From Bacteroidota bacterium (GTDB lineage: Bacteria > Bacteroidota > Ignavibacteria > Kryptoniales > JAKASW01): a DNA stretch of 64,000 nucleotides. Position numbers and translations under genes: made by a program. The stretch spans positions 1-64,000 of the forward strand of contig JAJYIT010000016.1 in the NCBI GenBank assembly GCA_021789975.1, given 5' to 3'. Positions 1-64,000 of this stretch are shown here, piece by piece; within the stretch, counting starts at the first letter, position 1; every line of letters starts with the position of its first letter. The notes under the pieces were generated by a model, which saw only the letters and a program-made list of their open reading frames with translations, was not told the DNA's origin and did not search any database.

Positions 1-705
1 TATGGTGAAAGTATGTCATCCGTCTCGATGGACACGAGCTTCGTCCATAGATACAGCCAGCTTTTTTTTCCTCTACCCTTACAGTTGGGAGATGTCTTTA
101 CGGCTATAGTCGATACTACTTCCGTTCCGTTTCTAGGAGGAGGAAACATAATCACAGCCCAGACTGTAGCAACGATAGACGCTTATGGCACATTGAATCT
201 CCCAAAGGGTTCATTTGGAGCACTGAGAGAAACGGCAGTGACAACCACAAAAAAATACTATGCTGGAGTTTTGACCGATAGCTCCACAGCCTATTCGATC
301 TCATGGTACACCAAGGAAGGATATGAGTTGACGGTAAGTGTCGATTCAGGTTCATCGGGGACGGTGATGGTGCATTCGCTGGGATTGCACTACCCTGGTA
401 AGACTCCGGCAACTTTGATCGAAACGTCTCTCGGCCAGCCGCAAAATTTCACGCTTGCACAGAACTATCCGAACCCGTTCAATCCGACAACAGAAATCAG
501 CTATCAGCTTTCAGCGGTCAGCAATGTCAGCTTGAAGGTTTACGACGTTCTCGGCAGAGAAGTGGCGACTCTGGTGAATGAAAAACAGAATGCCGGGAGT
601 TATTCGGTCACGTTTGACGGGAGCAGGTTGGCGAGCGGAGTCTATTTCTACCGGCTCGTTGCCGGAAGTTTCGTGAGAGTCAAGAACTTAGTTCTCCTCA
701 AATAG
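1..705 (+). CDS. T9SS-sorted secreted protein, C-terminal part (5' end outside window)
   Basis: The frame is open from base 1, so the gene starts upstream; the ATG at 13 is probably internal. The visible 234 residues hold an unidentified beta-rich passenger part followed, from about base 461, by a type A type IX secretion sorting domain: YPNPFNPTTEI, then VYDVLGREVATLV, then GVYFYRLVAG and a basic tail ending in LLK. This domain directs export across the outer membrane by T9SS, with cleavage and surface attachment or release (family knowledge). It is the first of seven adjacent + strand genes with almost the same C-terminal domain. The passenger function is not recognisable. Confidence 0.8.
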   Translation, partial: YGESMSSVSMDTSFVHRYSQLFFPLPLQLGDVFTAIVDTTSVPFLGGGNIITAQTVATIDAYGTLNLPKGSFGALRETAVTTTKKYYAGVLTDSSTAYSISWYTKEGYELTVSVDSGSSGTVMVHSLGLHYPGKTPATLIETSLGQPQNFTLAQNYPNPFNPTTEISYQLSAVSNVSLKVYDVLGREVATLVNEKQNAGSYSVTFDGSRLASGVYFYRLVAGSFVRVKNLVLLK

Positions 706-814
706 GAAGAATTGAATACGCTGGTTGAATGCCCCAGGAGTGGGACATCTCGAATTACCGAGTTGATGGAACAGAAAACGACAAATATGAACAACCCGAA
801 GGAGGGAAAACAAT

Positions 815-1336
815 ATTAACATTATTTCAAATTCCTATAAATCGTTTCTGGTGCTCCCGGCTCTCACATCTTTTTGTATGGCTCAGTCGAATGTGTGGGT
901 GGACGATATCGCCGTAACCGACACGAGCGTCAGAGGGAATCCTGTCGCAGTCGGTGAAGTGGCAATCGATGCGCCGAGTTCAGTGACCGTCGTCGTCAAC
1001 TTTGATGGCCAATGTATCCCAAGCTTTGGTGATCTGATCGTGCTCGCCGCGAGCGACAATAGAAACTGGGCAGCCAACGACGGGAACGTTGCTGTTGAAG
1101 CAGAAGTGAACATCAATTCGAACGACTGCTTCTCGCATACCCGTGCTTACCAGGTTAACTCCGGACCGGATACGTTTTATGCGGTGGCTCAGAATTATGT
1201 AAACACTTCAGGGTCGGGTATGGCATCTATATATGGCAGTTTGACGGTGGAGTTCTTCCCTGGTCAGAACGACACCGACACGGTACAGCAACAAGGAATT
1301 CTAGCGGGGGCGTCAATCTTCGAGGCAACCCCGTGA
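815..1336 (+). CDS. 5' half of a frameshifted T9SS cargo protein with a duplicated unknown domain
   Basis: The frame is open from 791 but has no ATG, GTG or TTG before 851. A good Shine-Dalgarno site (GGAGG, 801-805) lies nine bases before an ATT at 815. Starting there gives a plausible signal peptide, MNIISNSYKSFLVLPALTSF followed by CMAQ; the GTG at 851 would cut it away. The mature part has one copy of a domain of about 120 residues with DLIVLAASDNRNW and DGNVAVEA, ending near EFFPG. The frame then stops at 1336, while the second copy and the sorting domain continue in another frame. This is probably one gene with a one-base loss near the G5 run at 1306-1310. Domain function is unknown. 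Confidence 0.6.
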   Translation: MNIISNSYKSFLVLPALTSFCMAQSNVWVDDIAVTDTSVRGNPVAVGEVAIDAPSSVTVVVNFDGQCIPSFGDLIVLAASDNRNWAANDGNVAVEAEVNINSNDCFSHTRAYQVNSGPDTFYAVAQNYVNTSGSGMASIYGSLTVEFFPGQNDTDTVQQQGILAGASIFEATP

Positions 1337-1953
1337 CACTAGGCCACAATGTCATCGATGCACCTGTTCCCGGTCGAGTGGTGGTACGCTTTGACGGAGA
1401 ATGTTATTCCGGTGTTGTCGATCTGATCGTATTAGCCGCGAGCAACAACCATGAATGGGGATTAAACGACGGTAACGTGGGTGTGGAAGCGGTAAACTCC
1501 AATTACAACATCTCGACTTTCTCTCACACGCGAGTCTACAATGTGGTCACAGGCGTCGACAGCTTCTTTGCAGCTGGGCAGAACTTCGTGAACACTTTTG
1601 GCACCGGCATCGCTTCGGTCTACGGGACCCTCATCGTCGAATATTATCCCAGTAGCGTGACGGCAGTTACCGAAACTCGTCTGGCTCCTGCAAACTTCAG
1701 GTTGGATCAGATTTATCCAAATCCATTCAACCCGACTACAGAAATCAGATATCAGATATCGGAAATCAGCAACGTCAGTCTGAAGGTTTACGACATACTC
1801 GGCCGGGAAGTGGCGACACTGGTAAATGGCAAAGACACTGCCGGTAGATGCTCGGTCAAATTCGACGGAAGTCGATTGGCAAGCGGGGTTTGCTTCTATC
1901 GACTTATCGCCGGTAGCTTTGGGAACATAAAGAATATGGTCGTGCTCAAATGA
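1333..1953 (+). CDS. 3' half of the frameshifted T9SS cargo protein (second domain copy plus sorting domain)
   Basis: It overlaps the preceding frame by GTGA. The residues before the GTG in this frame (VNLRGNP) already match the start of the first domain copy (VRGNP), so the homology begins upstream of the apparent start codon. This supports a frameshift rather than an independent gene. It also lacks a signal peptide. It carries the second copy of the domain (DLIVLAASNNHEW, DGNVGVEA, FVNTFGTGIASVYGTL), then a T9SS type A sorting domain (YPNPFNPTTEI, VYDILGREVATLV) ending at VVLK. It is probably read as one polypeptide with 815-1336 if the shift is a sequencing error; otherwise it is a pseudogene. 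Confidence 0.6.
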   Translation: MTLGHNVIDAPVPGRVVVRFDGECYSGVVDLIVLAASNNHEWGLNDGNVGVEAVNSNYNISTFSHTRVYNVVTGVDSFFAAGQNFVNTFGTGIASVYGTLIVEYYPSSVTAVTETRLAPANFRLDQIYPNPFNPTTEIRYQISEISNVSLKVYDILGREVATLVNGKDTAGRCSVKFDGSRLASGVCFYRLIAGSFGNIKNMVVLK

Positions 1954-1988
1954 CGTGCGACTGTGTTCATAAAAATGCAACTGGTATT

Positions 1989-3227
1989 ATGAAGACAACC
2001 ACTTTAGCTACGCTGGCGTTCTCAGTCATCTTGTCAACAGCCACCGGGGCTCATGCTCAATGGGTGCAAACCGGCAAGTTGAGCGCCGGTGATGTACTGT
2101 CGTTTGCCGCCTCTCCCGCCGAGATAGCGGACACGAATCTCTTTGCGGGAACTTCTGGCGGCGTGTTTCTTTCGACTAACGATGGCACAAGCTGGAGTGC
2201 AGTCAATACCGGGTTGCCAAACCTTGGGAGCATTTATTCCCTTGCCGTCTCGGGCAAGAACCTCTATGCTGGGATTTATGTTGGCGGCGTGTTTCTTTCG
2301 ACCGACGAAGGCCAAACCTGGAGTGAAATCAATGCCGGTTTGGGAAACAGTGGTGTCTTTTCTCTTGCCATCTCTGGCGCGGGTCTTTTTGCCGGGACTT
2401 ATGGCGGTGTCTATGTTATGATCAGCCACGATACAAGCTGGACTGCAGCCAATAACGGTCTGACAAACACTACCGTCTATTCTCTTGCCGTCCTGGATAC
2501 GGATCTCTTCGCCGGAACTTATGGCGGCGGTGTCTTTCGTTCGACAAACGGCGGGGCAAGCTGGACTTCAGTCAACGACGGTTTGATAAACAGTTCTGTC
2601 ATGTCTCTTGCTGTCATGGGCACAAATCTCTTTGCCGGAACTCATGGCGGCGGTGTCTTTCGCTCGACAAACGGCGGGAAAAACTGGACCCAAGTCAATA
2701 CCGGCTTGACAGACTCGGTAGTCTCCACTTTTGCAGTCTCGGGCACGAATCTCTTCGCCGGGACTTGGGGCGGTGGCGTCTTTCTTTCGACCGACAGCGG
2801 GACAAGTTGGACTGCAGTCAATAACGGTTTGCCATACAATAATGTCTATTCTCTTGCAGTCTCGGGCACAATTCTCTATGACGGGACCAGCGGTGGTGGT
2901 GTGTGGAAGAGACCGTTGTCAGAGATGATCACCGGAGTACACAGCTTGCCTCGCAATGCCCTTTCTAATTACCATCTTAGCCAAAACTATCCCAACCCAT
3001 TTAACCCGACCACGGTTATAAGCTATCAGCTTCCAGCGGTAAGCAATGTGACATTGAAAGTCTACGACATTCTCGGCAGAGAAGTGGCGACGCTTGTCCA
3101 CCAAAAGGAAGGGCCGGGCAATTACTCGGTCACCTTCGACGGAAGTCGGCTTGCGAGCGGAGTGTATTTCTATCGGTTGGTGGTAGGGAATTTGGTAAAA
3201 GTGAAAAACCTTGTTCTCATTAAATAA
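1989..3227 (+). CDS. T9SS-sorted YCF48/BNR-like beta-propeller protein
   Basis: I chose the ATG at 1989 over the in-frame ATG at 1950 because it opens directly into a signal peptide (MKTTTLATLAFSVILSTATG, AHA cleavage). The 412-residue protein has about seven units of roughly 42 residues. Each has the pattern NLFAGTxGGGVFxSTNxGxSW and xxVNxGL, typical of propeller blades in the sortilin/YCF48/BNR group. A sorting domain follows from about base 2985 (YPNPFNPTTVI, VYDILGREVATLV, GVYFYRLVVG). The protein is probably exported and surface attached or released; no catalytic residues are recognisable, so a binding or structural role is inferred. Confidence 0.8.
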   Translation: MKTTTLATLAFSVILSTATGAHAQWVQTGKLSAGDVLSFAASPAEIADTNLFAGTSGGVFLSTNDGTSWSAVNTGLPNLGSIYSLAVSGKNLYAGIYVGGVFLSTDEGQTWSEINAGLGNSGVFSLAISGAGLFAGTYGGVYVMISHDTSWTAANNGLTNTTVYSLAVLDTDLFAGTYGGGVFRSTNGGASWTSVNDGLINSSVMSLAVMGTNLFAGTHGGGVFRSTNGGKNWTQVNTGLTDSVVSTFAVSGTNLFAGTWGGGVFLSTDSGTSWTAVNNGLPYNNVYSLAVSGTILYDGTSGGGVWKRPLSEMITGVHSLPRNALSNYHLSQNYPNPFNPTTVISYQLPAVSNVTLKVYDILGREVATLVHQKEGPGNYSVTFDGSRLASGVYFYRLVVGNLVKVKNLVLIK

Positions 3228-3240
3228 TTGGAAGTGTGTC

Positions 3241-5472
3241 ATGAAGCGAATTACTCTTTTAATTGCAATAATCTTCGCGCTTAATTTCAAGATAACCGAG
3301 GCCCAGTGGGTACAGACAAATGGTCCCTATGGTGGTACGGTCCTGTGTTTTAGAACGATGGCCAACAGTTCAGGCGGCACAAATATATATGCCGGTACAC
3401 AGGAAGGCCTTTATGACCTATCGGGGAGCGGGTCAGGTTGGGTCCCGATAGGTAATATTCCAAAGGGGTCTTACGTATACGGTCTCGCTGTCAGCGTGTC
3501 GAATCTTTTTGCCGCGACTTCGAGTGGCGTTTACCTGTCCACTGACGAAGGAGTTACATGGCAGCTTGTGGATTTCGGATTGCCATATGCAGGGGCTACT
3601 GCCATCGCCGCTGAAGGTTCATATCTATTTGTCTCCCAGGGAACACAAGGTGTTTATATCTCAAGCAGCAATGGCTCGGTCTGGACCCAGGCGGATTCGG
3701 GTTTGATAAACTTGGGTGACAAAATTGTGAGGTGTTTCGCAGTCAGCGGCAACAACGTATATGCGGGCACAGACAACGGCGTATTTGTGTCCACCAACAA
3801 CGGAACAAGCTGGGAAGAGGGTACGGGACTAACGATAACTGAAGGCGGTGATGTCACGTCGCTTGCGGTAAGCGGGTCGAATATTTTTGCCGGAACTAGC
3901 TTCAACGGAGTCTTCCTATCAACTGACAACGGGACGAGCTGGTCGCCGGTCAACGCCGGGTTGCCAAGCACCGGTATTCTTGCCTTGCTTGCCGTTCAAA
4001 ACGGCTCAAATGGAACCAAATTATTCGCTGCCACAGACGCAGGTCTTTCTCTTTCAACTAATAACGGCTCGACGTGGAGTCGCTTTGGGAAAGGATTTCC
4101 TATAACGTCGGCCCAAACGATGGAAACCGTGCCAAACGGCATTGGAGGAATTACCATCTATGCCGGTACACAAAATATGGGTGTCTTCACTTCTACCGAT
4201 ACCGGCGCGACGTGGCAGGACGCGAGTGAGGGATTTGGCCTGAGTTACATCGGATCAATTGAAGCGATTCCAACCATATCCGGGGGTAGTCAACTGATTT
4301 GTGCCACCGGTGGGCAAGGCGCGTTCACTTCTTCGGACCAGGGGGCCAGCTGGGTGCCCGTTGCAGGATTGCCGGATCCTTATGTCACTTCATTTGCTAC
4401 CACGAAAGACGGATCAATGCCGCCCACTATATATGCTGGAACAGTTGGCCAGGGAGTCTACGCCTCAAATGACTATGGTTCCACCTGGACTATCGATACC
4501 GCAGGCTTCGGATATTCATTCCCTATCGGAAGCAATCTAAACGTTAACTCTCTTATTGCAGTCAAGTACGGAACAGGGTCGGAGGTGGTTTTCGCGGGGA
4601 CAAGTCCGGGGATCTATCGCTCCGTTAATGGTGGGAGCTGGACTGAAGACACTTCCGGTATGGAAGATGGGGCTTACGCGTTTTCATTTGGCGCCAGTCA
4701 AATTGGCAGCAACAAGACTGACATCTATGCCGGAATCAGTCGTGGTGTGTTTGTTTCAACCGATACTGGATCTTCGTGGAGCCCGGTCGATAGCGGATTA
4801 GTCAGTCCTGGCAACATTCGTCTGATCTATTCTCTGGCGACGTTGGTCGATGGAACCGGAGGTTTACACTTATTTGCAGGCGCAATAGACACCGGACTTT
4901 ATGAGTCCAGCACCGACGGACAGATTTGGAGCAAGGTCAGTTATTCACCACTGGCAGACAGTCAGGTTAACGCTATGGCGGAGAGCGGAACTAATATTTT
5001 CGTGGGAACCACAAGCCATCTATACTTATCGGCTGATTTTGGTCTTACCTGGACGACGGTTGATTCCGGCCTCCCGAGGATTCCCATCGAATGCCTGTAT
5101 GCGAACGGCACGGAGCTCTATGCTGGAACGGATGGCGACGGGGTCTGGCGCCGGCCGCTCTCTGAAATGATAACCGCAGTCAGCCAGAATCCGTTTGACA
5201 GCCACCCAAAATCCTTTTCGCTGGCTCAGAATTATCCGAACCCGTTCAATCCGACAACGGAAATCAGCTATCAACTTTCGGCAGTCAGCAATGTCACGTT
5301 GAAAGTTTACGATGTACTGGGCCGGGAAGTGGCGACGCTCGTGAATCAAAAGCAGAGCGCAGGAAAATACTCCGTCACATTCAATGGAAGTCGGCTCGCG
5401 AGCGGAGTGTATTTCTACAGACTCGCTGCCGGAAGCTTTGTGAGCGTGAAGAAGCTGATGTTGGTCAAATGA
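3241..5472 (+). CDS. Large T9SS-sorted YCF48/BNR-like beta-propeller protein
   Basis: The start is the ATG at 3241, giving the signal peptide MKRITLLIAIIFALNFKITE then AQW; the ATG at 3211 would overlap the previous gene and hide it. The 743-residue mature part has about fourteen blade-like units with GVFxSTDxGTSW-type motifs, often with a longer 'GTxIYAGT' turn. This suggests two or more propellers. It ends in a sorting domain (YPNPFNPTTEI, VYDVLGREVATLV, GVYFYRLAAG). The junction GDGVWRRPLSEMIT before the sorting domain recurs in both neighbouring propeller genes, marking a shared linker. It is a paralogue of 1989-3227 and 5712-6983. Confidence 0.8.
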   Translation: MKRITLLIAIIFALNFKITEAQWVQTNGPYGGTVLCFRTMANSSGGTNIYAGTQEGLYDLSGSGSGWVPIGNIPKGSYVYGLAVSVSNLFAATSSGVYLSTDEGVTWQLVDFGLPYAGATAIAAEGSYLFVSQGTQGVYISSSNGSVWTQADSGLINLGDKIVRCFAVSGNNVYAGTDNGVFVSTNNGTSWEEGTGLTITEGGDVTSLAVSGSNIFAGTSFNGVFLSTDNGTSWSPVNAGLPSTGILALLAVQNGSNGTKLFAATDAGLSLSTNNGSTWSRFGKGFPITSAQTMETVPNGIGGITIYAGTQNMGVFTSTDTGATWQDASEGFGLSYIGSIEAIPTISGGSQLICATGGQGAFTSSDQGASWVPVAGLPDPYVTSFATTKDGSMPPTIYAGTVGQGVYASNDYGSTWTIDTAGFGYSFPIGSNLNVNSLIAVKYGTGSEVVFAGTSPGIYRSVNGGSWTEDTSGMEDGAYAFSFGASQIGSNKTDIYAGISRGVFVSTDTGSSWSPVDSGLVSPGNIRLIYSLATLVDGTGGLHLFAGAIDTGLYESSTDGQIWSKVSYSPLADSQVNAMAESGTNIFVGTTSHLYLSADFGLTWTTVDSGLPRIPIECLYANGTELYAGTDGDGVWRRPLSEMITAVSQNPFDSHPKSFSLAQNYPNPFNPTTEISYQLSAVSNVTLKVYDVLGREVATLVNQKQSAGKYSVTFNGSRLASGVYFYRLAAGSFVSVKKLMLVK

Positions 5473-5494
5473 GAGGAATACCGATCCAGTTTAG

Positions 5495-5546
5495 AAGGAG
5501 GTTTGGAATGAGTGTACCAAAAAGAGCGAGTGGGTCATGGACTTGA
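5495..5546 (+). other. Consensus ribosome binding site followed by a 12-codon reading frame
   Basis: AAGGAGG at 5495-5501 sits seven bases before an ATG (5508) that opens a frame of only 12 codons, MSVPKRASGSWT, stopping at 5544-5546. The strength of the site is out of proportion to the tiny product. It could be the dead 5' end of a lost array member, a leader peptide for the downstream propeller gene at 5712, or chance. No homology is recognised. Confidence 0.3.
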
Positions 5547-5711
5547 GATGAATAGGCATAGTGTGAACAATAACCGGCGCCTCGAAATTGTATGGTTCGC
5601 AGGAACTTCGCACCATGGTGCACTTATCTGTATTCTATGGAGACGCGCCACCGCGGGGTTCGATCAGAAAGTGACTGGAACTGCTCATTTTTCAAATGCG
5701 AGGATTCGCAT

Positions 5712-6983
5712 ATGAAAAAGGCATTTCTATTTTTCACTTTCTGCTCATTCTTTTTGAGTCTTCTTTATCCGACGAGATCTGATGCTGGGTGGATACAGAC
5801 CAGTGTAAACATACGAATGGACACTTGTCTATGCCTTGCCGTCAACGGCACGAATATCTTCGCCGGAACTTACGGCGGCGGCGTCTTTCTTTCGACCGAT
5901 AACGGTATGAGCTGGACTGGAGTAAGTACCGGCTTGACGGACAGTCTTGTCAACACTCTTGCCGTCAGCCCCAACGGGGCAGGCGGCGCGAATATCTTTG
6001 CTGGTACCGAGGGTGGCGGCGTCTTTCTTTCGACTAACAATGGCACAAACTGGACCGCTGTGAATTCGGGCTTGACGAGCAGTCTTATCAGAGCCCTCTT
6101 CGTTAGCGGGACGAATCTCTATGCCGGAACTGAAGACGACGGCGCCTTTCTTTCGACTGACAACGGCACAAGCTGGACTGCCGTGGATTCTGGTCTGACG
6201 GTAAATTTAGTGGATGCTTTTGCTGTCAACGGGACGAATCTGTATGCCGGAACTGATGGCGGCGCCTTTCTTTCGACCCACAACGGCACAAGCTGGACTG
6301 ACGTGAGTTCTGGCTTGACCAATCTTAATGTCTATGCTTTTGCCTTTAGCGGGGCGAGTCTCTATGCCGGAACTCATGGAGGCGGAACCTTTCTTTCAAC
6401 TAACGACGGCACAAGCTGGACTAATCTGACTTATGATTTCAACGGTAATAATCCCAATGTCTATGCTTTTGCCGTTAGCGGCACGAACCTGCCTGCCGGA
6501 CAGGCAAGTCTCTTTGCCGCAACCTATGGAGGCGTCTTTCTTTCGACCAACAATGGCACAAGCTGGACCGCTGTGAGTTCTGGCCTTTCTGACGCTAGTG
6601 TCAACGCCCTTGCCTTAAGCGGCACGAACCTCTTTGTCGGAACTGAGGGCAGCGGCGTGTGGAAGCGGCCGCTATCGCAAATGGTTACCTCTGTCAATCA
6701 GGCACCCACTGGCTTGCCGGAGAAATTTGCACTTTATCAGAATTATCCGAACCCCTTCAACCCGACGACAGAGATCAGCTATCAGCTGTCGGCAGTCAGC
6801 AATGTGACTTTGAAAATCCACGACATACTCGGAAGAGAGGTGACCGCGCTCGTCAATGAAAAACAAGAACCGGGAAGTTATTCGATGACGTTTGATGGAA
6901 GTCGACTCGCAAGCGGACTCTACTTCTATAGACTTGTTGCAGGCAATTACTCGGCAACCAAGAGACTTGTTTTGATGAAATGA
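5712..6983 (+). CDS. T9SS-sorted YCF48/BNR-like beta-propeller protein
   Basis: The start is the ATG at 5712, which opens a clear signal peptide (MKKAFLFFTFCSFFLSLLYP then TRSDAGW); the frame runs open upstream to 5592 but that part is not signal-like. About seven blade units of about 40 residues (GTNLYAGTxGGGxFLSTxNGTSWTxV) are more uniform in DNA sequence than in the neighbouring paralogues. One unit has an in-frame insertion, PAGQASL, encoded by a small palindrome at 6490-6506. The linker GVWKRPLSQMVT leads into the sorting domain (YPNPFNPTTEI, IHDILGREVTALV, GLYFYRLVAG). Function beyond secretion is unknown. Confidence 0.8.
   Translation: MKKAFLFFTFCSFFLSLLYPTRSDAGWIQTSVNIRMDTCLCLAVNGTNIFAGTYGGGVFLSTDNGMSWTGVSTGLTDSLVNTLAVSPNGAGGANIFAGTEGGGVFLSTNNGTNWTAVNSGLTSSLIRALFVSGTNLYAGTEDDGAFLSTDNGTSWTAVDSGLTVNLVDAFAVNGTNLYAGTDGGAFLSTHNGTSWTDVSSGLTNLNVYAFAFSGASLYAGTHGGGTFLSTNDGTSWTNLTYDFNGNNPNVYAFAVSGTNLPAGQASLFAATYGGVFLSTNNGTSWTAVSSGLSDASVNALALSGTNLFVGTEGSGVWKRPLSQMVTSVNQAPTGLPEKFALYQNYPNPFNPTTEISYQLSAVSNVTLKIHDILGREVTALVNEKQEPGSYSMTFDGSRLASGLYFYRLVAGNYSATKRLVLMK
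5840..6660 (+). repeat. Tandem coding repeats of about 120 bp (propeller blades)
   Basis: Consecutive units encoding the pattern GTxxAGTxGGGxFLSTxNGTSWT share long nearly identical DNA stretches, such as TTTCTTTCGACxxACAA and CACAAGCTGGAC. Related but more diverged arrays occur at about 2130-2890 in the paralogue. These direct repeats could support unequal recombination and change blade number. Confidence 0.7.
6490..6506. repeat. Short palindromic insertion within a blade repeat
   Basis: TGCCTG-CCGGA-CAGGCA forms a 6-bp stem with a 5-base loop. The adjacent blade units lack these bases, and the reading frame is kept by a 21-bp addition encoding PAGQASL between GTNL and FAATYGG. This looks like a small mobile palindrome inserted into coding DNA. 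Confidence 0.5.
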
Positions 6984-7005
6984 ATTTTGAAAGGATAAAG
7001 AAGTC

Positions 7006-8682
7006 ATGGCTAAGATGGTACACATTTTCTTTGTATGCATGATGGTTGCCGCATTATCGGTGCCGCTGTTTGCCCAGTCATCGTTCCTGGATCCGACGTT
7101 CGGCATGGACGGGAGAGCTTTGGCGAACATTGCCGGTGGCGATAGCGATGGAGATGTTGGCAGTGCTATGGCAATTCAAATTGATGGAAAGATCGTAGTT
7201 GCGGGATCTTCGAGTGGTGGATCGTCATACAGCGCTTTCGCTGTCGCCCGCTTCAATCCTGACGGCAGTCTCGATGATGCTTTCGGAATCGGCGGCACTG
7301 CAAGGGCTTACATAGCCGGCAGCGATAGCGCAGATGACAAGGGATATGCTGTTGCGATTCAGCCTGACGGGAAAATTGTCGTCGCAGGCGAGTCGGAAGA
7401 CACTTCAAATAACGAGACGTTTCGTCGCTTTGCGCTTGCACGCTTTAACTCGAACGGAACACTCGACAACACATTCGGCACAGGTGGGACGGTGAGGGGT
7501 TCCGTTACGGGTGGAGGGAACACTGACGTAGGTAGAGCTATTGCTCTCCTTCCCGACGGCAAAATCATCGTTGCTGGTTACTCAATTCAAAATAATTCTT
7601 TTGGCTTAGGTCCTCCTGTTTTGGCGGTTGCCCGGTTTAACTCCAACGGCAGTATAGACAGGACGTTTGGCTCAGACGGCTCGATTCAGGTGCCTCAGTT
7701 TGTAACATCGTCGAGGTGTTCAATCGCAGTTCAGCCGGATGGGAAAATCGTTTGTGCAGGTACAGCGCTCGTCAATCAGAATGCCGTCCCGGTTGCCTTC
7801 TCAGTTGCAAGGCTCGACTCCAACGGGACAATCGACAACACGTTTGGGTCTTCAGGGATGGCTTACACATTCATCGCGGGTGGCGACAGCACTGTGGATA
7901 TGGGTTACTCCGTTGCTTTGGAGACTGACGGAAAAATTGTTGTTGCCGGTTTATCAGGTGGCACCATTCCTTCACCTACGGGAAACACTTCTATCGCCGT
8001 CGTCCGGTTTAATCCGGACGGGACGCCGGACAAAACTTTCGGAACAAATGGGACAGTGAGCTTTTCGCCGACCGGTCCGGACAGTACTTATGCGGCCGCT
8101 CATTCTGTCGCGATTCAATCGGATGGCAAGATTATTGTCGCAGGTCAAGCCGGATATTTCACTCCGGTGTCTTTTGCAGTTGTCCGATTCGATTCAGACG
8201 GCACAGTGGACCGAACCTTCGGCTCTGGAGGGATCGCATTAGCAGATTCCTTCACCGCTGAGGACGTGGAGGACGTGGCGAACGCTGTGGCAATACAATC
8301 CGATGGAAAGATCGTGGCGGCAGGAAATTCATCCGGTTACATTGTAGGCGGGGCCTTTGCAGTAGCGCGGTTTCTTCCATCAAACGCGACTGCAATAACA
8401 AAGGTCAATCCCGTACCGATGAGTTTTGCACTGTACCAGAATTATCCAAACCCGTTCAATCCGACGACAGAAATCAGATATCAGATCTCAGAAGTCATCA
8501 GAGTCAGTCTGAAGGTTTACGACATACTCGGAAGAGAGGTGACGACGCTTGTCAATGAGAAACAAAACCCGGGAAGTTATTCGGTGACCTTCGATGGTAG
8601 CCGGCTTGCCAGCGGGATCTACTTCTACCGGCTTGTCGCGGGCAGCTACTCAGCAACAAAGAAACTTGTTTTCATGAAATGA
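7006..8682 (+). CDS. T9SS-sorted delta-60 repeat protein
   Basis: The ATG at 7006 follows AAAGGATAAAGAAGTC and opens the signal peptide MAKMVHIFFVCMMVAALSVP then LFAQ. The 558-residue protein has about seven delta-60 repeats: DGKIVVAG followed by FAVARFNPDGSLDxxFGxGGT, each about 55-65 residues. These are probably propeller-like blades. It ends in a sorting domain (YPNPFNPTTEI, VYDILGREVTTLV, GIYFYRLVAG). It is a tandem duplicate of 8704-10386. Delta-60 proteins are secreted or surface proteins of unknown detailed role in several phyla. Confidence 0.85.
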   Translation: MAKMVHIFFVCMMVAALSVPLFAQSSFLDPTFGMDGRALANIAGGDSDGDVGSAMAIQIDGKIVVAGSSSGGSSYSAFAVARFNPDGSLDDAFGIGGTARAYIAGSDSADDKGYAVAIQPDGKIVVAGESEDTSNNETFRRFALARFNSNGTLDNTFGTGGTVRGSVTGGGNTDVGRAIALLPDGKIIVAGYSIQNNSFGLGPPVLAVARFNSNGSIDRTFGSDGSIQVPQFVTSSRCSIAVQPDGKIVCAGTALVNQNAVPVAFSVARLDSNGTIDNTFGSSGMAYTFIAGGDSTVDMGYSVALETDGKIVVAGLSGGTIPSPTGNTSIAVVRFNPDGTPDKTFGTNGTVSFSPTGPDSTYAAAHSVAIQSDGKIIVAGQAGYFTPVSFAVVRFDSDGTVDRTFGSGGIALADSFTAEDVEDVANAVAIQSDGKIVAAGNSSGYIVGGAFAVARFLPSNATAITKVNPVPMSFALYQNYPNPFNPTTEIRYQISEVIRVSLKVYDILGREVTTLVNEKQNPGSYSVTFDGSRLASGIYFYRLVAGSYSATKKLVFMK

Positions 8683-8703
8683 ATTTAAAAGGATAAAGAC
8701 GTC

Positions 8704-10386
8704 GTGACTAAGATGGTACACATTGCCTTTGTATACATGCTGATCCTCGGATTATCAATACCGCTATTTGCACAATCGTCGTTCCTGGATCCGACCTTTG
8801 GCACTAACGGGAGAGCAACCAGCAATGGTCCCTACGAAGAGGGCCATGCTGTCGCGATTCAAAGTGACGGGAAGATTGTTGTTGCGGGATATTCGAGCAA
8901 TGACACGTCAAACCACGTAGACTTCGACGTCGTCCGCTTCAACCCCGACGGCAGTCTGGATAACACTTTCGGAGTCGGCGGCACTGCACTGACAAACATA
9001 GCCGGCGGCGACAGTTCGAGCGATAGAGCATACGCAGTGGCAATCCAGCAGGACGGTAAAATTTTAGTAGCGGGCCAATCCGAAGACACCTCAAATAGCC
9101 AGACGCATAGCCGTTTTGCACTCGCACGGTTCAATTCTAATGGGACTCTCGACAATACGTTCGGTGCAGGCGGGACCGTGATAGACAGTATCAGTGGAGG
9201 AGGCCTCACTGATGTAGGTGAATCCATCGCCCTTCTTCCAGACGGCAGAATCATTGTGGCCGGAGTATCGTACCCGACTTTCTCCGTACCCGGTGGTTTG
9301 GGTGCCGTCGGCCCTGCTCTGGGAGTAGCAAGGTTCAATTCGAACGGCACACCGGACAGGACTTTTGGCATGAACGGGTCGATTGAGGCCGCTCAGATCG
9401 GAGTTCCATTTTATGACCTTGCTTATTCGGTTGCAGTTCAACCGGATGGTAAAATCGTTTGTGCAAGCGGCTCGATTGTGAACGAATCGACCGGCCAAAC
9501 GGCCTTCGCAGTAGTTAGGCTGGACTCCAACGGGACAATCGACAACACGTTTGGTTCTTCCGGAGTGGCATCCACTTTCATCGCCGGCGGCGACAGCACT
9601 GAGGATGTAGGCTACTCAGTTGCCGTTGAGTCCGACGGGAAAATTGTCGTTGCTGGTTTGTCTGGCGGTGAGCTTCCTTCAAATGCGGGAATCACATCCA
9701 TTGCTGTCGCACGTTTCAATCCGGACGGAACGTCCGATCCAACTTTCGGCACGAACGGAACGGCGAGGATAAATCCAACCGGTCCGGACAGCTCATATAC
9801 CGCCGGCTACTCAGTTGCCATTCAATCCGATGGGAAGATCGTGGTCGCCGGTCGGGGCGGTTATTTCGGTCCGGCTTTTGCCGTGGCCCGATTCGATTCT
9901 AACGGTACGGTGGACCAAACATTTGGGTCGGACGGAATTGCTCTTGCAGATTCTTTCGAAACTGACGACGCGGAGGATGTAGCGAATTCAGTTGCGATAC
10001 AGTCGGACGGCAAGATCGTGGCTGCCGGATATTCAACCGGCAATGCTGGAGGCGAAGTCTTTGCCGTGGCGCGGTTTCTTCCCTCGAACGTGACGGCGAT
10101 AAAGGAGATCAATTCAACACCAAAGAGTTTTGCACTCTATCAGAATTATCCGAATCCATTCAATCCGACAACAGCCATCACCTATCAGCTATCGGCCAAC
10201 AGCCACGTGACTTTGAAAGTCTACGACATACTTGGCAGAGAGGTGGCTACGCTGGTTAATCAGAAGGAAATTGCCGGGAGTCACTCGGTGACTTTTGATG
10301 GAAGTCGGCTCGCGAGTGGAGTTTATTTTTACCGGCTTGTCGCAGGAAGCTACACGGCAACAAGGAAGCTCATCTTGATAAAATAG
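8704..10386 (+). CDS. T9SS-sorted delta-60 repeat protein (tandem paralogue)
   Basis: It starts with GTG at 8704 after AAAGGATAAAGACGTC. Both the leader and the first residues (xTKMVHI, then SIPLFAQSSFLDPTFG) match the upstream paralogue, where the same position is ATG. There are about seven delta-60 units in 560 residues, then YPNPFNPTTAI, VYDILGREVATLV and GVYFYRLVAG. The GTG could lower expression relative to the sister gene. Divergence is spread through the repeats, while the sorting domain stays close to all array members. Confidence 0.85.
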   Translation: MTKMVHIAFVYMLILGLSIPLFAQSSFLDPTFGTNGRATSNGPYEEGHAVAIQSDGKIVVAGYSSNDTSNHVDFDVVRFNPDGSLDNTFGVGGTALTNIAGGDSSSDRAYAVAIQQDGKILVAGQSEDTSNSQTHSRFALARFNSNGTLDNTFGAGGTVIDSISGGGLTDVGESIALLPDGRIIVAGVSYPTFSVPGGLGAVGPALGVARFNSNGTPDRTFGMNGSIEAAQIGVPFYDLAYSVAVQPDGKIVCASGSIVNESTGQTAFAVVRLDSNGTIDNTFGSSGVASTFIAGGDSTEDVGYSVAVESDGKIVVAGLSGGELPSNAGITSIAVARFNPDGTSDPTFGTNGTARINPTGPDSSYTAGYSVAIQSDGKIVVAGRGGYFGPAFAVARFDSNGTVDQTFGSDGIALADSFETDDAEDVANSVAIQSDGKIVAAGYSTGNAGGEVFAVARFLPSNVTAIKEINSTPKSFALYQNYPNPFNPTTAITYQLSANSHVTLKVYDILGREVATLVNQKEIAGSHSVTFDGSRLASGVYFYRLVAGSYTATRKLILIK

Positions 10387-10451
10387 GAAACGATGACAAA
10401 ACGCAAATCTTAACTCACCAACAACCACAACAAGTACCAAAGGAGGATAAC

Positions 10452-10985
10452 ATGGTACGGAACATTTTTATTACATGCCTTAGCTTGATAGCTCTCTCAT
10501 TCCTTGCTCCCAGGGCGCACGCTCAATTTGCGTACCAGGGGAATTATTTTGGCCCGCACATCGGACTTAGCGCCGTCGGCAGTGCACTTACTCTCGGTCT
10601 TGATTATGAGCATGGCATTACAACCGTAGGTCAGGCTGGTCCAGGCATGATCGGGATAGGTGGCCTCTTCGACTACTACTCATATGGCGATGCAGGGCTT
10701 TATGGCTCGTGGACATACATTGATTTCGGTGTGTCAGGCAGCTACCACTTTGTGCTGAGTGACAAGAAATGGGATCCTTTTCTAGGTTTAGTCCTTGGCT
10801 ATGAAGTCGCATCATGGAAGTGGAACAACGGATACAACAATTATATATCGTCACCCAGTGCTGGCGGGTTCACACTCGGCGGAACTGCCGGCATCCGTTA
10901 CTTTTTCAGTCGCAATTGGGCAGCCGAAGCACGCGTCGGATTCGGGTTCTACATCCTGGCGCTCGGTGTGGATTATAGTTTCTGA
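10452..10985 (+). CDS. Small outer-membrane beta-barrel protein
   Basis: The ATG at 10452 follows a good AGGAGG site. The protein has 177 residues with the signal peptide MVRNIFITCLSLIALSFLAP then RAHAQ. Alternating aromatic strands follow (YDYYSYGDAGLYGSW, SGSYHFVL, WDPFLGLVLGYE, AAEARVGFGFYILALG), and the C-terminal residue is phenylalanine after GVDYS, as expected for BAM-inserted barrels. The size fits an eight-stranded OmpA/opacity-type barrel. Function is unknown. It lies between the T9SS cargo array and a lipoprotein gene. Confidence 0.7.
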   Translation: MVRNIFITCLSLIALSFLAPRAHAQFAYQGNYFGPHIGLSAVGSALTLGLDYEHGITTVGQAGPGMIGIGGLFDYYSYGDAGLYGSWTYIDFGVSGSYHFVLSDKKWDPFLGLVLGYEVASWKWNNGYNNYISSPSAGGFTLGGTAGIRYFFSRNWAAEARVGFGFYILALGVDYSF

Positions 10986-10991
10986 ACCCCG

Positions 10992-11023
10992 TACCGGAGC
11001 CAGTTTGAACTGTGCAACCGGTA
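10992..11023 (+). terminator. Weak hairpin after the outer-membrane barrel gene
   Basis: TACCGG (10992-10997) pairs with CCGGTA (11018-11023), and CAGTT pairs with AACTG inside. No U-tract follows, so termination is uncertain. Confidence 0.3.
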
Positions 11024-11073
11024 TGATTCTGATGCTCGTAACTAAATGTTTATTCACATAGGAGAATTACAAG

Positions 11074-11790
11074 ATGTTAAGAAACAGAAAGAGTTTGATC
11101 CTGGTTCTGGTAAGCGGGTTTCTTATTGCCGGGTGCTCGTCGAAGAGCAGCACCACCGGGCCTGGCTCGACTGCGCCCCAGTTGAAAGCACCTCAATTCA
11201 AGGGACCCAGCTCAACTTCGGCGAGTGCCGATACCAGCGCGGGTGCGCAAATGGCCTTGGCCGCTGCAGCAGAATTCAACGCATTGTCTTCCGGCTTCAT
11301 GGCATACTACGTCGGGAGCGGTACACACGCGGGGAATTCGTGGACGTGGACATATAGTGACAGCGGGCTCGTTGCAACTTGGACCGCGACTACGTCGTCA
11401 AACGGATACAACTGGAGTCTTGTCTTTAACGGTACATCAGGCGGTACCACTTACAATAATTCCACACTTCTCAGTGGCACCGAAAGCACCGACGGAAAGA
11501 GCGGTAATTGGACTTTCTATTATCCTAACTCCACTACGCCTGAAGCGGTCGCGAACTGGAGCACCGACGGCAGCGGCAACCTCACCGGTACTATCCTAGA
11601 ATATAATACATCCGGCACTCTGACAGCCAAATGGGTATTTACGGACAACGTCGACAAGAGCGGCGAACTGGTAATATACACCGACAATGTGCTGACCTGG
11701 GACGTAAAGTGGAACTCGAATGGATCCGGAACATGGGTCGCATATGATCCCTCAACCGGTGGCGAGTCAAACTCAGGAAGCTGGTCTTGA
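11074..11790 (+). CDS. Secreted lipoprotein of unknown function
   Basis: The ATG at 11074 has a GGAGAA site upstream. The 238-residue product starts with a lipoprotein signal (MLRNRKSLILVLVSGFLIAG then C, lipobox LIAGC) and a Ser/Thr-rich linker. A beta-rich part then shows repeated short units of the MORN-like/toxin-antitoxin-42 style (WTWTYSDSGLVATWTA, YNNSTLLSGTESTDGKSGNW, WVFTDNVDKSGELVIYT, WDVKWNSNGSGTW). The alternating G-x-W pattern resembles antiparallel repeat proteins, but I do not recognise the family. It is probably in the outer membrane. Confidence 0.65.
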   Translation: MLRNRKSLILVLVSGFLIAGCSSKSSTTGPGSTAPQLKAPQFKGPSSTSASADTSAGAQMALAAAAEFNALSSGFMAYYVGSGTHAGNSWTWTYSDSGLVATWTATTSSNGYNWSLVFNGTSGGTTYNNSTLLSGTESTDGKSGNWTFYYPNSTTPEAVANWSTDGSGNLTGTILEYNTSGTLTAKWVFTDNVDKSGELVIYTDNVLTWDVKWNSNGSGTWVAYDPSTGGESNSGSWS

Positions 11791-11863
11791 TAACCGTGAT
11801 TGCCTTGCGGTTTCCAGTGTACCATCCCAACCGTGACGAAGAGCTGTTGCTCTGAAGCAAGAG

Positions 11864-11909
11864 TGAAGTCATTCCGGATGGATCCTGCCAATTCATTCGG
11901 ATGACTTCA
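11864..11909. repeat. Inverted repeat between lipoprotein and barrel gene
   Basis: TGAAGTCATTCCG (from 11864) is matched by CGGATGACTTCA (11898-11909) with one mismatch across a loop of about 21 bases. There is no U-tract. It could be an mRNA hairpin or a regulator site upstream of the gene at 11945. Confidence 0.35.
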
Positions 11910-11944
11910 TAGCGATCATGGAGTCGAGGAGGAGGAAAACCATT

Positions 11945-13900
11945 ATGAGGAAGCCGGAGTGCGTTCTATTCGCGCTGCTGCTGGTGGCAATTTGTGAATC
12001 GGCAGTGGTGCAGACGGTCTGGGCACAGGATTCGTCAAAGACATTTATCGAAAAGAACATCTCCATCAGCGGTGTGGCAGGAGTCTACGGCCAACTTTAC
12101 GGTGTCTCCGGTATCCCGGGCAGGCTCCCGCCAAGCCTTGCCCGGCTTTACTTCCAACCGACAGTAACTCTATTCAATTCGCTGTCGATGTCTTTCGACT
12201 TCCTTCTCTCCACTGAAGGCAACTCGGCGCGACAGAACATAAACCAGCTTGGAGTGAGTCCATCCTGGGGATGGGGAAGCGCTCACCTCGGTGACTTCAG
12301 CAGCATGTTCACGCCGTTGACTTTCGATGGTGTCCTCGTCAGGGGCGCAGGTGTCAATCTTCATCCGGGAATTTTTCGCTTCTCTGCTATCGGTGGTTTT
12401 ACTCAGAATGCGGTCAACGGCGGGGCGTCTAACGGGGCCTATTCAAGGTATATGTACGGTGCCAGAATCGGAGTAGGGAAGCAACAAAGTTCCTACTTCG
12501 ACTTGTCGTTTCTCAGGACACGTGACAATCCACATTCGTTGCCCTCTCCGAAACCGACGATAGTTGTTGTCGCGCCGAATGGTGGTGATGCTTTGCCGAT
12601 CGGGAACATCGAAAACATTACGTGGGCATCGTCCGGAATTTTCGGAAATATTAGAATTGAGATTTCAAGGGATGGGGGCGCGACTTACCAGGTCCTCTTT
12701 GACAGCGTTGCAAATACAGGAACTCAAACGTGGATAGTCACAGGGCCGCCGACGACTCAGGCACTCATCCGAATAACAAGTCTGCAGGACTCCGTGTACA
12801 GCATCAGCCAGTATCCGTTCACGATCGGTGCCGGTATAGCCGAAGTGCAAGGGATTTCACCGGGAATACTAATGAACGCATTTGCCGTGACGCCGCAAGA
12901 GAACCTGGTCGTTAGTGCCGATACGAAGCTTTCGTTCTTTGGCAGCGCTCTTACTTTCGGAGGCGAGATAGACGGCAACGCATATACACGAGATATGAAC
13001 GCGGCGCCGGTAGATAGCATCGGGCTGCCAAAGGTGCTAACGGGTATTTACACTCCACGATCGAGTTCAAATGCAGACTACGCTTACAACGCGCAGCTCG
13101 GTGTAAACCTGCAATCCTTCAATGCCCAGCTTGGCTACGAGTATATTGGGCCGGGGTACACCTCTCTTGGCGTGGCTTCGCTGCTCCCGGATCAGCGGCA
13201 GATCACGCTGGCGACAATGTTCAGAATTTCGCTCGTAGCAATCAGCATTAACGGCGCACATCAGAACGACAACCTGCTCGGACAAAAGAGCTACACGACA
13301 AACCGAAACCAGTTGGCGGGGAATATTAGCGTACCTTTCTCCCGACAATGGACGGCAACGCTGATGTCGAGCTATCTCGATATGACCAACAACGCATTGA
13401 GCGATACATTCAGGGTAGCATACTCGACTATGACGATCGGAATGACGCACACTTTATTTTTTGGGGTCAACAGTCTCCTCCAGACTGCGTCTCTGAGTTA
13501 TGTCTTCCAGACTTCTGCCGACGGAAATCCGATGAGACAAGGGGACGGTATGACATCTAATTCGGCCAACCTGAGTTTGGTCTTTGCCCTGTCGAAAAAC
13601 GTAAGCATTATGCCAGCATATAGTCTAAATGCTTCGAAAATCGGCGTCGCCGGATCGACGTCCACGCAGTCTTATATGATATCTGCGCAGGATAGGGCAT
13701 TCCAGAACAGGTTGGCTACTTCTTTATCAGTGGGGATGTCAACTGTTCAAACCTCGAACTCCGTCCAATTAGCCGTTGCATCGACATACGGATTGACTGC
13801 GGCTGACGCCATAACCTTCAGTGCCACCCAGTCTTTCTATCATGGTACGGGAAATTTCAGCGAGCACACTATCGGACTGAATGTTTCGCACAGGTTTTGA
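11945..13900 (+). CDS. Outer-membrane barrel-like protein with an embedded Ig-like domain
   Basis: I chose the ATG at 11945: it follows GGAGGAGGAAAA at a good distance and opens a signal peptide (MRKPECVLFALLLVAICESA through VWAQ). The ATG at 11918 would place the ribosome site inside the gene. It encodes 651 residues. N- and C-terminal parts have alternating strand patterns, and the protein ends in VSHRF, as in beta barrels. Between them, at roughly residues 205-290, is a domain starting VVAPNGGDALPIGNIENITW, typical of Ser/Thr-rich Kre9/KNH-like Ig folds in FCB surface proteins. It lies directly upstream of the giant protein at 13933 and is probably co-transcribed. A role anchoring or exporting that protein is inferred from position only. 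Confidence 0.65.
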   Translation: MRKPECVLFALLLVAICESAVVQTVWAQDSSKTFIEKNISISGVAGVYGQLYGVSGIPGRLPPSLARLYFQPTVTLFNSLSMSFDFLLSTEGNSARQNINQLGVSPSWGWGSAHLGDFSSMFTPLTFDGVLVRGAGVNLHPGIFRFSAIGGFTQNAVNGGASNGAYSRYMYGARIGVGKQQSSYFDLSFLRTRDNPHSLPSPKPTIVVVAPNGGDALPIGNIENITWASSGIFGNIRIEISRDGGATYQVLFDSVANTGTQTWIVTGPPTTQALIRITSLQDSVYSISQYPFTIGAGIAEVQGISPGILMNAFAVTPQENLVVSADTKLSFFGSALTFGGEIDGNAYTRDMNAAPVDSIGLPKVLTGIYTPRSSSNADYAYNAQLGVNLQSFNAQLGYEYIGPGYTSLGVASLLPDQRQITLATMFRISLVAISINGAHQNDNLLGQKSYTTNRNQLAGNISVPFSRQWTATLMSSYLDMTNNALSDTFRVAYSTMTIGMTHTLFFGVNSLLQTASLSYVFQTSADGNPMRQGDGMTSNSANLSLVFALSKNVSIMPAYSLNASKIGVAGSTSTQSYMISAQDRAFQNRLATSLSVGMSTVQTSNSVQLAVASTYGLTAADAITFSATQSFYHGTGNFSEHTIGLNVSHRF

Positions 13901-13932
13901 AACATGTGCTTGAATGAACGCGGAGAAAGAAA

Positions 13933-16900
13933 ATGAGAACAAAGATATGGCTGTTGGGATTTGTGATAACAATTCTGATTTTATCCTTCTCTTCGATCCA
14001 GGATGTGAAAGCGCAGACGATTTCAGGTATTACCGCTCAGCTTTTCGTGCAGCCGTTTCCCAGTCCGTACGTCAGCGATTGGCAGACAAGTCCCTCGATT
14101 GGCACGTTAACGATTCATAACGGCACAGGTAATTCCGAGCAGGTCTTCGTGACCCTCGTAGTCTCGACAAGCGCAGGGGCACAGGTAATTTCGGGGACAA
14201 GCTCCGTCATAATGCTACCTACCGGGGCAACCACGGTTCTTAACAATACCGATATACTTAGCGGGAACCTGACATACTATAATTCCGGAACAAAGTCACA
14301 AATCGTCCAGACCGGAAGAATTCCTGAAGGTATGTACACAGCTTGTGTCAGCATCACGGGTGCGGATGGAGTTCCGTTAGTCTCGAATGAGTGTTCCAAT
14401 TTCACGATCACATATCCTGACCCTCCGCAGCTTGTTTATCCCTTTGATGGGGATTCAGTGACGACGACTTATCCGGTACTCCAGTGGACGCCAGTCCAGG
14501 TGCCGGTTCAATATCAGGTTCATTATGTCCTCACCATGGTGCAGATGCTTCAAGGGCAAACGCCGCTTCAGGCACTCTCGGCGGACGTACCACAGTATAC
14601 GAACAATAATCTAATGACCACCACGCTGCAGTATCCGTTGAGCGCGCTGCCGCTCGTTGCCGGGAACACTTACGTGTGGCAGGTTCAGGTGCTGGACCAG
14701 AATGGCTTTCCTCCAGCGACAAATAATGGTAAGAGCCAGATATGGACATTCAAGTATCAGCAGTCACTGCCGGCTTTCGTTTACCACCCGAAGCATCTTC
14801 CGCCACCTCCGCCTCCGCCGGCCAATAAGCCGATTTTCACAACCACGACAATCTCCGGGACAATGTACGGCACATTTTCACTGCCACAGAAATCGTACCA
14901 GGGCTACCAGGGAATGGGATACCACAAACCGCAATACAGCAATTTCGGTTCAGGTAACTCGGGCGGTCAGCCGGGCTCTCAGCCGACGCCACTGGCTGAC
15001 GCTACTTTGATACTTCGCGATGAATTCGTCTTTATCCAGCCGTACAATCCGTCCACGAAAACAATTCAGGAAAGCATCGCATCAGGATACGAAAACATGG
15101 GAGTACCTGTCGCATCAACGACGACAGACGCCAATGGTAACTTCGCATTCAATTTTGCTCAGACTCAGCCGAGTCCTGATACTCTGTCGACCGATTATCA
15201 AGAAACCTCTCCAGACGGCCGGGAACTCACAGGCACATTGGTGGAGATGTATAGAATAACTGTTCAGGATCCGTACTACTGCAGTCCGGACAACGGTATC
15301 GCAGTTCAATCAGGACAAACCGACAATGTTGGGTCGCTCTATGCACTTGCCAGATCATACTCTCTGAATGTGACACTTTCTCCGCCAGCTATCGGGATAT
15401 CGCCTCAACAATTGAGCGGATTGTATGTCGTTCTTCTACGACAATCTCGTCCTATAGGAGTTCCAAACAACGAAGGATACCCGGCACCGAGTGTATCGGA
15501 CTCTGCCTCCAATTCGTTCATCAATGAAAACTTGCCGAGTGTCCAAAACATGCAAGTTGTCGCGGAGGCTACTGCTGATCAGAATGGTCAGGCTACATTT
15601 TCCGACCTGATGGAAAACATGGGTCCGAACGACCAGTATTTCGTTTTCGCTATTCCAGGTCCTAATTCGAGCTGGAATTTCTTCGTTAACTACACCGCGT
15701 TTCAGTTCGGCAACGATGAGGCTCCTACGCAGTACCCAAACTACCAGGTAACACCTGCCGGATGGCGCGACCAGGCCGTTTTCAACAGCGAATACACGTC
15801 ACCGACTGTCTCAATAACTCAGGCCATGGCGCTGGGTCAGACAGAAATAGAAGGCCGAGTCGTTCGTTCCGACAATCAAAATCAAGGAGTCTCAGGCGCG
15901 ACATTGACCACGCTGCCGATGAGTGATCCTCCCGGCAAAATAATCAAGTATACCGGATTCTACGGATTCCACACGCTGAGCGATGGTTCGTTCGTAATAC
16001 CGGTAACGTCAGGACTTATTTACAAACTTGCAGTGACCGATTACGGGTACGACAGCACGCTTGTGAATGTCAACGGCGGTGGACTCCTTGATAGCGGTCA
16101 GATAGCCAACGTCGGCACCATCCGCCTGCAACCTGGCTTGATGGTGTTCGGAAAAGTGGTGGATGAGAAGGGAAATCCCATCGAAGCGAATGTGATGCTC
16201 AACGGTGGCAATTATGCCGTCGCCACTCCTGCAGAGTGGCTCATGGTGGGTGGAGAACCTCAGACAGGTGGATCTGCCGGGAAGAATGGAGCGCCATTGT
16301 ACCAGGTAGGAGGTCCTTCACCGGAGGTAGGTGGGCAATCTACAGGAGGAAACGGCCAGGGTCAAAATAACTACAACCAAAATCACAATGGAGGAAATGG
16401 GAAAAGTCAAAACAACAATACGAAGAATTCCAGTACTCAGACTCCTCCAACTATTTCATTGTTCATAACTCCTGCCGTTCCGGGACAGCAACAAATCATA
16501 ATTGACCCCACGCCCTATGGCAACACTCTTTTTCCCGACACTGAAACCGTAAACATAAGCCCGGAGCCATGGCTTGGTAACAATCCAGTGCCGATCGGAA
16601 CATTCACGCTGATCAAGAAATATCGGAGAATCAAAGTTGTTGTCAAATCAGGACTAAATGGAATGCCGCTCGACTCTGCGCACGTCAACATACAGAACGT
16701 CGGGGATTTGCTCACTAACTCGGCGGGGGTGGCCGACACGGCGTTCTACAGCTCGGGATCTTCATACGACATCACCGTGACCGCGCCGGACGGAAAAGAT
16801 TTCGTGGCACAGTCGCGCAGTTGTTTAATACCGGAAACGAAGGATTGGACAGTGCTCCGCTTCAGGCTTCAGGCTGCCACTCAAATCTCTGGCAGGGTAT

Positions 16901-19680
16901 ATGCTGGAACAGGCAGCGTCCCGGTTCCCGGTGCCGATGTGTTTCTTGCGCAGTCACTTTCATCGAGTCTTCTCCAGGTCAGAACCAAAACGAACAGGAG
17001 AGGATATTTTACCCTTCATGACGTACCGTTTGGCCGGGTGAGGATCGACGCCGCAAAGTCTCAATCCGACCTTGTAGGGGCGGACACGGCGCTTTCGATT
17101 TCTCGGATCGGTTTGAATAAAGGTAAAGGTGGAACTAGTTATAAGGCATCCATCAGCAACGTAAACCTACATCTCAGAATCTTCGAGGGGATGGACATAA
17201 CCCAATTATTGGGCTTCCCAATGGAAGTAACTTCGTTGACCGAGAACGGATCCGTTGTCACTATCAGCGGAAATATTACCAGAGTGCCTTCGAACAATAC
17301 TTTCGCACTCGCTCCGTCGGATTCGCAGTTGCTGATAAGCTTCACAAATGTCGCAATTGATTCAGGAAGTCAGAAGGACAGCCTCGGCCTGCCTTACGCG
17401 GTCCCTGAAAGATTGCCGCTTGTCACCGATCTAAACTCTATTCAACTGAAGTTGTACGGAAGCCTCGATGCTGTTCAGAAGAATAATGCAAAAGGTCTCG
17501 CGATAGATGTTTTCGACAGTGGCGGTGAGGTTGTTGACCCGACCTACATCAGCCCAGTTAACTTTTCGCTTTCGTCTGTTGGTCTTCCGAATATTTATCT
17601 AGAGTTGTCGAACGCCACCGGCGGGGCAGGCAAACTCTCGATACCAACAATTACGTCATCCGGCAAGGCTCCTCCCTTCAGTAGCGGAGGTTACTACGTT
17701 TCGGACTCGAGCGGCCACTCCTTAAGGTATATCCTGAACTCCCTAGTGGCTGTCGCCGATTCGAGCGTTTCTAAGGTGAATGGAGACAGCTTGATACTTG
17801 CGACGACAATACACACGGATCTTGCAGGTATAAAAAGTCCGTACAACGACATCGATCTGAATGTCGGCGATGTGGTACTGCACAAGAATAGTGTAAACGC
17901 AGTTTCGGGTAGAGGAGGTGTGAAGATCGATATTGACAACTGGGTCATAGACGGATTGAAGTGGTCCTTTGCAGGCGGAGGCATGATCATCGATAGTGGA
18001 TTTGTTCAAACTCAATTAGGAAATATCTCGTTCGCGAACATGGAGGTGGATTCAAATCAACTCAAGTATCCGACCTTCCAGTCGCAAACTATTTTACTTG
18101 GTGGAGTGCTTCCACTTGCCGTTAACAGTTTTGTCCAGTGGGATTTCGGCATCGACAGTTCGAGCGGTCACTGGGCGCTCTCTGTCGCACCTCATCTTGG
18201 AGCCAACTACGGTGCGGCGTACATAAACGGACTTCCGGGCACCAGTGACCAGATATCCATCGACAACTTCAGCGTAACGAGCGACGGCAAAGAAGAATTC
18301 ACTCCATCGAACAATGCAAGACCGTTGACTCTGTACCAGGTTGCGTCGTACACACCTTCGCAACTAAATGTTATGCCCGGTAAAGTCGAGGTGACGGGCA
18401 GTATGGACCTTCATCTCCCGCTGGTACCGGGTCAAACATGCGTTCTGGATTATTCGAAATCGAACGGTGCGCTTGTGTTTCAATACAGCAAGTTCCCGAT
18501 CACTTTTGGTGTTGACACTGTGGTGAACGTCTCTTTTCCCGCCGACTCATCAAATCTTTGGGCGCTGGACTCTTCAGGCTTCCACGCTACCGGTACTGTA
18601 TCAGAAAATGGACTGTTCAGTTTCAACGTCAAGTTATACAGAACTACAGACTCGACATCAATCTGGGCGCTGCCTGGTCAGACTTTCAAAGTGTCGGCGG
18701 ATGGTAAGACATACCTTGCCGATGTCAATGGCTGGATGGAAGATCAGCAGGGCTCCTGGACGCCGTTCACTTTCAGCGGAAATCTGACGGGCGTGAACAA
18801 TGCTAATGGTTCCGTCGTCATGGTCGCTTACGGGGATTTGATTGGCACCGGTGGAAAAATCACTATAAAAAACCTAAGCTCTCCCATCGGCGATATCACC
18901 ATGGGATACGACCCTAAGACAAACCAGATTTATGGTTCGGTGAACATCGACATCGATCTCACCGGAGGAAACATGCTGAAGGGGTCGGCCACTATGTCGA
19001 TTTCAAGCAACAACCAGTGGCTCTTCACGGTAGGGGGAGAGTTGGACTGGCAAAGTCCCAAGATAACTATCACCGTTGGTTTCATTCTTGGCGTTGGTGC
19101 CGTGGACGACAACGTTAAATCTGTGCTGCAGGATTATTCCTGGTATTACGAGAACTTTGACAGCCTGCCGCCCGATTTGCCGAGTGCTATATCCGGTTTC
19201 TTCTTCGAAGGTTCTGCGACAATGCCCATTCCCGGCATTCCTCAAGCGAGTTTATCTTTCGGTCCTGTCCAAGTTACTCTCGCGGCCCTGATGGGAGGCG
19301 ATCTAACCCTGGCGATGACTTTCAATTCTGACACGGGAAATACTTACGCCGCAGGAGTAATTGTTTTTGCAGAAGTGCAGGCAGTGGTCAGTCTTGAGTT
19401 CCATGTCGTCTGTGCCTCTGTCAGTGCAGAATTGCTCGCTTACGTGGACCTCTCAGGAATGTACCACAATAGCAACGACTGGTATGTTGACGGCAAGACA
19501 GGATTGGAGCTCAGGGGGAGTGCATCGGCCGGAGTTGGGCCCAGCTGCAATAACACTTGTTCGGGAGGAGGAGGATGCACGATAGTGAGCCAGTCTGCCA
19601 CCTTAGGTTTCGGCGTCGAGGGCCATTATGGTACAGACTATAAATCGGTGAATTTTTATTTTGGAGCGAGCCCATATTGA
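13933..19680 (+). CDS. Giant TANFOR-like / carboxypeptidase-regulatory-like surface protein (1915 aa)
   Basis: The start is 13933 with a GGAGAAAG site and the signal peptide MRTKIWLLGFVITILILSFS through VKAQ. Residues about 40-280 follow the TANFOR pattern of Bacteroidota surface proteins: IPEGMYTACVSI, then PPQLVYPFDG, PVLQWTPV and AGNTYVWQVQV. A proline-rich linker (PPPPPPANK) follows. Several carboxypeptidase-regulatory-like modules (VPVASTTTDANGNFAF; GLMVFGKVVDEKGNPI; ISGRVYAGTGSVPVPGADV) come next, with an Asn/Gly/Gln low-complexity stretch near residues 810-840. The last 900 residues are long beta-rich repeats of unknown type, and a short region with SCNNTCSGGGGC lies near the end. There is no T9SS sorting domain. 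It overlaps the next gene by TTGA. I infer an extracellular fibre or adhesin; function is unknown. Confidence 0.7.
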   Translation: MRTKIWLLGFVITILILSFSSIQDVKAQTISGITAQLFVQPFPSPYVSDWQTSPSIGTLTIHNGTGNSEQVFVTLVVSTSAGAQVISGTSSVIMLPTGATTVLNNTDILSGNLTYYNSGTKSQIVQTGRIPEGMYTACVSITGADGVPLVSNECSNFTITYPDPPQLVYPFDGDSVTTTYPVLQWTPVQVPVQYQVHYVLTMVQMLQGQTPLQALSADVPQYTNNNLMTTTLQYPLSALPLVAGNTYVWQVQVLDQNGFPPATNNGKSQIWTFKYQQSLPAFVYHPKHLPPPPPPPANKPIFTTTTISGTMYGTFSLPQKSYQGYQGMGYHKPQYSNFGSGNSGGQPGSQPTPLADATLILRDEFVFIQPYNPSTKTIQESIASGYENMGVPVASTTTDANGNFAFNFAQTQPSPDTLSTDYQETSPDGRELTGTLVEMYRITVQDPYYCSPDNGIAVQSGQTDNVGSLYALARSYSLNVTLSPPAIGISPQQLSGLYVVLLRQSRPIGVPNNEGYPAPSVSDSASNSFINENLPSVQNMQVVAEATADQNGQATFSDLMENMGPNDQYFVFAIPGPNSSWNFFVNYTAFQFGNDEAPTQYPNYQVTPAGWRDQAVFNSEYTSPTVSITQAMALGQTEIEGRVVRSDNQNQGVSGATLTTLPMSDPPGKIIKYTGFYGFHTLSDGSFVIPVTSGLIYKLAVTDYGYDSTLVNVNGGGLLDSGQIANVGTIRLQPGLMVFGKVVDEKGNPIEANVMLNGGNYAVATPAEWLMVGGEPQTGGSAGKNGAPLYQVGGPSPEVGGQSTGGNGQGQNNYNQNHNGGNGKSQNNNTKNSSTQTPPTISLFITPAVPGQQQIIIDPTPYGNTLFPDTETVNISPEPWLGNNPVPIGTFTLIKKYRRIKVVVKSGLNGMPLDSAHVNIQNVGDLLTNSAGVADTAFYSSGSSYDITVTAPDGKDFVAQSRSCLIPETKDWTVLRFRLQAATQISGRVYAGTGSVPVPGADVFLAQSLSSSLLQVRTKTNRRGYFTLHDVPFGRVRIDAAKSQSDLVGADTALSISRIGLNKGKGGTSYKASISNVNLHLRIFEGMDITQLLGFPMEVTSLTENGSVVTISGNITRVPSNNTFALAPSDSQLLISFTNVAIDSGSQKDSLGLPYAVPERLPLVTDLNSIQLKLYGSLDAVQKNNAKGLAIDVFDSGGEVVDPTYISPVNFSLSSVGLPNIYLELSNATGGAGKLSIPTITSSGKAPPFSSGGYYVSDSSGHSLRYILNSLVAVADSSVSKVNGDSLILATTIHTDLAGIKSPYNDIDLNVGDVVLHKNSVNAVSGRGGVKIDIDNWVIDGLKWSFAGGGMIIDSGFVQTQLGNISFANMEVDSNQLKYPTFQSQTILLGGVLPLAVNSFVQWDFGIDSSSGHWALSVAPHLGANYGAAYINGLPGTSDQISIDNFSVTSDGKEEFTPSNNARPLTLYQVASYTPSQLNVMPGKVEVTGSMDLHLPLVPGQTCVLDYSKSNGALVFQYSKFPITFGVDTVVNVSFPADSSNLWALDSSGFHATGTVSENGLFSFNVKLYRTTDSTSIWALPGQTFKVSADGKTYLADVNGWMEDQQGSWTPFTFSGNLTGVNNANGSVVMVAYGDLIGTGGKITIKNLSSPIGDITMGYDPKTNQIYGSVNIDIDLTGGNMLKGSATMSISSNNQWLFTVGGELDWQSPKITITVGFILGVGAVDDNVKSVLQDYSWYYENFDSLPPDLPSAISGFFFEGSATMPIPGIPQASLSFGPVQVTLAALMGGDLTLAMTFNSDTGNTYAAGVIVFAEVQAVVSLEFHVVCASVSAELLAYVDLSGMYHNSNDWYVDGKTGLELRGSASAGVGPSCNNTCSGGGGCTIVSQSATLGFGVEGHYGTDYKSVNFYFGASPY

Positions 19681-21698
19681 AAACGACGACATTATACTTC
19701 GCGCTAATTACTCTGTGGCTTTTAGGGCCGCAAGTAATCCTTGCTCAGCAAACGGGGAACACCATCGCGGCGGGAGGACCGGCAGGAATTTATGTTACGC
19801 TCGGCGGTGCAATCTTGAGCACGGCGCATCCCGTAGATGGTGCCGTGGCATACACAATCGATAGGCGTGTCTCCGGCCAACAGGTCTGGCAAAAGATAGC
19901 AACCGTGAGCGGCCCGACGACTCTTTCGGAGTTTCGTTCCAGACTCGAATTGAGCATGTCGGAGGTTCCACAGCCGATTCAATTGAAGTCAATACCAGTC
20001 GATACGCTTTGGCAATCGATAGAACGCTACGGCGAACAGGATTCGATGAAGATCTGGGGAGCAATTCTGGAAGTGAAACTTGCTGCAGGAACCATCTATC
20101 TCGACACAACTGCAACTAAGAAGAAATACTACCAGTATCGTGTCACGATGATCAAGAGCTCGCGACAGCCCACTTTTGTCATGATGTCGAACGTTGCTTT
20201 GTACCCGCAGTCCGTTTCATTGCCCAAGCTACACTTTGCCAGAAAGATCACGAGTCGGAAATATGTAGCAATCTTCTGGAGATCCACCGTGTCCTCCTCC
20301 TTCAATGTATTCCGCCAGACCGGACTCACCGGAGCTTATGTAGAAGTAAAACCGAAAAGGTATCTCACCTGGCAAAAGGATTCGGTTTTTCATGTAATGG
20401 ATGATACACTGGTACAGCCATACCAGCTTTACAAATACTACCTGGTGCCGCAGGACTATTATGGAAATCCAGGTGCTCCATCTGATACGGTGCTCGCAGG
20501 CGCATATACATTTATGGAGACTCCTCCACCGGATTCTATGGGGGTCGCGAAAATGGATTCCGGTGACGGATTTCGAGTCAGCTGGAGACTCAAAAATCCA
20601 TTGCCGCTCCGGTATTTGGAAATTTATAGGAGCCTCACTCGCCACAGTGGCTTTGTCAAGCTGGCAGATGTCTCGCCGCAAGCTTCGTACTATCAGGATC
20701 AAACCGCAAAGCCGATGACGATGTACTTTTACTATCTCGTCATGAGAGGACTTCTGGGTGAGTCATCTCCCAGGAGCGCGACAGTGTTCGGGCTTTACGT
20801 CAGCGATTTGTCGCCTCTTCCTCCGACCGTGACACGTGCGGTAGGATTTAAAGGCGGCGTTCGGTTGACGATAACGGCGACAGACAACCGTGTTGCCTTC
20901 TTTCACGTCTATCGAAACGACGGCTTTCATCGACAACTCCGGCTTATATCCGGCCTGTTACCGAAGCGAGATTCCATCACCTTCTTCGACGACACGAGCG
21001 GCGAGCTCTCGGGAAGTCTTCTCTACACGTACGCGGTGAGGGCGGAAGACGGAAGCCACATCCTCAGCGGGTTCTCAGACACGGTTTATGCTCGGCCGGT
21101 CATCTCTACGCGTCCGCCGACTCCGATGGGTCTGGCCGCGATGCGTGAAGGAAATGCGATACAGCTTTACTGGGATGACATGCAGACCTTTGACAACGTG
21201 CTGAGAGGGTATGTCGTTTACCGCAAGGTTGCATCGATGAAAGCGTTGTCGGAGAAATTCGAAAGGCTGACTCTTACCTCCCTGCCGACGAGCCAGAATC
21301 ATTTCACGGACACGACCGCTCAGGTTGGCGTTTCATACAAATACGCAGTCCGTGCCATAGATGCCTTTGGCGGACGAAGTGCGCTGAGTGCCACGGCACA
21401 AGTGGGGATTCCGGCAGTCGCTCCAATTCCACCGGCAGGACTCACCGCGACATCCACAGGGGCCGGAATTTTACTCCAATGGGATCAGTCCCAGCAGCCT
21501 GACCTGCTCGATTATCGTCTTTACAGATACCAGCGCGGGCATGCACCGGTCCAAATTGCGACCGTGAGGCCGAGTCGAACTCTTCGTGATCTCGACACGC
21601 ACACCGAGGAGGGACAGTTGTATTTTTACTTTCTGACTTCCGTTAATACGAAAGACGTGCAGAGCGGAAGAAGCCAGGAAGTAGGAATAAGAAGATGA
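19677..21698 (+). CDS. Secreted multi-domain fibronectin type III-like protein
   Basis: It starts with TTG at 19677, overlapping the stop of the giant gene (TTGA), which suggests translational coupling. The signal peptide is MKTTTLYFALITLWLLGPQV then ILAQ. The 673 residues contain at least four fibronectin-III-like repeats with hallmarks such as VSWRLKNPLPLRYLEIYRS, IQLYWDDMQTF with GYVVYRK, YKYAVRAIDAFGGRS, and LLQWDQSQQPDLLDYRLYR. There is no sorting domain or membrane anchor at the C terminus. It is probably secreted or periplasmic and works with the giant protein encoded just upstream; that partnership is inferred from gene overlap. Confidence 0.7.
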   Translation: MKTTTLYFALITLWLLGPQVILAQQTGNTIAAGGPAGIYVTLGGAILSTAHPVDGAVAYTIDRRVSGQQVWQKIATVSGPTTLSEFRSRLELSMSEVPQPIQLKSIPVDTLWQSIERYGEQDSMKIWGAILEVKLAAGTIYLDTTATKKKYYQYRVTMIKSSRQPTFVMMSNVALYPQSVSLPKLHFARKITSRKYVAIFWRSTVSSSFNVFRQTGLTGAYVEVKPKRYLTWQKDSVFHVMDDTLVQPYQLYKYYLVPQDYYGNPGAPSDTVLAGAYTFMETPPPDSMGVAKMDSGDGFRVSWRLKNPLPLRYLEIYRSLTRHSGFVKLADVSPQASYYQDQTAKPMTMYFYYLVMRGLLGESSPRSATVFGLYVSDLSPLPPTVTRAVGFKGGVRLTITATDNRVAFFHVYRNDGFHRQLRLISGLLPKRDSITFFDDTSGELSGSLLYTYAVRAEDGSHILSGFSDTVYARPVISTRPPTPMGLAAMREGNAIQLYWDDMQTFDNVLRGYVVYRKVASMKALSEKFERLTLTSLPTSQNHFTDTTAQVGVSYKYAVRAIDAFGGRSALSATAQVGIPAVAPIPPAGLTATSTGAGILLQWDQSQQPDLLDYRLYRYQRGHAPVQIATVRPSRTLRDLDTHTEEGQLYFYFLTSVNTKDVQSGRSQEVGIRR

Positions 21699-21814
21699 CC
21701 CCGTCAAAACTGTACAAATGTCCAGTTGCTCGAACTCTTATGGATATCTATGATGCCATCAACAGTGAATTGTCTCGAACGAAAAAATGTGAGTTTGAAG
21801 AAGGAGAAATTTGA

Positions 21815-22813
21815 ATGAAGAACATTCTCAAAATAGGTCGCGCGCAGAATTACTTTCTGATTCTCATCTCTTCGGCGGCAGTTGCGTTCGCTCTAAGCGG
21901 TTGCTTCGGAGCTTACAATGCACTTGGCCTGCATCTTTTCTCGATCAACGTGAAAGTCTTGGGCCCGAGCAATGCGGCACTTACGGGCGCAGTCGTCAGT
22001 TGCAGCAACGGCGAGACGGTCACTCTCGATTCGACCGGTATTGCGAAGCTCAGTTTCTCCGACGTCGGTCCATACTACATCAGCGTCCGGTACCAGGACA
22101 ACCTGGTTGCATCTTATAATATTTCAATGCCGTCCGACGGGGGGAAAACGCTGACCGCGAACTACGTGCCGGGTAATGCATCGGCTGGTGAAAACGTCGG
22201 TGCCGGTGCGAACTATTTCGGTATGATGGGTGCGAGACTCTATCCGATGTTGTTCCAGTACGTCTTCAGCGCATACGGTTACAGCGTCGAGCTGGCGAAA
22301 TATAACCCCGGTGAATATACCGAGTGGCAAATCACTGTCGATGGCAAAGACCAGATGACAACTCGTAAAGCATATCTGACCAAACTGTCCAATGGCGAGC
22401 AATGGTGGCAGGCAAGCTTTGTTGCAAACAAAGATTCGATGTTGATGGAAGTTCTCTTCAGCCAGCAAAAGCAGTCGATAAGGAGAATGCGGGCGAAGTT
22501 CGGAAACGAGTCTCCAAAAGAAGTGCCTGTTACTGAGGGCTGGTATACGTCGCCCATGCAACTCACGCCGGAATCGATTGAGGGTGCGGTCGTGAAGAAA
22601 GGTGTTAGTCTTACCGTCCCCGCCGGAACGTTCACCTGCGACCAATTGGAGTTCGGACTCGCGCAGGGATTCACATTGCGAATGTGGAGAACCGCCGGTG
22701 TTCCCGGAGGCGTCGTGAAATACGAGATGGTCGGGTCGAACGGCAAGAACCTGTACTCAAGCGAACTCACTGCATACGGATCCGGAGCTACGACAGAGCT
22801 TGGTTCCTACTAG
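21815..22813 (+). CDS. Lipoprotein of unknown function, last gene of the TANFOR cluster
   Basis: The ATG at 21815 follows AAGGAGAAAT. The 332-residue protein has a lipoprotein signal ending ALSGC at about residue 31. An N-terminal domain of roughly 80 residues looks like a small Ig/carboxypeptidase-regulatory fold (NVKVLGPSNAALTGAVVSC, GIAKLSFSDVGPYYISV). A second domain, residues about 130-330, resembles DUF3108-like lipid-associated proteins in style (WQITVDGKDQMTTRKAYLTK, VTVPAGTFTCDQLEF), but I cannot name the family. It follows the fibronectin-III gene by 116 bases on the same strand and may belong to the same unit. Confidence 0.6.
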   Translation: MKNILKIGRAQNYFLILISSAAVAFALSGCFGAYNALGLHLFSINVKVLGPSNAALTGAVVSCSNGETVTLDSTGIAKLSFSDVGPYYISVRYQDNLVASYNISMPSDGGKTLTANYVPGNASAGENVGAGANYFGMMGARLYPMLFQYVFSAYGYSVELAKYNPGEYTEWQITVDGKDQMTTRKAYLTKLSNGEQWWQASFVANKDSMLMEVLFSQQKQSIRRMRAKFGNESPKEVPVTEGWYTSPMQLTPESIEGAVVKKGVSLTVPAGTFTCDQLEFGLAQGFTLRMWRTAGVPGGVVKYEMVGSNGKNLYSSELTAYGSGATTELGSY

Positions 22814-22925
22814 TGTACGGCATGAATGATGCGCGTGGGCGTTGTTGGTGCGTGTTTTGGAAGAGCCATTGCCGGAAATGCTGTCAGGTTTAGTAGTAAA
22901 CTTCTAAAAAATCTGGAGCAGCGAA

Positions 22926-23294
22926 ATGACATCGATCGAAGGTACACGAAGAATCGTCGAGACATACCTTCACCGTCATGATGTCTCGATAACAAGTGAC
23001 GATAGCGAATTCGTCGTCATGTCTACCGGACAGGAATCGAGATGACGTGCGGCGATAGAAGGGCTGCTGGATTACTTCCACAACAAAGCATTCAATGCGC
23101 AGTTCGGTCAAAATGATTTAGTTGTCGGTGAAGGGAAGGCAGTTGCCGAAGGCGACTTCCATGGGAAGCAGAATGTGGAATTTGCCGGGATACAACCGAG
23201 CGGCAAAGAAGTACATGTACCACTATGTATCAAGTATGATGTTCGAGACGGCAAGATAAAGAGAGCAAACATATATTTCGAAACTGATGCGCTG
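22926..23294 (+). pseudogene. NTF2-like/SnoaL-type protein gene with one in-frame TGA
   Basis: The ATG at 22926, with GGAG upstream, opens MTSIEGTRRIVETYL. The frame meets TGA at 23043-23045 and then continues open to a TGA at 23292-23294. Joined, the 122 codons read as a complete small alpha+beta barrel protein: ...STGQESR-stop-RAAIEGLLDYF, then FHGKQNVEFAGIQPSGKEV and KYDVRDGKIKRANIYFE. SnoaL/ester-cyclase-like families commonly have glycine at the stop position (ExxRGREAI), so a GGA-to-TGA change explains it. TGA is a normal stop elsewhere here. It is a nonsense pseudogene, a sequencing error, or read through; the first is most likely. Confidence 0.65.
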
Positions 23295-23660
23295 AGGGCA
23301 CTGCGCTAGCCTTTCCAAGTTAACTCTCTATAAAGTGCCAGAAGCGAGTCTGCGACTCAATTTGAGCAGCGGGCTCGTGATTAACCGCACCCACAGTCGA
23401 CCAGCCGCCGCCAGCGCGGCTATCTGTGGGTGCCTCATTTTTTTCCAGCCAAATGACGCGAATACTTGTCACGCCGAAATTTCATGACACTTATCTTCAT
23501 TTGCCCCGGCGAATCTATCCTTCTCACGCAAAACTTGCACGAGTTCAAACAACCTTTGCACGCTTGTCTGTGATTTCACTTAGTATGCCGGTCGTCTGGA
23601 GCGGCACAAACATTGTGCTCTACTTGTCCGGTTGGTTCTACAGAAAAGAGGGAGAAAGAC
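23295..23660. other. Gene-free stretch
   Basis: Apart from the terminator at 23387-23444, these 366 bases hold no reading frame with coding character that I can support. The part from 23446 to 23660 is the leader of the small membrane-peptide gene at 23661, with no promoter that I can place with confidence. Confidence 0.5.
23387..23444 (+). terminator. Strong intrinsic terminator
   Basis: GCACCCACAG (23387-23396) pairs perfectly with CTGTGGGTGC (23424-23433). An inner AGCCGC/GCGGCT stem stacks within the loop, and CTCATTTTTTTT follows. It ends + strand transcription after the NTF2-like gene. Confidence 0.8.
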
Positions 23661-23762
23661 ATGAAACGTGGTCTTGGAAGATTCATCACTTTCTGTGCGG
23701 TCCTGCTGGAGGTCGTCGTTGCCGCTTTCCTGCTCTTGGCAATCCTCACATTTGCTGCCTGA
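23661..23762 (+). CDS. Small single-pass membrane protein (33 aa)
   Basis: The ATG at 23661 is preceded by GAGGGAGAAAGAC, a good ribosome site. The 33-residue product has a short basic start (MKRGLGRFITF) and one hydrophobic helix (CAVLLEVVVAAFLLLAILTF) ending in AA. It stops at 23760-23762, short of and convergent with the VIT1-type exporter. The composition and site support a real membrane peptide, perhaps regulatory, but no family is recognised. Confidence 0.5.
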   Translation: MKRGLGRFITFCAVLLEVVVAAFLLLAILTFAA

Positions 23763-23834
23763 AGTCGGAGAGACTACTGCAATAAAGAAGATCTGAGTAA
23801 TAGCCGGCATCAGCGATCAGTATCTCCCGGCCGT

Positions 23835-24782
23835 TCAGATATTTATGCCGAACACCGATCGTGCGAGCAATCCGAAGGAGTAAGTCACCCCGACAGCTAA
23901 CAACAGTATGACAAGGTTGGTTATTATTCGTCTCGATATCTGCATCCCTGACAGAAATGCGATCACCGTCGAGATGATGAGCATTGCAACAATGGCAGAT
24001 GCAGATGACCAGAAAATGCTTGTAGCACCGAGAAGAACCGGTAGGACCGGGACCAGCGCCCCCACGCAATAGGACACACCTACCACTACCCCTGATTGCA
24101 GCGCGCTTGTCCTCCCTCTTTCCGTATCGGCGCTCAATTCCCCAAGGAATTCCTTTTTTGCCTCTTCGATCTTCTCCACCTCTCGGCCCGAATTGACCGC
24201 GCCGTATGCGCCTGCCGCCATAGAAATTGAACCCGCGACTGCCACTGCCACACTTGCAGCGAGAACAGCCGGCGCACTGGATAGGGCAGCGAAGAACCCG
24301 GAGACCGCACCGAGGATCTCCACGAGCCCGTCGTTCAATCCCAGAAATATATCGCGGACACGTTCCGGGTGAATCAATCTTTCCGTCGACGAAGACACGA
24401 TTTCATCTTCGTGCTTAAATTCATCCTCGAGAATTTTCTTAACCGCATCACCCATCGGCGTCCCGCGATACTTCTTCCACACCGCGATGTATTTCCGAAC
24501 TCCATACACCTCTATTGCTTCGAGCACCAGATGAATTCCTAGATCGCCGAAGATTCGGGCGACCAAACCCAGTATCGAGAGCTTGATCTTCCGGCGAAGG
24601 TCGAGTCTATCTAAATCGAGATGAAAGAAATCCTGCCAGAAAGCGAGATGCTTTGTCTCTATCGGTATGATCTCATCAAACATCGGCAGCAAGCCGGCGG
24701 GAGCCGCCCCGCGAATCTTCTTGTAGAGAGTCAGATCGAACAGCTCATCGAGCACAAGCTGGGTACCTAATCTCTGTTCCAT
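23835..24782 (-). CDS. Ferritin-like / VIT1 family metal transporter
   Basis: The 315-residue protein combines an N-terminal helical domain of the ferritin/rubrerythrin type (about residues 1-135, with E/H positions such as IPIETKHLAFW and DEFKHEDE) and a C-terminal VIT1/CCC1 membrane domain. That domain includes RVRDIFLGLNDGLVEILGAV, GSISMAAGAYGAVNSGREVE, and about five membrane helices. In the family (MbfA-type and vacuolar iron transporters) the cytosolic part senses or binds Fe/Mn and the membrane part exports it. A role in iron or manganese detoxification fits an organism with many heme proteins. It is convergent with the small membrane protein gene. Confidence 0.85.
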   Translation of the reverse strand: MEQRLGTQLVLDELFDLTLYKKIRGAAPAGLLPMFDEIIPIETKHLAFWQDFFHLDLDRLDLRRKIKLSILGLVARIFGDLGIHLVLEAIEVYGVRKYIAVWKKYRGTPMGDAVKKILEDEFKHEDEIVSSSTERLIHPERVRDIFLGLNDGLVEILGAVSGFFAALSSAPAVLAASVAVAVAGSISMAAGAYGAVNSGREVEKIEEAKKEFLGELSADTERGRTSALQSGVVVGVSYCVGALVPVLPVLLGATSIFWSSASAIVAMLIISTVIAFLSGMQISRRIITNLVILLLAVGVTYSFGLLARSVFGINI

Positions 24783-24882
24783 GATAAAGAAACTTAGGTG
24801 GTGGGACCGAAATAAACAAAGGGTCTGTCCCGATAGTAACTTGTAACTCTTCCGCGAACAATGGCGTATGGTCTAAGGTAAA

Positions 24883-27165
24883 ATGATCAAGGAGGCTGAC
24901 ACGGAAAATTGTTTAAGACACCTGGCGATGCTAAGTCTGGCAGGAATACTCTGGGTGATGGCTATCCTCCTTCCCGAACAGGCCCACGCATATGAATCCG
25001 TCAATCCGGGAAAGTATCATGTTAAAGCTCTTCGCATAGAGCGAGACATCGCGCTGACCGGGAAGCTTTCCGACCCGCTCTGGAAAACCGCCATACCGGT
25101 GGAAGTCGACTGCGAGATACAACCTGGGGATAACATCCGAGCTCCTCAGGAAATGCAGGCTTTTGTGCTTTATAACTCCAGATACATTTATTTCGGATTT
25201 CGCGCAAACGACTCGGACGCTAAGTCGATTCGTTCACATATGGCCGACCGCGACAAAATGACGGACGATGATTTCGCGGGTGTAATTCTCGACACTTACG
25301 GCAACGCACAAAGCGCCTATGAATTCTTCGCGAATCCCTTTGGAGTTCAATTTGATGCTATGAGGACTTCGAACAGTGAGGACGCGAGCTTCGATTGCCT
25401 CTGGTACTCTTCCGGCAACATAACGGATTCCGGGTACACTCTGGAAATCGCAGTACCATTCAAGAGTCTTCGGTTCCCACCGTCGAAGAAGCAGCATTGG
25501 AGAGTCGAGTTCTTCAGAAACCTCCCACGCGACACGCGCTACCAGGTAACATGGACGACGCTCGACCGCAACAATCCCTGTCTCATGTGTCAGACCGGTA
25601 CAATCGATGGAATCGAAGGCATAACTGCTGCCAACAATGTCGAGGTATTACCGTATGCCGTTGGCGTACAGACCGGATCTAAAGGAGATGCCGGTGATCC
25701 GGCATCCAGGTTCACCGATGGTCCTCCAACCGGCAAGGTGGGCGCCGGGTTGCGGTACGCTCCTTCTTCCTCCTTCGCATTGGCAACCGTGGTCAATCCC
25801 GATTTTAGCCAGATCGAATCCGATGCGACACAAATCAGCGTCAACAACACCTTTTCAATCTTCTATGCAGAGAAGAGGCCCTTCTTTCTCGAAGGCGCGG
25901 ATCTCTATTCCACGTTGGCCAGTGCTTTCTATTCACGGATGATCAATAATCCCTTGGCGGCGGCTAAGCTGACCGAAATATCCGGCGGATTCTCCCTTGC
26001 CTACCTTGCGGCTTATGATAGGGAATCACTATTCATGATACCGGGTGAAGAAGGGAGCGATTTTGTCGGGACTTCTTTGAAATCTCTGAGTAATGTCGTT
26101 CGCGCAAAATATGATTTCGGGAGCGAGTCTTTTGTCGGTGCTTTATTGACGACGAGGAATTTTTCCGACGCCCATAATTATGTCGGTGGCGTTGATTGGA
26201 GCTTTCTCTTTGGCGGAAACTTTTACTTTGTCGGGCAGATGCTTCTGACCTATACCCGGGAAGTAAATGACACGTCAATCTTCTCCAGCGACCGGCGCTT
26301 CGGCTCGAGCGGGTACGATGCAGCGTTCAACGGACAGAGTTATTCCGGTTCAGGTTTCCAGACTGATTTCAAACGGAATGCCCGCGACTACAGCTTTGAT
26401 TTGAGTCTCACGAGTGCGGCTCCGACTTTCCAGGCACAGGACGGCTTCATCACCACAAACGACTTCCGGAACGTCAGTCTCTGGCATGGTTACACCATAT
26501 ACTTCGAAAAATCGTTTGTCGAGAACGCATCGATACAATCAACTTCCGGAGTGGGGTTCAATTTCGATGGCGCCCGGAAAAGCGAATGGACTTCCATCCA
26601 GGGACAGGCAAATCTCACAGGTCAGACTTATGTCTGGATGGCGTACTACCCACTCCAGGAAGAGATATTCAACAGTGTCCACTTTCACAAACTGTACAGG
26701 ACAGAAGTAAGCGTGTCCACAAATCCGGTCGGAAGTGTCGCCGGGAATATCTGGGTACAGGTCGGAAGGCTGATCTACCGTCAAGACGATCCTCAGCTCG
26801 GAAGAGGATACAACATTTCGGGTGAGTTGATACTGAAACCGTCAGCAAAAATTGCGCTCGACCTGACGTATTCCCGTTCCCGCCTTTGGTCGTACCACAC
26901 TTTACAGCTCTTCTATGATGGCTACATTGCGAGGAGCTCATTTGTATATCAATTTTCACCCGAGTTATTTGTCAGGCTGATTGGTCAGTACGACCAGTTT
27001 GCCAGACAATTTCAATTTGATCCGATGTTGAGCTACAAGCTGAATCCCTTCACAGTCTTCTACGCAGAATCGAGCCACAACTTTGCGAGGTTCGATCAAC
27101 CATACGGGGTTGAGAGGACCGTTCAGCAGTTTTTCGTGAAGCTTCAATACCTGTGGCAGAACTAA
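24883..27165 (+). CDS. DUF5916 outer-membrane barrel with N-terminal CBM9-like domain
   Basis: The 760-residue protein has a signal peptide (hydrophobic LAMLSLAGILWVMAILLP then EQAHA). A CBM9-like sugar-binding fold follows at about residues 45-230, with ALTGKLSDPLWKTA, YIYFGFRANDSD, MTDDDFAGVILDTYGN, and YTLEIAVPFKSLRFP. The rest is the DUF5916 beta-barrel region, including YAEKRPFFLEGADLY. The start is uncertain: 24883 is the longest frame, but AAGGAGG (24889-24895) lies inside it, and the ATG at 24928 gives a more normal signal peptide. It stands alone as a + strand gene; binding or import of a polymer at the surface is inferred. Confidence 0.8.
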   Translation: MIKEADTENCLRHLAMLSLAGILWVMAILLPEQAHAYESVNPGKYHVKALRIERDIALTGKLSDPLWKTAIPVEVDCEIQPGDNIRAPQEMQAFVLYNSRYIYFGFRANDSDAKSIRSHMADRDKMTDDDFAGVILDTYGNAQSAYEFFANPFGVQFDAMRTSNSEDASFDCLWYSSGNITDSGYTLEIAVPFKSLRFPPSKKQHWRVEFFRNLPRDTRYQVTWTTLDRNNPCLMCQTGTIDGIEGITAANNVEVLPYAVGVQTGSKGDAGDPASRFTDGPPTGKVGAGLRYAPSSSFALATVVNPDFSQIESDATQISVNNTFSIFYAEKRPFFLEGADLYSTLASAFYSRMINNPLAAAKLTEISGGFSLAYLAAYDRESLFMIPGEEGSDFVGTSLKSLSNVVRAKYDFGSESFVGALLTTRNFSDAHNYVGGVDWSFLFGGNFYFVGQMLLTYTREVNDTSIFSSDRRFGSSGYDAAFNGQSYSGSGFQTDFKRNARDYSFDLSLTSAAPTFQAQDGFITTNDFRNVSLWHGYTIYFEKSFVENASIQSTSGVGFNFDGARKSEWTSIQGQANLTGQTYVWMAYYPLQEEIFNSVHFHKLYRTEVSVSTNPVGSVAGNIWVQVGRLIYRQDDPQLGRGYNISGELILKPSAKIALDLTYSRSRLWSYHTLQLFYDGYIARSSFVYQFSPELFVRLIGQYDQFARQFQFDPMLSYKLNPFTVFYAESSHNFARFDQPYGVERTVQQFFVKLQYLWQN

Positions 27166-27311
27166 GCCTTGGGTCAGGCATCGCAGATTACTCGGCTGGT
27201 GGAGTGCCGGATTGATGTGGAAGTTCAATCCACTTCTTCGATAATCCACCATCCCATCGCTCCTTTTGCTCTGGTTTGATTCTCCCTCCTTCAACTTCTA
27301 AATTACTCAAG

Positions 27312-27701
27312 ATGTCTTCAGGAACCAGAAGTTTCACATTGGATGAAGCGCGATCGCTGCTCAAGGACTTGCTGCCGGATCTTGCTGAGGTTGTCCGCCT
27401 GAAAAGGGTTCTGGACGCCAGGAGGTATGATATTTACCGTCACCAATATTTCGGCGGGGCCGGACCCAACGGCACCGGCAGCTACCCACGCGAGCTTGAG
27501 AGCCTTGTGAAACTGCTCCGAAAATTCGACGAGGAAGGAGTTCTCGTAAAGAGCCTCGACGAGGGTCTCATAGACTTTCCACATGTCAGGGAAAACGGCG
27601 AAGAGATTTTCTTGTGTTACAAGTTAGGTGAGGAGAATATTCTATTCTGGCACCCGATGGAGACGGGTTTTGCCGCACGACGAAAAACATCTGAACTATA
27701 A
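27312..27701 (+). CDS. DUF2203 family protein
   Basis: Start ATG 27312 gives 129 residues beginning MSSGTRSFTLDEARSLLKDL, matching the usual DUF2203 opening (FTxxEAxxxLPxL). The conserved C-terminal part is also present: GVLVKSLDEGLIDFPHVREN, then EIFLCYKLGEENILFWHP and a GFAARR end. The family is small, cytosolic and of unknown function. It lies eight bases before the proline dehydrogenase gene and is probably co-transcribed with it. Confidence 0.85.
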   Translation: MSSGTRSFTLDEARSLLKDLLPDLAEVVRLKRVLDARRYDIYRHQYFGGAGPNGTGSYPRELESLVKLLRKFDEEGVLVKSLDEGLIDFPHVRENGEEIFLCYKLGEENILFWHPMETGFAARRKTSEL

Positions 27702-27709
27702 ACGGAGAA

Positions 27710-28615
27710 ATGATGAACCCGTTGAATAATGTTGTAGTATCAACCCTTCAGTATGCCCCAAAAGGGTTTGTGAAGCGGTTCGCAATGCGTTACATCGCAG
27801 GCGAAGGAATAGAAGATGCAGCACGAGTTGTAAGGGTGCTGAACTCCAGGAGCTTATTGGCCACTATCGATGTGCTTGGCGAAAACGTGACAAAGAAAGA
27901 AGAGGCGATTGAGTCGACAAAAGCAGCTAAAGAAGTACTTCATATGGTTGCTAAGAACAAACTCGATTCAAATCTGTCGATCAAGCTGACACAGTTTGGA
28001 CTAAACATAGATCCCGATTTTTGCTTTGAGAATGTCAGGGGAATCATGGACGTTGCCCGCGGCTACGGCAACTTCGTCAGGATAGACATGGAGGATTCTA
28101 CCGTCATCAGCGCCACTCTCGGGTTGTACGAGAAACTTCGGAATTCCGGATATGAAAATACCGGCGTTGTTATTCAGGCATACATGAAGCGAAGTGAGGA
28201 AGACATTAAGCACCTGATCAAGATGAACGCGAACGTAAGATTATGCAAGGGGATCTACATCGAGCCCGACGGAATTGCTTACAAGGGGCGGGAAGAAATT
28301 AGACAGAATTACACAAAACTCCTGAACATGCTTCTGGACGGTGGAAGTCGCGTCGGAATCGCGACGCATGACGAAGTGCTGGTGAAGGCTGCATACGATT
28401 CAATCAGGCGCATGAAGCTCAGTAAGGACAGGTACGAATTCCAGATGTTGTACGGTGTTCGACGCGACCTGCGAGACAAGATTGTCGCCGACGGACATCG
28501 GCTCAGAGTATACGTACCTTTTGGGCCGCACTGGTATGCTTACTCCATGAGACGATTCAAGGAGAACCCGCAGGTGGCCGGGTATGTAGCGAAGGCGATA
28601 CTTGGCTTCGAGTAA
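27710..28615 (+). CDS. Proline dehydrogenase (monofunctional)
   Basis: The 301-residue TIM-barrel flavoenzyme oxidises L-proline to pyrroline-5-carboxylate and passes electrons through FAD to quinone. Family motifs visible include SIKLTQFGLNIDPDF, FVRIDMEDS, VIQAYMKRSEED, VRLCKGIYIEP, GIATHDE, FQMLYGVRRDL, and the C-terminal RVYVPFGPHWYAYSMRRFKE, with the two conserved Arg residues that bind substrate. The length is that of the single-function bacterial enzymes. No P5C dehydrogenase lies next to it. It starts at ATG 27710 (an ATGATG pair; either could be used) after GGAGAA. Confidence 0.95.
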   Translation: MMNPLNNVVVSTLQYAPKGFVKRFAMRYIAGEGIEDAARVVRVLNSRSLLATIDVLGENVTKKEEAIESTKAAKEVLHMVAKNKLDSNLSIKLTQFGLNIDPDFCFENVRGIMDVARGYGNFVRIDMEDSTVISATLGLYEKLRNSGYENTGVVIQAYMKRSEEDIKHLIKMNANVRLCKGIYIEPDGIAYKGREEIRQNYTKLLNMLLDGGSRVGIATHDEVLVKAAYDSIRRMKLSKDRYEFQMLYGVRRDLRDKIVADGHRLRVYVPFGPHWYAYSMRRFKENPQVAGYVAKAILGFE

Positions 28616-29010
28616 GCCCAAGGAAAAGATTTGGACACTGATTTTCACGGAACGGACGGATAACCTCGGACTCCAGAAATTCTAATTAGCACTTGATCGG
28701 TCGAGATCCGTCGTTTGAGTGACGATCCGCGTTCAAGTGCTTTGCTATATTGCGGCTGGAGATCAAATGTCCTGACAAGACGGCGCAAGCCTGAGAAGTT
28801 GCATCGTTTCCGCACAGCTTGTAATCCATCGCTATTAATGCTTGCAGTCCCGCTTCTTGCTTTATTTCAGCAACTTGTAGAAATTGATTCGGCTTTTAGT
28901 GCTTAGTGAACGTCTACGGTGAATCTAAGAACCGAGTCGATGAGTGATGCGCGGTTGCGGAGGGTGACTCGATAGAAACTTGATAGGGAGTTCAAACGGC
29001 ACCTGCAAAA
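28616..29010. other. Gene-free stretch with an inverted repeat
   Basis: No supported gene. The region contains a 9-bp perfect inverted repeat (28688-28741) and then apparently unconstrained sequence up to the truncated restriction gene. GGGAG near 28986-28990 is the only ribosome-site-like sequence before that gene, and it is about 20 bases from the TTG at 29011. Confidence 0.5.
28688..28741. terminator. Inverted repeat after proline dehydrogenase, possible terminator
   Basis: AGCACTTGA (28688-28696) is perfectly complementary to TCAAGTGCT (28733-28741) across a 36-base loop. Only a short T-rich run (TTTGCTATATT) follows, so termination is possible but not strong. Confidence 0.4.
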
Positions 29011-29925
29011 TTGTCAGAGGCTGAAACTCGTTATAGCCTGATCGAACCGGAGCTTAAGAATGCGGGATGGAATCTTAATGACCGATCACGGGTCAGAACA
29101 GAAATCCCTGTGGACGGGTACGATGCAACTCCACTCAACGGCTTTGCCGATTATTGCCTTTACCGTTCCGACGGCGACGTCCTTGCCGTGGTCGAGGCGA
29201 AACGCACGAGCAGGGACGCGCGGGTGGGAAAACAGCAGCTCCTCCAGTATTCAGAAGCAATCGAAAAGAAGCAATCCTTCAGACCCTTCGGCTTCATGGC
29301 AAACGGGGAGGAAATCTTTTTCTGGGACAGCGAGGTTTCTGCGGAAAGACAGGTGGCGGGATTCTTTTCACGCGAAAATCTCGAAAGACTCCTCTGGATA
29401 AAACAGAATACGAAGCCTCTCAACAGTGTGCAGATAGACAGCACTATTGTGGAGCGCGCATACCAGACCGAAGCCATAAGGCGCATTTCCGAGGCAATCG
29501 AGTCGAAGAAGAAACGAAAAGCCCTTCTCGTGATGGCGACAGGGACCGGCAAGACCCGAACCATCATGGCACTGATCGACGTCTTCCTCCGTACCCATAA
29601 TGCACAGCGCGTCCTCTTCCTTGCCGACCGCGATCCTTTGGTGGAGCAGGCACTGACGGACGGTTTCAAATCATTTCTGCCGAACGAGTCCCGCGCCCGC
29701 ATCCGCACGTACGACCTCGAAGAAGCAAAATTAGCTCGCATCTGCGTTTCGACGCTTCAGACATTGGAGCTCTGCTACGACAAGTTCACTCCCGCCGATT
29801 TCGACTTGGTCATCACGGACGAGTGCCACCGTTCCATCGGCTTTCCTGGAGATGTTCGGGGATCCGGCGAGCAATCCGAAAGGATGGAAAACTATCACGC
29901 TGGGCGACGCAATTGCGTATTTTGA
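29011..29925 (+). pseudogene. hsdR: Truncated type I restriction enzyme R subunit (5' part of hsdR)
   Basis: The frame encodes about 280 residues of HsdR. It has an N-terminal nuclease region (SEAETRYSLIEPELKNAGWN; VVEAKRTSRDARVGKQQLLQ, the D..ExK catalytic pattern), then the helicase start with Walker A (MATGTGKTRTIMALI) and the DEAD-box variant VITDECHRSI. Full HsdR is about 800-1000 residues, and the rest is missing. Immediately after DECHRSI the DNA changes to an hsdS reading frame, and this frame runs on as unrelated residues to a stop at 29925. It cannot work as a translocating nuclease. The TTG start at 29011 is approximate. Confidence 0.85.
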
Positions 29926-30475
29926 ATATGGGACATCAGTAAGATCCAATGATAACAATAGGGGTGTTCCAATAATTGGCATGGGCAACATTACGTATGA
30001 GGGTAGACTGGATTTTAACAACCTAAGATATGTTCAACTTCCTGCTAATGAGTTTCAAAAGTTGAAACTTGAAAGAGGAGACATCATCTTCAACCGAACT
30101 AATTCAACAGAGTTGGTTGGGAAGACAGCATATTGGACTGCCGATTTTGATGCTGTCATCGCGTCTTATTTGGTAAAACTAAAGTTATTTCCAGAGTACG
30201 AGCCTGCTTGGTTCTCAGCACTATTGAATACTCACTATTTCAAAAAGCTCTTTGCTCAACGGTGCAAGAAAGCCGTGAACCAATCCAACATTAGCCCAAC
30301 TCTGTTGAAAGAATTTCCGATGTACCAGCCTCCAACAATCGAACAACAAAAATTCTCAGGACTTGTTGAGAAAATTGAGTCACTTCGAGGAAAGCAAAGT
30401 GATTCTGAAAAAGAGTTAGACAACCTTTTCAACAGCCTCATGCAGAGGGCATTCAAAGGAGAGCTTGTGTCTTGA
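29852..30475 (+). pseudogene. hsdS: C-terminal half of type I specificity subunit (hsdS remnant)
   Basis: The frame starts with MFGDPASNPKGWKTITLGD, a motif at the start of a second half of HsdS, and continues through one target recognition domain (YFEYGTSVRSND ... IIFNRTNSTELVG). A helical conserved region and coiled coil follow at the C terminus (TIEQQKFSGLVEKIESLRGK, LDNLFNSLMQRAFKGELV). Only 207 residues are present, against about 400 for an intact subunit. The preceding bases, in frame, read FLEMFGDP, so the gene extends 5' until it meets hsdR. Base composition is clearly more A/T-rich than in the neighbours, suggesting horizontal origin. No hsdM is present. Confidence 0.85.
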
Positions 30476-30709
30476 GCAACGTCGATTAGAATAGTCTGCC
30501 GGAGGTCTGCGAATCTTACGAGTCCAGGACTCATGAAAGACCTCTTCGAGACGGCATTCCACTATTCCCCCATTCCATTATTCCATGGTTCCAGCTTTCC
30601 ATCGTCCCGTCGCTCTATTCCTCTCGCCTCTTAAACAACCACGCTCCGTCCCTTTCATTATTCCAGGCTTTCGAATTAGATTTGAGAACAGGACGAAAGC
30701 AGATTCCAT

Positions 30710-32728
30710 ATGCTCAACAAATTCGAAATCATATCAGGATATGAACCCGCCGGCGATCAGCCGGAGGCAATCGAGCAACTGACCGAAGGTCTGAAGTCAG
30801 GTCAGAAGTTCCAGACGCTGCTCGGCGTCACCGGCAGCGGCAAGACTTACACGATGGCGCAGATTATGCAGAGAGTCAACAAGCCGACTCTCGTTATCTC
30901 TCACAACAAGACGCTCGCCGCGCAGCTCTATGCCGAATTCAAACAGCTTTTCCCCGACAACGTCGTCGAGTTCTTTATTTCATACTACGACTACTATCAG
31001 CCTGAAGCCTACATCCCGCAGACCGACACATATATTGAGAAGGATTCTTCGATAAACGATGAGATCGACCGTCTCAGACTCCGGGCAACAAGCTCGCTTC
31101 TCAGTGGCCGTAAAGACGTAATTGTCGTCGCCTCTGTCTCCTGCATTTATGGTATCGGCTCGCCGGCAGACTATCGTCATGAAGTCGTGGTAATAACGAA
31201 GGGCGAGAAGATGGGGCGAAGACATTTGCAGGAGATGCTGATAAAAAGTCTCTACTCCCGAAATGACGTCGAATTCCTCCGCGGCACTTTCCGCGTCCGC
31301 GGCGACGTGGTCGAAATATTCCCGGCATACGAAATAGAAGAGGCCGTCCGGGTCGAGTTCTTCGGCGATGAGATCGATTCGATAAAAACATTCGATCCGT
31401 TGACGGGAGCAGCCGTCCTGGAGATGGATGAGGTTAGCATATATCCGGCGCGTCACTTCGTGACGAGCGAAGAAAATCTTGAACGGGCGATCGTCTCAAT
31501 CGAGGCAGAGCTTGTCAACCGACTTACCGAACTTCGCGCACTCGGAAAGTATCTGGAAGCTCAGAGAATCGAACAGCGGACCAGGTTCGACATCGAGATG
31601 ATGCGGGAAGTCGGATACTGCAACGGCATCGAGAATTATTCCAGACACATCACAAACCGCGAGCCCGGTCAGCGCCCTTATGTACTCCTCGATTATTTCC
31701 CCGAGGATTTCCTTCTCTTCATAGATGAGTCACACCAGACGGTCCCGCAGCTTCGTGCGATGTACAACGGCGACTGCTCGCGGAAGATGACTCTCGTCGA
31801 ATACGGTTTCAGGTTGCCATCCGCACTCGACAACCGTCCGCTCAAGTTCAATGAATTCGAAGCGATGATAAAACAGGTGATCTTCGTCAGCGCGACTCCC
31901 GCTGAATACGAGCTTGAGAAAAGTGGCGGCGTCATAGTCGAGCAGGTGATACGACCGACCGGCATCGTCGATCCTGAAGTTGAAGTCAGACCGGTTAAGA
32001 ACCAGATGGATGATTTGATACAGGAGATCAGGGAACGGGTGAAGGCGAAAGAACGCACGCTCGTAACTACGCTGACGAAAAGAATGGCAGAAGACCTGAC
32101 CGAATATCTTAGGAACCTGAACATACGAGTGAAATACATTCATTCGGACATCGATTCCCTCGAGCGCGTCTCGATCTTGAGGGACCTAAGACTCGGCGAG
32201 TTCGATGTGCTTGTCGGTGTGAACCTCCTTCGTGAAGGGCTTGATCTTCCGGAAGTCTCACTCGTAGCAATCCTCGACGCAGACAAAGAAGGGTTCCTGC
32301 GATCAGAGAAATCTCTTATCCAGACTGCGGGCAGGGCCGCAAGAAATATCGGAAGCCGCGTTATCCTCTACGCAGATTCGGTCACGAAGAGCATGAAGCG
32401 GATGATGGACGAAACGAGCCGCAGGCGAAAGATTCAATCCGATTACAACGTGAAACACGGCATCAAGCCGAAATCCATTGTCAAGACTACGGAAGAAATC
32501 ATGGCATCGACCGCCATAGCTGATGTGAGGGCCGAGGGCGAAGAAAGAGTCCGTCGTCTCCAGCAGGCAAGTGTCGCAGAAAAACCCGAAAAATATTTGT
32601 CCGAGCAGCAGAAGAGGGATCTTGTCGACAGGCTCACGAAGGAGATGTACCAGGCGGCGAAGGATCTCGATTTCGAGAAAGCTGCGGAGCTCCGTGACGA
32701 GGTCCATAGATTATCAGGGGAAAAATGA
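30710..32728 (+). CDS. uvrB: UvrABC system protein B
   Basis: The 672-residue nucleotide excision repair helicase verifies damage handed over by UvrA and recruits UvrC. Features in order: Walker A ([10 protein letters not shown], about residue 40), the beta-hairpin [10 protein letters not shown] that inserts between strands, DEAD-like FIDESHQ, helicase motifs [15 protein letters not shown] and QTAGRAARN, and the C-terminal UVR domain ([20 protein letters not shown]) that binds UvrC. The length is normal. The ATG start lies after a 234-base spacer from the hsdS remnant. Its stop overlaps the start of the next gene (ATGA). Confidence 0.98.
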
Positions 32729-33438
32729 CGCTTGCGGCGGCGGCTGAGGGAATTGCGGAGGCAATCGAAGACTTTATTTACCCCCATCTATGTTCAACCT
32801 GCTCCGGCTCGCTGTCAAGGCATGAGAGATATGTCTGTTCGCGGTGCTGGGACAGTTTCGATAGAGTTGTTCCGACCGAGACCATTATCCAGGCAATCGA
32901 ATCCAAGTTTCTTGTGGATGAGGCAGTCGATCTCGTCGATTCGGTGTTTCTCTTCGAGCAGGATCCGCGTGTTCGGATGGCCGTCCATCTTCTCAAATAT
33001 GATGGGGCGGAAGCGATCGCGGACAAATTCGGAGTGTACATTTCCAAAAAAATAGCCGGTGATGAGAGGTTATCTACCTGTAGCGTGATTGCTCCTGTGC
33101 CCCTGCATCCCGTGAGACAGCGAGAGCGGGGTTATAACCAGAGTGACCTGATTGCACGCAGCGTAGGGAGAAATCTTGAAATCGACAATTTACCGAACCT
33201 GCTCATACGAACGCGACAGACTCAATCACAGACACTCTTCGATGCGGAAGGGAGAAGTCGAAACATACACGGGGCTTTTGCGATCGGGCCGGAATTCCAC
33301 AAGAGAATTTGCGGTGTGAGAGTTCTCCTGATAGACGATGTAATAACAACCGGATCGACAATTAAAGAGTGTGCGTCAACTCTTAGACAGGGCGGTGCGT
33401 CAGGTGTATGCGCTGCCTCCGCCGCAATAACTGTCTGA
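32725..33438 (+). CDS. ComF family phosphoribosyltransferase-like protein
   Basis: The 237-residue protein overlaps uvrB by ATGA. An N-terminal zinc-ribbon-like pair of cysteine motifs (CSTCSG; CSRCW) precedes the amidophosphoribosyltransferase-like fold. Characteristic ComF motifs are present: [40 protein letters not shown], and the PRPP loop [13 protein letters not shown]. In transformable bacteria ComF helps bring single-stranded DNA through the inner membrane during natural uptake. Many genomes retain it without full competence, so the exact role here is inferred. Confidence 0.9.
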
Positions 33439-33450
33439 GACTTCCGGCGA

Positions 33451-34251
33451 CTATTTCCGACTTAATGCCTCAGCCAGCTCTACGATTGAATCAAAAGTGA
33501 AGTCAGGGACTATCCCGAAATGTTCCCCGTATGAATCGTTAAATCTACCGGTCTTCACCAATATTCCCACGAGACCCGCATCCATCGCTCCCTTGATGTC
33601 TGCCTCGATGTCGTCTCCCACCATGGCAAATTCCCCGGACAGCCACCTCTGATTTGCTTCAGTCCTTATATCGTGGACGGCGAGGTTATAAAACTGTCGC
33701 GATGGTTTGCCGATAATCTTTGCCTGCTTGCCCGACGAATACTCCAGTGCTGCAACGAAGGCACCTGCGTCGATCTGTAAGCCTTCACTGTTTCGATAAT
33801 ACCTATTCTTCCTCAAGGCAATGAGCTCAGTTCCACCCATCACCAGTTTGAATGCCTTGTTGAGCATCTCATAATCCATCTGGCTTCCGATGTCGCCGAT
33901 GATGACATAGTCGGGGTTCCGGCCGGAACTCTCTATCTCTTTGAATTCTTCCAATAATTCAGGTGCAACCACGAAGTTGCATTTTATACCCTCGAAAGTC
34001 TTCAGCAATTCCGCCGCCGCAGATGCAGCAGTGAAAATCTCTTCAGCGTCTGTCTCGATGCCAAGACTGCGAAGCCTTTCCGCAATTGATCGACGAGAAA
34101 GCTTCGTCGTTCCGGATACAAATCTGAAATTGTATTTGTTTTCCCTCAGACTCTGAACAAATTTGCTCGCGCCTGGCAGAAGAACATCCCCAACCATCAG
34201 TGTCCCGTCCAGGTCGATCAGCCATCCCTTTAAATCGTCAAGTGATTTCAA
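33451..34251 (-). CDS. HAD-IIA hydrolase, NagD-like phosphatase
   Basis: The 266-residue cytosolic phosphatase has class-IIA HAD motifs: WLIDLDGTLMVGD (motif I nucleophile DxD), RFVSGTTKLSRR (motif II), IGKPSRQFYNLA with the conserved Lys, and MVGDDIEADIKGAMDAG (motif IV). The cap is of the C2 type between motifs II and III, as in NagD/AraL/p-nitrophenyl phosphatases. The substrate cannot be read from sequence; sugar phosphates or nucleotides are typical. It is convergent with comF, only 12 bases apart. Confidence 0.9.
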   Translation of the reverse strand: MKSLDDLKGWLIDLDGTLMVGDVLLPGASKFVQSLRENKYNFRFVSGTTKLSRRSIAERLRSLGIETDAEEIFTAASAAAELLKTFEGIKCNFVVAPELLEEFKEIESSGRNPDYVIIGDIGSQMDYEMLNKAFKLVMGGTELIALRKNRYYRNSEGLQIDAGAFVAALEYSSGKQAKIIGKPSRQFYNLAVHDIRTEANQRWLSGEFAMVGDDIEADIKGAMDAGLVGILVKTGRFNDSYGEHFGIVPDFTFDSIVELAEALSRK

Positions 34252-34616
34252 TTTCCTGTGTGTCCACCTTCTTATTTCTCATAGTACCTTGATGAATTGA
34301 ACTCTAAGTTACTGAGTTGCCGTTGACTTTTGCAAAGATATTTGGAGTAGAGGGAGATGATCTCAGCCATAGATCGGGCTCTTCCTTCTAACTGACCCTC
34401 CCCCTTCCTTTCGCGAAAAAGAGAATGTCGAGAAGAAGATCTACTGCTCTGACGCGTCGATCTTGAGTCCACCGAATTGAATATTCATGGAAAGACTCCT
34501 CGATGCAGGCGGTGAGTTCGGAAGTAGAGCACGATAGTTGAGCAGTTACGACAGTCTTCACTGCTTCCCGGTGGGGGACTACATCGTGGAGTTCTCCTTA
34601 GTCCCTCACATAAAAC
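34252..34616. other. Gene-free stretch
   Basis: No supported gene. The bases form the leader of the HAD gene (-) and the 3' trailer of the cytochrome cluster. Short frames here have no coding character or ribosome sites. Confidence 0.5.
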
Positions 34617-34646
34617 GGCTGGCCTTCAATTTATTGAAAGCCAGCC
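34617..34646 (-). terminator. Intrinsic terminator of the porin-cytochrome operon
   Basis: Read on the - strand, GGCTGGCTTTCAA and TTGAAGGCCAGCC form a 13-bp stem with one G-U pair and a 4-base loop, followed by GTTTTATG. It lies 54 bases past the stop of the heptaheme lipoprotein gene. Confidence 0.65.
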
Positions 34647-34699
34647 TCCTTGCACTATTTCAAGGGTTCAGCTGCCGCGTCGAAGTATTTCAAAATGAC

Positions 34700-35587
34700 T
34701 TACCAGCTTTCAAGCTGTTTGCCATAAAGCAAAAGTTTGCCGGTTATATGCTGTGTGCTGTCCTGTATTGTCCCATCCGGGCCTATCATCGGAGAGTGAC
34801 AAAGGAAGCAGGTCTGCAGAGTCTGTCCCTGGTGGATCGGCGTGTTAGGTGGAATTCCGTGACACGTTCCGCAGGCTGCCTGGCTCGAACCTCCGTTCCA
34901 TGCAGGTGAGTAATTGTTTCCACCTGTAAAATCTCCGTGACAATAAGTGTTGGAACATTTTAGAGTTTGAGGATCGAACACGGGGGTGGGCTGCACCGTG
35001 ACCTGTGTGCTGTCGTAGAAGCGACTTCCCGGCGTATTAGTCGGCGTAAGTGCGATGGAAGAGAATTCGACAGTTGCAGTCCCGGTCCCGGCAGGGTGTA
35101 TTCCTGGTCCCGCCGCCTGCGGCACAATGTGACACGTCGTGCAACTCACCGGGATCGAAAGGCTGCTGCCGGCAAGGTGTATCTGATGGGCGCCGACTCC
35201 TGGAGCAGAAGTAGCCGTGTCGCCCGAAAGATCCGCGGGCGGAGCCGGGTTCAGTGAGCTGCCGTGGCAAGTGTTGCAGGACAGCGGCCCTTCGGGTCCA
35301 TTGTGACACGAATAGCAGGAGGTCCCCGTAGTGCCGCCCTTCAGGTCCTCGCCGTGACATGTCATGCACGAGGAGAGATCCCATCTGTTTTGTCTCAGGT
35401 AAATACCGTGAAAATTGGGCGAGCTGACCTCTGCCCATCCCGTAGGGTGAAATCCTACCTGATATGTCGTAGGTGCCAGTACGTTATTCTGTAGCTTGCT
35501 GCAAGAGCTAAATGCCAAGCCTATGGTAATGATTGCACCGATAGCTGAGAGTTTATAGCCGATAAATGATATCCTTTTCATGTTCAT
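34700..35587 (-). CDS. Heptaheme outer-membrane lipoprotein cytochrome c
   Basis: The start at 35587 is the ATG in the ATGA overlap with the upstream gene, preceded by GGGGAG. The 295-residue protein has a lipoprotein-like signal (about residues 1-29, ending AFSSC). Seven c-heme sites are visible: CMTCH, CYSCH, CNTCH, CTTCH, then CSNTYCH (four-residue spacing), CGTCH and CFLCH. The CSNTYCH...CGTCHGIPP arrangement is the CxxxxCH...CxxCH domain described in Geobacter multiheme proteins. Its place after a barrel and a periplasmic multiheme gene matches the surface cytochrome of a porin-cytochrome conduit; surface exposure is inferred. Confidence 0.85.
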   Translation of the reverse strand: MNMKRISFIGYKLSAIGAIITIGLAFSSCSKLQNNVLAPTTYQVGFHPTGWAEVSSPNFHGIYLRQNRWDLSSCMTCHGEDLKGGTTGTSCYSCHNGPEGPLSCNTCHGSSLNPAPPADLSGDTATSAPGVGAHQIHLAGSSLSIPVSCTTCHIVPQAAGPGIHPAGTGTATVEFSSIALTPTNTPGSRFYDSTQVTVQPTPVFDPQTLKCSNTYCHGDFTGGNNYSPAWNGGSSQAACGTCHGIPPNTPIHQGQTLQTCFLCHSPMIGPDGTIQDSTQHITGKLLLYGKQLESW

Positions 35588-36867
35588 CTCCCCGGATTGC
35601 TGCCATGGCAATATCCACAGAACCCAACTCCCGGTTTACCTCCCGGGTGAGCGTTGGGATCGGTGTGACAAGTGTAGCATACAGCACCTGGATCAGTGTG
35701 CCAGCTTCCATCAACATCGTGCATAAAGAACGGCGGGTGAGTCCTCGGATCATCGCCCTTTATACCGTCTGGGTCTGTATGGCAGGTAATGCAAACCGGA
35801 TCGGCGCCCTGTACGTCGTGGCAGCTTGCGCAACTCTCGATGTCTCTCCTCGCATATTGGGCATGTCTTCCGCCGCCGCTGCCTACACCTGAGGTCACGA
35901 AATCGCCGCCTAAGTGCCAGATCGGCTCGATCCTTGCTCCGTTAGCCTCAGAATTATGACATTGAACGCAGAAGGTCCTTTCATCGTGGCAGGTATAGCA
36001 ATCGCTCTCTCTTCCCACTGCTGCGACACTGTGTGTGAATCTCCATCCTTCGGGATGGACCCGCTGAATGGTAGTCGTCTTGTGGGTAGTAATCGGGGCA
36101 AGAGAAGGAGTCGATGGGACATAAAGTTGACCAGGAGTCAGATCGTTTGCAAGATTTGAAGCGTCGTGGCATTCCTGGCAGGATGCTGTTGTGTGGCATG
36201 ACTTGCAGCCGTTTTGCGTACCCAACATGTTTGCGAACTTTCCATGTCGTTTGAGGAAATCAGGTTCTTTATGTGACATCGGGACGAGATCAGTAAGGTC
36301 TCTGTGGCAGGCATCGCAGCCAGCCGGAGACGAGACGATGATAGTATCTGCCTTGGCGTCAACCGTGTCCGACTTCGCGATGGTGAAATTTGTTTCGACC
36401 TTCCCGTGGCACACTGTGCATTGTTCCATCTTAGGTAACCCGCCATTGGGTGCCTTTTCAGCATAGGTGACACTGTCAACTCCCTGATGGCAAGTCTCGC
36501 ATGCCAGCTTCAAAGTGCCCGCGTGACGTTTGTGAGAGAAGAAAACCGGGCTGGGTGTTTGAACAAGATCTCTGTAAGTCGTCGAGTCTGCACTGGTGTG
36601 GCAGAAAGTGCACTTGGTCGAAGACTGGTCGTGGCACGTATAGCATGTCTGCATCGTCGGCATCAGGTTGTCGGTAATCTTCGTGCTGGAAGTGACGGTG
36701 GTGTGGCAGTCTGTGCATGCCGCGCCGACATCGTTAATATGTTTTGTGTGTGAGAACTTTATGATGTCCTCATTGGTGAACTTAGCGTGACCTTTTTGCG
36801 CAAATACGTTTGAAACCGAAAGAAGCGCGAGCAGGCCGGCGGTTCCGAATAATCTCAACTTTTTCAT
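35584..36867 (-). CDS. Periplasmic 14-heme c-type cytochrome
   Basis: It starts at 36867 behind GGAGGCGCGG. The 427-residue protein has a cleaved signal peptide (MKKLRLFGTAGLLALLSVSN then VFAQ) and fourteen CxxCH sites: CTDCH, CYTCH, CTFCH, CETCH, CTVCH, CDACH, CKSCH, CQECH, CYTCH, CVQCH, CASCH, CITCH, CYTCH and CGYCH. Many extra His residues (FSHTKH, FFSHKRH) supply distal ligands for bis-His hemes of the c3/c7 type. It has no membrane anchor. It is translationally coupled to the lipoprotein gene downstream and lies 11 bases after the barrel gene. The inferred role is a periplasmic wire within the barrel complex. Confidence 0.88.
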   Translation of the reverse strand: MKKLRLFGTAGLLALLSVSNVFAQKGHAKFTNEDIIKFSHTKHINDVGAACTDCHTTVTSSTKITDNLMPTMQTCYTCHDQSSTKCTFCHTSADSTTYRDLVQTPSPVFFSHKRHAGTLKLACETCHQGVDSVTYAEKAPNGGLPKMEQCTVCHGKVETNFTIAKSDTVDAKADTIIVSSPAGCDACHRDLTDLVPMSHKEPDFLKRHGKFANMLGTQNGCKSCHTTASCQECHDASNLANDLTPGQLYVPSTPSLAPITTHKTTTIQRVHPEGWRFTHSVAAVGRESDCYTCHDERTFCVQCHNSEANGARIEPIWHLGGDFVTSGVGSGGGRHAQYARRDIESCASCHDVQGADPVCITCHTDPDGIKGDDPRTHPPFFMHDVDGSWHTDPGAVCYTCHTDPNAHPGGKPGVGFCGYCHGSNPGR

Positions 36868-36878
36868 CCGCGCCTCCG

Positions 36879-38276
36879 TCAGTTTGAACCGAAATTATTG
36901 AAGAAATAATAGTTAACCAGCAAGTACGCTCTAAAATCATTCTTGTAGACAGGATTCTGATAATACTGTCCCTGCAAATTGATGGAAAGAAGATTTATCG
37001 GACGGTAGGTTACACCAAGCGAGCCGCTGTACAAGTTGCTGGCAGGGAGAGATGTCTCCTGAAGTAGTTTGTAGTTTGTTGCAGAGAGAGACGCCAAAAG
37101 AATTAGTCTCTGACTGAGAAGAGGGTACATGAACTGTGCATTCACTCCATTAAGATTTCCCGCGAAACCGTCGTTGTGTGAAAAATTTAGCGAGAACAGG
37201 TAGATGTTCGCTCCTATTGAAAATTGTGTCGAATTGTCGCCGGTGTAATAAACTTTGCTTAGAGTTCCAAAGACATTGATACGGCGATTGAAAAGGTAAT
37301 TCAAGCTGACGTCATACTCGTCGGTTCCACTGTGGTCGAACACTGAGAAGATGGAGTTGAAGGGAAGCCGTTCTTCCCTGCGGTAGTACTCGACATTTGC
37401 CGCGAGAGAAGTTATGGGAGAATACCTGAAAGAAAGTTCGGTGCGGTCGAAGCTCGCGAAGTTGAGGTCGTAATCGACTCTCGCGTAGCCCGACACTCTG
37501 TCATTGTAATAGAGCACATTTCCGGATACGTACTGTGTGGCTTCTGCGGTGGGGTCTATGTAGACGCTGTCGCCGAAGCCGGGAGTAGTGTGGACGTCGG
37601 TCAGCCTGTATGTATAATAGCCGGGTGGCTTAAAAAGCTTGTTGACATAGGCGCCGCCTATTTTGAAATTGTCGATCGGCGAATAATAAGCTTCGCCTCC
37701 GTAAAGGGAATTCCCTTTGACATCGGAGCTCATTTCAAATCGCTCATCGACCGGGGGCAGGGCGCCGCCGAAAGCAAGCACGGTAACCTTGCCATCGAGA
37801 AGACCCGCTTTTGCACTCAGACCATCGAACGATGAGACTCCAACCTCACTGAATATAGGTTGTCGACCCAATCTTAGATCGAGGACCTTTCCGATGTTGC
37901 GAGCTTCAAAATAGAGATTACCTGCGCGAAGTAGCGGATCGCTCGGAAGCTTGGTGACAAAATCGTTTGTTGCCAGGATATATGTGTGGAGCTGGTAATC
38001 TCCGGATCCGAAATTCAGCTGCATGGCTTCGTAGCCCAGCAGGTTCATCTTCGATGCCCCGGTAGTGTCGTACTGCTGGTAACTGTAGAAACTTGTCATG
38101 AACCTGCCGCTAAGAGACTGCGCGCGGGATTCACCGAAGAGAGCCAGATATAGTCCCACGCAGAGAATCGCAAGCGGGATAGTTTTTGCCTTCGCGCCGA
38201 TTTTCCGCTTCACTTTGCGCGGCACAGTCGACTTTGTGGCCATGGGATTTGTGCCATATGACCCGATTGACTTCAT
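36879..38276 (-). CDS. Outer-membrane beta-barrel, candidate porin of a porin-cytochrome conduit
   Basis: The start at 38276 follows CTGGAGG. A long basic leader precedes a signal segment (IPLAILCVGLYLALFGESRA then QS). The rest of the 465 residues are alternating amphipathic strands (YQLHTYILATNDFV, LDLRLGRQPIF, SGYARVDYDLNFASF, ELSFRYSPITSLAANVEYYR, INLQGQYYQNPVY), consistent with a barrel of 16 or more strands. No similarity to MtrB/PioB can be claimed from reading alone, but the gene heads a unit with a periplasmic and a lipid-anchored multiheme cytochrome, as in Geobacter porin-cytochrome operons. The role as electron-conduit sheath is inferred. Confidence 0.75.
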   Translation of the reverse strand: MKSIGSYGTNPMATKSTVPRKVKRKIGAKAKTIPLAILCVGLYLALFGESRAQSLSGRFMTSFYSYQQYDTTGASKMNLLGYEAMQLNFGSGDYQLHTYILATNDFVTKLPSDPLLRAGNLYFEARNIGKVLDLRLGRQPIFSEVGVSSFDGLSAKAGLLDGKVTVLAFGGALPPVDERFEMSSDVKGNSLYGGEAYYSPIDNFKIGGAYVNKLFKPPGYYTYRLTDVHTTPGFGDSVYIDPTAEATQYVSGNVLYYNDRVSGYARVDYDLNFASFDRTELSFRYSPITSLAANVEYYRREERLPFNSIFSVFDHSGTDEYDVSLNYLFNRRINVFGTLSKVYYTGDNSTQFSIGANIYLFSLNFSHNDGFAGNLNGVNAQFMYPLLSQRLILLASLSATNYKLLQETSLPASNLYSGSLGVTYRPINLLSINLQGQYYQNPVYKNDFRAYLLVNYYFFNNFGSN

Positions 38277-38394
38277 AATTAAAACGAGCCTCCAGTTGCT
38301 CCTATTGGTCCTTTTCTGCGTACCAAGATGATTCCATTCCGTTCACCCGCCTTCATTCTTGATAACAGGTAAATAAGAAGACGAGGAAGAGGGT

Positions 38395-38433
38395 CTCCAC
38401 CGCAGTTTCGGTCGGCCGGCAACTGCGGTGGAG
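38395..38433 (-). terminator. Hairpin between the c554-like gene and the barrel operon
   Basis: CTCCACCGCAGTT and AACTGCGGTGGAG form a perfect 13-bp stem with a 13-base loop. On the - strand it is followed by a pyrimidine-rich run (CCCTCTTCCTCGTCTTC). It probably ends or attenuates the upstream cytochrome operon before the porin unit. Confidence 0.65.
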
Positions 38434-38447
38434 TAATTAAAGGTCAA

Positions 38448-38999
38448 TTATTGCTTTGGAACAGGGTGAGCTATCTGTGACCACATGCTCTTGAAATCGA
38501 ACGACTTGAATGTGGGGCTCTTTTTGTTGTGGCACCTTTCGCAGAGCTGTTCCGCGGATCCGTCGCTGACGGAGACAAGGACGAGTCCGTTTGCGACTGC
38601 CTCTTTCTCATTCTTCATTATGTTCATCTTCATGTAGTCGCTGCCCGGTCCGTGACAAGCTTCGCACTGGACGCCATCCTGTTTGTTGAATCTCGGTCCG
38701 ATGAGAGAAGCTTCCACGCCATAAGCGGTCTGGTGGCATTGCAGACATTCCGGGGCCTGATCGGGACTTCCTTTGATCCCTTTCTCCTTCGCAATCTTCA
38801 AAGCCTCCGGGCTGGTCAGGACTTTCATTGCCTGCGAGTGTTTGCTTGCCTGCCACTTCTGAAATTGTTCACCGCTCTTCGGAGTCCTGTGGCACATGGC
38901 ACAGACCTCTGCGCCAACGTACTTGTGACTCGGTGCGGCGGCCATCGAAACTGCAGTCATCATAAACACTGCCATGATGACTAATGCTGCATTCTTCAT
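38448..38999 (-). CDS. Tetraheme cytochrome c554-like protein
   Basis: The start at 38999 (MKNAALVIMAVF) is preceded by GGAGGTAATCAA; the longer frame to 39023 lacks a site. The 183-residue protein has a signal peptide ending MAAAPS. Four heme sites follow: CAMCH, CLQCH, CEACH and CERCH. The context KYVGAEVCAMCH, QKWQASKHSQAM and GVQCEACHGPGSDYM is typical of the cytochrome c554/c-prime family, in which the last two sites flank a 'GxQCExCHGPG' loop. It is probably a periplasmic electron shuttle between the quinol-side complexes and the outer-membrane conduit; that placement is inferred. Confidence 0.88.
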   Translation of the reverse strand: MKNAALVIMAVFMMTAVSMAAAPSHKYVGAEVCAMCHRTPKSGEQFQKWQASKHSQAMKVLTSPEALKIAKEKGIKGSPDQAPECLQCHQTAYGVEASLIGPRFNKQDGVQCEACHGPGSDYMKMNIMKNEKEAVANGLVLVSVSDGSAEQLCERCHNKKSPTFKSFDFKSMWSQIAHPVPKQ

Positions 39000-39068
39000 T
39001 TGATTACCTCCGTTTGATTTCATAAGTATAGTTTTTATTTATGGTTCATTTGCTACTTCTGGTATCAC

Positions 39069-39437
39069 TCAGTTCTTCCTGGCACACGCGTCGCAGTAAG
39101 TGCGAGTGGGGGTCTTCTCTAATTGTTCCAGTCCTATGAAATTCGAACAGCTCTCGCAGAAGCCGAACGTATCGTTTCTTAACCTGCCGAGAGCGAGCTC
39201 CAATTCTTTTAGCTCAGTCTCGTGTTTCCGTGCCATTTCACACCTGTAATCGGGTTCAGCTTCGCATCGTTTGAATTTCAGGTCACACGTGCTGCAGATG
39301 TACCTCTCGCCGCTTTCGAGGTCGACGACTTCATCCGGTCGATCGTGCATAACCTCAAGTAGAGAGTTTAGCTTTCTTTGCAGAACAGACTCAAGTCGTG
39401 CCTTTAACTGGCTATTGATCTCGGCTTTCCTTTTCAT
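39069..39437 (-). CDS. DksA/TraR-type zinc-finger protein within the cytochrome operon
   Basis: The start at 39437 (MKRKAEINSQL) sits behind CAGGAGGATACGAC. The 122-residue protein has a coiled-coil-like helical N terminus and a C-terminal four-cysteine finger of the DksA/TraR type (CESCSNFIGLEQLEKTPTRT then YCDAC). An unusual second Cys group lies in the middle (CSTCDLKFKRC ... YRC). DksA-type proteins act through the secondary channel of RNA polymerase. The extra cysteines could bind a second metal or sense redox state. It lies inside an operon of multiheme cytochromes, so a dedicated regulatory role is inferred. Confidence 0.75.
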   Translation of the reverse strand: MKRKAEINSQLKARLESVLQRKLNSLLEVMHDRPDEVVDLESGERYICSTCDLKFKRCEAEPDYRCEMARKHETELKELELALGRLRNDTFGFCESCSNFIGLEQLEKTPTRTYCDACARKN

Positions 39438-39480
39438 GTCGTATCCTCCTGATAAAGCTGATGGCTTTTCCATTATCATC

Positions 39481-41469
39481 CTAAGGCATGCTTCTCTGAG
39501 ACATTTGCGTGGTGGTGCTATCGGGGTTGACCCTGAGACCCGCTATAAAGGCAAAGATCCTTCGCGCCAGACTCTGCGAATATGGGAAGTTGTGGGCGCC
39601 CATCGACCCTTCCTCTTGGAATTTTCCTAAATCTGTCTCAATGGATTTGAGCGAGTCTAGCCCTCCTTCTGAATGCGTTGCTTCATAATATGCAACCATT
39701 TGGGGAAAAATTCGATTCCACCGAGCAATCACGCTTTCAATTCTCGCCTTTTGATCACTGAATTTCTTCACTGCCGGACCACTATGACAGTTGGAGCATG
39801 CCTGTGCAGCAGGTATCGTCGGATAATTTCCTTCCGCTAGGTGACAGTCCGAGCAGGCAATACCGGATGCCGACATTGAGTCAGGCGAGGCGGCAAGAAC
39901 CTTCCCGTTGTAAAAGTTAGCCTGTAAGCTGTGGCAGGTTTCGCACTTCTGATTCTTGCTCCGATGATGACAATTTGTGCAGGAGCTGGCGGCGCTTGTC
40001 AACTTGCCGTGGATCGATGAAGATGGCCCGACATTCAGGTGACAGTCCACGCAGGTCCTTGCAAACAGGTGGGGACCGTGAGGAAAAGTCTCACCGTTTA
40101 CATTGACGCTGACGTTCTCTATTCCGAAATGACACCTCAGACACTCAGAATTTCTCTCGTAGAGAGACTCGACCCCGGGATTCTTGTGAGCTACTTTCAG
40201 CTCTTTCTCAGATTCATCCAGAACTAAATTCACATATCGGTTGTTGTGGACCCCGAAGCTTCCATCCCTGATGACAAGCTGCAGGTTTTTGTCCTGTGGA
40301 GGCTCTTTTCCTGTAAACAAATACTCTTTTGATCGCGCAAGTTCGATATTGATGATCCGCGTCTTTACATTTTCCTGCCACATTTTCACCAGCGCGTCGT
40401 ACTTCCTATCATGGCACGAGATGCAGGTCGAGAAGGGTGGGACTTCTCCGGTCCGCATTGATCCTGACAGAATCCCGCCAACTCCGGCAACGCCATTTCC
40501 TCCAGGCATCGAGCTATGGCATCCTTCGCATGTCACATCTGACAGGAACATCGGATCCGGGATCACGGGGACATCTATTCCGCCGGACCCCGAAAAGACC
40601 ATCTCCTGAACACTATGATGGTTCCCGTGACATTGCTGGCAATCGGGAGAGAAGACATCATACATCTGAATCTTCCCATGTTTGATCTCTCCATGACACT
40701 TGAAACACTTGATGTCATTCCTGCCGACATGCTCGTCGTGGATGGTTTTCATGTCTGGAAAAGTATCTGCAACGCTTACATGGCACTCCAAACATTTGTC
40801 TCTTGTAACACTTGCTGTGCCTGATGTGACGTGCAAATGACATGTCTGACAACTCACTCCACTCTTCAGGTACTTGGAATGATTGAAAGGCGTGTCCCAC
40901 ACATAGATATCGTTCTTCGGCGGACCATGGCACGTGTTGCATCCGCCGATCGGTCCCCCTCGCATGTCGGCACCTGCAAAGTGGCACAGGATACAGATTT
41001 TGGTCGAAACTCCACCGTGTTTGCCCTGCACTAATTCTGAATGGCAAGTCTGACACTTGAAAGAGAAATTGACATTGGTCTTGGATAGGTGGACCTTGTG
41101 GCTGAAGGAGATCCTGCCATTGTCGAATTTGATCGTCTTGTAGAAGTCTCGCGTTTTGTGGCATTGAAGACAAGCGCCATCGTTTATCTTGGACGTGATT
41201 TCTGGAGAGTAGGCGCCGATGTAGTAACGGAAAATTTCAGATGCTAGTCTCAATTTCCCCTGCAGGTAGTTCCCGACGCCGGGTGCGTAATGACATTTCC
41301 CACACGGCACCTGGTTGTGCGATGATGTCAGCCAATTGTTGTAGTACTGCTCCATGTAGTGACATGAAGCGCAGAACTTCGGATCGTCGGAAGCTCTCAA
41401 AAAGAGGACGAAGCCGTATACGATGAGGAGAGGCAGGGCGATGGCTATCGCACGCCTGAACTTTTTCAT
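39481..41469 (-). CDS. 18-heme membrane-anchored cytochrome c (NapC/NirT-like N terminus)
   Basis: This 662-residue protein begins with a basic stretch and one uncleaved helix (IAIALPLLIVYGFVLFL). It then has FCASCHYMEQYYNNWLTSSH and VPCGKCHYAPG, the pattern of NapC/NirT quinol dehydrogenases. Eighteen CxxCH sites are visible in all: CASCH, CGKCH, CLQCH, CQTCH, CILCH, CNTCH, CQTCH, CLECH, CFKCH, CQQCH, CEGCH, CISCH, CLRCH, CVDCH, CTNCH, CETCH, CSDCH and CSNCH. The C-terminal 100 residues are helical without hemes. Its start overlaps the cytochrome b gene by four bases. It is probably a periplasmic relay tied to the inner membrane. Confidence 0.88.
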   Translation of the reverse strand: MKKFRRAIAIALPLLIVYGFVLFLRASDDPKFCASCHYMEQYYNNWLTSSHNQVPCGKCHYAPGVGNYLQGKLRLASEIFRYYIGAYSPEITSKINDGACLQCHKTRDFYKTIKFDNGRISFSHKVHLSKTNVNFSFKCQTCHSELVQGKHGGVSTKICILCHFAGADMRGGPIGGCNTCHGPPKNDIYVWDTPFNHSKYLKSGVSCQTCHLHVTSGTASVTRDKCLECHVSVADTFPDMKTIHDEHVGRNDIKCFKCHGEIKHGKIQMYDVFSPDCQQCHGNHHSVQEMVFSGSGGIDVPVIPDPMFLSDVTCEGCHSSMPGGNGVAGVGGILSGSMRTGEVPPFSTCISCHDRKYDALVKMWQENVKTRIINIELARSKEYLFTGKEPPQDKNLQLVIRDGSFGVHNNRYVNLVLDESEKELKVAHKNPGVESLYERNSECLRCHFGIENVSVNVNGETFPHGPHLFARTCVDCHLNVGPSSSIHGKLTSAASSCTNCHHRSKNQKCETCHSLQANFYNGKVLAASPDSMSASGIACSDCHLAEGNYPTIPAAQACSNCHSGPAVKKFSDQKARIESVIARWNRIFPQMVAYYEATHSEGGLDSLKSIETDLGKFQEEGSMGAHNFPYSQSLARRIFAFIAGLRVNPDSTTTQMSQRSMP

Positions 41470-42368
41470 CTTGGCACGTCCTTCTTTCGTTGCGCCTCGG
41501 TTTTAGTGATCATCTGCTCATATTCGAGCGGGTGATCCTTGATCATCTTCTCCTTTGAAATGTTCCCGGTGAATATTGTCGGGTTAAAAGGGAAGACCTC
41601 GGGATTGAAATGTACGTTGTACCAGTGCCACACTACGATTGCGAGGGTCGCAAGCATCGCCTCATCGGAGTGGACCTCCGTAGCAATGTCGAACATGAAC
41701 TTCGGGACGATGCCCAGGAAGAAGTTGTTGAACCAGAGGAGCAAACCCGATAGGATCATGATGACCATGCCCCAGTAAACCGCCCAGTAATCGAACTTCT
41801 CAACGTATGAGAATCTGCCGTACCTCGGCTTCTGTTTCGAGAGTCCAAGCAGGTACTTGATGTTCTGCACGAAATCTTTCAAGTCTTTCGGAGTCGGCAG
41901 CAGCTGCTTGAAATCGTTTCTTCCCGTCCTGGTGGCGGTGATGAACAGCACGTGCCAGACGGAGACGATGATCAGAAGTGTCGCTCCAACTCTGTGGATG
42001 ACTCTGGAGACCGCTATTCCCCCCGTCATCTCGAAAAATATTTTTGCCACCAGTGTATCATGGAACTTTATCGGAAGTCCGGTGATAATCAGAATTAACA
42101 CCCCGACGGCGAGCGTCAAATGCTGGAGTCTGAAATTTAGTCCGAACCGGAGGAAATACTCTCTCCTGGACTTCTCTTCTTTCCGAACTCTTTCTTCCTC
42201 CTGCCTACGTTTGTCTTCAACATGCTGCCGGATCCTCTCGACGAGCTCGCCTTTGAGCACAGCTCTGAATTTCTCGTCGAGTTCGACCTTCTCTTCTTTC
42301 AAGAGTTCACCGATCATTTTGTCGGCGGCGTAGTCTAACCTTGCGTCGGCTTTATTCATGCCTTGCAT
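41466..42368 (-). CDS. Membrane cytochrome b subunit, partner of the 9-heme cytochrome
   Basis: The 300-residue protein has a charged helical N-terminal region of about 70 residues, then four hydrophobic helices. Heme b ligand candidates are RLQHLTLAVG, VIHRVGATLL, SVWHVLFI and WHWYNVHFNP. The layout is that of the diheme cytochrome b of formate dehydrogenase/Ni-Fe hydrogenase (FdnI/HydC) type, which exchanges electrons with quinone. It overlaps the 9-heme gene upstream and the 18-heme gene downstream, so the three are translationally linked. The start could be 42368 or 42359. Confidence 0.85.
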   Translation of the reverse strand: MQGMNKADARLDYAADKMIGELLKEEKVELDEKFRAVLKGELVERIRQHVEDKRRQEEERVRKEEKSRREYFLRFGLNFRLQHLTLAVGVLILIITGLPIKFHDTLVAKIFFEMTGGIAVSRVIHRVGATLLIIVSVWHVLFITATRTGRNDFKQLLPTPKDLKDFVQNIKYLLGLSKQKPRYGRFSYVEKFDYWAVYWGMVIMILSGLLLWFNNFFLGIVPKFMFDIATEVHSDEAMLATLAIVVWHWYNVHFNPEVFPFNPTIFTGNISKEKMIKDHPLEYEQMITKTEAQRKKDVPR

Positions 42369-43383
42369 GCTTTCGTCTTATGAATCCTGAAAGATCGAGC
42401 GCTATGTGTGCAAAAAGGAAAACCAGCACTGCCAATGTGAACCACTTGAAAAAAGTATAGACATAGAACACAATCCCAGCGCTTCTTTCGCTCGGTATAA
42501 TGTGGACTTTTCCCTTTGCAACGTTCTTATCTGCGTGCGGGTGGCATTTACCGCATGTTTTCGGAAGATTCTTCGGATTGATAGGAGAATTCGGATCACT
42601 CGCCGGAAGTATGTCGTGGTGACCATGACACGATGTACAATTCGCCGCTTTGACCATCCCGTTTTCAAGGGCAATTCCGTGGAAACTCTCGCTGTATGCT
42701 TCCGGTTGTTGAACAGGTACGTCAGCCCTTGCCATCAGCAGGGTGTCGGCGTGGCACTTCGCGCATGTGCGGACGACACCTTCGGCACTCAGCGCCGACC
42801 TCGGGTCGCTCGGCGGAAGTACGTCGTGTTCCTGATGGCAATCAGTACAAACCGCGGCACCGAGCATTCCGTTCTCCAATGCCTTGTAATGAATAGACTT
42901 GCTGTACGATTCGAATTGTTTGATGTGGCAGCGGCCGCAGAGATCCGGGATATTTCTGCGATTCGTCTGTGAAGTCGAGTCGGACGGGCTCTTCACGTAA
43001 TGAGTCGTGTGGCACGTCTCGCAATCCGGGGCATTTGGATTGCCTTCAGCCAACGCCTTTGCATGAATACTATCTTTGTATTTCTCAGGCATCCATTTTA
43101 CAGGAGCACCCACAGTGTTCCCTTCGAAGTGGCACTGGAGACAACTGACTTTCTGGGGTCTGATGAAGTGGGGAATGACTTTGACGTCTGTGTGGCACTG
43201 CACGCACGTGAATTTCCCGTGGATAGACGCTGAGAATTGCTTCGGCGAGACGTAAAGAGATTGGAACTTCCCGTCCTCCATCACGCCGAAATCCTTTTTC
43301 CCGTGGCATAGGAAACAGCGTGTGTTCTGGGGCGACGAGCCGATTTGGAGGAAAGCGAGGAGGATAGTCAATAGCGCCGTCAT
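42352..43383 (-). CDS. Nine-heme c-type cytochrome with C-terminal membrane anchor
   Basis: The start at 43383 (MTALLTILLAFLQ) follows AGGAGGATTAAT. Nine CxxCH sites are present: CFLCH, CVQCH, CLQCH, CETCH, CGRCH, CTDCH, CAKCH, CTSCH and CGKCH. Repeated spacers such as YSKSIHYKALENGM, YSESFHGIALENGM and HDVLPPSDPRS are shared with the 19-heme fusion protein. A C-terminal helix (FFKWFTLAVLVFLFAHIAL) matches the linker helix that joins the c and b parts in that fusion. Together with the overlapping cytochrome b gene it is an unfused copy of the same c/b design. Confidence 0.88.
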   Translation of the reverse strand: MTALLTILLAFLQIGSSPQNTRCFLCHGKKDFGVMEDGKFQSLYVSPKQFSASIHGKFTCVQCHTDVKVIPHFIRPQKVSCLQCHFEGNTVGAPVKWMPEKYKDSIHAKALAEGNPNAPDCETCHTTHYVKSPSDSTSQTNRRNIPDLCGRCHIKQFESYSKSIHYKALENGMLGAAVCTDCHQEHDVLPPSDPRSALSAEGVVRTCAKCHADTLLMARADVPVQQPEAYSESFHGIALENGMVKAANCTSCHGHHDILPASDPNSPINPKNLPKTCGKCHPHADKNVAKGKVHIIPSERSAGIVFYVYTFFKWFTLAVLVFLFAHIALDLSGFIRRKHARHE

Positions 43384-43384
43384 A

Positions 43385-44086
43385 TTAATCCTCCTTTCCC
43401 TCCGCATGTTTTGCCTCCGAGTCTCTTATCATCGACTCATATTCCAGAAAGTGGTTCTCCTTCATCCATTTCACGGACACGTATCCGTGCCAGAAAGACG
43501 AGTTGGCCGGGAAATTTGCGGGAGATAGGTGGACAACATACATGTGCCACAATACCAGGAACAGAATAACGAGCGTGGCCGTACCCCCATGCAAGGCAAA
43601 CGAAACGTCGAAAGCCCATTTCGGCAGGAATGCGAAAAAGAAATCATGGAACCACATGACCATGCCGGATAGGAACATTAGAAGAATGAACACGAAGAAA
43701 GCCCAGTACTGGATTTTTTCGCGGTAGGAGTATCGTCCAAAGGCAGGTCTTTCTGCCCGTTTCATGAGGTCGTACAGGATGCTATTCTTCAGATCGACGA
43801 GATCGTTCCGGATCGGCAGGAGGCTTTTGAATTCTCGCTTCCCTTCTCTCGTGAAGGAGATGTAGATGAGGTGGTAAATCGCCGTAGCGAAAAGAAGTAC
43901 TGCCGACAATCGATGAAGCGCACCTCTTGCCTGAAAACCTCCTTCCAGGAATATCAGGATCTTTCCCCAAAGAGTCTCGGAATATTTCATGGAGAATCCG
44001 GAAATCACCAGCAGCAGAACGCTAACCATGAGGAGCATGTGCTGCACGCGCCAGCTCCGAGAGAAACGCGGTATCTTATCGTTCAT
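43385..44086 (-). CDS. Membrane cytochrome b subunit
   Basis: The 233-residue protein has four transmembrane helices and His positions like the other two b domains: WRVQHMLLMVSV, ALHRLSAVLL, AIYHLIYI and LWHMYVVHLSP. It lacks the charged N-terminal extension of the 300-residue relative. It lies between the 19-heme c/b fusion and the 9-heme cytochrome, with only one base separating its stop from the next start codon. It is probably a FdnI/HydC-type diheme quinone-reactive subunit; which c-type partner it uses is unknown. Confidence 0.83.
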   Translation of the reverse strand: MNDKIPRFSRSWRVQHMLLMVSVLLLVISGFSMKYSETLWGKILIFLEGGFQARGALHRLSAVLLFATAIYHLIYISFTREGKREFKSLLPIRNDLVDLKNSILYDLMKRAERPAFGRYSYREKIQYWAFFVFILLMFLSGMVMWFHDFFFAFLPKWAFDVSFALHGGTATLVILFLVLWHMYVVHLSPANFPANSSFWHGYVSVKWMKENHFLEYESMIRDSEAKHAEGKED

Positions 44087-44104
44087 GGCTTCCCTTTCAA
44101 ATCG

Positions 44105-46768
44105 CTATTTCTGATTTTCGTCTCCATTCTGTACCACTATCTCGCCCTTTTGTGCCTCCCTGAGTTTCTCCAGCTCCAGAGGATGCTCTTCCTCCATTTC
44201 CTCTTCACTCAGGGTGCCTGTGATGCATGAGACGTTCAGGGGATAAATGTCGGGGTTGAAAATGACTGCATAAAAATGCCAGACGAGTATCGCAAGACTG
44301 GCAAGTATTGCTTCATAATAGTGGATCAGGATTGCTGCGTCCATGCCAAGCAGGGTTATCAAGCCCAGGGAAAAAGTATTGAACCACATCAATAGCCCGG
44401 TAACTGCCATCACAGCGGTCCCCCATATCAGGGCCCAGTATTCTGCCTTCTCTGCATAAGTGAAGCGCCCAAATAGTGGCCGCTCCCGGCTCAGGCCAAG
44501 GTTGTACTTGATCGCTGCCGCGGCATCTTTCGCATCCTGAATCTTTGGTGCCATATCCTTCATAAACTGCCTGCCTCGCTCCGTGAATGTCACGTAGTAG
44601 ATATGGTAGAGTGCATCGGCAATCATTACAGACCCCGCAATTCTATGGATCAAGCCGCGGAGATTTGCAAAATCGTTTCCGGCAAGATCCCTTACGAGCG
44701 TCACCCACCAGGAATCAGGGAACTTGAGCATAAACCCTGTGAGAACTAAAGTCAGGAAGCTCAGGAGAAGCAAAAGGTGCTGTATCCGCTCGCCCACTGT
44801 CATACGGACGTAAAGCTTCCTGCCCGACCTGGCAGGATAAATCCCGTCCCTTCTTCCTCGGAGTTTTCTCCTCGACTTGGCTACGAAATCGACGATGTTG
44901 TGCAAGAGCATCATGCCGATTATCGAGATGATGAGAACAACATAGACCTGAGAGAGCCAATAGAGAAGCGGTTCCCGCCCCGAAGTGGGGACAACGTGAA
45001 TCGGTGTAGATGCAAAACGGATTGTGGCGCCCTTATGGCACCTTCCGCAGGTCTTCGCAAGGTTAGCTTTGTTTATGGAAGACAGGGGATTGGAAGAGGG
45101 AAGTATTTCATGGGCGCCGTGGCAACTCGCACAGTTCGCAGCGGTTGTCGAACCTTCTCGTACTGCCAATCCATGGTAGCTGTCCATGTAGCTGCCCACT
45201 CTATCGGAAGGCATCCCATATCTTTCTGTCAGCCTGACCGATGAGTGACATTTCGAACATGAGACAGCGATGTTTGTCGAGTAAACGGTAGATTCCTGAT
45301 TGCCGGGAGAGAGAATCTGGTGGTCTCCGTGACAGGTAGTGCAAACCGGAGCGTTGTTGTTTCCCGACTGCAGCGCCTGCCCATGTATGCCCTTAAAATA
45401 TTTTGCAGCGACATTCTCATGGCACCCGGCTTGGCCACAAGTATTGGGAATATTGTTCCTGAATACTTTGGACTTGGGGTTTCCTGGAGGAAGCATATCG
45501 TGTGCCCCGTGACAGTCGCTGCATGTGGCTGCTCTCAAGTCTCCCTTGGACAACGCAACAAAATGGACGCTGTGCTTCAGACTTTCAAAAAAAGCCGAAG
45601 ACATACCCACCATCTTGAGAACGGTCTTGTTATCCAGATGACACTTCAGGCAAATCTTAGGTTCGTTCTGTCTGCTTACGGGCGAGTTTTGATTGCTGAT
45701 TGATTCGATACTGTGTTCTTCATGACAATCTGTGCAAACAGGAGCTACACTCAGGCCCTTTTTGTATGCCAATCCGTGAGACGATCCCAGGTAGTGTTCC
45801 TTGACATCCGCATGACACTTCCCGCATGTCGCAACTATGTTGGACCTGCTTACCGGAGAAGATGGATCACTCGCCGGCAGGATCGTGTGCGACCCGTGAC
45901 AATCCACACACGTAGCGCCTTTGCCATTCTTCTTAAGCGACTCTGCATGAATGCTGTGCTGGTATTGCTGTACGAGTGACGTGAGGGCGGTGCCATTCTC
46001 CGACTTCACGCCATCAAACAGCTTGGTGTTAGAGTGACACTTATAGCAGCCGTTCTGAGATATCGCTTGTTTCGACAATTCCGCCGAGTGGGCTGTGTGA
46101 CAGGATACGCAGGTAAGCCTTCCTTCTGCGAAAGGTTTTGCATGGATACCGAGGTTTATTTGGCCGACAATTCCTTGGTGACATTGTGAGCAGAGCGAGT
46201 CTATCTCGACGCCCCGCAGAGATGACGCTACGGTCTTAACATCATGTGCTTTCTGGTGACACGTCTGACAAGTGAATGCCTTGTGGCCAAGAGTAGCTTT
46301 CCTATGCGCAGATGTCAGGAAAGTATTCTGGGCCGGGTGGCAGGATATACATTTATTGACGACTTGTATCTTCGCGGCAGGCTGGATACCGTGTGTGCCG
46401 TGGCAATCCCAACACTTGAGAGAGGAGTGGGCTAGATGGTATTCGGATCCTTTTGGTGAGTGGAGGTGGACGTCGTGGCACTGGTTGCAATCAACGTTTG
46501 GAGTAGTCTGCTTATGCGGGACATCATTAGCATCAAATCCCTGGTGGCAATCAACGCACGCGAGGCCGGCGCTACCATGGACCGATGAACTGAACTGCTT
46601 CTGGCTTACGTAAAGGCTCACAGTCTTGCCGTTCACCTGCATAGTCAGAGTCGAGTCGGAGTGGCAGGTCAGGCAGTCATCGTTCGAAGTAGTTTGTGCC
46701 CGGGTTCCTTGAGCAACGATTACACTTAAGACTAAAATTATGAAGAAGAAAGCAACACGTTTTTTCAT
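44105..46768 (-). CDS. CbcL-like fusion: 19-heme c-type domain plus b-type membrane domain
   Basis: The start at 46768 (MKKRVAFFFIILVLSVIVAQ) gives a proper signal peptide; the frame is open to 46798. The 887-residue protein has nineteen c-heme sites in its first 600 residues: eighteen CxxCH plus one CGQAGCH with four-residue spacing. Then comes a linker helix (VYVVLIISIIGMMLLHNIV) and a b-type domain with ERIQHLLLLLSF, LIHRIAGSVMIAD, LYHIYYVTF and LVWHFYAVIFNP. The c-then-b architecture matches CbcL of Geobacter, an inner-membrane quinol oxidase used for low-potential extracellular acceptors, though CbcL has fewer c hemes. Quinol oxidation on the periplasmic side is inferred. Confidence 0.85.
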   Translation of the reverse strand: MKKRVAFFFIILVLSVIVAQGTRAQTTSNDDCLTCHSDSTLTMQVNGKTVSLYVSQKQFSSSVHGSAGLACVDCHQGFDANDVPHKQTTPNVDCNQCHDVHLHSPKGSEYHLAHSSLKCWDCHGTHGIQPAAKIQVVNKCISCHPAQNTFLTSAHRKATLGHKAFTCQTCHQKAHDVKTVASSLRGVEIDSLCSQCHQGIVGQINLGIHAKPFAEGRLTCVSCHTAHSAELSKQAISQNGCYKCHSNTKLFDGVKSENGTALTSLVQQYQHSIHAESLKKNGKGATCVDCHGSHTILPASDPSSPVSRSNIVATCGKCHADVKEHYLGSSHGLAYKKGLSVAPVCTDCHEEHSIESISNQNSPVSRQNEPKICLKCHLDNKTVLKMVGMSSAFFESLKHSVHFVALSKGDLRAATCSDCHGAHDMLPPGNPKSKVFRNNIPNTCGQAGCHENVAAKYFKGIHGQALQSGNNNAPVCTTCHGDHQILSPGNQESTVYSTNIAVSCSKCHSSVRLTERYGMPSDRVGSYMDSYHGLAVREGSTTAANCASCHGAHEILPSSNPLSSINKANLAKTCGRCHKGATIRFASTPIHVVPTSGREPLLYWLSQVYVVLIISIIGMMLLHNIVDFVAKSRRKLRGRRDGIYPARSGRKLYVRMTVGERIQHLLLLLSFLTLVLTGFMLKFPDSWWVTLVRDLAGNDFANLRGLIHRIAGSVMIADALYHIYYVTFTERGRQFMKDMAPKIQDAKDAAAAIKYNLGLSRERPLFGRFTYAEKAEYWALIWGTAVMAVTGLLMWFNTFSLGLITLLGMDAAILIHYYEAILASLAILVWHFYAVIFNPDIYPLNVSCITGTLSEEEMEEEHPLELEKLREAQKGEIVVQNGDENQK

Positions 46769-46778
46769 TCGGTAGAAT

Positions 46779-47081
46779 TCAAGGTAGCGTTTTATCATTC
46801 ATGGCTGATTCACAAGACAGACAAAGCCTTGCGGTGGGGTTCAACTTCAAAATGTCCGGTTGGATGTCATGCCTGCAAATAACGCATTGTCCGTATACAC
46901 CTTTCTCAATCCTGCGTAAAGCGAATACCAACTCGTTTATTTCCGAAGTATCGAGCTTCGATGCAGCGGCGAGAATCTCTCCTCGATTACCATCAACTTC
47001 CTGGTCGAACTTGCTTTTCAGAAGCTCTCTCATCTTTGCCACTACGAGCTCATCATATTTGGACATTTCATCCCACTTCAT
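46779..47081 (-). CDS. Small DksA/TraR-type zinc-finger protein, first gene of the cytochrome operon
   Basis: The 100-residue protein has a helical N terminus (KYDELVVAKMRELLKSKF, then EINELVFALRRIEKGVYG) and a degenerate four-cysteine finger (CVICRHDI ... CLSC), with the typical IEKGxYGxC approach. Its 3' end overlaps the open frame of the 19-heme gene, so the two are linked. The start could be 47081 or the ATG at 47066. It is the second DksA/TraR-type protein in this cluster. A role coupling cytochrome expression to a cellular signal is inferred. Confidence 0.75.
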   Translation of the reverse strand: MKWDEMSKYDELVVAKMRELLKSKFDQEVDGNRGEILAAASKLDTSEINELVFALRRIEKGVYGQCVICRHDIQPDILKLNPTARLCLSCESAMNDKTLP

Positions 47082-47211
47082 AAGAATGCTATTTAGCGAT
47101 CAAGGAGTGTGCCGTCTTTCATTCGAGTGAATCTTGAAAAGACTCAAATTTTCCCAAGAATGTGGACTATTGAGGAACTGTCCTTTTTGTTTTGCATTGA
47201 GATGTGGTTTT

Positions 47212-47227
47212 ATGGCACATATTGAGC
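47212..47227 (+). promoter_or_regulatory. Candidate sigma-54 (-24/-12) promoter element
   Basis: TGGCACATATTGAGCA has GG and GC separated by exactly ten bases and a perfect TGGCAC -24 box; the -12 part (TTGAGC) is less good than TTGC. It points right toward the hairpin and the 19-codon frame at 47310. A sigma-54 activator is encoded at 50239. Confidence 0.35.
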
Positions 47228-47250
47228 AAACTTTCCACAGAAAAGAAAGA

Positions 47251-47287
47251 CCGCTGCCCAAGTCGGAGTTCCAGTCTTAGGCAGCGG
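47251..47287 (-). terminator. Hairpin, probable terminator of the receiver-like gene
   Basis: CCGCTGCC (47251-47258) pairs with GGCAGCGG (47280-47287), and AAG/CTT extends the stem after one mismatch. On the - strand it is followed by TCTTTCTTTTC, a U-rich tract, so it would end transcripts from 47871. Confidence 0.55.
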
Positions 47288-47309
47288 CAGGAGGAGGAAA
47301 GAGGAGACC

Positions 47310-47369
47310 ATGTGTAACAAAAAACTTTGGGCCGCCGAGATATGGCAGTGCCTTCCCCTGAGCGAGTAG
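47310..47369 (+). CDS. Possible 19-residue peptide
   Basis: ATG at 47310 follows a long purine-rich ribosome site (AGGAGGAGGAAAGAGGAGACC). The frame MCNKKLWAAEIWQCLPLSE ends with TAG at 47367-47369. There is no homology. The strength of the site is the only support; it may be a leader peptide or chance. Confidence 0.25.
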   Translation: MCNKKLWAAEIWQCLPLSE

Positions 47370-47496
47370 CATTTTAATAAATCAGCAGCCCAAAAACCTT
47401 TTGATCGTCCGGTGCATGAAACACGATCCCGCCTTGCAAAGACATATATCTCCGAATGACGGGGACCTTCACCGAATGCCGGGAGACGCCTCGGAG

Positions 47497-47871
47497 TCAG
47501 ACGGATTGTGCGGCGGATCTCTTCGTATGTCTGAGAGTTCTCCGGATCGCCGCACTCAATTGCTTGAGATTGAGCGGTCGTTCCGTGAGCACAACGACAT
47601 TGCCCTCGTTGAGCACCGTGTCTTCCTCACAGCATTGGACGACAAGAACCTTAGGGTTCTTTCTTTTCAAATTTTCAAACAAAACTTTTGAACGACTGAA
47701 CTCGCGAGTTGGAGCATATATGACCAAGCTGAAGCCATCTGTTTCCGGCTTACCTTCGTTCAGTCGATCTGTCCTGTAACCTTCTTTGGCAAGAAATTTT
47801 GACAGGAGATCATACATTGCATCTTCGTCCGTCATGATCCCGACAGCCAAATCGTTGCCAAAGGTTTTCAT
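47497..47871 (-). CDS. Receiver-like protein without the phosphoacceptor aspartate
   Basis: From ATG 47871 (MKTFGNDLAVGIM) the 124 residues follow the CheY-like order: an acidic start (TDEDAMYDLLSKFLAKEGY), then FSLVIYAPT where a phosphorylated Asp is expected, then KVLVVQCC and VVLTERPLNLKQLSAAI, where the usual Lys of KP is Arg-Pro. The fold signature is kept but the key Asp is missing, so it is probably a pseudo-receiver working by protein contact. A TTG at 47889 is an alternative start. It lies between the cytochrome operon and the kinase/regulator pair. Confidence 0.55.
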   Translation of the reverse strand: MKTFGNDLAVGIMTDEDAMYDLLSKFLAKEGYRTDRLNEGKPETDGFSLVIYAPTREFSRSKVLFENLKRKNPKVLVVQCCEEDTVLNEGNVVVLTERPLNLKQLSAAIRRTLRHTKRSAAQSV

Positions 47872-48334
47872 CACGTAGTGTAGCTTCAATAGCCGTGCCG
47901 CTGAACAAAAATGCCAAAGAGTTCAAAAGAGCGGGGTTTTCCACCAAATCCGTCCATTGCGTCCGCTCCTTTTGTGAGATTTGCGTCATTTTTCCTGTCT
48001 CCAAAGTGGAAAATTTCCGCACTTGAAGAGGCGGATTGGTCAGGGATTACAGTTGAAAGCCCAACTCTGGATTCCCTGAGAGTCTCGGCGCATTCGGCCG
48101 AATGTTTGATCAAGATCAAGAAGAGTGATCAGGAAATCAGTACGCCTCGGAATCCGTAGATGGAGCATTCCTTCTGACGACCTGGCAACATGGTTTCGCT
48201 GGCTAACCGGTCCAGTGGTCATCGGTCACTCGAGACAATCGCGGACTATTTCGGAATGATTTACTTGGCTTGGGTTCATTGCAAATTAGCACCAGCTTTG
48301 TAAACTTATGACTAGAAATTAATGAGCAGCTTAG
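47872..48334. other. Upstream region of sensor kinase, possible - strand frame
   Basis: No gene can be supported firmly. A 77-codon - strand frame (48119 to 47886, starting MILIKHSAECAETLRESR) touches the receiver-like gene by TTGA but has no recognisable domain. Just before the kinase, TTGCAA and TAAACT about 16 bases apart (near 48280-48310) could be a promoter, at low confidence. Confidence 0.35.
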
Positions 48335-50242
48335 ATGTTCAGTACGCTTAGAGCCAAGGTAGCCGCGGGCTTCACGGTTCTCGTGATCATAAATATTATT
48401 GTCAGCGCGTGGTCGATCTATAATTTCAACCAACTGACACAGGCCGTCTCGACGATGGCCCGCCAGAACTACCAGAACATCGTAGCCACACAGAACATGG
48501 TCGTTACCCTGGAGAGGGACAACAGTGCTCAACTCCAGATGCTTAACGGCTATGTCGAGTCGGGGTACCAAAGATTCGTGGACGACAGCACGGACTTTTT
48601 CATATATTACGGTCAGGCATTGGTGTCGAACGCTTCGGATCAAGGCGCCGAAATCCTTAGAGAGATAAAAAGTACATACGGTAAGTATTCGGAAGCAACA
48701 GCAATCTTCAGGGAGATACTAAAAACAAAAGGCTACATAGCTTACGGCCGGAGTTTCCACTTCAACAAGATCCTTCCGCTCTTCGACAAGATCAAAGGCG
48801 AGTGCTTTCAGCTCTTCGACATAAACAACAATTCTATGTCACGCACCGTCATCCAAGCGGGGGAAATATCCAATCGAGCAACCGTTGCAGTCGTCGGAGC
48901 CGCGATCCTTGCCATAGTGCTCAGTATTATTGCCAGCTGGCAGTTTTCCCAGTACATACTCGAGCCGGCAGAGAAACTGACCAGCACAGTCAGGAAGATT
49001 GCGCGCGGATACCTCGATGTGAAAGCAGACATCGATTCAAATGATGAGATAGGCGAGCTGAGTCGCGAATTCAACAGGATGACCGAACGGCTCAGGAAGT
49101 ACGAAGAAATCAATATCGGGAAGTTGATATTCGAGAAGAGAAAATCAGAAGCAATAGTCGGGACTATATCCGATCCTATCGTGGTTGTCGACCGCGAAGG
49201 AAAGATCGTATTGATGAACCAACTTGCCGAGAATATTTTCAACGTAACGGAGGATGCGGCGATTGGTCGCGACTTTCAAGAAGTGGTACAAAACAAGGAG
49301 CTTACAAAATATCTCTCCGGGTATCTTCGGGAGGAGAGTTCCGTGAATATCCCGCCGTATTTTGAGCTGCCGTTCGACGGCGAAAACCGATACTTCAGAA
49401 TACGACTGAATTCATCCAGAGATCAATCGGGAAGGTTGACCGGCGTTGTCCTCATCCTTCAGGACGTCACACAGTTCAAGGAGCTGGACAAACTTAAGTC
49501 GGAATTCATGGCTCGCGTTTCACATGAGTTCAGGACACCGCTGACCTCTATAAACATGACGCTGGACATACTTAAAGACGAGCACATGGGGCACGTCAAC
49601 AGGAAGCAAAGGGAGCTTTTGGTTGCTGCGAAGCAGGACGCCGAGCGGCTGACGAAACTTGTTCGCGAGTTGCTTGAGTTGTCGAGGCTTGAATCTGGCA
49701 AGATTCAACTGAAAGAAGACAGAATCGATACAAAGTCTCTGGTAGATTTTGCATTGCAGCCTGCGCTGCTTCAATTTAAGGACAAAAAGGTGAGCCTGAC
49801 TGTAAACGTCGATCCGTCGATCCCCGAGTTCGTTGCTGATTTCCAACAACTCTCGTGGGTGATTTCAAACCTTGTTACCAACGCACTGAGATTTACCGAT
49901 TGTGGTGGAACGGTGACCGTAGATGCGACGACCAATGGCGAGGATCTAATAATGTCTATCCGCGATACAGGCTGCGGAATCGAGCCTGAAGAGTTGGGGA
50001 AGATATTTGATAAGTTCGTTCAATTGCGCGATTCAATATCTCCTTCTCCCGGATCGGTCGGACTTGGACTGGCTATAGCAAAGGAGATTGTCGAGTTCTT
50101 TGGAGGACGGATCTTGGTCGACAGCGAAGTAGGTGTCGGAACCGTCTTCACTTTTTCGTTGCCGATAAAGGACAGGTTGACTCATGGGACATCATCTGTG
50201 ACCCATCCGAGTGCGGAGACTGTGACGGAGCACGCCGCATGA
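48335..50242 (+). CDS. Membrane sensor histidine kinase (HAMP-PAS-HisKA-HATPase)
   Basis: The 635-residue protein has two membrane helices (about residues 10-30 and 180-205) flanking a helical periplasmic sensor resembling the four-helix type. HAMP (VRKIARGYLDVKADIDSNDE) and a PAS domain (SDPIVVVDREGKIVLMNQLA) follow. The kinase core has the H box SHEFRTPLTS, N box VISNLVTNALRF, G1 DTGCGIEPEE and G2 VGLGLAIAKEI. It autophosphorylates the H-box His and passes phosphate to the response regulator encoded by the overlapping gene. The four-base overlap (ATGA) indicates coupled expression. The signal is unknown; a redox or electron-acceptor cue is inferred only from the nearby cytochrome cluster. 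Confidence 0.93.
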   Translation: MFSTLRAKVAAGFTVLVIINIIVSAWSIYNFNQLTQAVSTMARQNYQNIVATQNMVVTLERDNSAQLQMLNGYVESGYQRFVDDSTDFFIYYGQALVSNASDQGAEILREIKSTYGKYSEATAIFREILKTKGYIAYGRSFHFNKILPLFDKIKGECFQLFDINNNSMSRTVIQAGEISNRATVAVVGAAILAIVLSIIASWQFSQYILEPAEKLTSTVRKIARGYLDVKADIDSNDEIGELSREFNRMTERLRKYEEINIGKLIFEKRKSEAIVGTISDPIVVVDREGKIVLMNQLAENIFNVTEDAAIGRDFQEVVQNKELTKYLSGYLREESSVNIPPYFELPFDGENRYFRIRLNSSRDQSGRLTGVVLILQDVTQFKELDKLKSEFMARVSHEFRTPLTSINMTLDILKDEHMGHVNRKQRELLVAAKQDAERLTKLVRELLELSRLESGKIQLKEDRIDTKSLVDFALQPALLQFKDKKVSLTVNVDPSIPEFVADFQQLSWVISNLVTNALRFTDCGGTVTVDATTNGEDLIMSIRDTGCGIEPEELGKIFDKFVQLRDSISPSPGSVGLGLAIAKEIVEFFGGRILVDSEVGVGTVFTFSLPIKDRLTHGTSSVTHPSAETVTEHAA

Positions 50243-51552
50243 AAGCAAACGTACTCCTTGTCGACGACGAGCAAAACATACTTCGAACCATGAAGATATG
50301 CCTGGAGTCAATCGGCCTCGACGTCACTGCAGTTTCGAAACCCGACGACGCACTAAAGGCTGCGGGGCAGACTCAGTACGACATCGCTTTCTTCGATCTG
50401 AAAATGTACCCCATCGATGGGCTCCAACTTCTCACGGAAGTGAAGAAGCTGAAGCCGGATATTATTGTGGTTATAGTAACTGCCCACGGTTCGGTAGATA
50501 CGGCAGTCAAGGCAATTAAGCAGGGAGCATATGACTACCTGCAGAAGCCTTTCGACTTCCAGGAGCTTCAACACTTCGCACAAAAAGTGTATGATCATTT
50601 CAAGCTCCAAAAAGAGTTGAAGAACTTACAGGAGCAACTCTACAGGTACGAGGCAGCGGAGGACATAATAACTAACGATTCCCGGATGGTGTCTCTTCAG
50701 AACCTTGCTAGAGAAGTGGCCGAGACGAACATAAGCGTGTTGATTCAAGGCGAAAGCGGAACCGGCAAAGAATTGTTTGCGAGATATATACACCGCCTCA
50801 GTCCCAGGAACGGCGGACCTTTCATGACGGTGAACTGCGCTGCGCTCTCAGAGAGCCTGCTGGAAAGCGAACTCTTCGGCCATGTGAAAGGCGCATTCAC
50901 CGGCGCTGTCCGTGACAGGCAGGGGCGCTTCGAGGCAGCCGAAGGTGGTACGGTCTTCCTCGATGAAATTTCTGAGATACCGACGACGACGCAGGCAAAA
51001 CTGCTGAGGTTTTTGCAGAGTAGAGAATTTGAGAGGGTTGGAGACACTCAGACTCTAAAGGTTGATGTCAGATTCATCGCCGCCACGAATCGGGACATAA
51101 AGCAGGAGCTGGCTTCCGGCAAATTCAGAGACGATTTGTACTATAGAATCAATGGCGTGACAATTAGTCTGCCGCCCCTCAGAAATCGGCCGGACGATAT
51201 TCCCCTATTGATCAAACATTTCATAAAAAAATTCTCTCCCGATACTCCGCCGGAGATAGATGCAGATGCCTTCAGTCTCCTCACCAACTACAGATGGCCC
51301 GGTAATGTCCGCCAGCTTGAGAACGTGATTGAAAGGGGAGTGCTCCTCGCCCACGGTCGGAAAATAGAAGCGTATCACTTGCCCGATGAGATACAGAATC
51401 AAGAATCGAAACGCCTCGTATCGCTGGAGCACCTTGAGAAAGAACATATAGCGCGCGTAATAAACGAAACCTCGACAGTTGAGGAAGCCTCTTCAATTCT
51501 TGGAATAGATCCCGCAACTCTGTGGCGGAAAAGGAAGAAGTACGGACTATAA
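50239..51552 (+). CDS. Sigma-54-dependent response regulator (NtrC family)
   Basis: The 437-residue protein has a receiver (LVDDEQN, phosphoacceptor D53 in FFDLKMYPIDG, VTAHGS, YLQKPF). A central AAA+ domain follows with Walker A GESGTGKE, the sigma-54 contact loop GAFTGA, Walker B TVFLDEISEI, and R-finger region NYRWPGNVRQLENV. A Fis-type helix-turn-helix ends the protein (VEEASSILGIDPATLWRKRK). It should open sigma-54 promoters when phosphorylated by the kinase encoded just upstream. The target genes are unknown; the nearest candidate element is at 47212. Confidence 0.95.
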   Translation: MKANVLLVDDEQNILRTMKICLESIGLDVTAVSKPDDALKAAGQTQYDIAFFDLKMYPIDGLQLLTEVKKLKPDIIVVIVTAHGSVDTAVKAIKQGAYDYLQKPFDFQELQHFAQKVYDHFKLQKELKNLQEQLYRYEAAEDIITNDSRMVSLQNLAREVAETNISVLIQGESGTGKELFARYIHRLSPRNGGPFMTVNCAALSESLLESELFGHVKGAFTGAVRDRQGRFEAAEGGTVFLDEISEIPTTTQAKLLRFLQSREFERVGDTQTLKVDVRFIAATNRDIKQELASGKFRDDLYYRINGVTISLPPLRNRPDDIPLLIKHFIKKFSPDTPPEIDADAFSLLTNYRWPGNVRQLENVIERGVLLAHGRKIEAYHLPDEIQNQESKRLVSLEHLEKEHIARVINETSTVEEASSILGIDPATLWRKRKKYGL

Positions 51553-51607
51553 TAGTTGGTGGGTGATGATTTGTCGGTCGAAGAAGGTTCGATTGCCCGA
51601 CCGTATA

Positions 51608-52804
51608 CTACTTGCTCATCCCCGGTTCCTCGCACGCAGTTCCGAATGTGAAGGCGTAGGCGGCAAACGAATCTGAGGATGGTTCAAGTGCGAGTATGTG
51701 TCTGCCGTATTCCTTATTGTTGATAAGGTAATACATGCGAGGTTGGGTCACCTCCACGTATGTTCTTCCGTCTTTACCGACTTTGATGTCGCGGCCTCGA
51801 TTCTCTGGAGGAACCGGTTTGCCGTCCTGGTACACGTAAAGTCTTCCACCGCGATCGGTAGAGGTCGAATTTGCCGTGCCCGCCGCTAACGCGCCTTGAA
51901 TATCGGGGTTCAATACAAGGTTCGCCTGAGCCGCAATATAGTCTATCAGAATCTTACCCGCTCCTGCTGTGCCTGCATACTTAACGTACTGGAGCGTTGC
52001 ATCCCATTTGCCCTGAAGGTAGAACCTGTCTTTTTCCATCTTATAAGGCAAAGTATATGTAGCAGATGTGTCCTTCTTGTAGCCCATCTTGTTCCCGATT
52101 CTTCCACGCTCATAACCTAAGTATGTCTCGGGAGTTGTTCGATAACAAACGGCTCCCGGTGCATCGGTAGGTCTGATGGGTGCCATCAACGGCGGAAGTG
52201 CCACGTCCGGATTAATCTCTTTCAGAAGCTTCTGTATTGAAGCTTCGAAGTTGCCGTAGTTTCCCTCACCGAAATGAAGATATCGTAGTATTCCGTTTTT
52301 GTCGAAAAGGTATTTTGACGGCCAGTACTGGTTTCCGAAACGGTCCCAGATTTCATACTTATTGTCAAGTACCACCGGGTAGGTTATGCCGAACTTTTCT
52401 ATCGCCCGGGCAACGTTTGCCCTTTTCCTCGCGAACGAAAATTCAGGACTGTGCACACCGATTATTACAAGTCCATCTTTCCTGTATCTCTTGTACCACT
52501 CCTCGATATAAGGCAATGTCCGAATGCAATTAACGCAGGTGTAATCCCAGAAATCTATTAGTACCACCTTACCCTTGAGATTCAAACCGCTGTCGGGACT
52601 AACGTTGAACCAATCCTTTGCCGGAAGGTTGGGCAGTGGTGGCATTACTATATGCTTATAACCGTAGTCAGTCAATTTGTCGGCAGGGCTCTGATCCGCC
52701 TGACGGTTCCCGATTTCCCTGGTTGCTGCCTGGGTGCACCCTCGCGAGAGAAATATTGCCGAGAATATAATCAGTGGAATAGATAGGAAGTGGGATCTCA
52801 TCAT
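51608..52804 (-). CDS. Thioredoxin-like lipoprotein (TlpA/DipZ C-terminal type)
   Basis: The 398-residue protein starts with a signal containing a lipobox-like LSRGC (cysteine about residue 23), so it is probably lipid-anchored. The thioredoxin fold at about residues 75-195 has VVLIDFWDYTCVNCIRTLPY, with the active site CVNC, and the cis-Pro region YWPSKYLFDKNG. The C-terminal half (about 200-395) resembles the extra domain after the thioredoxin in DipZ-like proteins (YLQGKWDATLQYVKYAG, RDIKVGKDGRTYVEVTQPRM). It may reduce disulfides in periplasmic proteins, including apocytochromes; that substrate is inferred. Confidence 0.85.
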   Translation of the reverse strand: MMRSHFLSIPLIIFSAIFLSRGCTQAATREIGNRQADQSPADKLTDYGYKHIVMPPLPNLPAKDWFNVSPDSGLNLKGKVVLIDFWDYTCVNCIRTLPYIEEWYKRYRKDGLVIIGVHSPEFSFARKRANVARAIEKFGITYPVVLDNKYEIWDRFGNQYWPSKYLFDKNGILRYLHFGEGNYGNFEASIQKLLKEINPDVALPPLMAPIRPTDAPGAVCYRTTPETYLGYERGRIGNKMGYKKDTSATYTLPYKMEKDRFYLQGKWDATLQYVKYAGTAGAGKILIDYIAAQANLVLNPDIQGALAAGTANSTSTDRGGRLYVYQDGKPVPPENRGRDIKVGKDGRTYVEVTQPRMYYLINNKEYGRHILALEPSSDSFAAYAFTFGTACEEPGMSK

Positions 52805-52855
52805 TTGCTTTCCATCTTTAGATGAGATAACAAGAGTTCTAATGATAAAGATTCC

Positions 52856-52914
52856 CTCGGGTACACGGTCTCACGACCCCGTCATGCCGCGGCTGATAAG
52901 AGAAGATACCCGAG
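52856..52914 (-). terminator. Inverted repeat in the trailer of the stress-protein operon
   Basis: CTCGGGTA (52856-52863) is complementary to TACCCGAG (52907-52914) across about 43 bases. On the - strand it is followed by GGAATCTTTATC. It is a weak candidate for the end of the ilvE-CNBD-stress protein transcript. Confidence 0.3.
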
Positions 52915-52996
52915 CTAACAATCCGGACTAACTGATTTGGCCCCGGAAGAGTCGCTGTTTTTACAAATGTCTGTCAATGGATCGATGCACCTTTGA

Positions 52997-53467
52997 TCAT
53001 GGAACAACGAACTCGTGCTCGTGGGGCCGGATGGTCAGGACAGGGCAGGGCGCTTTCCTAACCACCTTGTCTGCAGTGCTCCCAAACAAAACGTGATCCA
53101 TTCCGGTTCTACCGTGCGATGAGATCACGATCAGGTCTACGTTTTCCTGCTTTGCGACGTCAATGATTTCTACAAAAGGCTTTCCGGTCTTTATCAAGGC
53201 GACAGCGTTTATTTCGCTCGGTACCTTTGTCGTTATCACTTCACCGAGTTGTTCCTCGCTGTGTTTGCGGATCTCCTCTTCCATCGCGGGAATACTGACC
53301 TGTCCGAAGCTGAAATCAGCCGGGTAGACAATCGGCTCGACCACATGAAGAATTATGAGCTCCGATTTGAAATGTCCGGCAAAAGTTACCGCATATTTTA
53401 GTGCATGCAGGGAATAATCTGAAAAGTCATGCGGCACAAGTATCTTCCTAAGATTGACGGTAGACAT
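52997..53467 (-). CDS. Universal stress protein (UspA family)
   Basis: The start at 53467 (MSTVNLRKILVPHDF) follows CTGGAGGTGGTT. The 156-residue single-domain protein has KILVPHDFSDYS, SELIILHVVEP, and the ATP-binding region VISSHGRTGMDHVLFGSTAD with APCPVLTIRPH at the end. This family binds ATP and aids survival under stress. It is the last gene of a - strand group after the aminotransferase and the cyclic-nucleotide-binding protein; the gap to the latter is 14 bases. Confidence 0.92.
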   Translation of the reverse strand: MSTVNLRKILVPHDFSDYSLHALKYAVTFAGHFKSELIILHVVEPIVYPADFSFGQVSIPAMEEEIRKHSEEQLGEVITTKVPSEINAVALIKTGKPFVEIIDVAKQENVDLIVISSHGRTGMDHVLFGSTADKVVRKAPCPVLTIRPHEHEFVVP

Positions 53468-53481
53468 AACCACCTCCAGGA

Positions 53482-54039
53482 TTACTTGTTATGGTTTCTT
53501 TCTAATTCAGCACTGAGCTTTCCTAACTGCTCATCCGTAAGTCTCAGGCGTGTACCGATAATTTCGCCGAGCTTGAATAGTATTTTGGTCCCTGCCTTAG
53601 GCGAACGACTAAGCAAATCTAACAGGTCGGGTCTGAAGAAGCCCATTACTTTTGATTCGGTCTCGGCGACCGCGGATGCACTTCTTGGCGACTCATCGAG
53701 CAGCGAGAGTTCCCCGAAAAAATCACCATCCTTCAGACATGCCAGCTCCTTAACCCCGCCGGTGCCGTCCGAGTATATTATCCGGATCTCGCCACTGATT
53801 ATAACGTACATACCCAGACCGGGATCACCCTGGGCGAAGACATATTCTCCCGCCCGGTAATTTCTGTGATGGATGATCGAGCTTACTTTAAGAATCTCTT
53901 TTGGGGCAAGCTGGGAAAAAATCGGAACGCTTGAAAGCAGGTGTTCGACCGAGGAATCTTCTTCACTTTGCTTTTTGAAGAAATTTTCCCAAAGACTGTT
54001 GCGAATCGTTGACTGTTCCGTCATGGGGTCGGGGATCAA
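53482..54039 (-). CDS. Cyclic nucleotide-binding domain protein without DNA-binding domain
   Basis: The 185-residue protein contains one cNMP-binding beta-roll (about residues 33-150): FSQLAPKEILKVSSIIHHRN, AGEYVFAQGDPGLGMYVII, GDFFGELSLLDESPRSASAV with the phosphate-binding cassette FGELSLLDESPRSA. The C-terminal helices follow, but no winged helix-turn-helix does, so it is not a Crp-type activator. It overlaps the aminotransferase gene by four bases and precedes the stress protein. A regulatory or scaffold role is inferred. Confidence 0.85.
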   Translation of the reverse strand: MIPDPMTEQSTIRNSLWENFFKKQSEEDSSVEHLLSSVPIFSQLAPKEILKVSSIIHHRNYRAGEYVFAQGDPGLGMYVIISGEIRIIYSDGTGGVKELACLKDGDFFGELSLLDESPRSASAVAETESKVMGFFRPDLLDLLSRSPKAGTKILFKLGEIIGTRLRLTDEQLGKLSAELERNHNK

Positions 54040-54959
54040 TCAGAAATAAAAGTCAGCCAATCGTGCTTGTCTTCTCCATCTCTCACGATTTTGAAATAGA
54101 GCTCCTGCAGTTTGCGGGTGACAGGACCCGGTTTGCCGTTGCCTACTTTCATCTTGTCGACCGATCTAATAGGGGTGATCTCCGCTGCCGTTCCGGTAAA
54201 GAAGGCCTCATCGGCTGCATAGAGAATGTCTCGAAGCATGGTCTCTTCTTTAACTTCGATGCCTGATTCATCGGCGAGCTGCATGACCGTAGTCCTCGTG
54301 ATGCCTGGAAGTATAGCTGCATGCAGCGGAGTTGTAAAAAGCCTGCCATCATAGACCACGAAGATATTTTCGCCGCTTCCTTCGCTAATGTATCCGTTGG
54401 AGTCAAGGGCAATTCCCTCGGTGTAGCCGTTGGAAATTGCCTCCAACTTGATCAGCTGGGAATTCATATAGTTGCCGCCGGTCTTCGCCATTGTCGGAAA
54501 AGTATCGGGGAGAGGCCGCCGCCAACTGGAGACACAAACATCTATCCCGTCCTGGACTGCGCCGGTGCCGAGGTACTGCCCCCAGTCCCAGACTGCTATC
54601 ACTGTATCAACAGGGTTGTTCATCGGGTTTACACCGACATCGCCATATCCGCGGAATGCCACCGGGCGGATGTAGCATGCGCGCATCTTGTTGGCCTTTA
54701 TTGTCTCAATAATTGCTTGTTGCATTTGATCTTGAGAGTATGGTATTTCTGCCCGGTATATCTTAGCGGAAGTGGTAAGCCTATTCAGGTGTTCCTTGAG
54801 CCGGAATATCGCAGAGCCCTTCTTCGTGTCATAACATCGAATTCCTTCGAACCAGCTTGACCCGTAGTGAATCACATGGGATAATACGTGGACCTTAGCA
54901 TCGTCCCAGTTGAGAAGTGTTCCATTCATCCATATCTTTTCGACCTTCTTTACTGGCAT
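54036..54959 (-). CDS. ilvE: Branched-chain amino acid aminotransferase
   Basis: The start at 54959 (MPVKKVEKIWMNG) is set by GGAGGTTCGGAAG; the longer frame to 55022 lacks support. The 307-residue class IV PLP enzyme has WFEGIRCYDT, SWRRPLPDTFPTMAKTGGNY with the catalytic Lys in AKTGGNY, EGIALDSNGYISEGSGENIF, and the C-terminal EAFFTGTAAEITPI. It transfers amino groups between glutamate and the branched-chain 2-oxo acids, for synthesis or breakdown of Leu, Ile and Val. Iso-branched precursors also feed sphingolipid and fatty acid synthesis in these bacteria, and sphingolipid-type genes lie next to it; that link is inferred. Confidence 0.95.
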   Translation of the reverse strand: MPVKKVEKIWMNGTLLNWDDAKVHVLSHVIHYGSSWFEGIRCYDTKKGSAIFRLKEHLNRLTTSAKIYRAEIPYSQDQMQQAIIETIKANKMRACYIRPVAFRGYGDVGVNPMNNPVDTVIAVWDWGQYLGTGAVQDGIDVCVSSWRRPLPDTFPTMAKTGGNYMNSQLIKLEAISNGYTEGIALDSNGYISEGSGENIFVVYDGRLFTTPLHAAILPGITRTTVMQLADESGIEVKEETMLRDILYAADEAFFTGTAAEITPIRSVDKMKVGNGKPGPVTRKLQELYFKIVRDGEDKHDWLTFISD

Positions 54960-54975
54960 TCTTCCGAACCTCCGA

Positions 54976-56094
54976 TTATATATCTTTCCTGTAAATTCTA
55001 TATGTCTTGTACTTCTCGGCATTCAGCAGATCAGCACTTCGGTTCATCATCAGGTTATCTTCCAGGACCCATGAAGCCTCTCCATCATAGTAACCGAGCT
55101 TGATTGCCCGTTTCGCGGTCTCGTGAAACAAAACTGCTGCTACTCCGGTTTGCTGATAGCTGTGAATAACACCCAGAACCATGATTCGTACCCACTTGAT
55201 CTGTTTCTTTTTGGTAAGAAGGTGGTACACCCCCGGAAGCAGGTGGCCGTTTTTGTTAAACTTAAGGGGGTAGTTAATATCAGGAAGAGAGAGAGCAAAA
55301 CCTATCGGCTTGCCTTTGACTTCGACGAAGATGGCGAGTTCCGGTTCTACTACCTGCTTCAAATCCTCGGCAAGGAAGTCGAACTCGTCATCCGTCATAG
55401 GAACAAAGCCCCAGTTCTTGCTCCACGCTTCGTTGTATACTTCTTTCACCCTCTTAATCTCTTCGTTAAGCTTCTTCATATTTATGCTGCGAAAAGTCAA
55501 CTCCTCTTTACGTGTAATCATGCCTGTCACACGCTCAAGCTTTTCAGAAAATACTTTATCCTTATTCACATGGTAAGCGAAAAGGTCCTTCTCCTTTTTC
55601 AGACCGTAACCTTCGTAAAGGGAAAGATAATACCTGGGATTGTACGTCATCAAAACCATGGGACTGCTGTCGAAGCCTTCGACCAACAAGCCGACTTCAT
55701 CATTCGTCGAAGGGTTTACAGGTCCTCGCATGGAGCCGAAGCCCTTTTTCTTGAGCCATTCTTTGGACGCGTCAAACAGGGCGTTTGCAACTTCCTGGTC
55801 CCTGGTAGATTCGAAGAATCCGAAGAATCCAATCTCTTCCTGTTGAAACTTATTGTGGTTGTAATTCACTATAGCGGCATTCCTGCCGACAATTTCGCCA
55901 TCTTTTCTGGCAAGAAACAACTCGATCTCAGAGTGCTTGTAGAACGGGTTCTTTTCCGTATCAAGCAGTTTCTTCCGGTCCATCAAGAGCGGCGGGACCC
56001 AGTACTTGTCATCCCTATAAATCTTCCACGGCATTTTTATGAATGCCATAAGGTCTTTCTTGTTTCTTACAGGCTCAATAGCAACTGTGCTCAT
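54976..56094 (-). CDS. GNAT-superfamily acyltransferase, candidate bacterial ceramide synthase
   Basis: The 372-residue protein starts MSTVAIEPVRNKKDLMAFIK. It has GNAT-like elements: MPWKIYRDDKYWVPPLLMDR, FFGFFESTRDQEVANALFDA, MRGPVNPSTNDEVGLLVEGF, and a long second half with IKWVRIMVLGVIHSYQQTGV and YDGEASWVLEDNLMMN. Large GNAT-like proteins of about this size were shown in Caulobacter to acylate the sphingoid base (bCerS). Here the gene lies 57 bases downstream of serine palmitoyltransferase on the same strand, which makes that role likely. It has otherwise been called only 'N-acetyltransferase'; the ceramide role is inferred. Confidence 0.65.
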   Translation of the reverse strand: MSTVAIEPVRNKKDLMAFIKMPWKIYRDDKYWVPPLLMDRKKLLDTEKNPFYKHSEIELFLARKDGEIVGRNAAIVNYNHNKFQQEEIGFFGFFESTRDQEVANALFDASKEWLKKKGFGSMRGPVNPSTNDEVGLLVEGFDSSPMVLMTYNPRYYLSLYEGYGLKKEKDLFAYHVNKDKVFSEKLERVTGMITRKEELTFRSINMKKLNEEIKRVKEVYNEAWSKNWGFVPMTDDEFDFLAEDLKQVVEPELAIFVEVKGKPIGFALSLPDINYPLKFNKNGHLLPGVYHLLTKKKQIKWVRIMVLGVIHSYQQTGVAAVLFHETAKRAIKLGYYDGEASWVLEDNLMMNRSADLLNAEKYKTYRIYRKDI

Positions 56095-56151
56095 TTTATC
56101 CCTCTTGCTTGTCCTTCCTCAAACTCCTCGATTGCAAAACCGGAGTCCCGC

Positions 56152-57387
56152 CTATGCGGTGATCCCTAACTCTTTTCCAATATTCCCGAAAAGTTCTACG
56201 ATCTTGTCGAGGTGTTCCGGCTTGTGAGTGGCCATATAGCTGGTCCGAAGCATTTCCATTCCTGGAGGAACACCGGGCCTAACAAATGCATTTGCATAAA
56301 CACCGGCATCGAAAAGCTTCTTCCAGAATTTTAGAGTTGGCATGGTGTCGCCGATTATGACGGGGACGATAGCGGTTTTATTCTCCAGGACTTTGAATCC
56401 CAGCTGCTTAAGTCCCTGGCGAACGCGATCGGCGTTGCTTATGAGCCTGTCGACGAGCTCCGGTTCCTCTTCAAGTATTTTCAAAGATTCAATAGCTGCC
56501 GCTACGGAGGAGGGGGTAGGACTCGCGCTGAAAATGAATGCCGGTGAATTGTGCCTTATGAAATTTATGACAGACTGCTCGCCTACCACAAAACCACCCA
56601 GGGATGCAAAAGTCTTCGAAAAAGTCCCCATGACCAGATCGACTTGATCTTCGAGTCCAAAGTGGCTGGCAGTTCCGCGGCCCCCTTTTCCGATGACACC
56701 AACCGCGTGCGCGTCATCGACCATCACCCTCGCGCCGTATTTCCTGGCAGCTTCTACCATGCGCGGCAGGTCGACGATGTCGCCCGATGTGGAGAATACG
56801 CCATCGGACACTACAAGCTTAGGGGCGTCCGCAGGCAGCTTGGACAACACTGATTCAAGATTCCCCATATCGTTATGCTTATACCTGGCAAGATCGGCTG
56901 TCTGGCCCTTCGAGATAAGAGTGCCCGTAACTATGCAAGCGTGATTGTCTCGGTCCGATATTACGTAATCGCCATGTTGCACGAGAGTGGAAATAACTCC
57001 CAGGGCGGTCTGAAACCCGGTCGAAAAAGTCATGCATGCTTCTTTGTGCATGAATTTTGCGAGACGCTCTTCCATTTCCACATGCAAGTCCACTGTTCCG
57101 GTCAGGTATCGGGAACCGGAGCAGCCGGTCCCATACTTTTCAATTGCTTTCCTCGCCGCCTCCTTGACCCTTGGATGTGTTGTTAGCCCGAGATAATTGT
57201 TTGAACCAGCCATGATCACTTTTCGACCGTCGATCATGACAACAGGTCCTTCATTTTCCTGGAAAGGATGAAAGTAGGGGTAGAGTCCCGCCTTCTTAAC
57301 TTCATCAGCAAGAGTATAGTCATAGCACTTTTGGAATAAGTCCAATCGAGTAGGCCTCCTTTGAGTAGATGCAGAAATAATTTCCAT
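56152..57387 (-). CDS. spt: Serine palmitoyltransferase (alpha-oxoamine synthase)
   Basis: ATG 57387 or the in-frame TTG at 57399 may be the start; I prefer the ATG, although no clear ribosome site is visible. The PLP fold type I enzyme of about 411 residues has [37 protein letters not shown], the H-rich [33 protein letters not shown], and the PLP Lys in [16 protein letters not shown]. The family includes KBL, ALAS, BioF and SPT. The match to SPT is suggested by [13 protein letters not shown] and [14 protein letters not shown] and by the adjacent GNAT protein. SPT condenses serine with an acyl thioester to begin sphingolipid synthesis. BioF or KBL is the main alternative. Confidence 0.8.
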
Positions 57388-57546
57388 GAATTGATTCAAT
57401 ATAAAAGACAGGTCACAAAAATGCCAACCTCAGACGTGTAGCTACAACTCCCCGCGCGCGCTGGAGTTCTGGTCTTGAAAGGATTGTTGATTCGTCAGCC
57501 AGCGGTGGATAACTTTCATTTGTGCCGGGTTCAATCTTGCAAACAC

Positions 57547-57573
57547 TGTCCGGTTTCTTAGTTCAACCGGACA
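57547..57573. promoter_or_regulatory. Perfect 9-bp inverted repeat before glycosyltransferase
   Basis: TGTCCGGTT (57547-57555) and AACCGGACA (57565-57573) flank a 9-base loop, 18 bases before the TTG start and just before the ribosome site. It could be a regulator's operator or an mRNA hairpin that hides the start region. Confidence 0.4.
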
Positions 57574-57591
57574 AATCCACGGAGACTCTAA

Positions 57592-58248
57592 TTGACTCTT
57601 GATGATATTTCTATGGTGATCGTAAACTACCGCACGCCGGACCTTCTCGAGAAGGCAGCCGATTCGTTTCGTCTATTCTATCCGAATGTAGACCTGGTCA
57701 TCGTCGACAACGGTTCCAACGACCGGTCCCTGCAAGTGATCGAATCGCTGGTGGAGTCAAATCCTGAGGTGACTAAGTCCATATTGCTGGATAGAAATTT
57801 CTTCCACGGTCCCGCGATGGATCTCGCGATGTCCAGGCTGAAGAGGGAAATAGCCTTTTTCCTGGACACGGACACGGAAACTGAAAGCGGTGGATTTCTT
57901 GAGCTGATGCTTCGTGAGCTCGAAAGCGACAAAAGAGTTTACGGAGTGGGAAGGGTAGACAGAGTCAACAGGCGGGGTTTTGCCGATCCTGGCGGAACAG
58001 AAGTAATCCTTATAACTGCATACATGATGCTGAGACGTAAGATGTATTTTGATCTCCCGCCATTCAAGCATCATGGAATGCCTACGCTTGAAAATTTCTC
58101 AGCCGCTTCTGCGAAAGGTTACCTGCTGAATCAATTTGAAATCGATAGGTATATCAAGCATTTCGGAAGGGGTACCGCGTCGAGATTTGGGTACAGCCTC
58201 GGGTTACGGGGAAAGCTCAATTTGGTACTAAACAAATTCGGGCTGTAG
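57592..58248 (+). CDS. Family 2 glycosyltransferase
   Basis: It uses TTG at 57592, with GGAG nearby. The 218-residue GT-A protein has ISMVIVNYRTPDLLEKAA, VDLVIVDNGSNDRSLQVIES, and the metal-binding DxD in FFLDTDTETES. It is shorter than many family members (about 250-330) and lacks a membrane segment. It probably adds a sugar to an envelope glycan. A perfect inverted repeat lies just upstream, and it is convergent with the PorZ-like gene. Acceptor and sugar are unknown. Confidence 0.85.
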   Translation: MTLDDISMVIVNYRTPDLLEKAADSFRLFYPNVDLVIVDNGSNDRSLQVIESLVESNPEVTKSILLDRNFFHGPAMDLAMSRLKREIAFFLDTDTETESGGFLELMLRELESDKRVYGVGRVDRVNRRGFADPGGTEVILITAYMMLRRKMYFDLPPFKHHGMPTLENFSAASAKGYLLNQFEIDRYIKHFGRGTASRFGYSLGLRGKLNLVLNKFGL

Positions 58249-58275
58249 CGGGATCAATTGCCAGAAGGCGGTGGC

Positions 58276-60510
58276 TTAGTGGCGTATGAGAGCGATCTTG
58301 GATATCGTGCTCTGACTTCCGTCTGACGAGTGCGCCACGACTATGTAAATGCCGCTCGGAAGGAGGTTGCCGCTCTGATCTGTGCCGTACCAGTATGCAA
58401 CGTTCCCACCTTGCGCCTGAAACTGATTTACAAGCCGACCATTTACCGTGAAGATCTTTATCTCGCTGTTCGCAACAAGGTTTTGAATTTGAATCGGATC
58501 TCGGAGCGGGAGTTTTGCGGGATCAGGGAATATCTTCAGCTTAGAGAAATTTTGTTGAGGCTGAACGATCCCTATATTCAATTCCGTAACCCCGTCAGGG
58601 GTAGCGAAGTAAACCTTTCCGTTTGTACGGTCGCAGGCCACGGAGTAAACAGTGTTGCTCGGGAGCGGACTGTTCGAGTCGTCATAAGCAGCAATTCTGG
58701 TAAATCCGTCGCGCGACATCTCGTAAACTCCGGAGTATGTCGCGACCCATTTATGATCGAGAGCATCGTAGTCGATGGCTCTGATATTCTGGTCGAGAAG
58801 CGGGTACACATACTGAATCGTCAGAGTAGGTGGGGAAGACGACGGGTCATAATAAATGAGATCCATTCCGAGGTCCGTTCCCACCCAGACGTTTTGATCG
58901 CTGTCCACGATGACGTCGTTCACATGGTTGCTAAGTAGCCCATCGCTTGTAGTGAACAAATAGGCTTCAGCGTTAGCAGGATTTGAAAGCGGGCCGTTCG
59001 GATTGTAATACATTAGCCCGTGGTAATTTCCTTGTTCATCCCCCTGTCCGTCTCCGATCCAGACTCCTCCCAGCGCATCGATAGCTATCGTATTAAACCC
59101 GCCGGAGAATGGTCCGGTCTGGTTTCCATAATTGTACTCGTGCCACGTCGAGTCTTTTGGTGAAAAAACAGTGAGAACATTGCCGTTGTACGCGAGCGGA
59201 TTAGTGATCCATATGTTCCCGTTCGCATCACAAGCTGCGTTGCCGGCGAGGAGGTATAGCGGCTGTTCCTGCACGCCCACAAGCCCCGAGTTTGTGGAGT
59301 TGAAAACGGTGACGGAGTCTCCTTGCAGCATCGTCATGCCATAACCCCAGGAACCCAGAATGATTCTGTCTCCACATACCGCACTTACTCGATAATATGT
59401 CGAATCAAGCGGCAGGGACGGGATTAGAGCTTTTGTGTAGTTTATCCAGTCGGAGCCATTGAACTCCATGAATGCCGCACCGGTATTCGCACCCGAACTG
59501 GTTGAGCACCACAGGTTACCTTTGTTGTCAATCGCCATCTGGGTGATCTGGTTTGTAGCCGGACCAGGTGGAAGGATTCTGTTTGTGCTTGAGCCGATGG
59601 CCAAGATCCCGCTGGATGTGGCTGCATAAGCCAGCGTGTCGGAGTAGCTTGCCACGTCATTTAGTCCGGAACTCGAATATATTTGGTTGAGGGTCAGGTC
59701 TGAGTTAACCTCATATAATCCGGACGTCGAATTCACCAGCAAAAAGTTTTGACCGGCGGTCAGCCCGAGGACAGGTGAAGAGAATGACGCCACTTGCTGG
59801 AAAGTGACTCCGTCGCTGCTCATAAACAATCCCTGGTTGGCGCCTATGAAAAGTTTCCCCGCGAATACCGCGAGCGCATTCACGCCGGACGAAAAGCCTG
59901 CACTGTCGATATTGTTCCATTGATCGGGCGCCGCTAGATTGACAGCGGACTGGGGACCAAAAGAAATGCCGAATTGACTGGCAACATAAATGTTGCCATG
60001 GTACACTGTTGCGGCGTTTGCCTGGACTGTGCTTTGGTTCGGCACGAAGTGGGAGTAGGTGTTCAGGGACTGGAATGTTCCGCGCGAGATCAGGACGACA
60101 CCGAATGGAGTGCACGCGAAAAGAGTATCGCCCGAAACGTCCAGGTTTGTGATTTCCTTCGATAGGAAGCTCGAGTTCGTTATATCTCTCTGCGACCTTG
60201 TAACTTCGCCTGCAGAATTTACTTCGTCGATTGACCCGTCGGATTCTCCAACGAAGATTGATCCGCCACTGTCGACCGCGATAGCAGTAGCAGTAATGTT
60301 GGACAAACCTTCGGTTGAAGTCAGCTGATTGAAAGTACCGGTTTGCGGGGAGTACGAGAAAACTCCGCCTGTGGTAGCTGCCCACACTTTACCGCCCGTG
60401 ACTGTAATTGCATTTACATCATACATGCTGGAGTAGTTTTTCCACGTCAGAGTCTGAGCCGATGCAACACCGGTCAACAGCGCGGTGAGAATAAGAATAC
60501 TTCTAAACAT
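58276..60510 (-). CDS. PorZ-like T9SS protein (two-component-regulator propeller)
   Basis: The 744-residue protein has a signal peptide (MFRSILILTALLTGVASA then Q). Propeller blades of the two-component-regulator type follow, with VNAITVTGGKVWAATTGGVF, LTSTEGLSNITATAIAVD and VGESDGSIDEV near the start, and VWVGTDLGMDLIY, KWVATYSGVYEM and VYSVACDRTNGKVYFATPDG later. It ends in a divergent sorting domain (LKIFPDPAKLP ... IKIFTVNGRLVNQF ... SGNLLPSGIYIVVA). This order and the opening blade pattern resemble PorZ of Porphyromonas, a T9SS surface subunit linked to lipopolysaccharide delivery. It is a T9SS machine component or a related cargo; the first fits better. Confidence 0.75.
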   Translation of the reverse strand: MFRSILILTALLTGVASAQTLTWKNYSSMYDVNAITVTGGKVWAATTGGVFSYSPQTGTFNQLTSTEGLSNITATAIAVDSGGSIFVGESDGSIDEVNSAGEVTRSQRDITNSSFLSKEITNLDVSGDTLFACTPFGVVLISRGTFQSLNTYSHFVPNQSTVQANAATVYHGNIYVASQFGISFGPQSAVNLAAPDQWNNIDSAGFSSGVNALAVFAGKLFIGANQGLFMSSDGVTFQQVASFSSPVLGLTAGQNFLLVNSTSGLYEVNSDLTLNQIYSSSGLNDVASYSDTLAYAATSSGILAIGSSTNRILPPGPATNQITQMAIDNKGNLWCSTSSGANTGAAFMEFNGSDWINYTKALIPSLPLDSTYYRVSAVCGDRIILGSWGYGMTMLQGDSVTVFNSTNSGLVGVQEQPLYLLAGNAACDANGNIWITNPLAYNGNVLTVFSPKDSTWHEYNYGNQTGPFSGGFNTIAIDALGGVWIGDGQGDEQGNYHGLMYYNPNGPLSNPANAEAYLFTTSDGLLSNHVNDVIVDSDQNVWVGTDLGMDLIYYDPSSSPPTLTIQYVYPLLDQNIRAIDYDALDHKWVATYSGVYEMSRDGFTRIAAYDDSNSPLPSNTVYSVACDRTNGKVYFATPDGVTELNIGIVQPQQNFSKLKIFPDPAKLPLRDPIQIQNLVANSEIKIFTVNGRLVNQFQAQGGNVAYWYGTDQSGNLLPSGIYIVVAHSSDGSQSTISKIALIRH

Positions 60511-60569
60511 GGGGTTCGAGTCTATTTCGCGTGATTCGTGGATTGATGTCTCCCGTTGTTGAGAACATG

Positions 60570-61031
60570 TTAGATCAACTTGGACAGGTTAATCATTTCA
60601 ATGACTGAAACTGCGGAGTCAAAGCCCTTATTGCCTGCTTTGCCCCCGGCCCGGTCAACCGCCTGATCAACAGAATCCGTCGTGAGTATGCCAAATACAA
60701 CGGGGACTGTGGAGTTCATAGACAGCGCGCCTACACCCTTGGAAGATTCTCCTGCAACGTAATCGAAGTGAGGGGTCTCGCCCCTTATTACTGCGCCAAG
60801 GCAAATCACCCCGTCATGTTTCTTCTTTTCCACGATTCGCCTGGCAACTGCGGGTATTTCGAAAGCTCCCGGACAGCGGTAAACATCGATGTTCGATTCC
60901 GAAACGCCGTGTCGCACAAGCCCGTCAAACGCACCCGACAATAACTTGTCCGTTATGAACCCGTTGAACCTGCTGATTACGATCGCGATTTTCAGGCCGC
61001 TTCCATCAAGCTTACCCTCATAAGTTGCCAA
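60570..61031 (-). CDS. ribH: 6,7-dimethyl-8-ribityllumazine synthase
   Basis: The 153-residue enzyme of riboflavin synthesis condenses the ribitylamino-uracil with dihydroxybutanone phosphate. Motifs: [33 protein letters not shown], and [20 protein letters not shown] with the catalytic-site His, then [14 protein letters not shown] and ending with a [12 protein letters not shown] region. The length fits icosahedral or pentameric forms. Its start overlaps the PHP gene by 14 bases. Flavin supply fits the proline dehydrogenase and respiration seen here. Confidence 0.97.
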
Positions 61032-61899
61032 TCAGCTCTCCTTTGCTTTTTGATTTTTTCATGATTGCGCTCTTCATTTGGTCAAACCATTCCTCCTCAA
61101 TGAAATGAGTGCCAAGATTTGAATCGTCGTTTTTCAAGCCTCCGTGAAAATCACTTCCGCCGGTCTTTAAAATGGAGTTTGAATCTGCAAATGTCCTGAA
61201 GTATTCTACCTCCTCTTGGGAATGAGAAGGATGAATTACTTCAACGCCGTCAAGCCCGTTTTCCAGCAGAAAGTGAAGAAGATCTTCGGTGACATAGTGC
61301 GAAGGATGGGCGAGGATTGCAAGCCCACCTGCGTTCTTAATCATCGCAATGGCCTGGTCCGCAGGAAACGGATGGTTTGCCTCGTAAGCGGGTCTTCCGA
61401 TGCCGATGTATTTATGGAAGACTTCATCGTAAGTCTGCGCGAAGCCTTCCTGCACCATCGTGTTTGCTATGTGCGGCCGGCCGACGGAATTCCAGACGCC
61501 GGCGCGGTCCAGTACTGACTCAAGCTTGAGCGGGATTTTCAAGCGGTTAAGTTTCGCCACGATCCTTCCGGCTCGCCGCACTCTGGCCTCGCGCAGGTTC
61601 TCCAGGGTTGAAAGGAAACTCCGATCACTATAGTCGATGAAGTATCCGAGGAAATGAAGTTGAAAACGTTTTTGCCTCGACGTGACCTCTATGCCTGGCA
61701 CGAACTCCAACCCAGAAGTCTTGGATAGCTCGGTACCTTCCTCAAGGGCGGATACGCAGTCATGATCAGTGATGCTGATTGTTGAGATGCCTGCCTGTAG
61801 CGCCTTCTCCAGCAAGGCAGGAGTTTTCAGTGCCCCATCTGAATATGCGGTATGTGTATGAAGATCTATTTTCCCCGTTTTGCCCAGGTGATTCTCCAA
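61018..61899 (-). CDS. PHP domain phosphoesterase (YciV/RNase AM-like)
   Basis: The 293-residue protein has all PHP metal motifs: [34 protein letters not shown] and [15 protein letters not shown], and a late [12 protein letters not shown]. The middle '[20 protein letters not shown]' insertion region marks the YciV/3',5'-nucleoside bisphosphate phosphatase branch, which trims pAp or the 5' ends of structured RNA. It overlaps ribH and lies seven bases after the Crp-type regulator gene, so the three are probably one operon. Confidence 0.9.
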
Positions 61900-61906
61900 T
61901 GAATCA

Positions 61907-62590
61907 TCAGCTGAACTTTTGCCTGAAGGTCTCGTAGTCCAGCAAGTTTATCATGCCGCCATTGACCTCAATAAGTTTCAGCTTCTCCATTTTGCTAAAA
62001 GTTCGCGATACAGTTTCACGCGTGGTGCCGGCCATGTTGGCTATTTCCTGCTGAACGGGCAGGTTGTCTATCTCGACTCGTCCCTGCTTGATCCTTCCCC
62101 TCTCGTCTGCAAATTGAAGCAGGACGTAGCCTACCCTGTGGTACGCGTCTTTGAGCGACAGACTCTTTATCAATGCATCCGCTCTTCTGAGACGAACGGT
62201 TAGATGCCTCAAAAGGGATATGGCTATACTCGGGTATTCCTCCAGGAGCGAAAGGAAATCTTTCCGGTGTATCATGAATAGGTCTGCGCTGTCGAGCGCG
62301 ATGACGCTCGCAGAGCGGGCCTCGCCGTCCAACAGTGCCATTTCTCCAAAGATGTCGCTCGCTCCCAATATGCTCAGAATGACCTCGCGCCCATCTTCTC
62401 CGACCCGGACGACTTTGACTTCACCCTGAATGATGACGAAGAGTGCCGATCCCGATTCCTCTTCCATCAGGATGACTTCGCCCTTCCTGTAAGTTTTTCT
62501 CACACCACATGCAGTGATCCTGGCGAAATCTCGTTCCTCCAACCCCTCAAAGATCGGAGCGATTTTAAGAAAGTCAGCGGCTTCTTTCAT
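61907..62590 (-). CDS. Crp/Fnr family transcription regulator
   Basis: I set the start at 62590 (MKEAADFLKIAPIF) after GGGAGCGCTGCT; the frame extends upstream without coding character. The 227 residues are normal for the family. The N-terminal effector beta-roll includes YRKGEVILMEEESGSALFVI and FGEMALLDGEARSASVIAL with an intact phosphate cassette, then the dimer helix. The C-terminal winged helix is QQEIANMAGTTRETVSRTFS. No Fnr-type cysteine cluster is present, so oxygen sensing by Fe-S is unlikely; a cyclic nucleotide or other ligand is more likely. Target genes are unknown. Confidence 0.93.
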   Translation of the reverse strand: MKEAADFLKIAPIFEGLEERDFARITACGVRKTYRKGEVILMEEESGSALFVIIQGEVKVVRVGEDGREVILSILGASDIFGEMALLDGEARSASVIALDSADLFMIHRKDFLSLLEEYPSIAISLLRHLTVRLRRADALIKSLSLKDAYHRVGYVLLQFADERGRIKQGRVEIDNLPVQQEIANMAGTTRETVSRTFSKMEKLKLIEVNGGMINLLDYETFRQKFS

Positions 62591-62748
62591 AGCAGCGCTC
62601 CCATGTTTGTTGTTCTCAATTTCACTCCTCCAATGAACCCTTAGGGTGATTAACCACTGAGAATATAGAAGCACCCCGATAGAAAGTCAACGGCAAGAGA
62701 TAGCTTTGAAGCAAGGGGTTGTTGGATTACCGAATTAATGGATTATTT

Positions 62749-62754
62749 TATACT
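62749..62754 (+). promoter_or_regulatory. Possible -10 element of the cysteine desulfurase gene
   Basis: TATACT lies 26 bases before the ATG at 62781, with a weak -35-like TTACCG about 17 bases upstream. It is placed within the 190-base divergent spacer between the Crp-type regulator and this gene. Confidence 0.25.
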
Positions 62755-62780
62755 GTTGGAAGATAACCGGCAGAATCAGA

Positions 62781-63950
62781 ATGGAAACGAAAAGAATTTA
62801 TCTCGATTACACTGCGACTACCCCCCTCGACCCGCGGGTGCTTGAAGCAATGCTTCCTTACTTCAATTCAACGTTCGGTAATGCATCCAGCATCCATTCA
62901 TTCGGGAGGGAAGCGAAAGCCGCACTCGAAGGAAGTCGTGAGAAAATTGCGGGGTTCATCGGAGCAAGACCATCGGAAATCGTCTTTACCAGCGGTGGTA
63001 CTGAATCGGACAACGCCGCCCTGTTTGGTGCGGCAAGTGCCGGGTCCGACAGGCGGCGAAAACAAGTAGTCGTCTCTTCGATCGAGCATCACGCGGTTCT
63101 CCACACTGCAGCAGCTCTCCAGGAACTTGGCTTCGATGCCACTTTTGTTCCGGTAGATCGTAGAGGTTTTGTCGATCCGGAAGAAGTGCGGAGGGCGGTC
63201 CGCGACGATACGCTCATCGTCAGCATCATACACGCGAACAATGAAATCGGAACGATCCAGAATTTGCCGGTGATTGCTGCGATAGTCCATGAGAAGGGCG
63301 CACTCTTTCACACGGACGCGGTGCAGTCATTCGGCAAAATCCCGTTTAGCGTTGCCGGCAGCGGGGTCGACCTCGCGTCTTTCAGTGCGCACAAGATATA
63401 TGGACCAAAAGGTATCGGAGCCTTGTTTATCAAGCGGGGAATTGAGATCGGGCCGACCTTTCACGGCGGGTCACAGGAGAGGAACCGTCGGCCGGGAACC
63501 GAGAGCATTCCCCTCATAGCGGGTTTTGCAAGAGCCGCTGAGATTGCCGTTGAGGAAATGGAAATCGAAGCAAGAAGGCTCACCGGCTTAAACAAGATGA
63601 TGCGGAAGAATTTGTTGAAGAATGTTCAGGGCGTTATCTTCAACTCGCCTGACCAAGATGCACTCCCGAACATCCTTAACGCATCCATCGACAGTAGCAA
63701 GGTAGAGATCGACGGCGAAGCGCTGATCATCAGTCTGGACCTGGAAGGAATCGCTGTTACGAGCGGCTCCGCCTGCAGCTCGGGCAGCCTGCAGCCGTCT
63801 CATGTAATCAAAGCGCTGGGTCGTGACGATGCAACGACGAAAGCAACTGTGAGATTTTCGTTCGGAAGATTCACCACTGAAGAAGACATCGTAAAGGCAT
63901 CTGAGATCTTTGGTAAGATAGTCGCAAGAACCGGGAAGGTGCCAGGGTGA
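62781..63950 (+). CDS. Cysteine desulfurase (IscS/NifS)
   Basis: The 389-residue class V PLP enzyme removes sulfur from cysteine for Fe-S clusters and thio-modifications. Motifs: IYLDYTATTPLDPRVLEAML, TSGGTESDNAAL, EHHAV, IIHANNEIGTIQ, LFHTDAVQSFGK, the PLP Lys in FSAHKIYGPKG, RRPGTESIPLIAGF, and the reactive cysteine loop VTSGSACSSGSLQPSHV. The short loop and the spacing fit the IscS/NifS group I. The ATG start is at 62781. It stands alone to the right edge, divergent from the Crp-type gene; no iscU is visible in the window. Confidence 0.95.
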   Translation: METKRIYLDYTATTPLDPRVLEAMLPYFNSTFGNASSIHSFGREAKAALEGSREKIAGFIGARPSEIVFTSGGTESDNAALFGAASAGSDRRRKQVVVSSIEHHAVLHTAAALQELGFDATFVPVDRRGFVDPEEVRRAVRDDTLIVSIIHANNEIGTIQNLPVIAAIVHEKGALFHTDAVQSFGKIPFSVAGSGVDLASFSAHKIYGPKGIGALFIKRGIEIGPTFHGGSQERNRRPGTESIPLIAGFARAAEIAVEEMEIEARRLTGLNKMMRKNLLKNVQGVIFNSPDQDALPNILNASIDSSKVEIDGEALIISLDLEGIAVTSGSACSSGSLQPSHVIKALGRDDATTKATVRFSFGRFTTEEDIVKASEIFGKIVARTGKVPG

Positions 63951-64000
63951 ACCGCAACCCTCAGTTGGTTCCCGATGACCAATCGGCTTGTGAACAATGG

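What the first reader, a model, noticed from the sequence alone, without database searches (positions are those of the whole stretch)
34617..38276. Candidate complete porin-cytochrome conduit: barrel, 14-heme periplasmic and 7-heme lipoprotein genes
Three co-directed genes with 11 bases and then a 4-base overlap between them, framed by hairpins at 38395 and 34617, encode an outer-membrane barrel, a soluble 14-heme cytochrome, and a lipid-anchored heptaheme cytochrome. This is the part list of Mtr/Omb-Oma-Omc conduits that carry electrons across the outer membrane. The barrel is not obviously one of the known porin families, so it may be a new conduit type in an FCB bacterium. Barrel and surface roles are inferred from pattern and order.
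Basis: partly seen in the sequence, partly recalled or inferred. Interest (0 to 1): 0.8.

Follow-up and report, generated by a model that had tools for sequence, protein, structure and literature searches.

The report
Ignavibacterial porin-cytochrome outer-membrane electron conduit
These genes almost certainly build a protein wire that carries respiratory electrons out through the cell's outer membrane, but the same gene set is shared across the bacterium's whole class and was already described in a cultured relative in 2014, so this is a well-formed example of something known.

Summary
Three co-directed genes lie at 34700-38276(-): a 465-aa secreted protein predicted to be a beta-barrel, a soluble cytochrome with 14 CXXCH motifs, and a lipoprotein cytochrome with 6 CXXCH plus 1 CX4CH. 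The 11-base gap, 4-base overlap and both hairpins are real. The barrel is followed by an 11-14-heme cytochrome in 63 of 63 relatives examined. The lipoprotein cytochrome comes next in 61; the other two contigs end first. A tetraheme cytochrome usually precedes, and upstream lie CbcL-like and NapC-like quinol-oxidising cytochromes. The best reading is a complete porin-cytochrome (Pcc) conduit for extracellular respiration, probably of Fe(III) or similar acceptors.

It is not a new conduit type. Shi et al. 2014 (PMC4245776) described the same layout in Ignavibacterium album: porin IALB_1839, a 400-aa 14-heme cytochrome IALB_1838, and an outer-membrane cytochrome with an atypical heme motif, IALB_1837. 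The porin has no Pfam/NCBIfam model and is not MtrB/PioB. Strand prediction gives about 19-23 strands, near the Pcc range. AlphaFold models failed (pLDDT 36 and 33), so barrel fold and insertion of the cytochrome remain inferred.

The parts
36879..38276 (-). Porin-like outer-membrane protein (Pcc porin, ortholog of the Ignavibacterium/Melioribacter type), 465 aa, signal peptide to about residue 52
   Evidence: no Cys in the mature part; about 19-23 predicted amphipathic strands against 7-15 after column shuffling at the same penalties; no TM helix in the mature part; homologs in 69 of 100 relatives
35584..36867 (-). Periplasmic/transmembrane-wire multiheme cytochrome c, 427 aa, 14 CXXCH, Sec signal peptide
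   Evidence: all 14 CXXCH conserved in 10 genus sequences; class-wide homologs of 11, 12 or 14 hemes; part of the N-terminal half matches ActA-like pentaheme cytochromes in the PDB
34700..35587 (-). Lipid-anchored outer-membrane multiheme cytochrome, 295 aa, 6 CXXCH + 1 CX4CH, lipobox FSSC
   Evidence: present right after the 14-heme gene in 61 of 63 loci; lipobox found by pattern in 46 of 61, and in most of the remainder by eye
38448..39023 (-). Tetraheme cytochrome c554-like, 191 aa, likely periplasmic carrier feeding the conduit
   Evidence: PF13435 E=2.3e-19; found directly before the porin in most relatives; position matches IALB_1840
39069..39479 (-). DksA/TraR-type C4 zinc-finger protein, kept at this place within the genus
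   Evidence: PF01258 E=1.9e-4, just below the curated cut-off
39481..41469 (-). Membrane-anchored 18-heme cytochrome with NapC/NrfH-like N-terminus (candidate quinol dehydrogenase)
   Evidence: PF03264 E=1.3e-9, TIGR03153 E=8.5e-16, 18 CXXCH
41466..42368 (-). b-type cytochrome (Ni_hydr_CYTB / FdnI-like)
   Evidence: PF01292 E=1.1e-14
42352..43407 (-). 9-heme cytochrome with C-terminal TM anchor
43385..44086 (-). b-type cytochrome
   Evidence: PF01292 E=1.7e-16
44105..46798 (-). CbcL/MtrH/MtoC-like fusion: 18 CXXCH domain + C-terminal cytochrome b; candidate inner-membrane quinol oxidase
   Evidence: PF01292 at 665-849 plus multiheme N-terminus; architecture as reviewed in PMC6295460
48335..51552 (+). 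Divergent histidine kinase and NtrC-type response regulator, probable regulators of the cluster
   Evidence: kinase; the pair is kept divergent next to the cluster across the genus; NtrC-type assignment by inspection of the sequence
38395..38433 (-). 13-bp perfect hairpin between the tetraheme gene and the porin gene
   Evidence: not conserved in sequence in the genus
34617..34646 (-). Terminator-like hairpin after the lipoprotein gene
   Evidence: sequence

Best explanation
A complete Pcc-type trans-outer-membrane electron conduit of the Ignavibacteria kind. Quinol in the inner membrane is oxidised by the CbcL-like and/or NapC-like/cyt b membrane cytochromes. Electrons pass through the periplasm, probably via the tetraheme c554-like protein, to the 14-heme cytochrome, which sits in or against a roughly 20-stranded barrel made by the 465-aa protein. 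They leave through the lipid-anchored 7-heme cytochrome to an extracellular acceptor such as Fe(III) oxide. Shown here: the genes, heme motifs, signal peptide and lipobox patterns, operon order and its conservation. Inferred: barrel fold, insertion of the cytochrome, surface exposure, electron direction and acceptor.
For: Gene anatomy. Conserved porin -> 11-14-heme -> lipoprotein-cytochrome order in 63 of 63 and 61 of 63 loci, in 8 further same-class genomes and in one genome of another class. Porin and 14-heme pairwise distances correlate best of the pairs tested, r=0.904, though shared phylogeny alone would give much of this. Strand prediction 19-23, within or close to the published Pcc range of 18-22. 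CbcL-like and NapC-like partners upstream. One genome with the cluster has chromosome length 3,300,414 bp, exactly that published for Melioribacter roseus, which is reported to reduce Fe(III) and to carry a Pcc porin. Two other complete genomes (L108, L109) have the tetraheme - 421-aa porin - exactly 400-aa 14-heme - 6+1-heme order, matching the published IALB_1840-1837.
Against: No significant profile match to MtrB/PioB or any solved barrel. AlphaFold models of the porin and the 14-heme protein were useless (mean pLDDT 36 and 33). No co-complex could be run. No functional data for this organism. Electron direction cannot be read from CbcL-like proteins, which occur in both Fe(III) reducers and Fe(II) oxidisers.
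Confidence: 0.88

Rival explanations
1. Same conduit run inward: an Mto/Pio-like electron-uptake path that takes electrons from extracellular Fe(II) and reduces quinone.
For: CbcL/MtoC homologs are known in Fe(II) oxidisers. Same-genus MAGs in the collection carry isolate names from several sites that may be mine-impacted sediments (my reading of the names, not tested).
Against: A lipoprotein terminal cytochrome is present, as in reducing Pcc/Mtr systems; Mto/Pio-type clusters usually lack one (general knowledge). The Melioribacter-matching relative with the cluster is reported as an Fe(III) reducer. No MtrB/PioB homolog in the genome.
Confidence: 0.08
2. The barrel is an ordinary solute porin that happens to sit in a cytochrome operon, and the 14-heme protein is a purely periplasmic carrier, for example for a soluble reductase.
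For: Barrel fold and complex formation are not demonstrated; weak Porin_4 and BBP2_2 matches in some relatives; part of the 14-heme N-terminal half resembles ActA-type periplasmic pentahemes.
Against: The porin is followed by this cytochrome in 63 of 63 neighbourhoods and most genomes hold a single copy. No reductase catalytic subunit was seen in the operon.
Confidence: 0.04

Closest known systems
Ignavibacterium album Pcc cluster IALB_1840-1837 (Shi et al. 2014, PMC4245776)
   Same: Periplasmic cytochrome, porin, 14-heme cytochrome (400 aa there, 427 here) and outer-membrane cytochrome with an atypical heme motif. Near relatives L108/L109 reproduce the 400 aa / 14 heme figure exactly.
   Different: Only about 34% porin identity between the window and those relatives. 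The window adds a DksA-like gene and a NapC/cyt b/9-heme inner-membrane cassette. The IALB sequences themselves could not be fetched.
Geobacter OmbB-OmaB-OmcB and other Pcc conduits
   Same: Porin, periplasmic multiheme and outer-membrane lipoprotein multiheme genes in one cluster; porin smaller than MtrB; atypical heme motifs in the outer-membrane cytochrome.
   Different: OmaB has 8 hemes and OmcB 12, against 14 and 7 here. Sequence relation to OmbB not tested here; PMC7399161 reports OmbB-like HMM hits in Ignavibacteria.
Shewanella MtrCAB / MtoAB / PioAB
   Same: Works alike: a cytochrome wire through a barrel plus, in Mtr, a lipoprotein cytochrome outside.
   Different: MtrB/PioB porins carry 28 predicted strands and match PF11854; the porin here does not. 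MtrA has 10 hemes.
CbcL / MtrH / MtoC family
   Same: 44105-46798 has an N-terminal multiheme part and a C-terminal cytochrome b.
   Different: 18 hemes against 9 in G. sulfurreducens CbcL; the known range is 3-23.

Membership tests
Pcc (porin-cytochrome) gene cluster | Porin-like outer-membrane protein gene adjacent to a periplasmic multiheme c-cytochrome gene (published range 5-14 hemes) | tested here: met
Pcc (porin-cytochrome) gene cluster | Outer-membrane multiheme c-cytochrome in the cluster, often with atypical heme motifs | tested here: met
   lipobox FSSC, 6 CXXCH + CX4CH; lipid anchor by motif, outer-membrane location inferred
Pcc (porin-cytochrome) gene cluster | Porin with about 18-22 transmembrane strands | tested here: inconclusive
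   19-23 by a home-made amphipathicity scan with approximate propensities, 22 at the middle setting against 11 +/- 2 shuffled; AlphaFold model unusable
Pcc (porin-cytochrome) gene cluster | Sequence homology of the porin to OmbB or IALB_1839 | not tested
   Those sequences could not be fetched; link rests on matching anatomy, the Melioribacter chromosome-length match and published HMM results
[quoted passage not shown]
   Needs biochemistry or co-complex prediction
MtrB/PioB porins (PF11854) | Significant match to the family profile | tested here: not met
   35 homologs, none at E<=1; no match anywhere in the own genome
CbcL/MtrH/MtoC | N-terminal multiheme c domain fused to a C-terminal HydC/FdnI-like cytochrome b | tested here: met
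   for 44105-46798

The most novel reading that the evidence does not exclude
The Ignavibacteria porin is a conduit barrel family of independent origin from OmbB, Ext and MtrB porins, matched to an unusually long 14-heme wire with an ActA-like N-terminal part. It would be the main outer-membrane electron exit of this class and of some neighbouring Bacteroidota.
Probability: 0.25. Interest if true: 0.45.

Novelty: new member of a known kind. Interest (0 to 1): 0.27.

Why it matters
It shows that a full Pcc-type conduit is near-core equipment across a whole class (porin in 69 of 100 relatives; the 14-heme partner in 210 of 391 class genomes at E<=1e-60), including a poorly known uncultured lineage. 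It also points to a porin family with no Pfam or NCBIfam profile, so annotation pipelines that rely on those models probably miss it. A profile built from the 35-sequence alignment would fix that.

Tried and rejected
The deeper 35-sequence alignment holds loci from the genome search/get_from_genomes, which that rule does not list, so it was not sent. PDB profile search with the porin: only a chance triosephosphate isomerase match (E=1.6). MtrB_PioB in the own genome: none. A sigma-54 promoter scan was uninformative, 69 matches against 54 expected. The I. album genome itself was not identified among the held genomes: G203, G300 and G642 have other chromosome lengths than the one I recall for it, and its genome paper is not in the library. 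The hairpin at 38395 was considered as a conserved regulatory element and rejected as not conserved in sequence.

Full report
1. Observation. Searches confirm the three genes and their spacing: barrel candidate 36879-38276(-), 14-heme 35584-36867(-), lipoprotein cytochrome 34700-35587(-). Between the first two are 11 bases; the second and third overlap by ATGA. The 14-heme protein has exactly 14 CXXCH. The lipoprotein has 6 CXXCH and one CX4CH, so 'heptaheme' assumes that the atypical motif binds heme. Both hairpins exist: 38395-38433 (perfect 13-bp stem) and 34617-34646 (14-bp stem with one G-U pair, followed by GTTTTA). The first has no counterpart in sequence in the genus.

2. Wider anatomy. 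On the same strand upstream lie a tetraheme c554-like gene, a DksA/TraR-like zinc-finger gene, an 18-heme NapC/NrfH-like membrane cytochrome, two b-type cytochromes, a 9-heme membrane cytochrome and an 18-heme/cyt b fusion of CbcL type. A divergent histidine kinase/NtrC-type pair follows at 48335-51552 and is kept there in the genus. Together this is a path from quinol to the cell surface.

3. The porin. No Pfam or NCBIfam match for the window protein at E<=1. Among 35 homologs only weak, inconsistent hits to generic barrel models occur. The mature part has no Cys, no hydrophobic helix and 9% Tyr. A profile-based amphipathicity scan gives 19-23 strands over the middle and upper penalties (24 at the laxest), against about 7-15 for shuffled columns at the same penalties (18 at the laxest). 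This scan uses approximate propensities and is an indication, not a structure. Shi et al. 2014 report 18-22 strands for Pcc porins and 28 for MtrB-type porins. AlphaFold2 with ten sequences failed for both the porin and the 14-heme protein.

4. Conservation. The porin is found in 69 of 100 relatives. In a 395-genome sample of the phylum, 57 strong matches all lie in the same class. One genome of another class (G206, L113) has the whole order: tetraheme, porin (profile E=8.5e-28), 12-heme, lipoprotein cytochrome. In 63 of 63 neighbourhoods from distinct relatives, the porin is followed on the same strand by an 11- (10 loci), 12- (11) or 14-heme (42) cytochrome, mostly within 45 bases. The lipoprotein cytochrome follows in 61; the other two contigs end first. 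The tetraheme gene precedes in most. Ten further genomes were then inspected: 8 same-class genomes and G206 show the order; G268, a marginal E=4.4e-4 match, shows nothing there and is taken as chance.

5. Known or new. Shi et al. 2014 (PMC4245776) list I. album IALB_1839 (porin), IALB_1838 (400 aa, 14 hemes, the largest Pcc periplasmic cytochrome then known), IALB_1837 (outer-membrane cytochrome with atypical motif) and IALB_1840 (periplasmic cytochrome). They place its porin and periplasmic cytochrome outside their five phylogenetic groups. Complete genomes G203 and G300 (L108, L109) show tetraheme - 421-aa porin - 400-aa 14-heme - 6+1-heme lipoprotein cytochrome, all matching the window genes. 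Genome G255 has the same cluster (L110) and a chromosome of 3,300,414 bp, the exact published length of Melioribacter roseus (PMC3534657). M. roseus is described as Fe(III)-reducing with a Pcc porin. So the thing belongs to a described kind. The step from window porin to IALB_1839 itself is by matching anatomy and near relatives, not by direct alignment.

6. Mechanism. Quinol oxidation by the CbcL-like and/or NapC/cyt b modules; periplasmic relay, probably through the tetraheme protein; passage through the porin by the 14-heme protein; exit by the lipoprotein cytochrome. The last two steps and the direction are inferred from the Mtr/Pcc precedent. Part of the 14-heme N-terminal half (about residues 40-165) matches ActA-like pentaheme cytochromes of known structure (E down to 1.5e-12), which could suit it as the periplasmic docking end; this is inference.

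7. Verdict. New member of a known kind, low to moderate interest.

Noticed in passing
window 39481-44086; L033, L036-L039, L060, L061: Within the genus the outer conduit is constant while the inner-membrane module varies: the cytb / 9-heme / cytb / 18-heme NapC-like cassette is present in the window, L031, L032, L034 (cut by the contig end) and L062 but absent in L033, L036-L039, L060 and L061, where the CbcL-like gene runs straight into the DksA-like gene. L035 (G004) lacks this cassette too but has a different upstream 19-heme/cyt b module.
   Followed up: partly
window 39069-39479: A DksA/TraR-type zinc-finger gene sits inside the cytochrome operon and is kept there across the genus; why a transcription-regulator-like protein belongs in the conduit operon is unexplained.
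   Followed up: no
window 48335-51552: A histidine kinase and an NtrC-type response regulator lie divergent to the operon throughout the genus; no clear sigma-54 site was found above background.
   Followed up: partly
L033 / L067 (genome G007): The lipoprotein cytochrome reads as two overlapping ORFs (4 and 2+1 hemes), so it is probably frameshifted or misassembled in this genome.
   Followed up: no
L113 (genome G206, another class of the phylum): A distant copy of the whole cluster (tetraheme, 488-aa porin, 12-heme, 8+3-heme lipoprotein) next to CbcL-like genes outside the class; possibly transferred or ancestral.
   Followed up: partly
window 35584-36867, residues 40-165 of the protein: The N-terminal half contains a stretch that matches ActA-type pentaheme cytochromes of alternative complex III by profile (PDB 8k9e, 6lod, 6f0k, 6btm).
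   Followed up: partly
window 3211-5472, 8704-10386, 58276-60510: Type IX secretion features elsewhere in the window: two proteins with Por_Secre_tail sorting domains and a PorZ-like beta-propeller protein.
   Followed up: no
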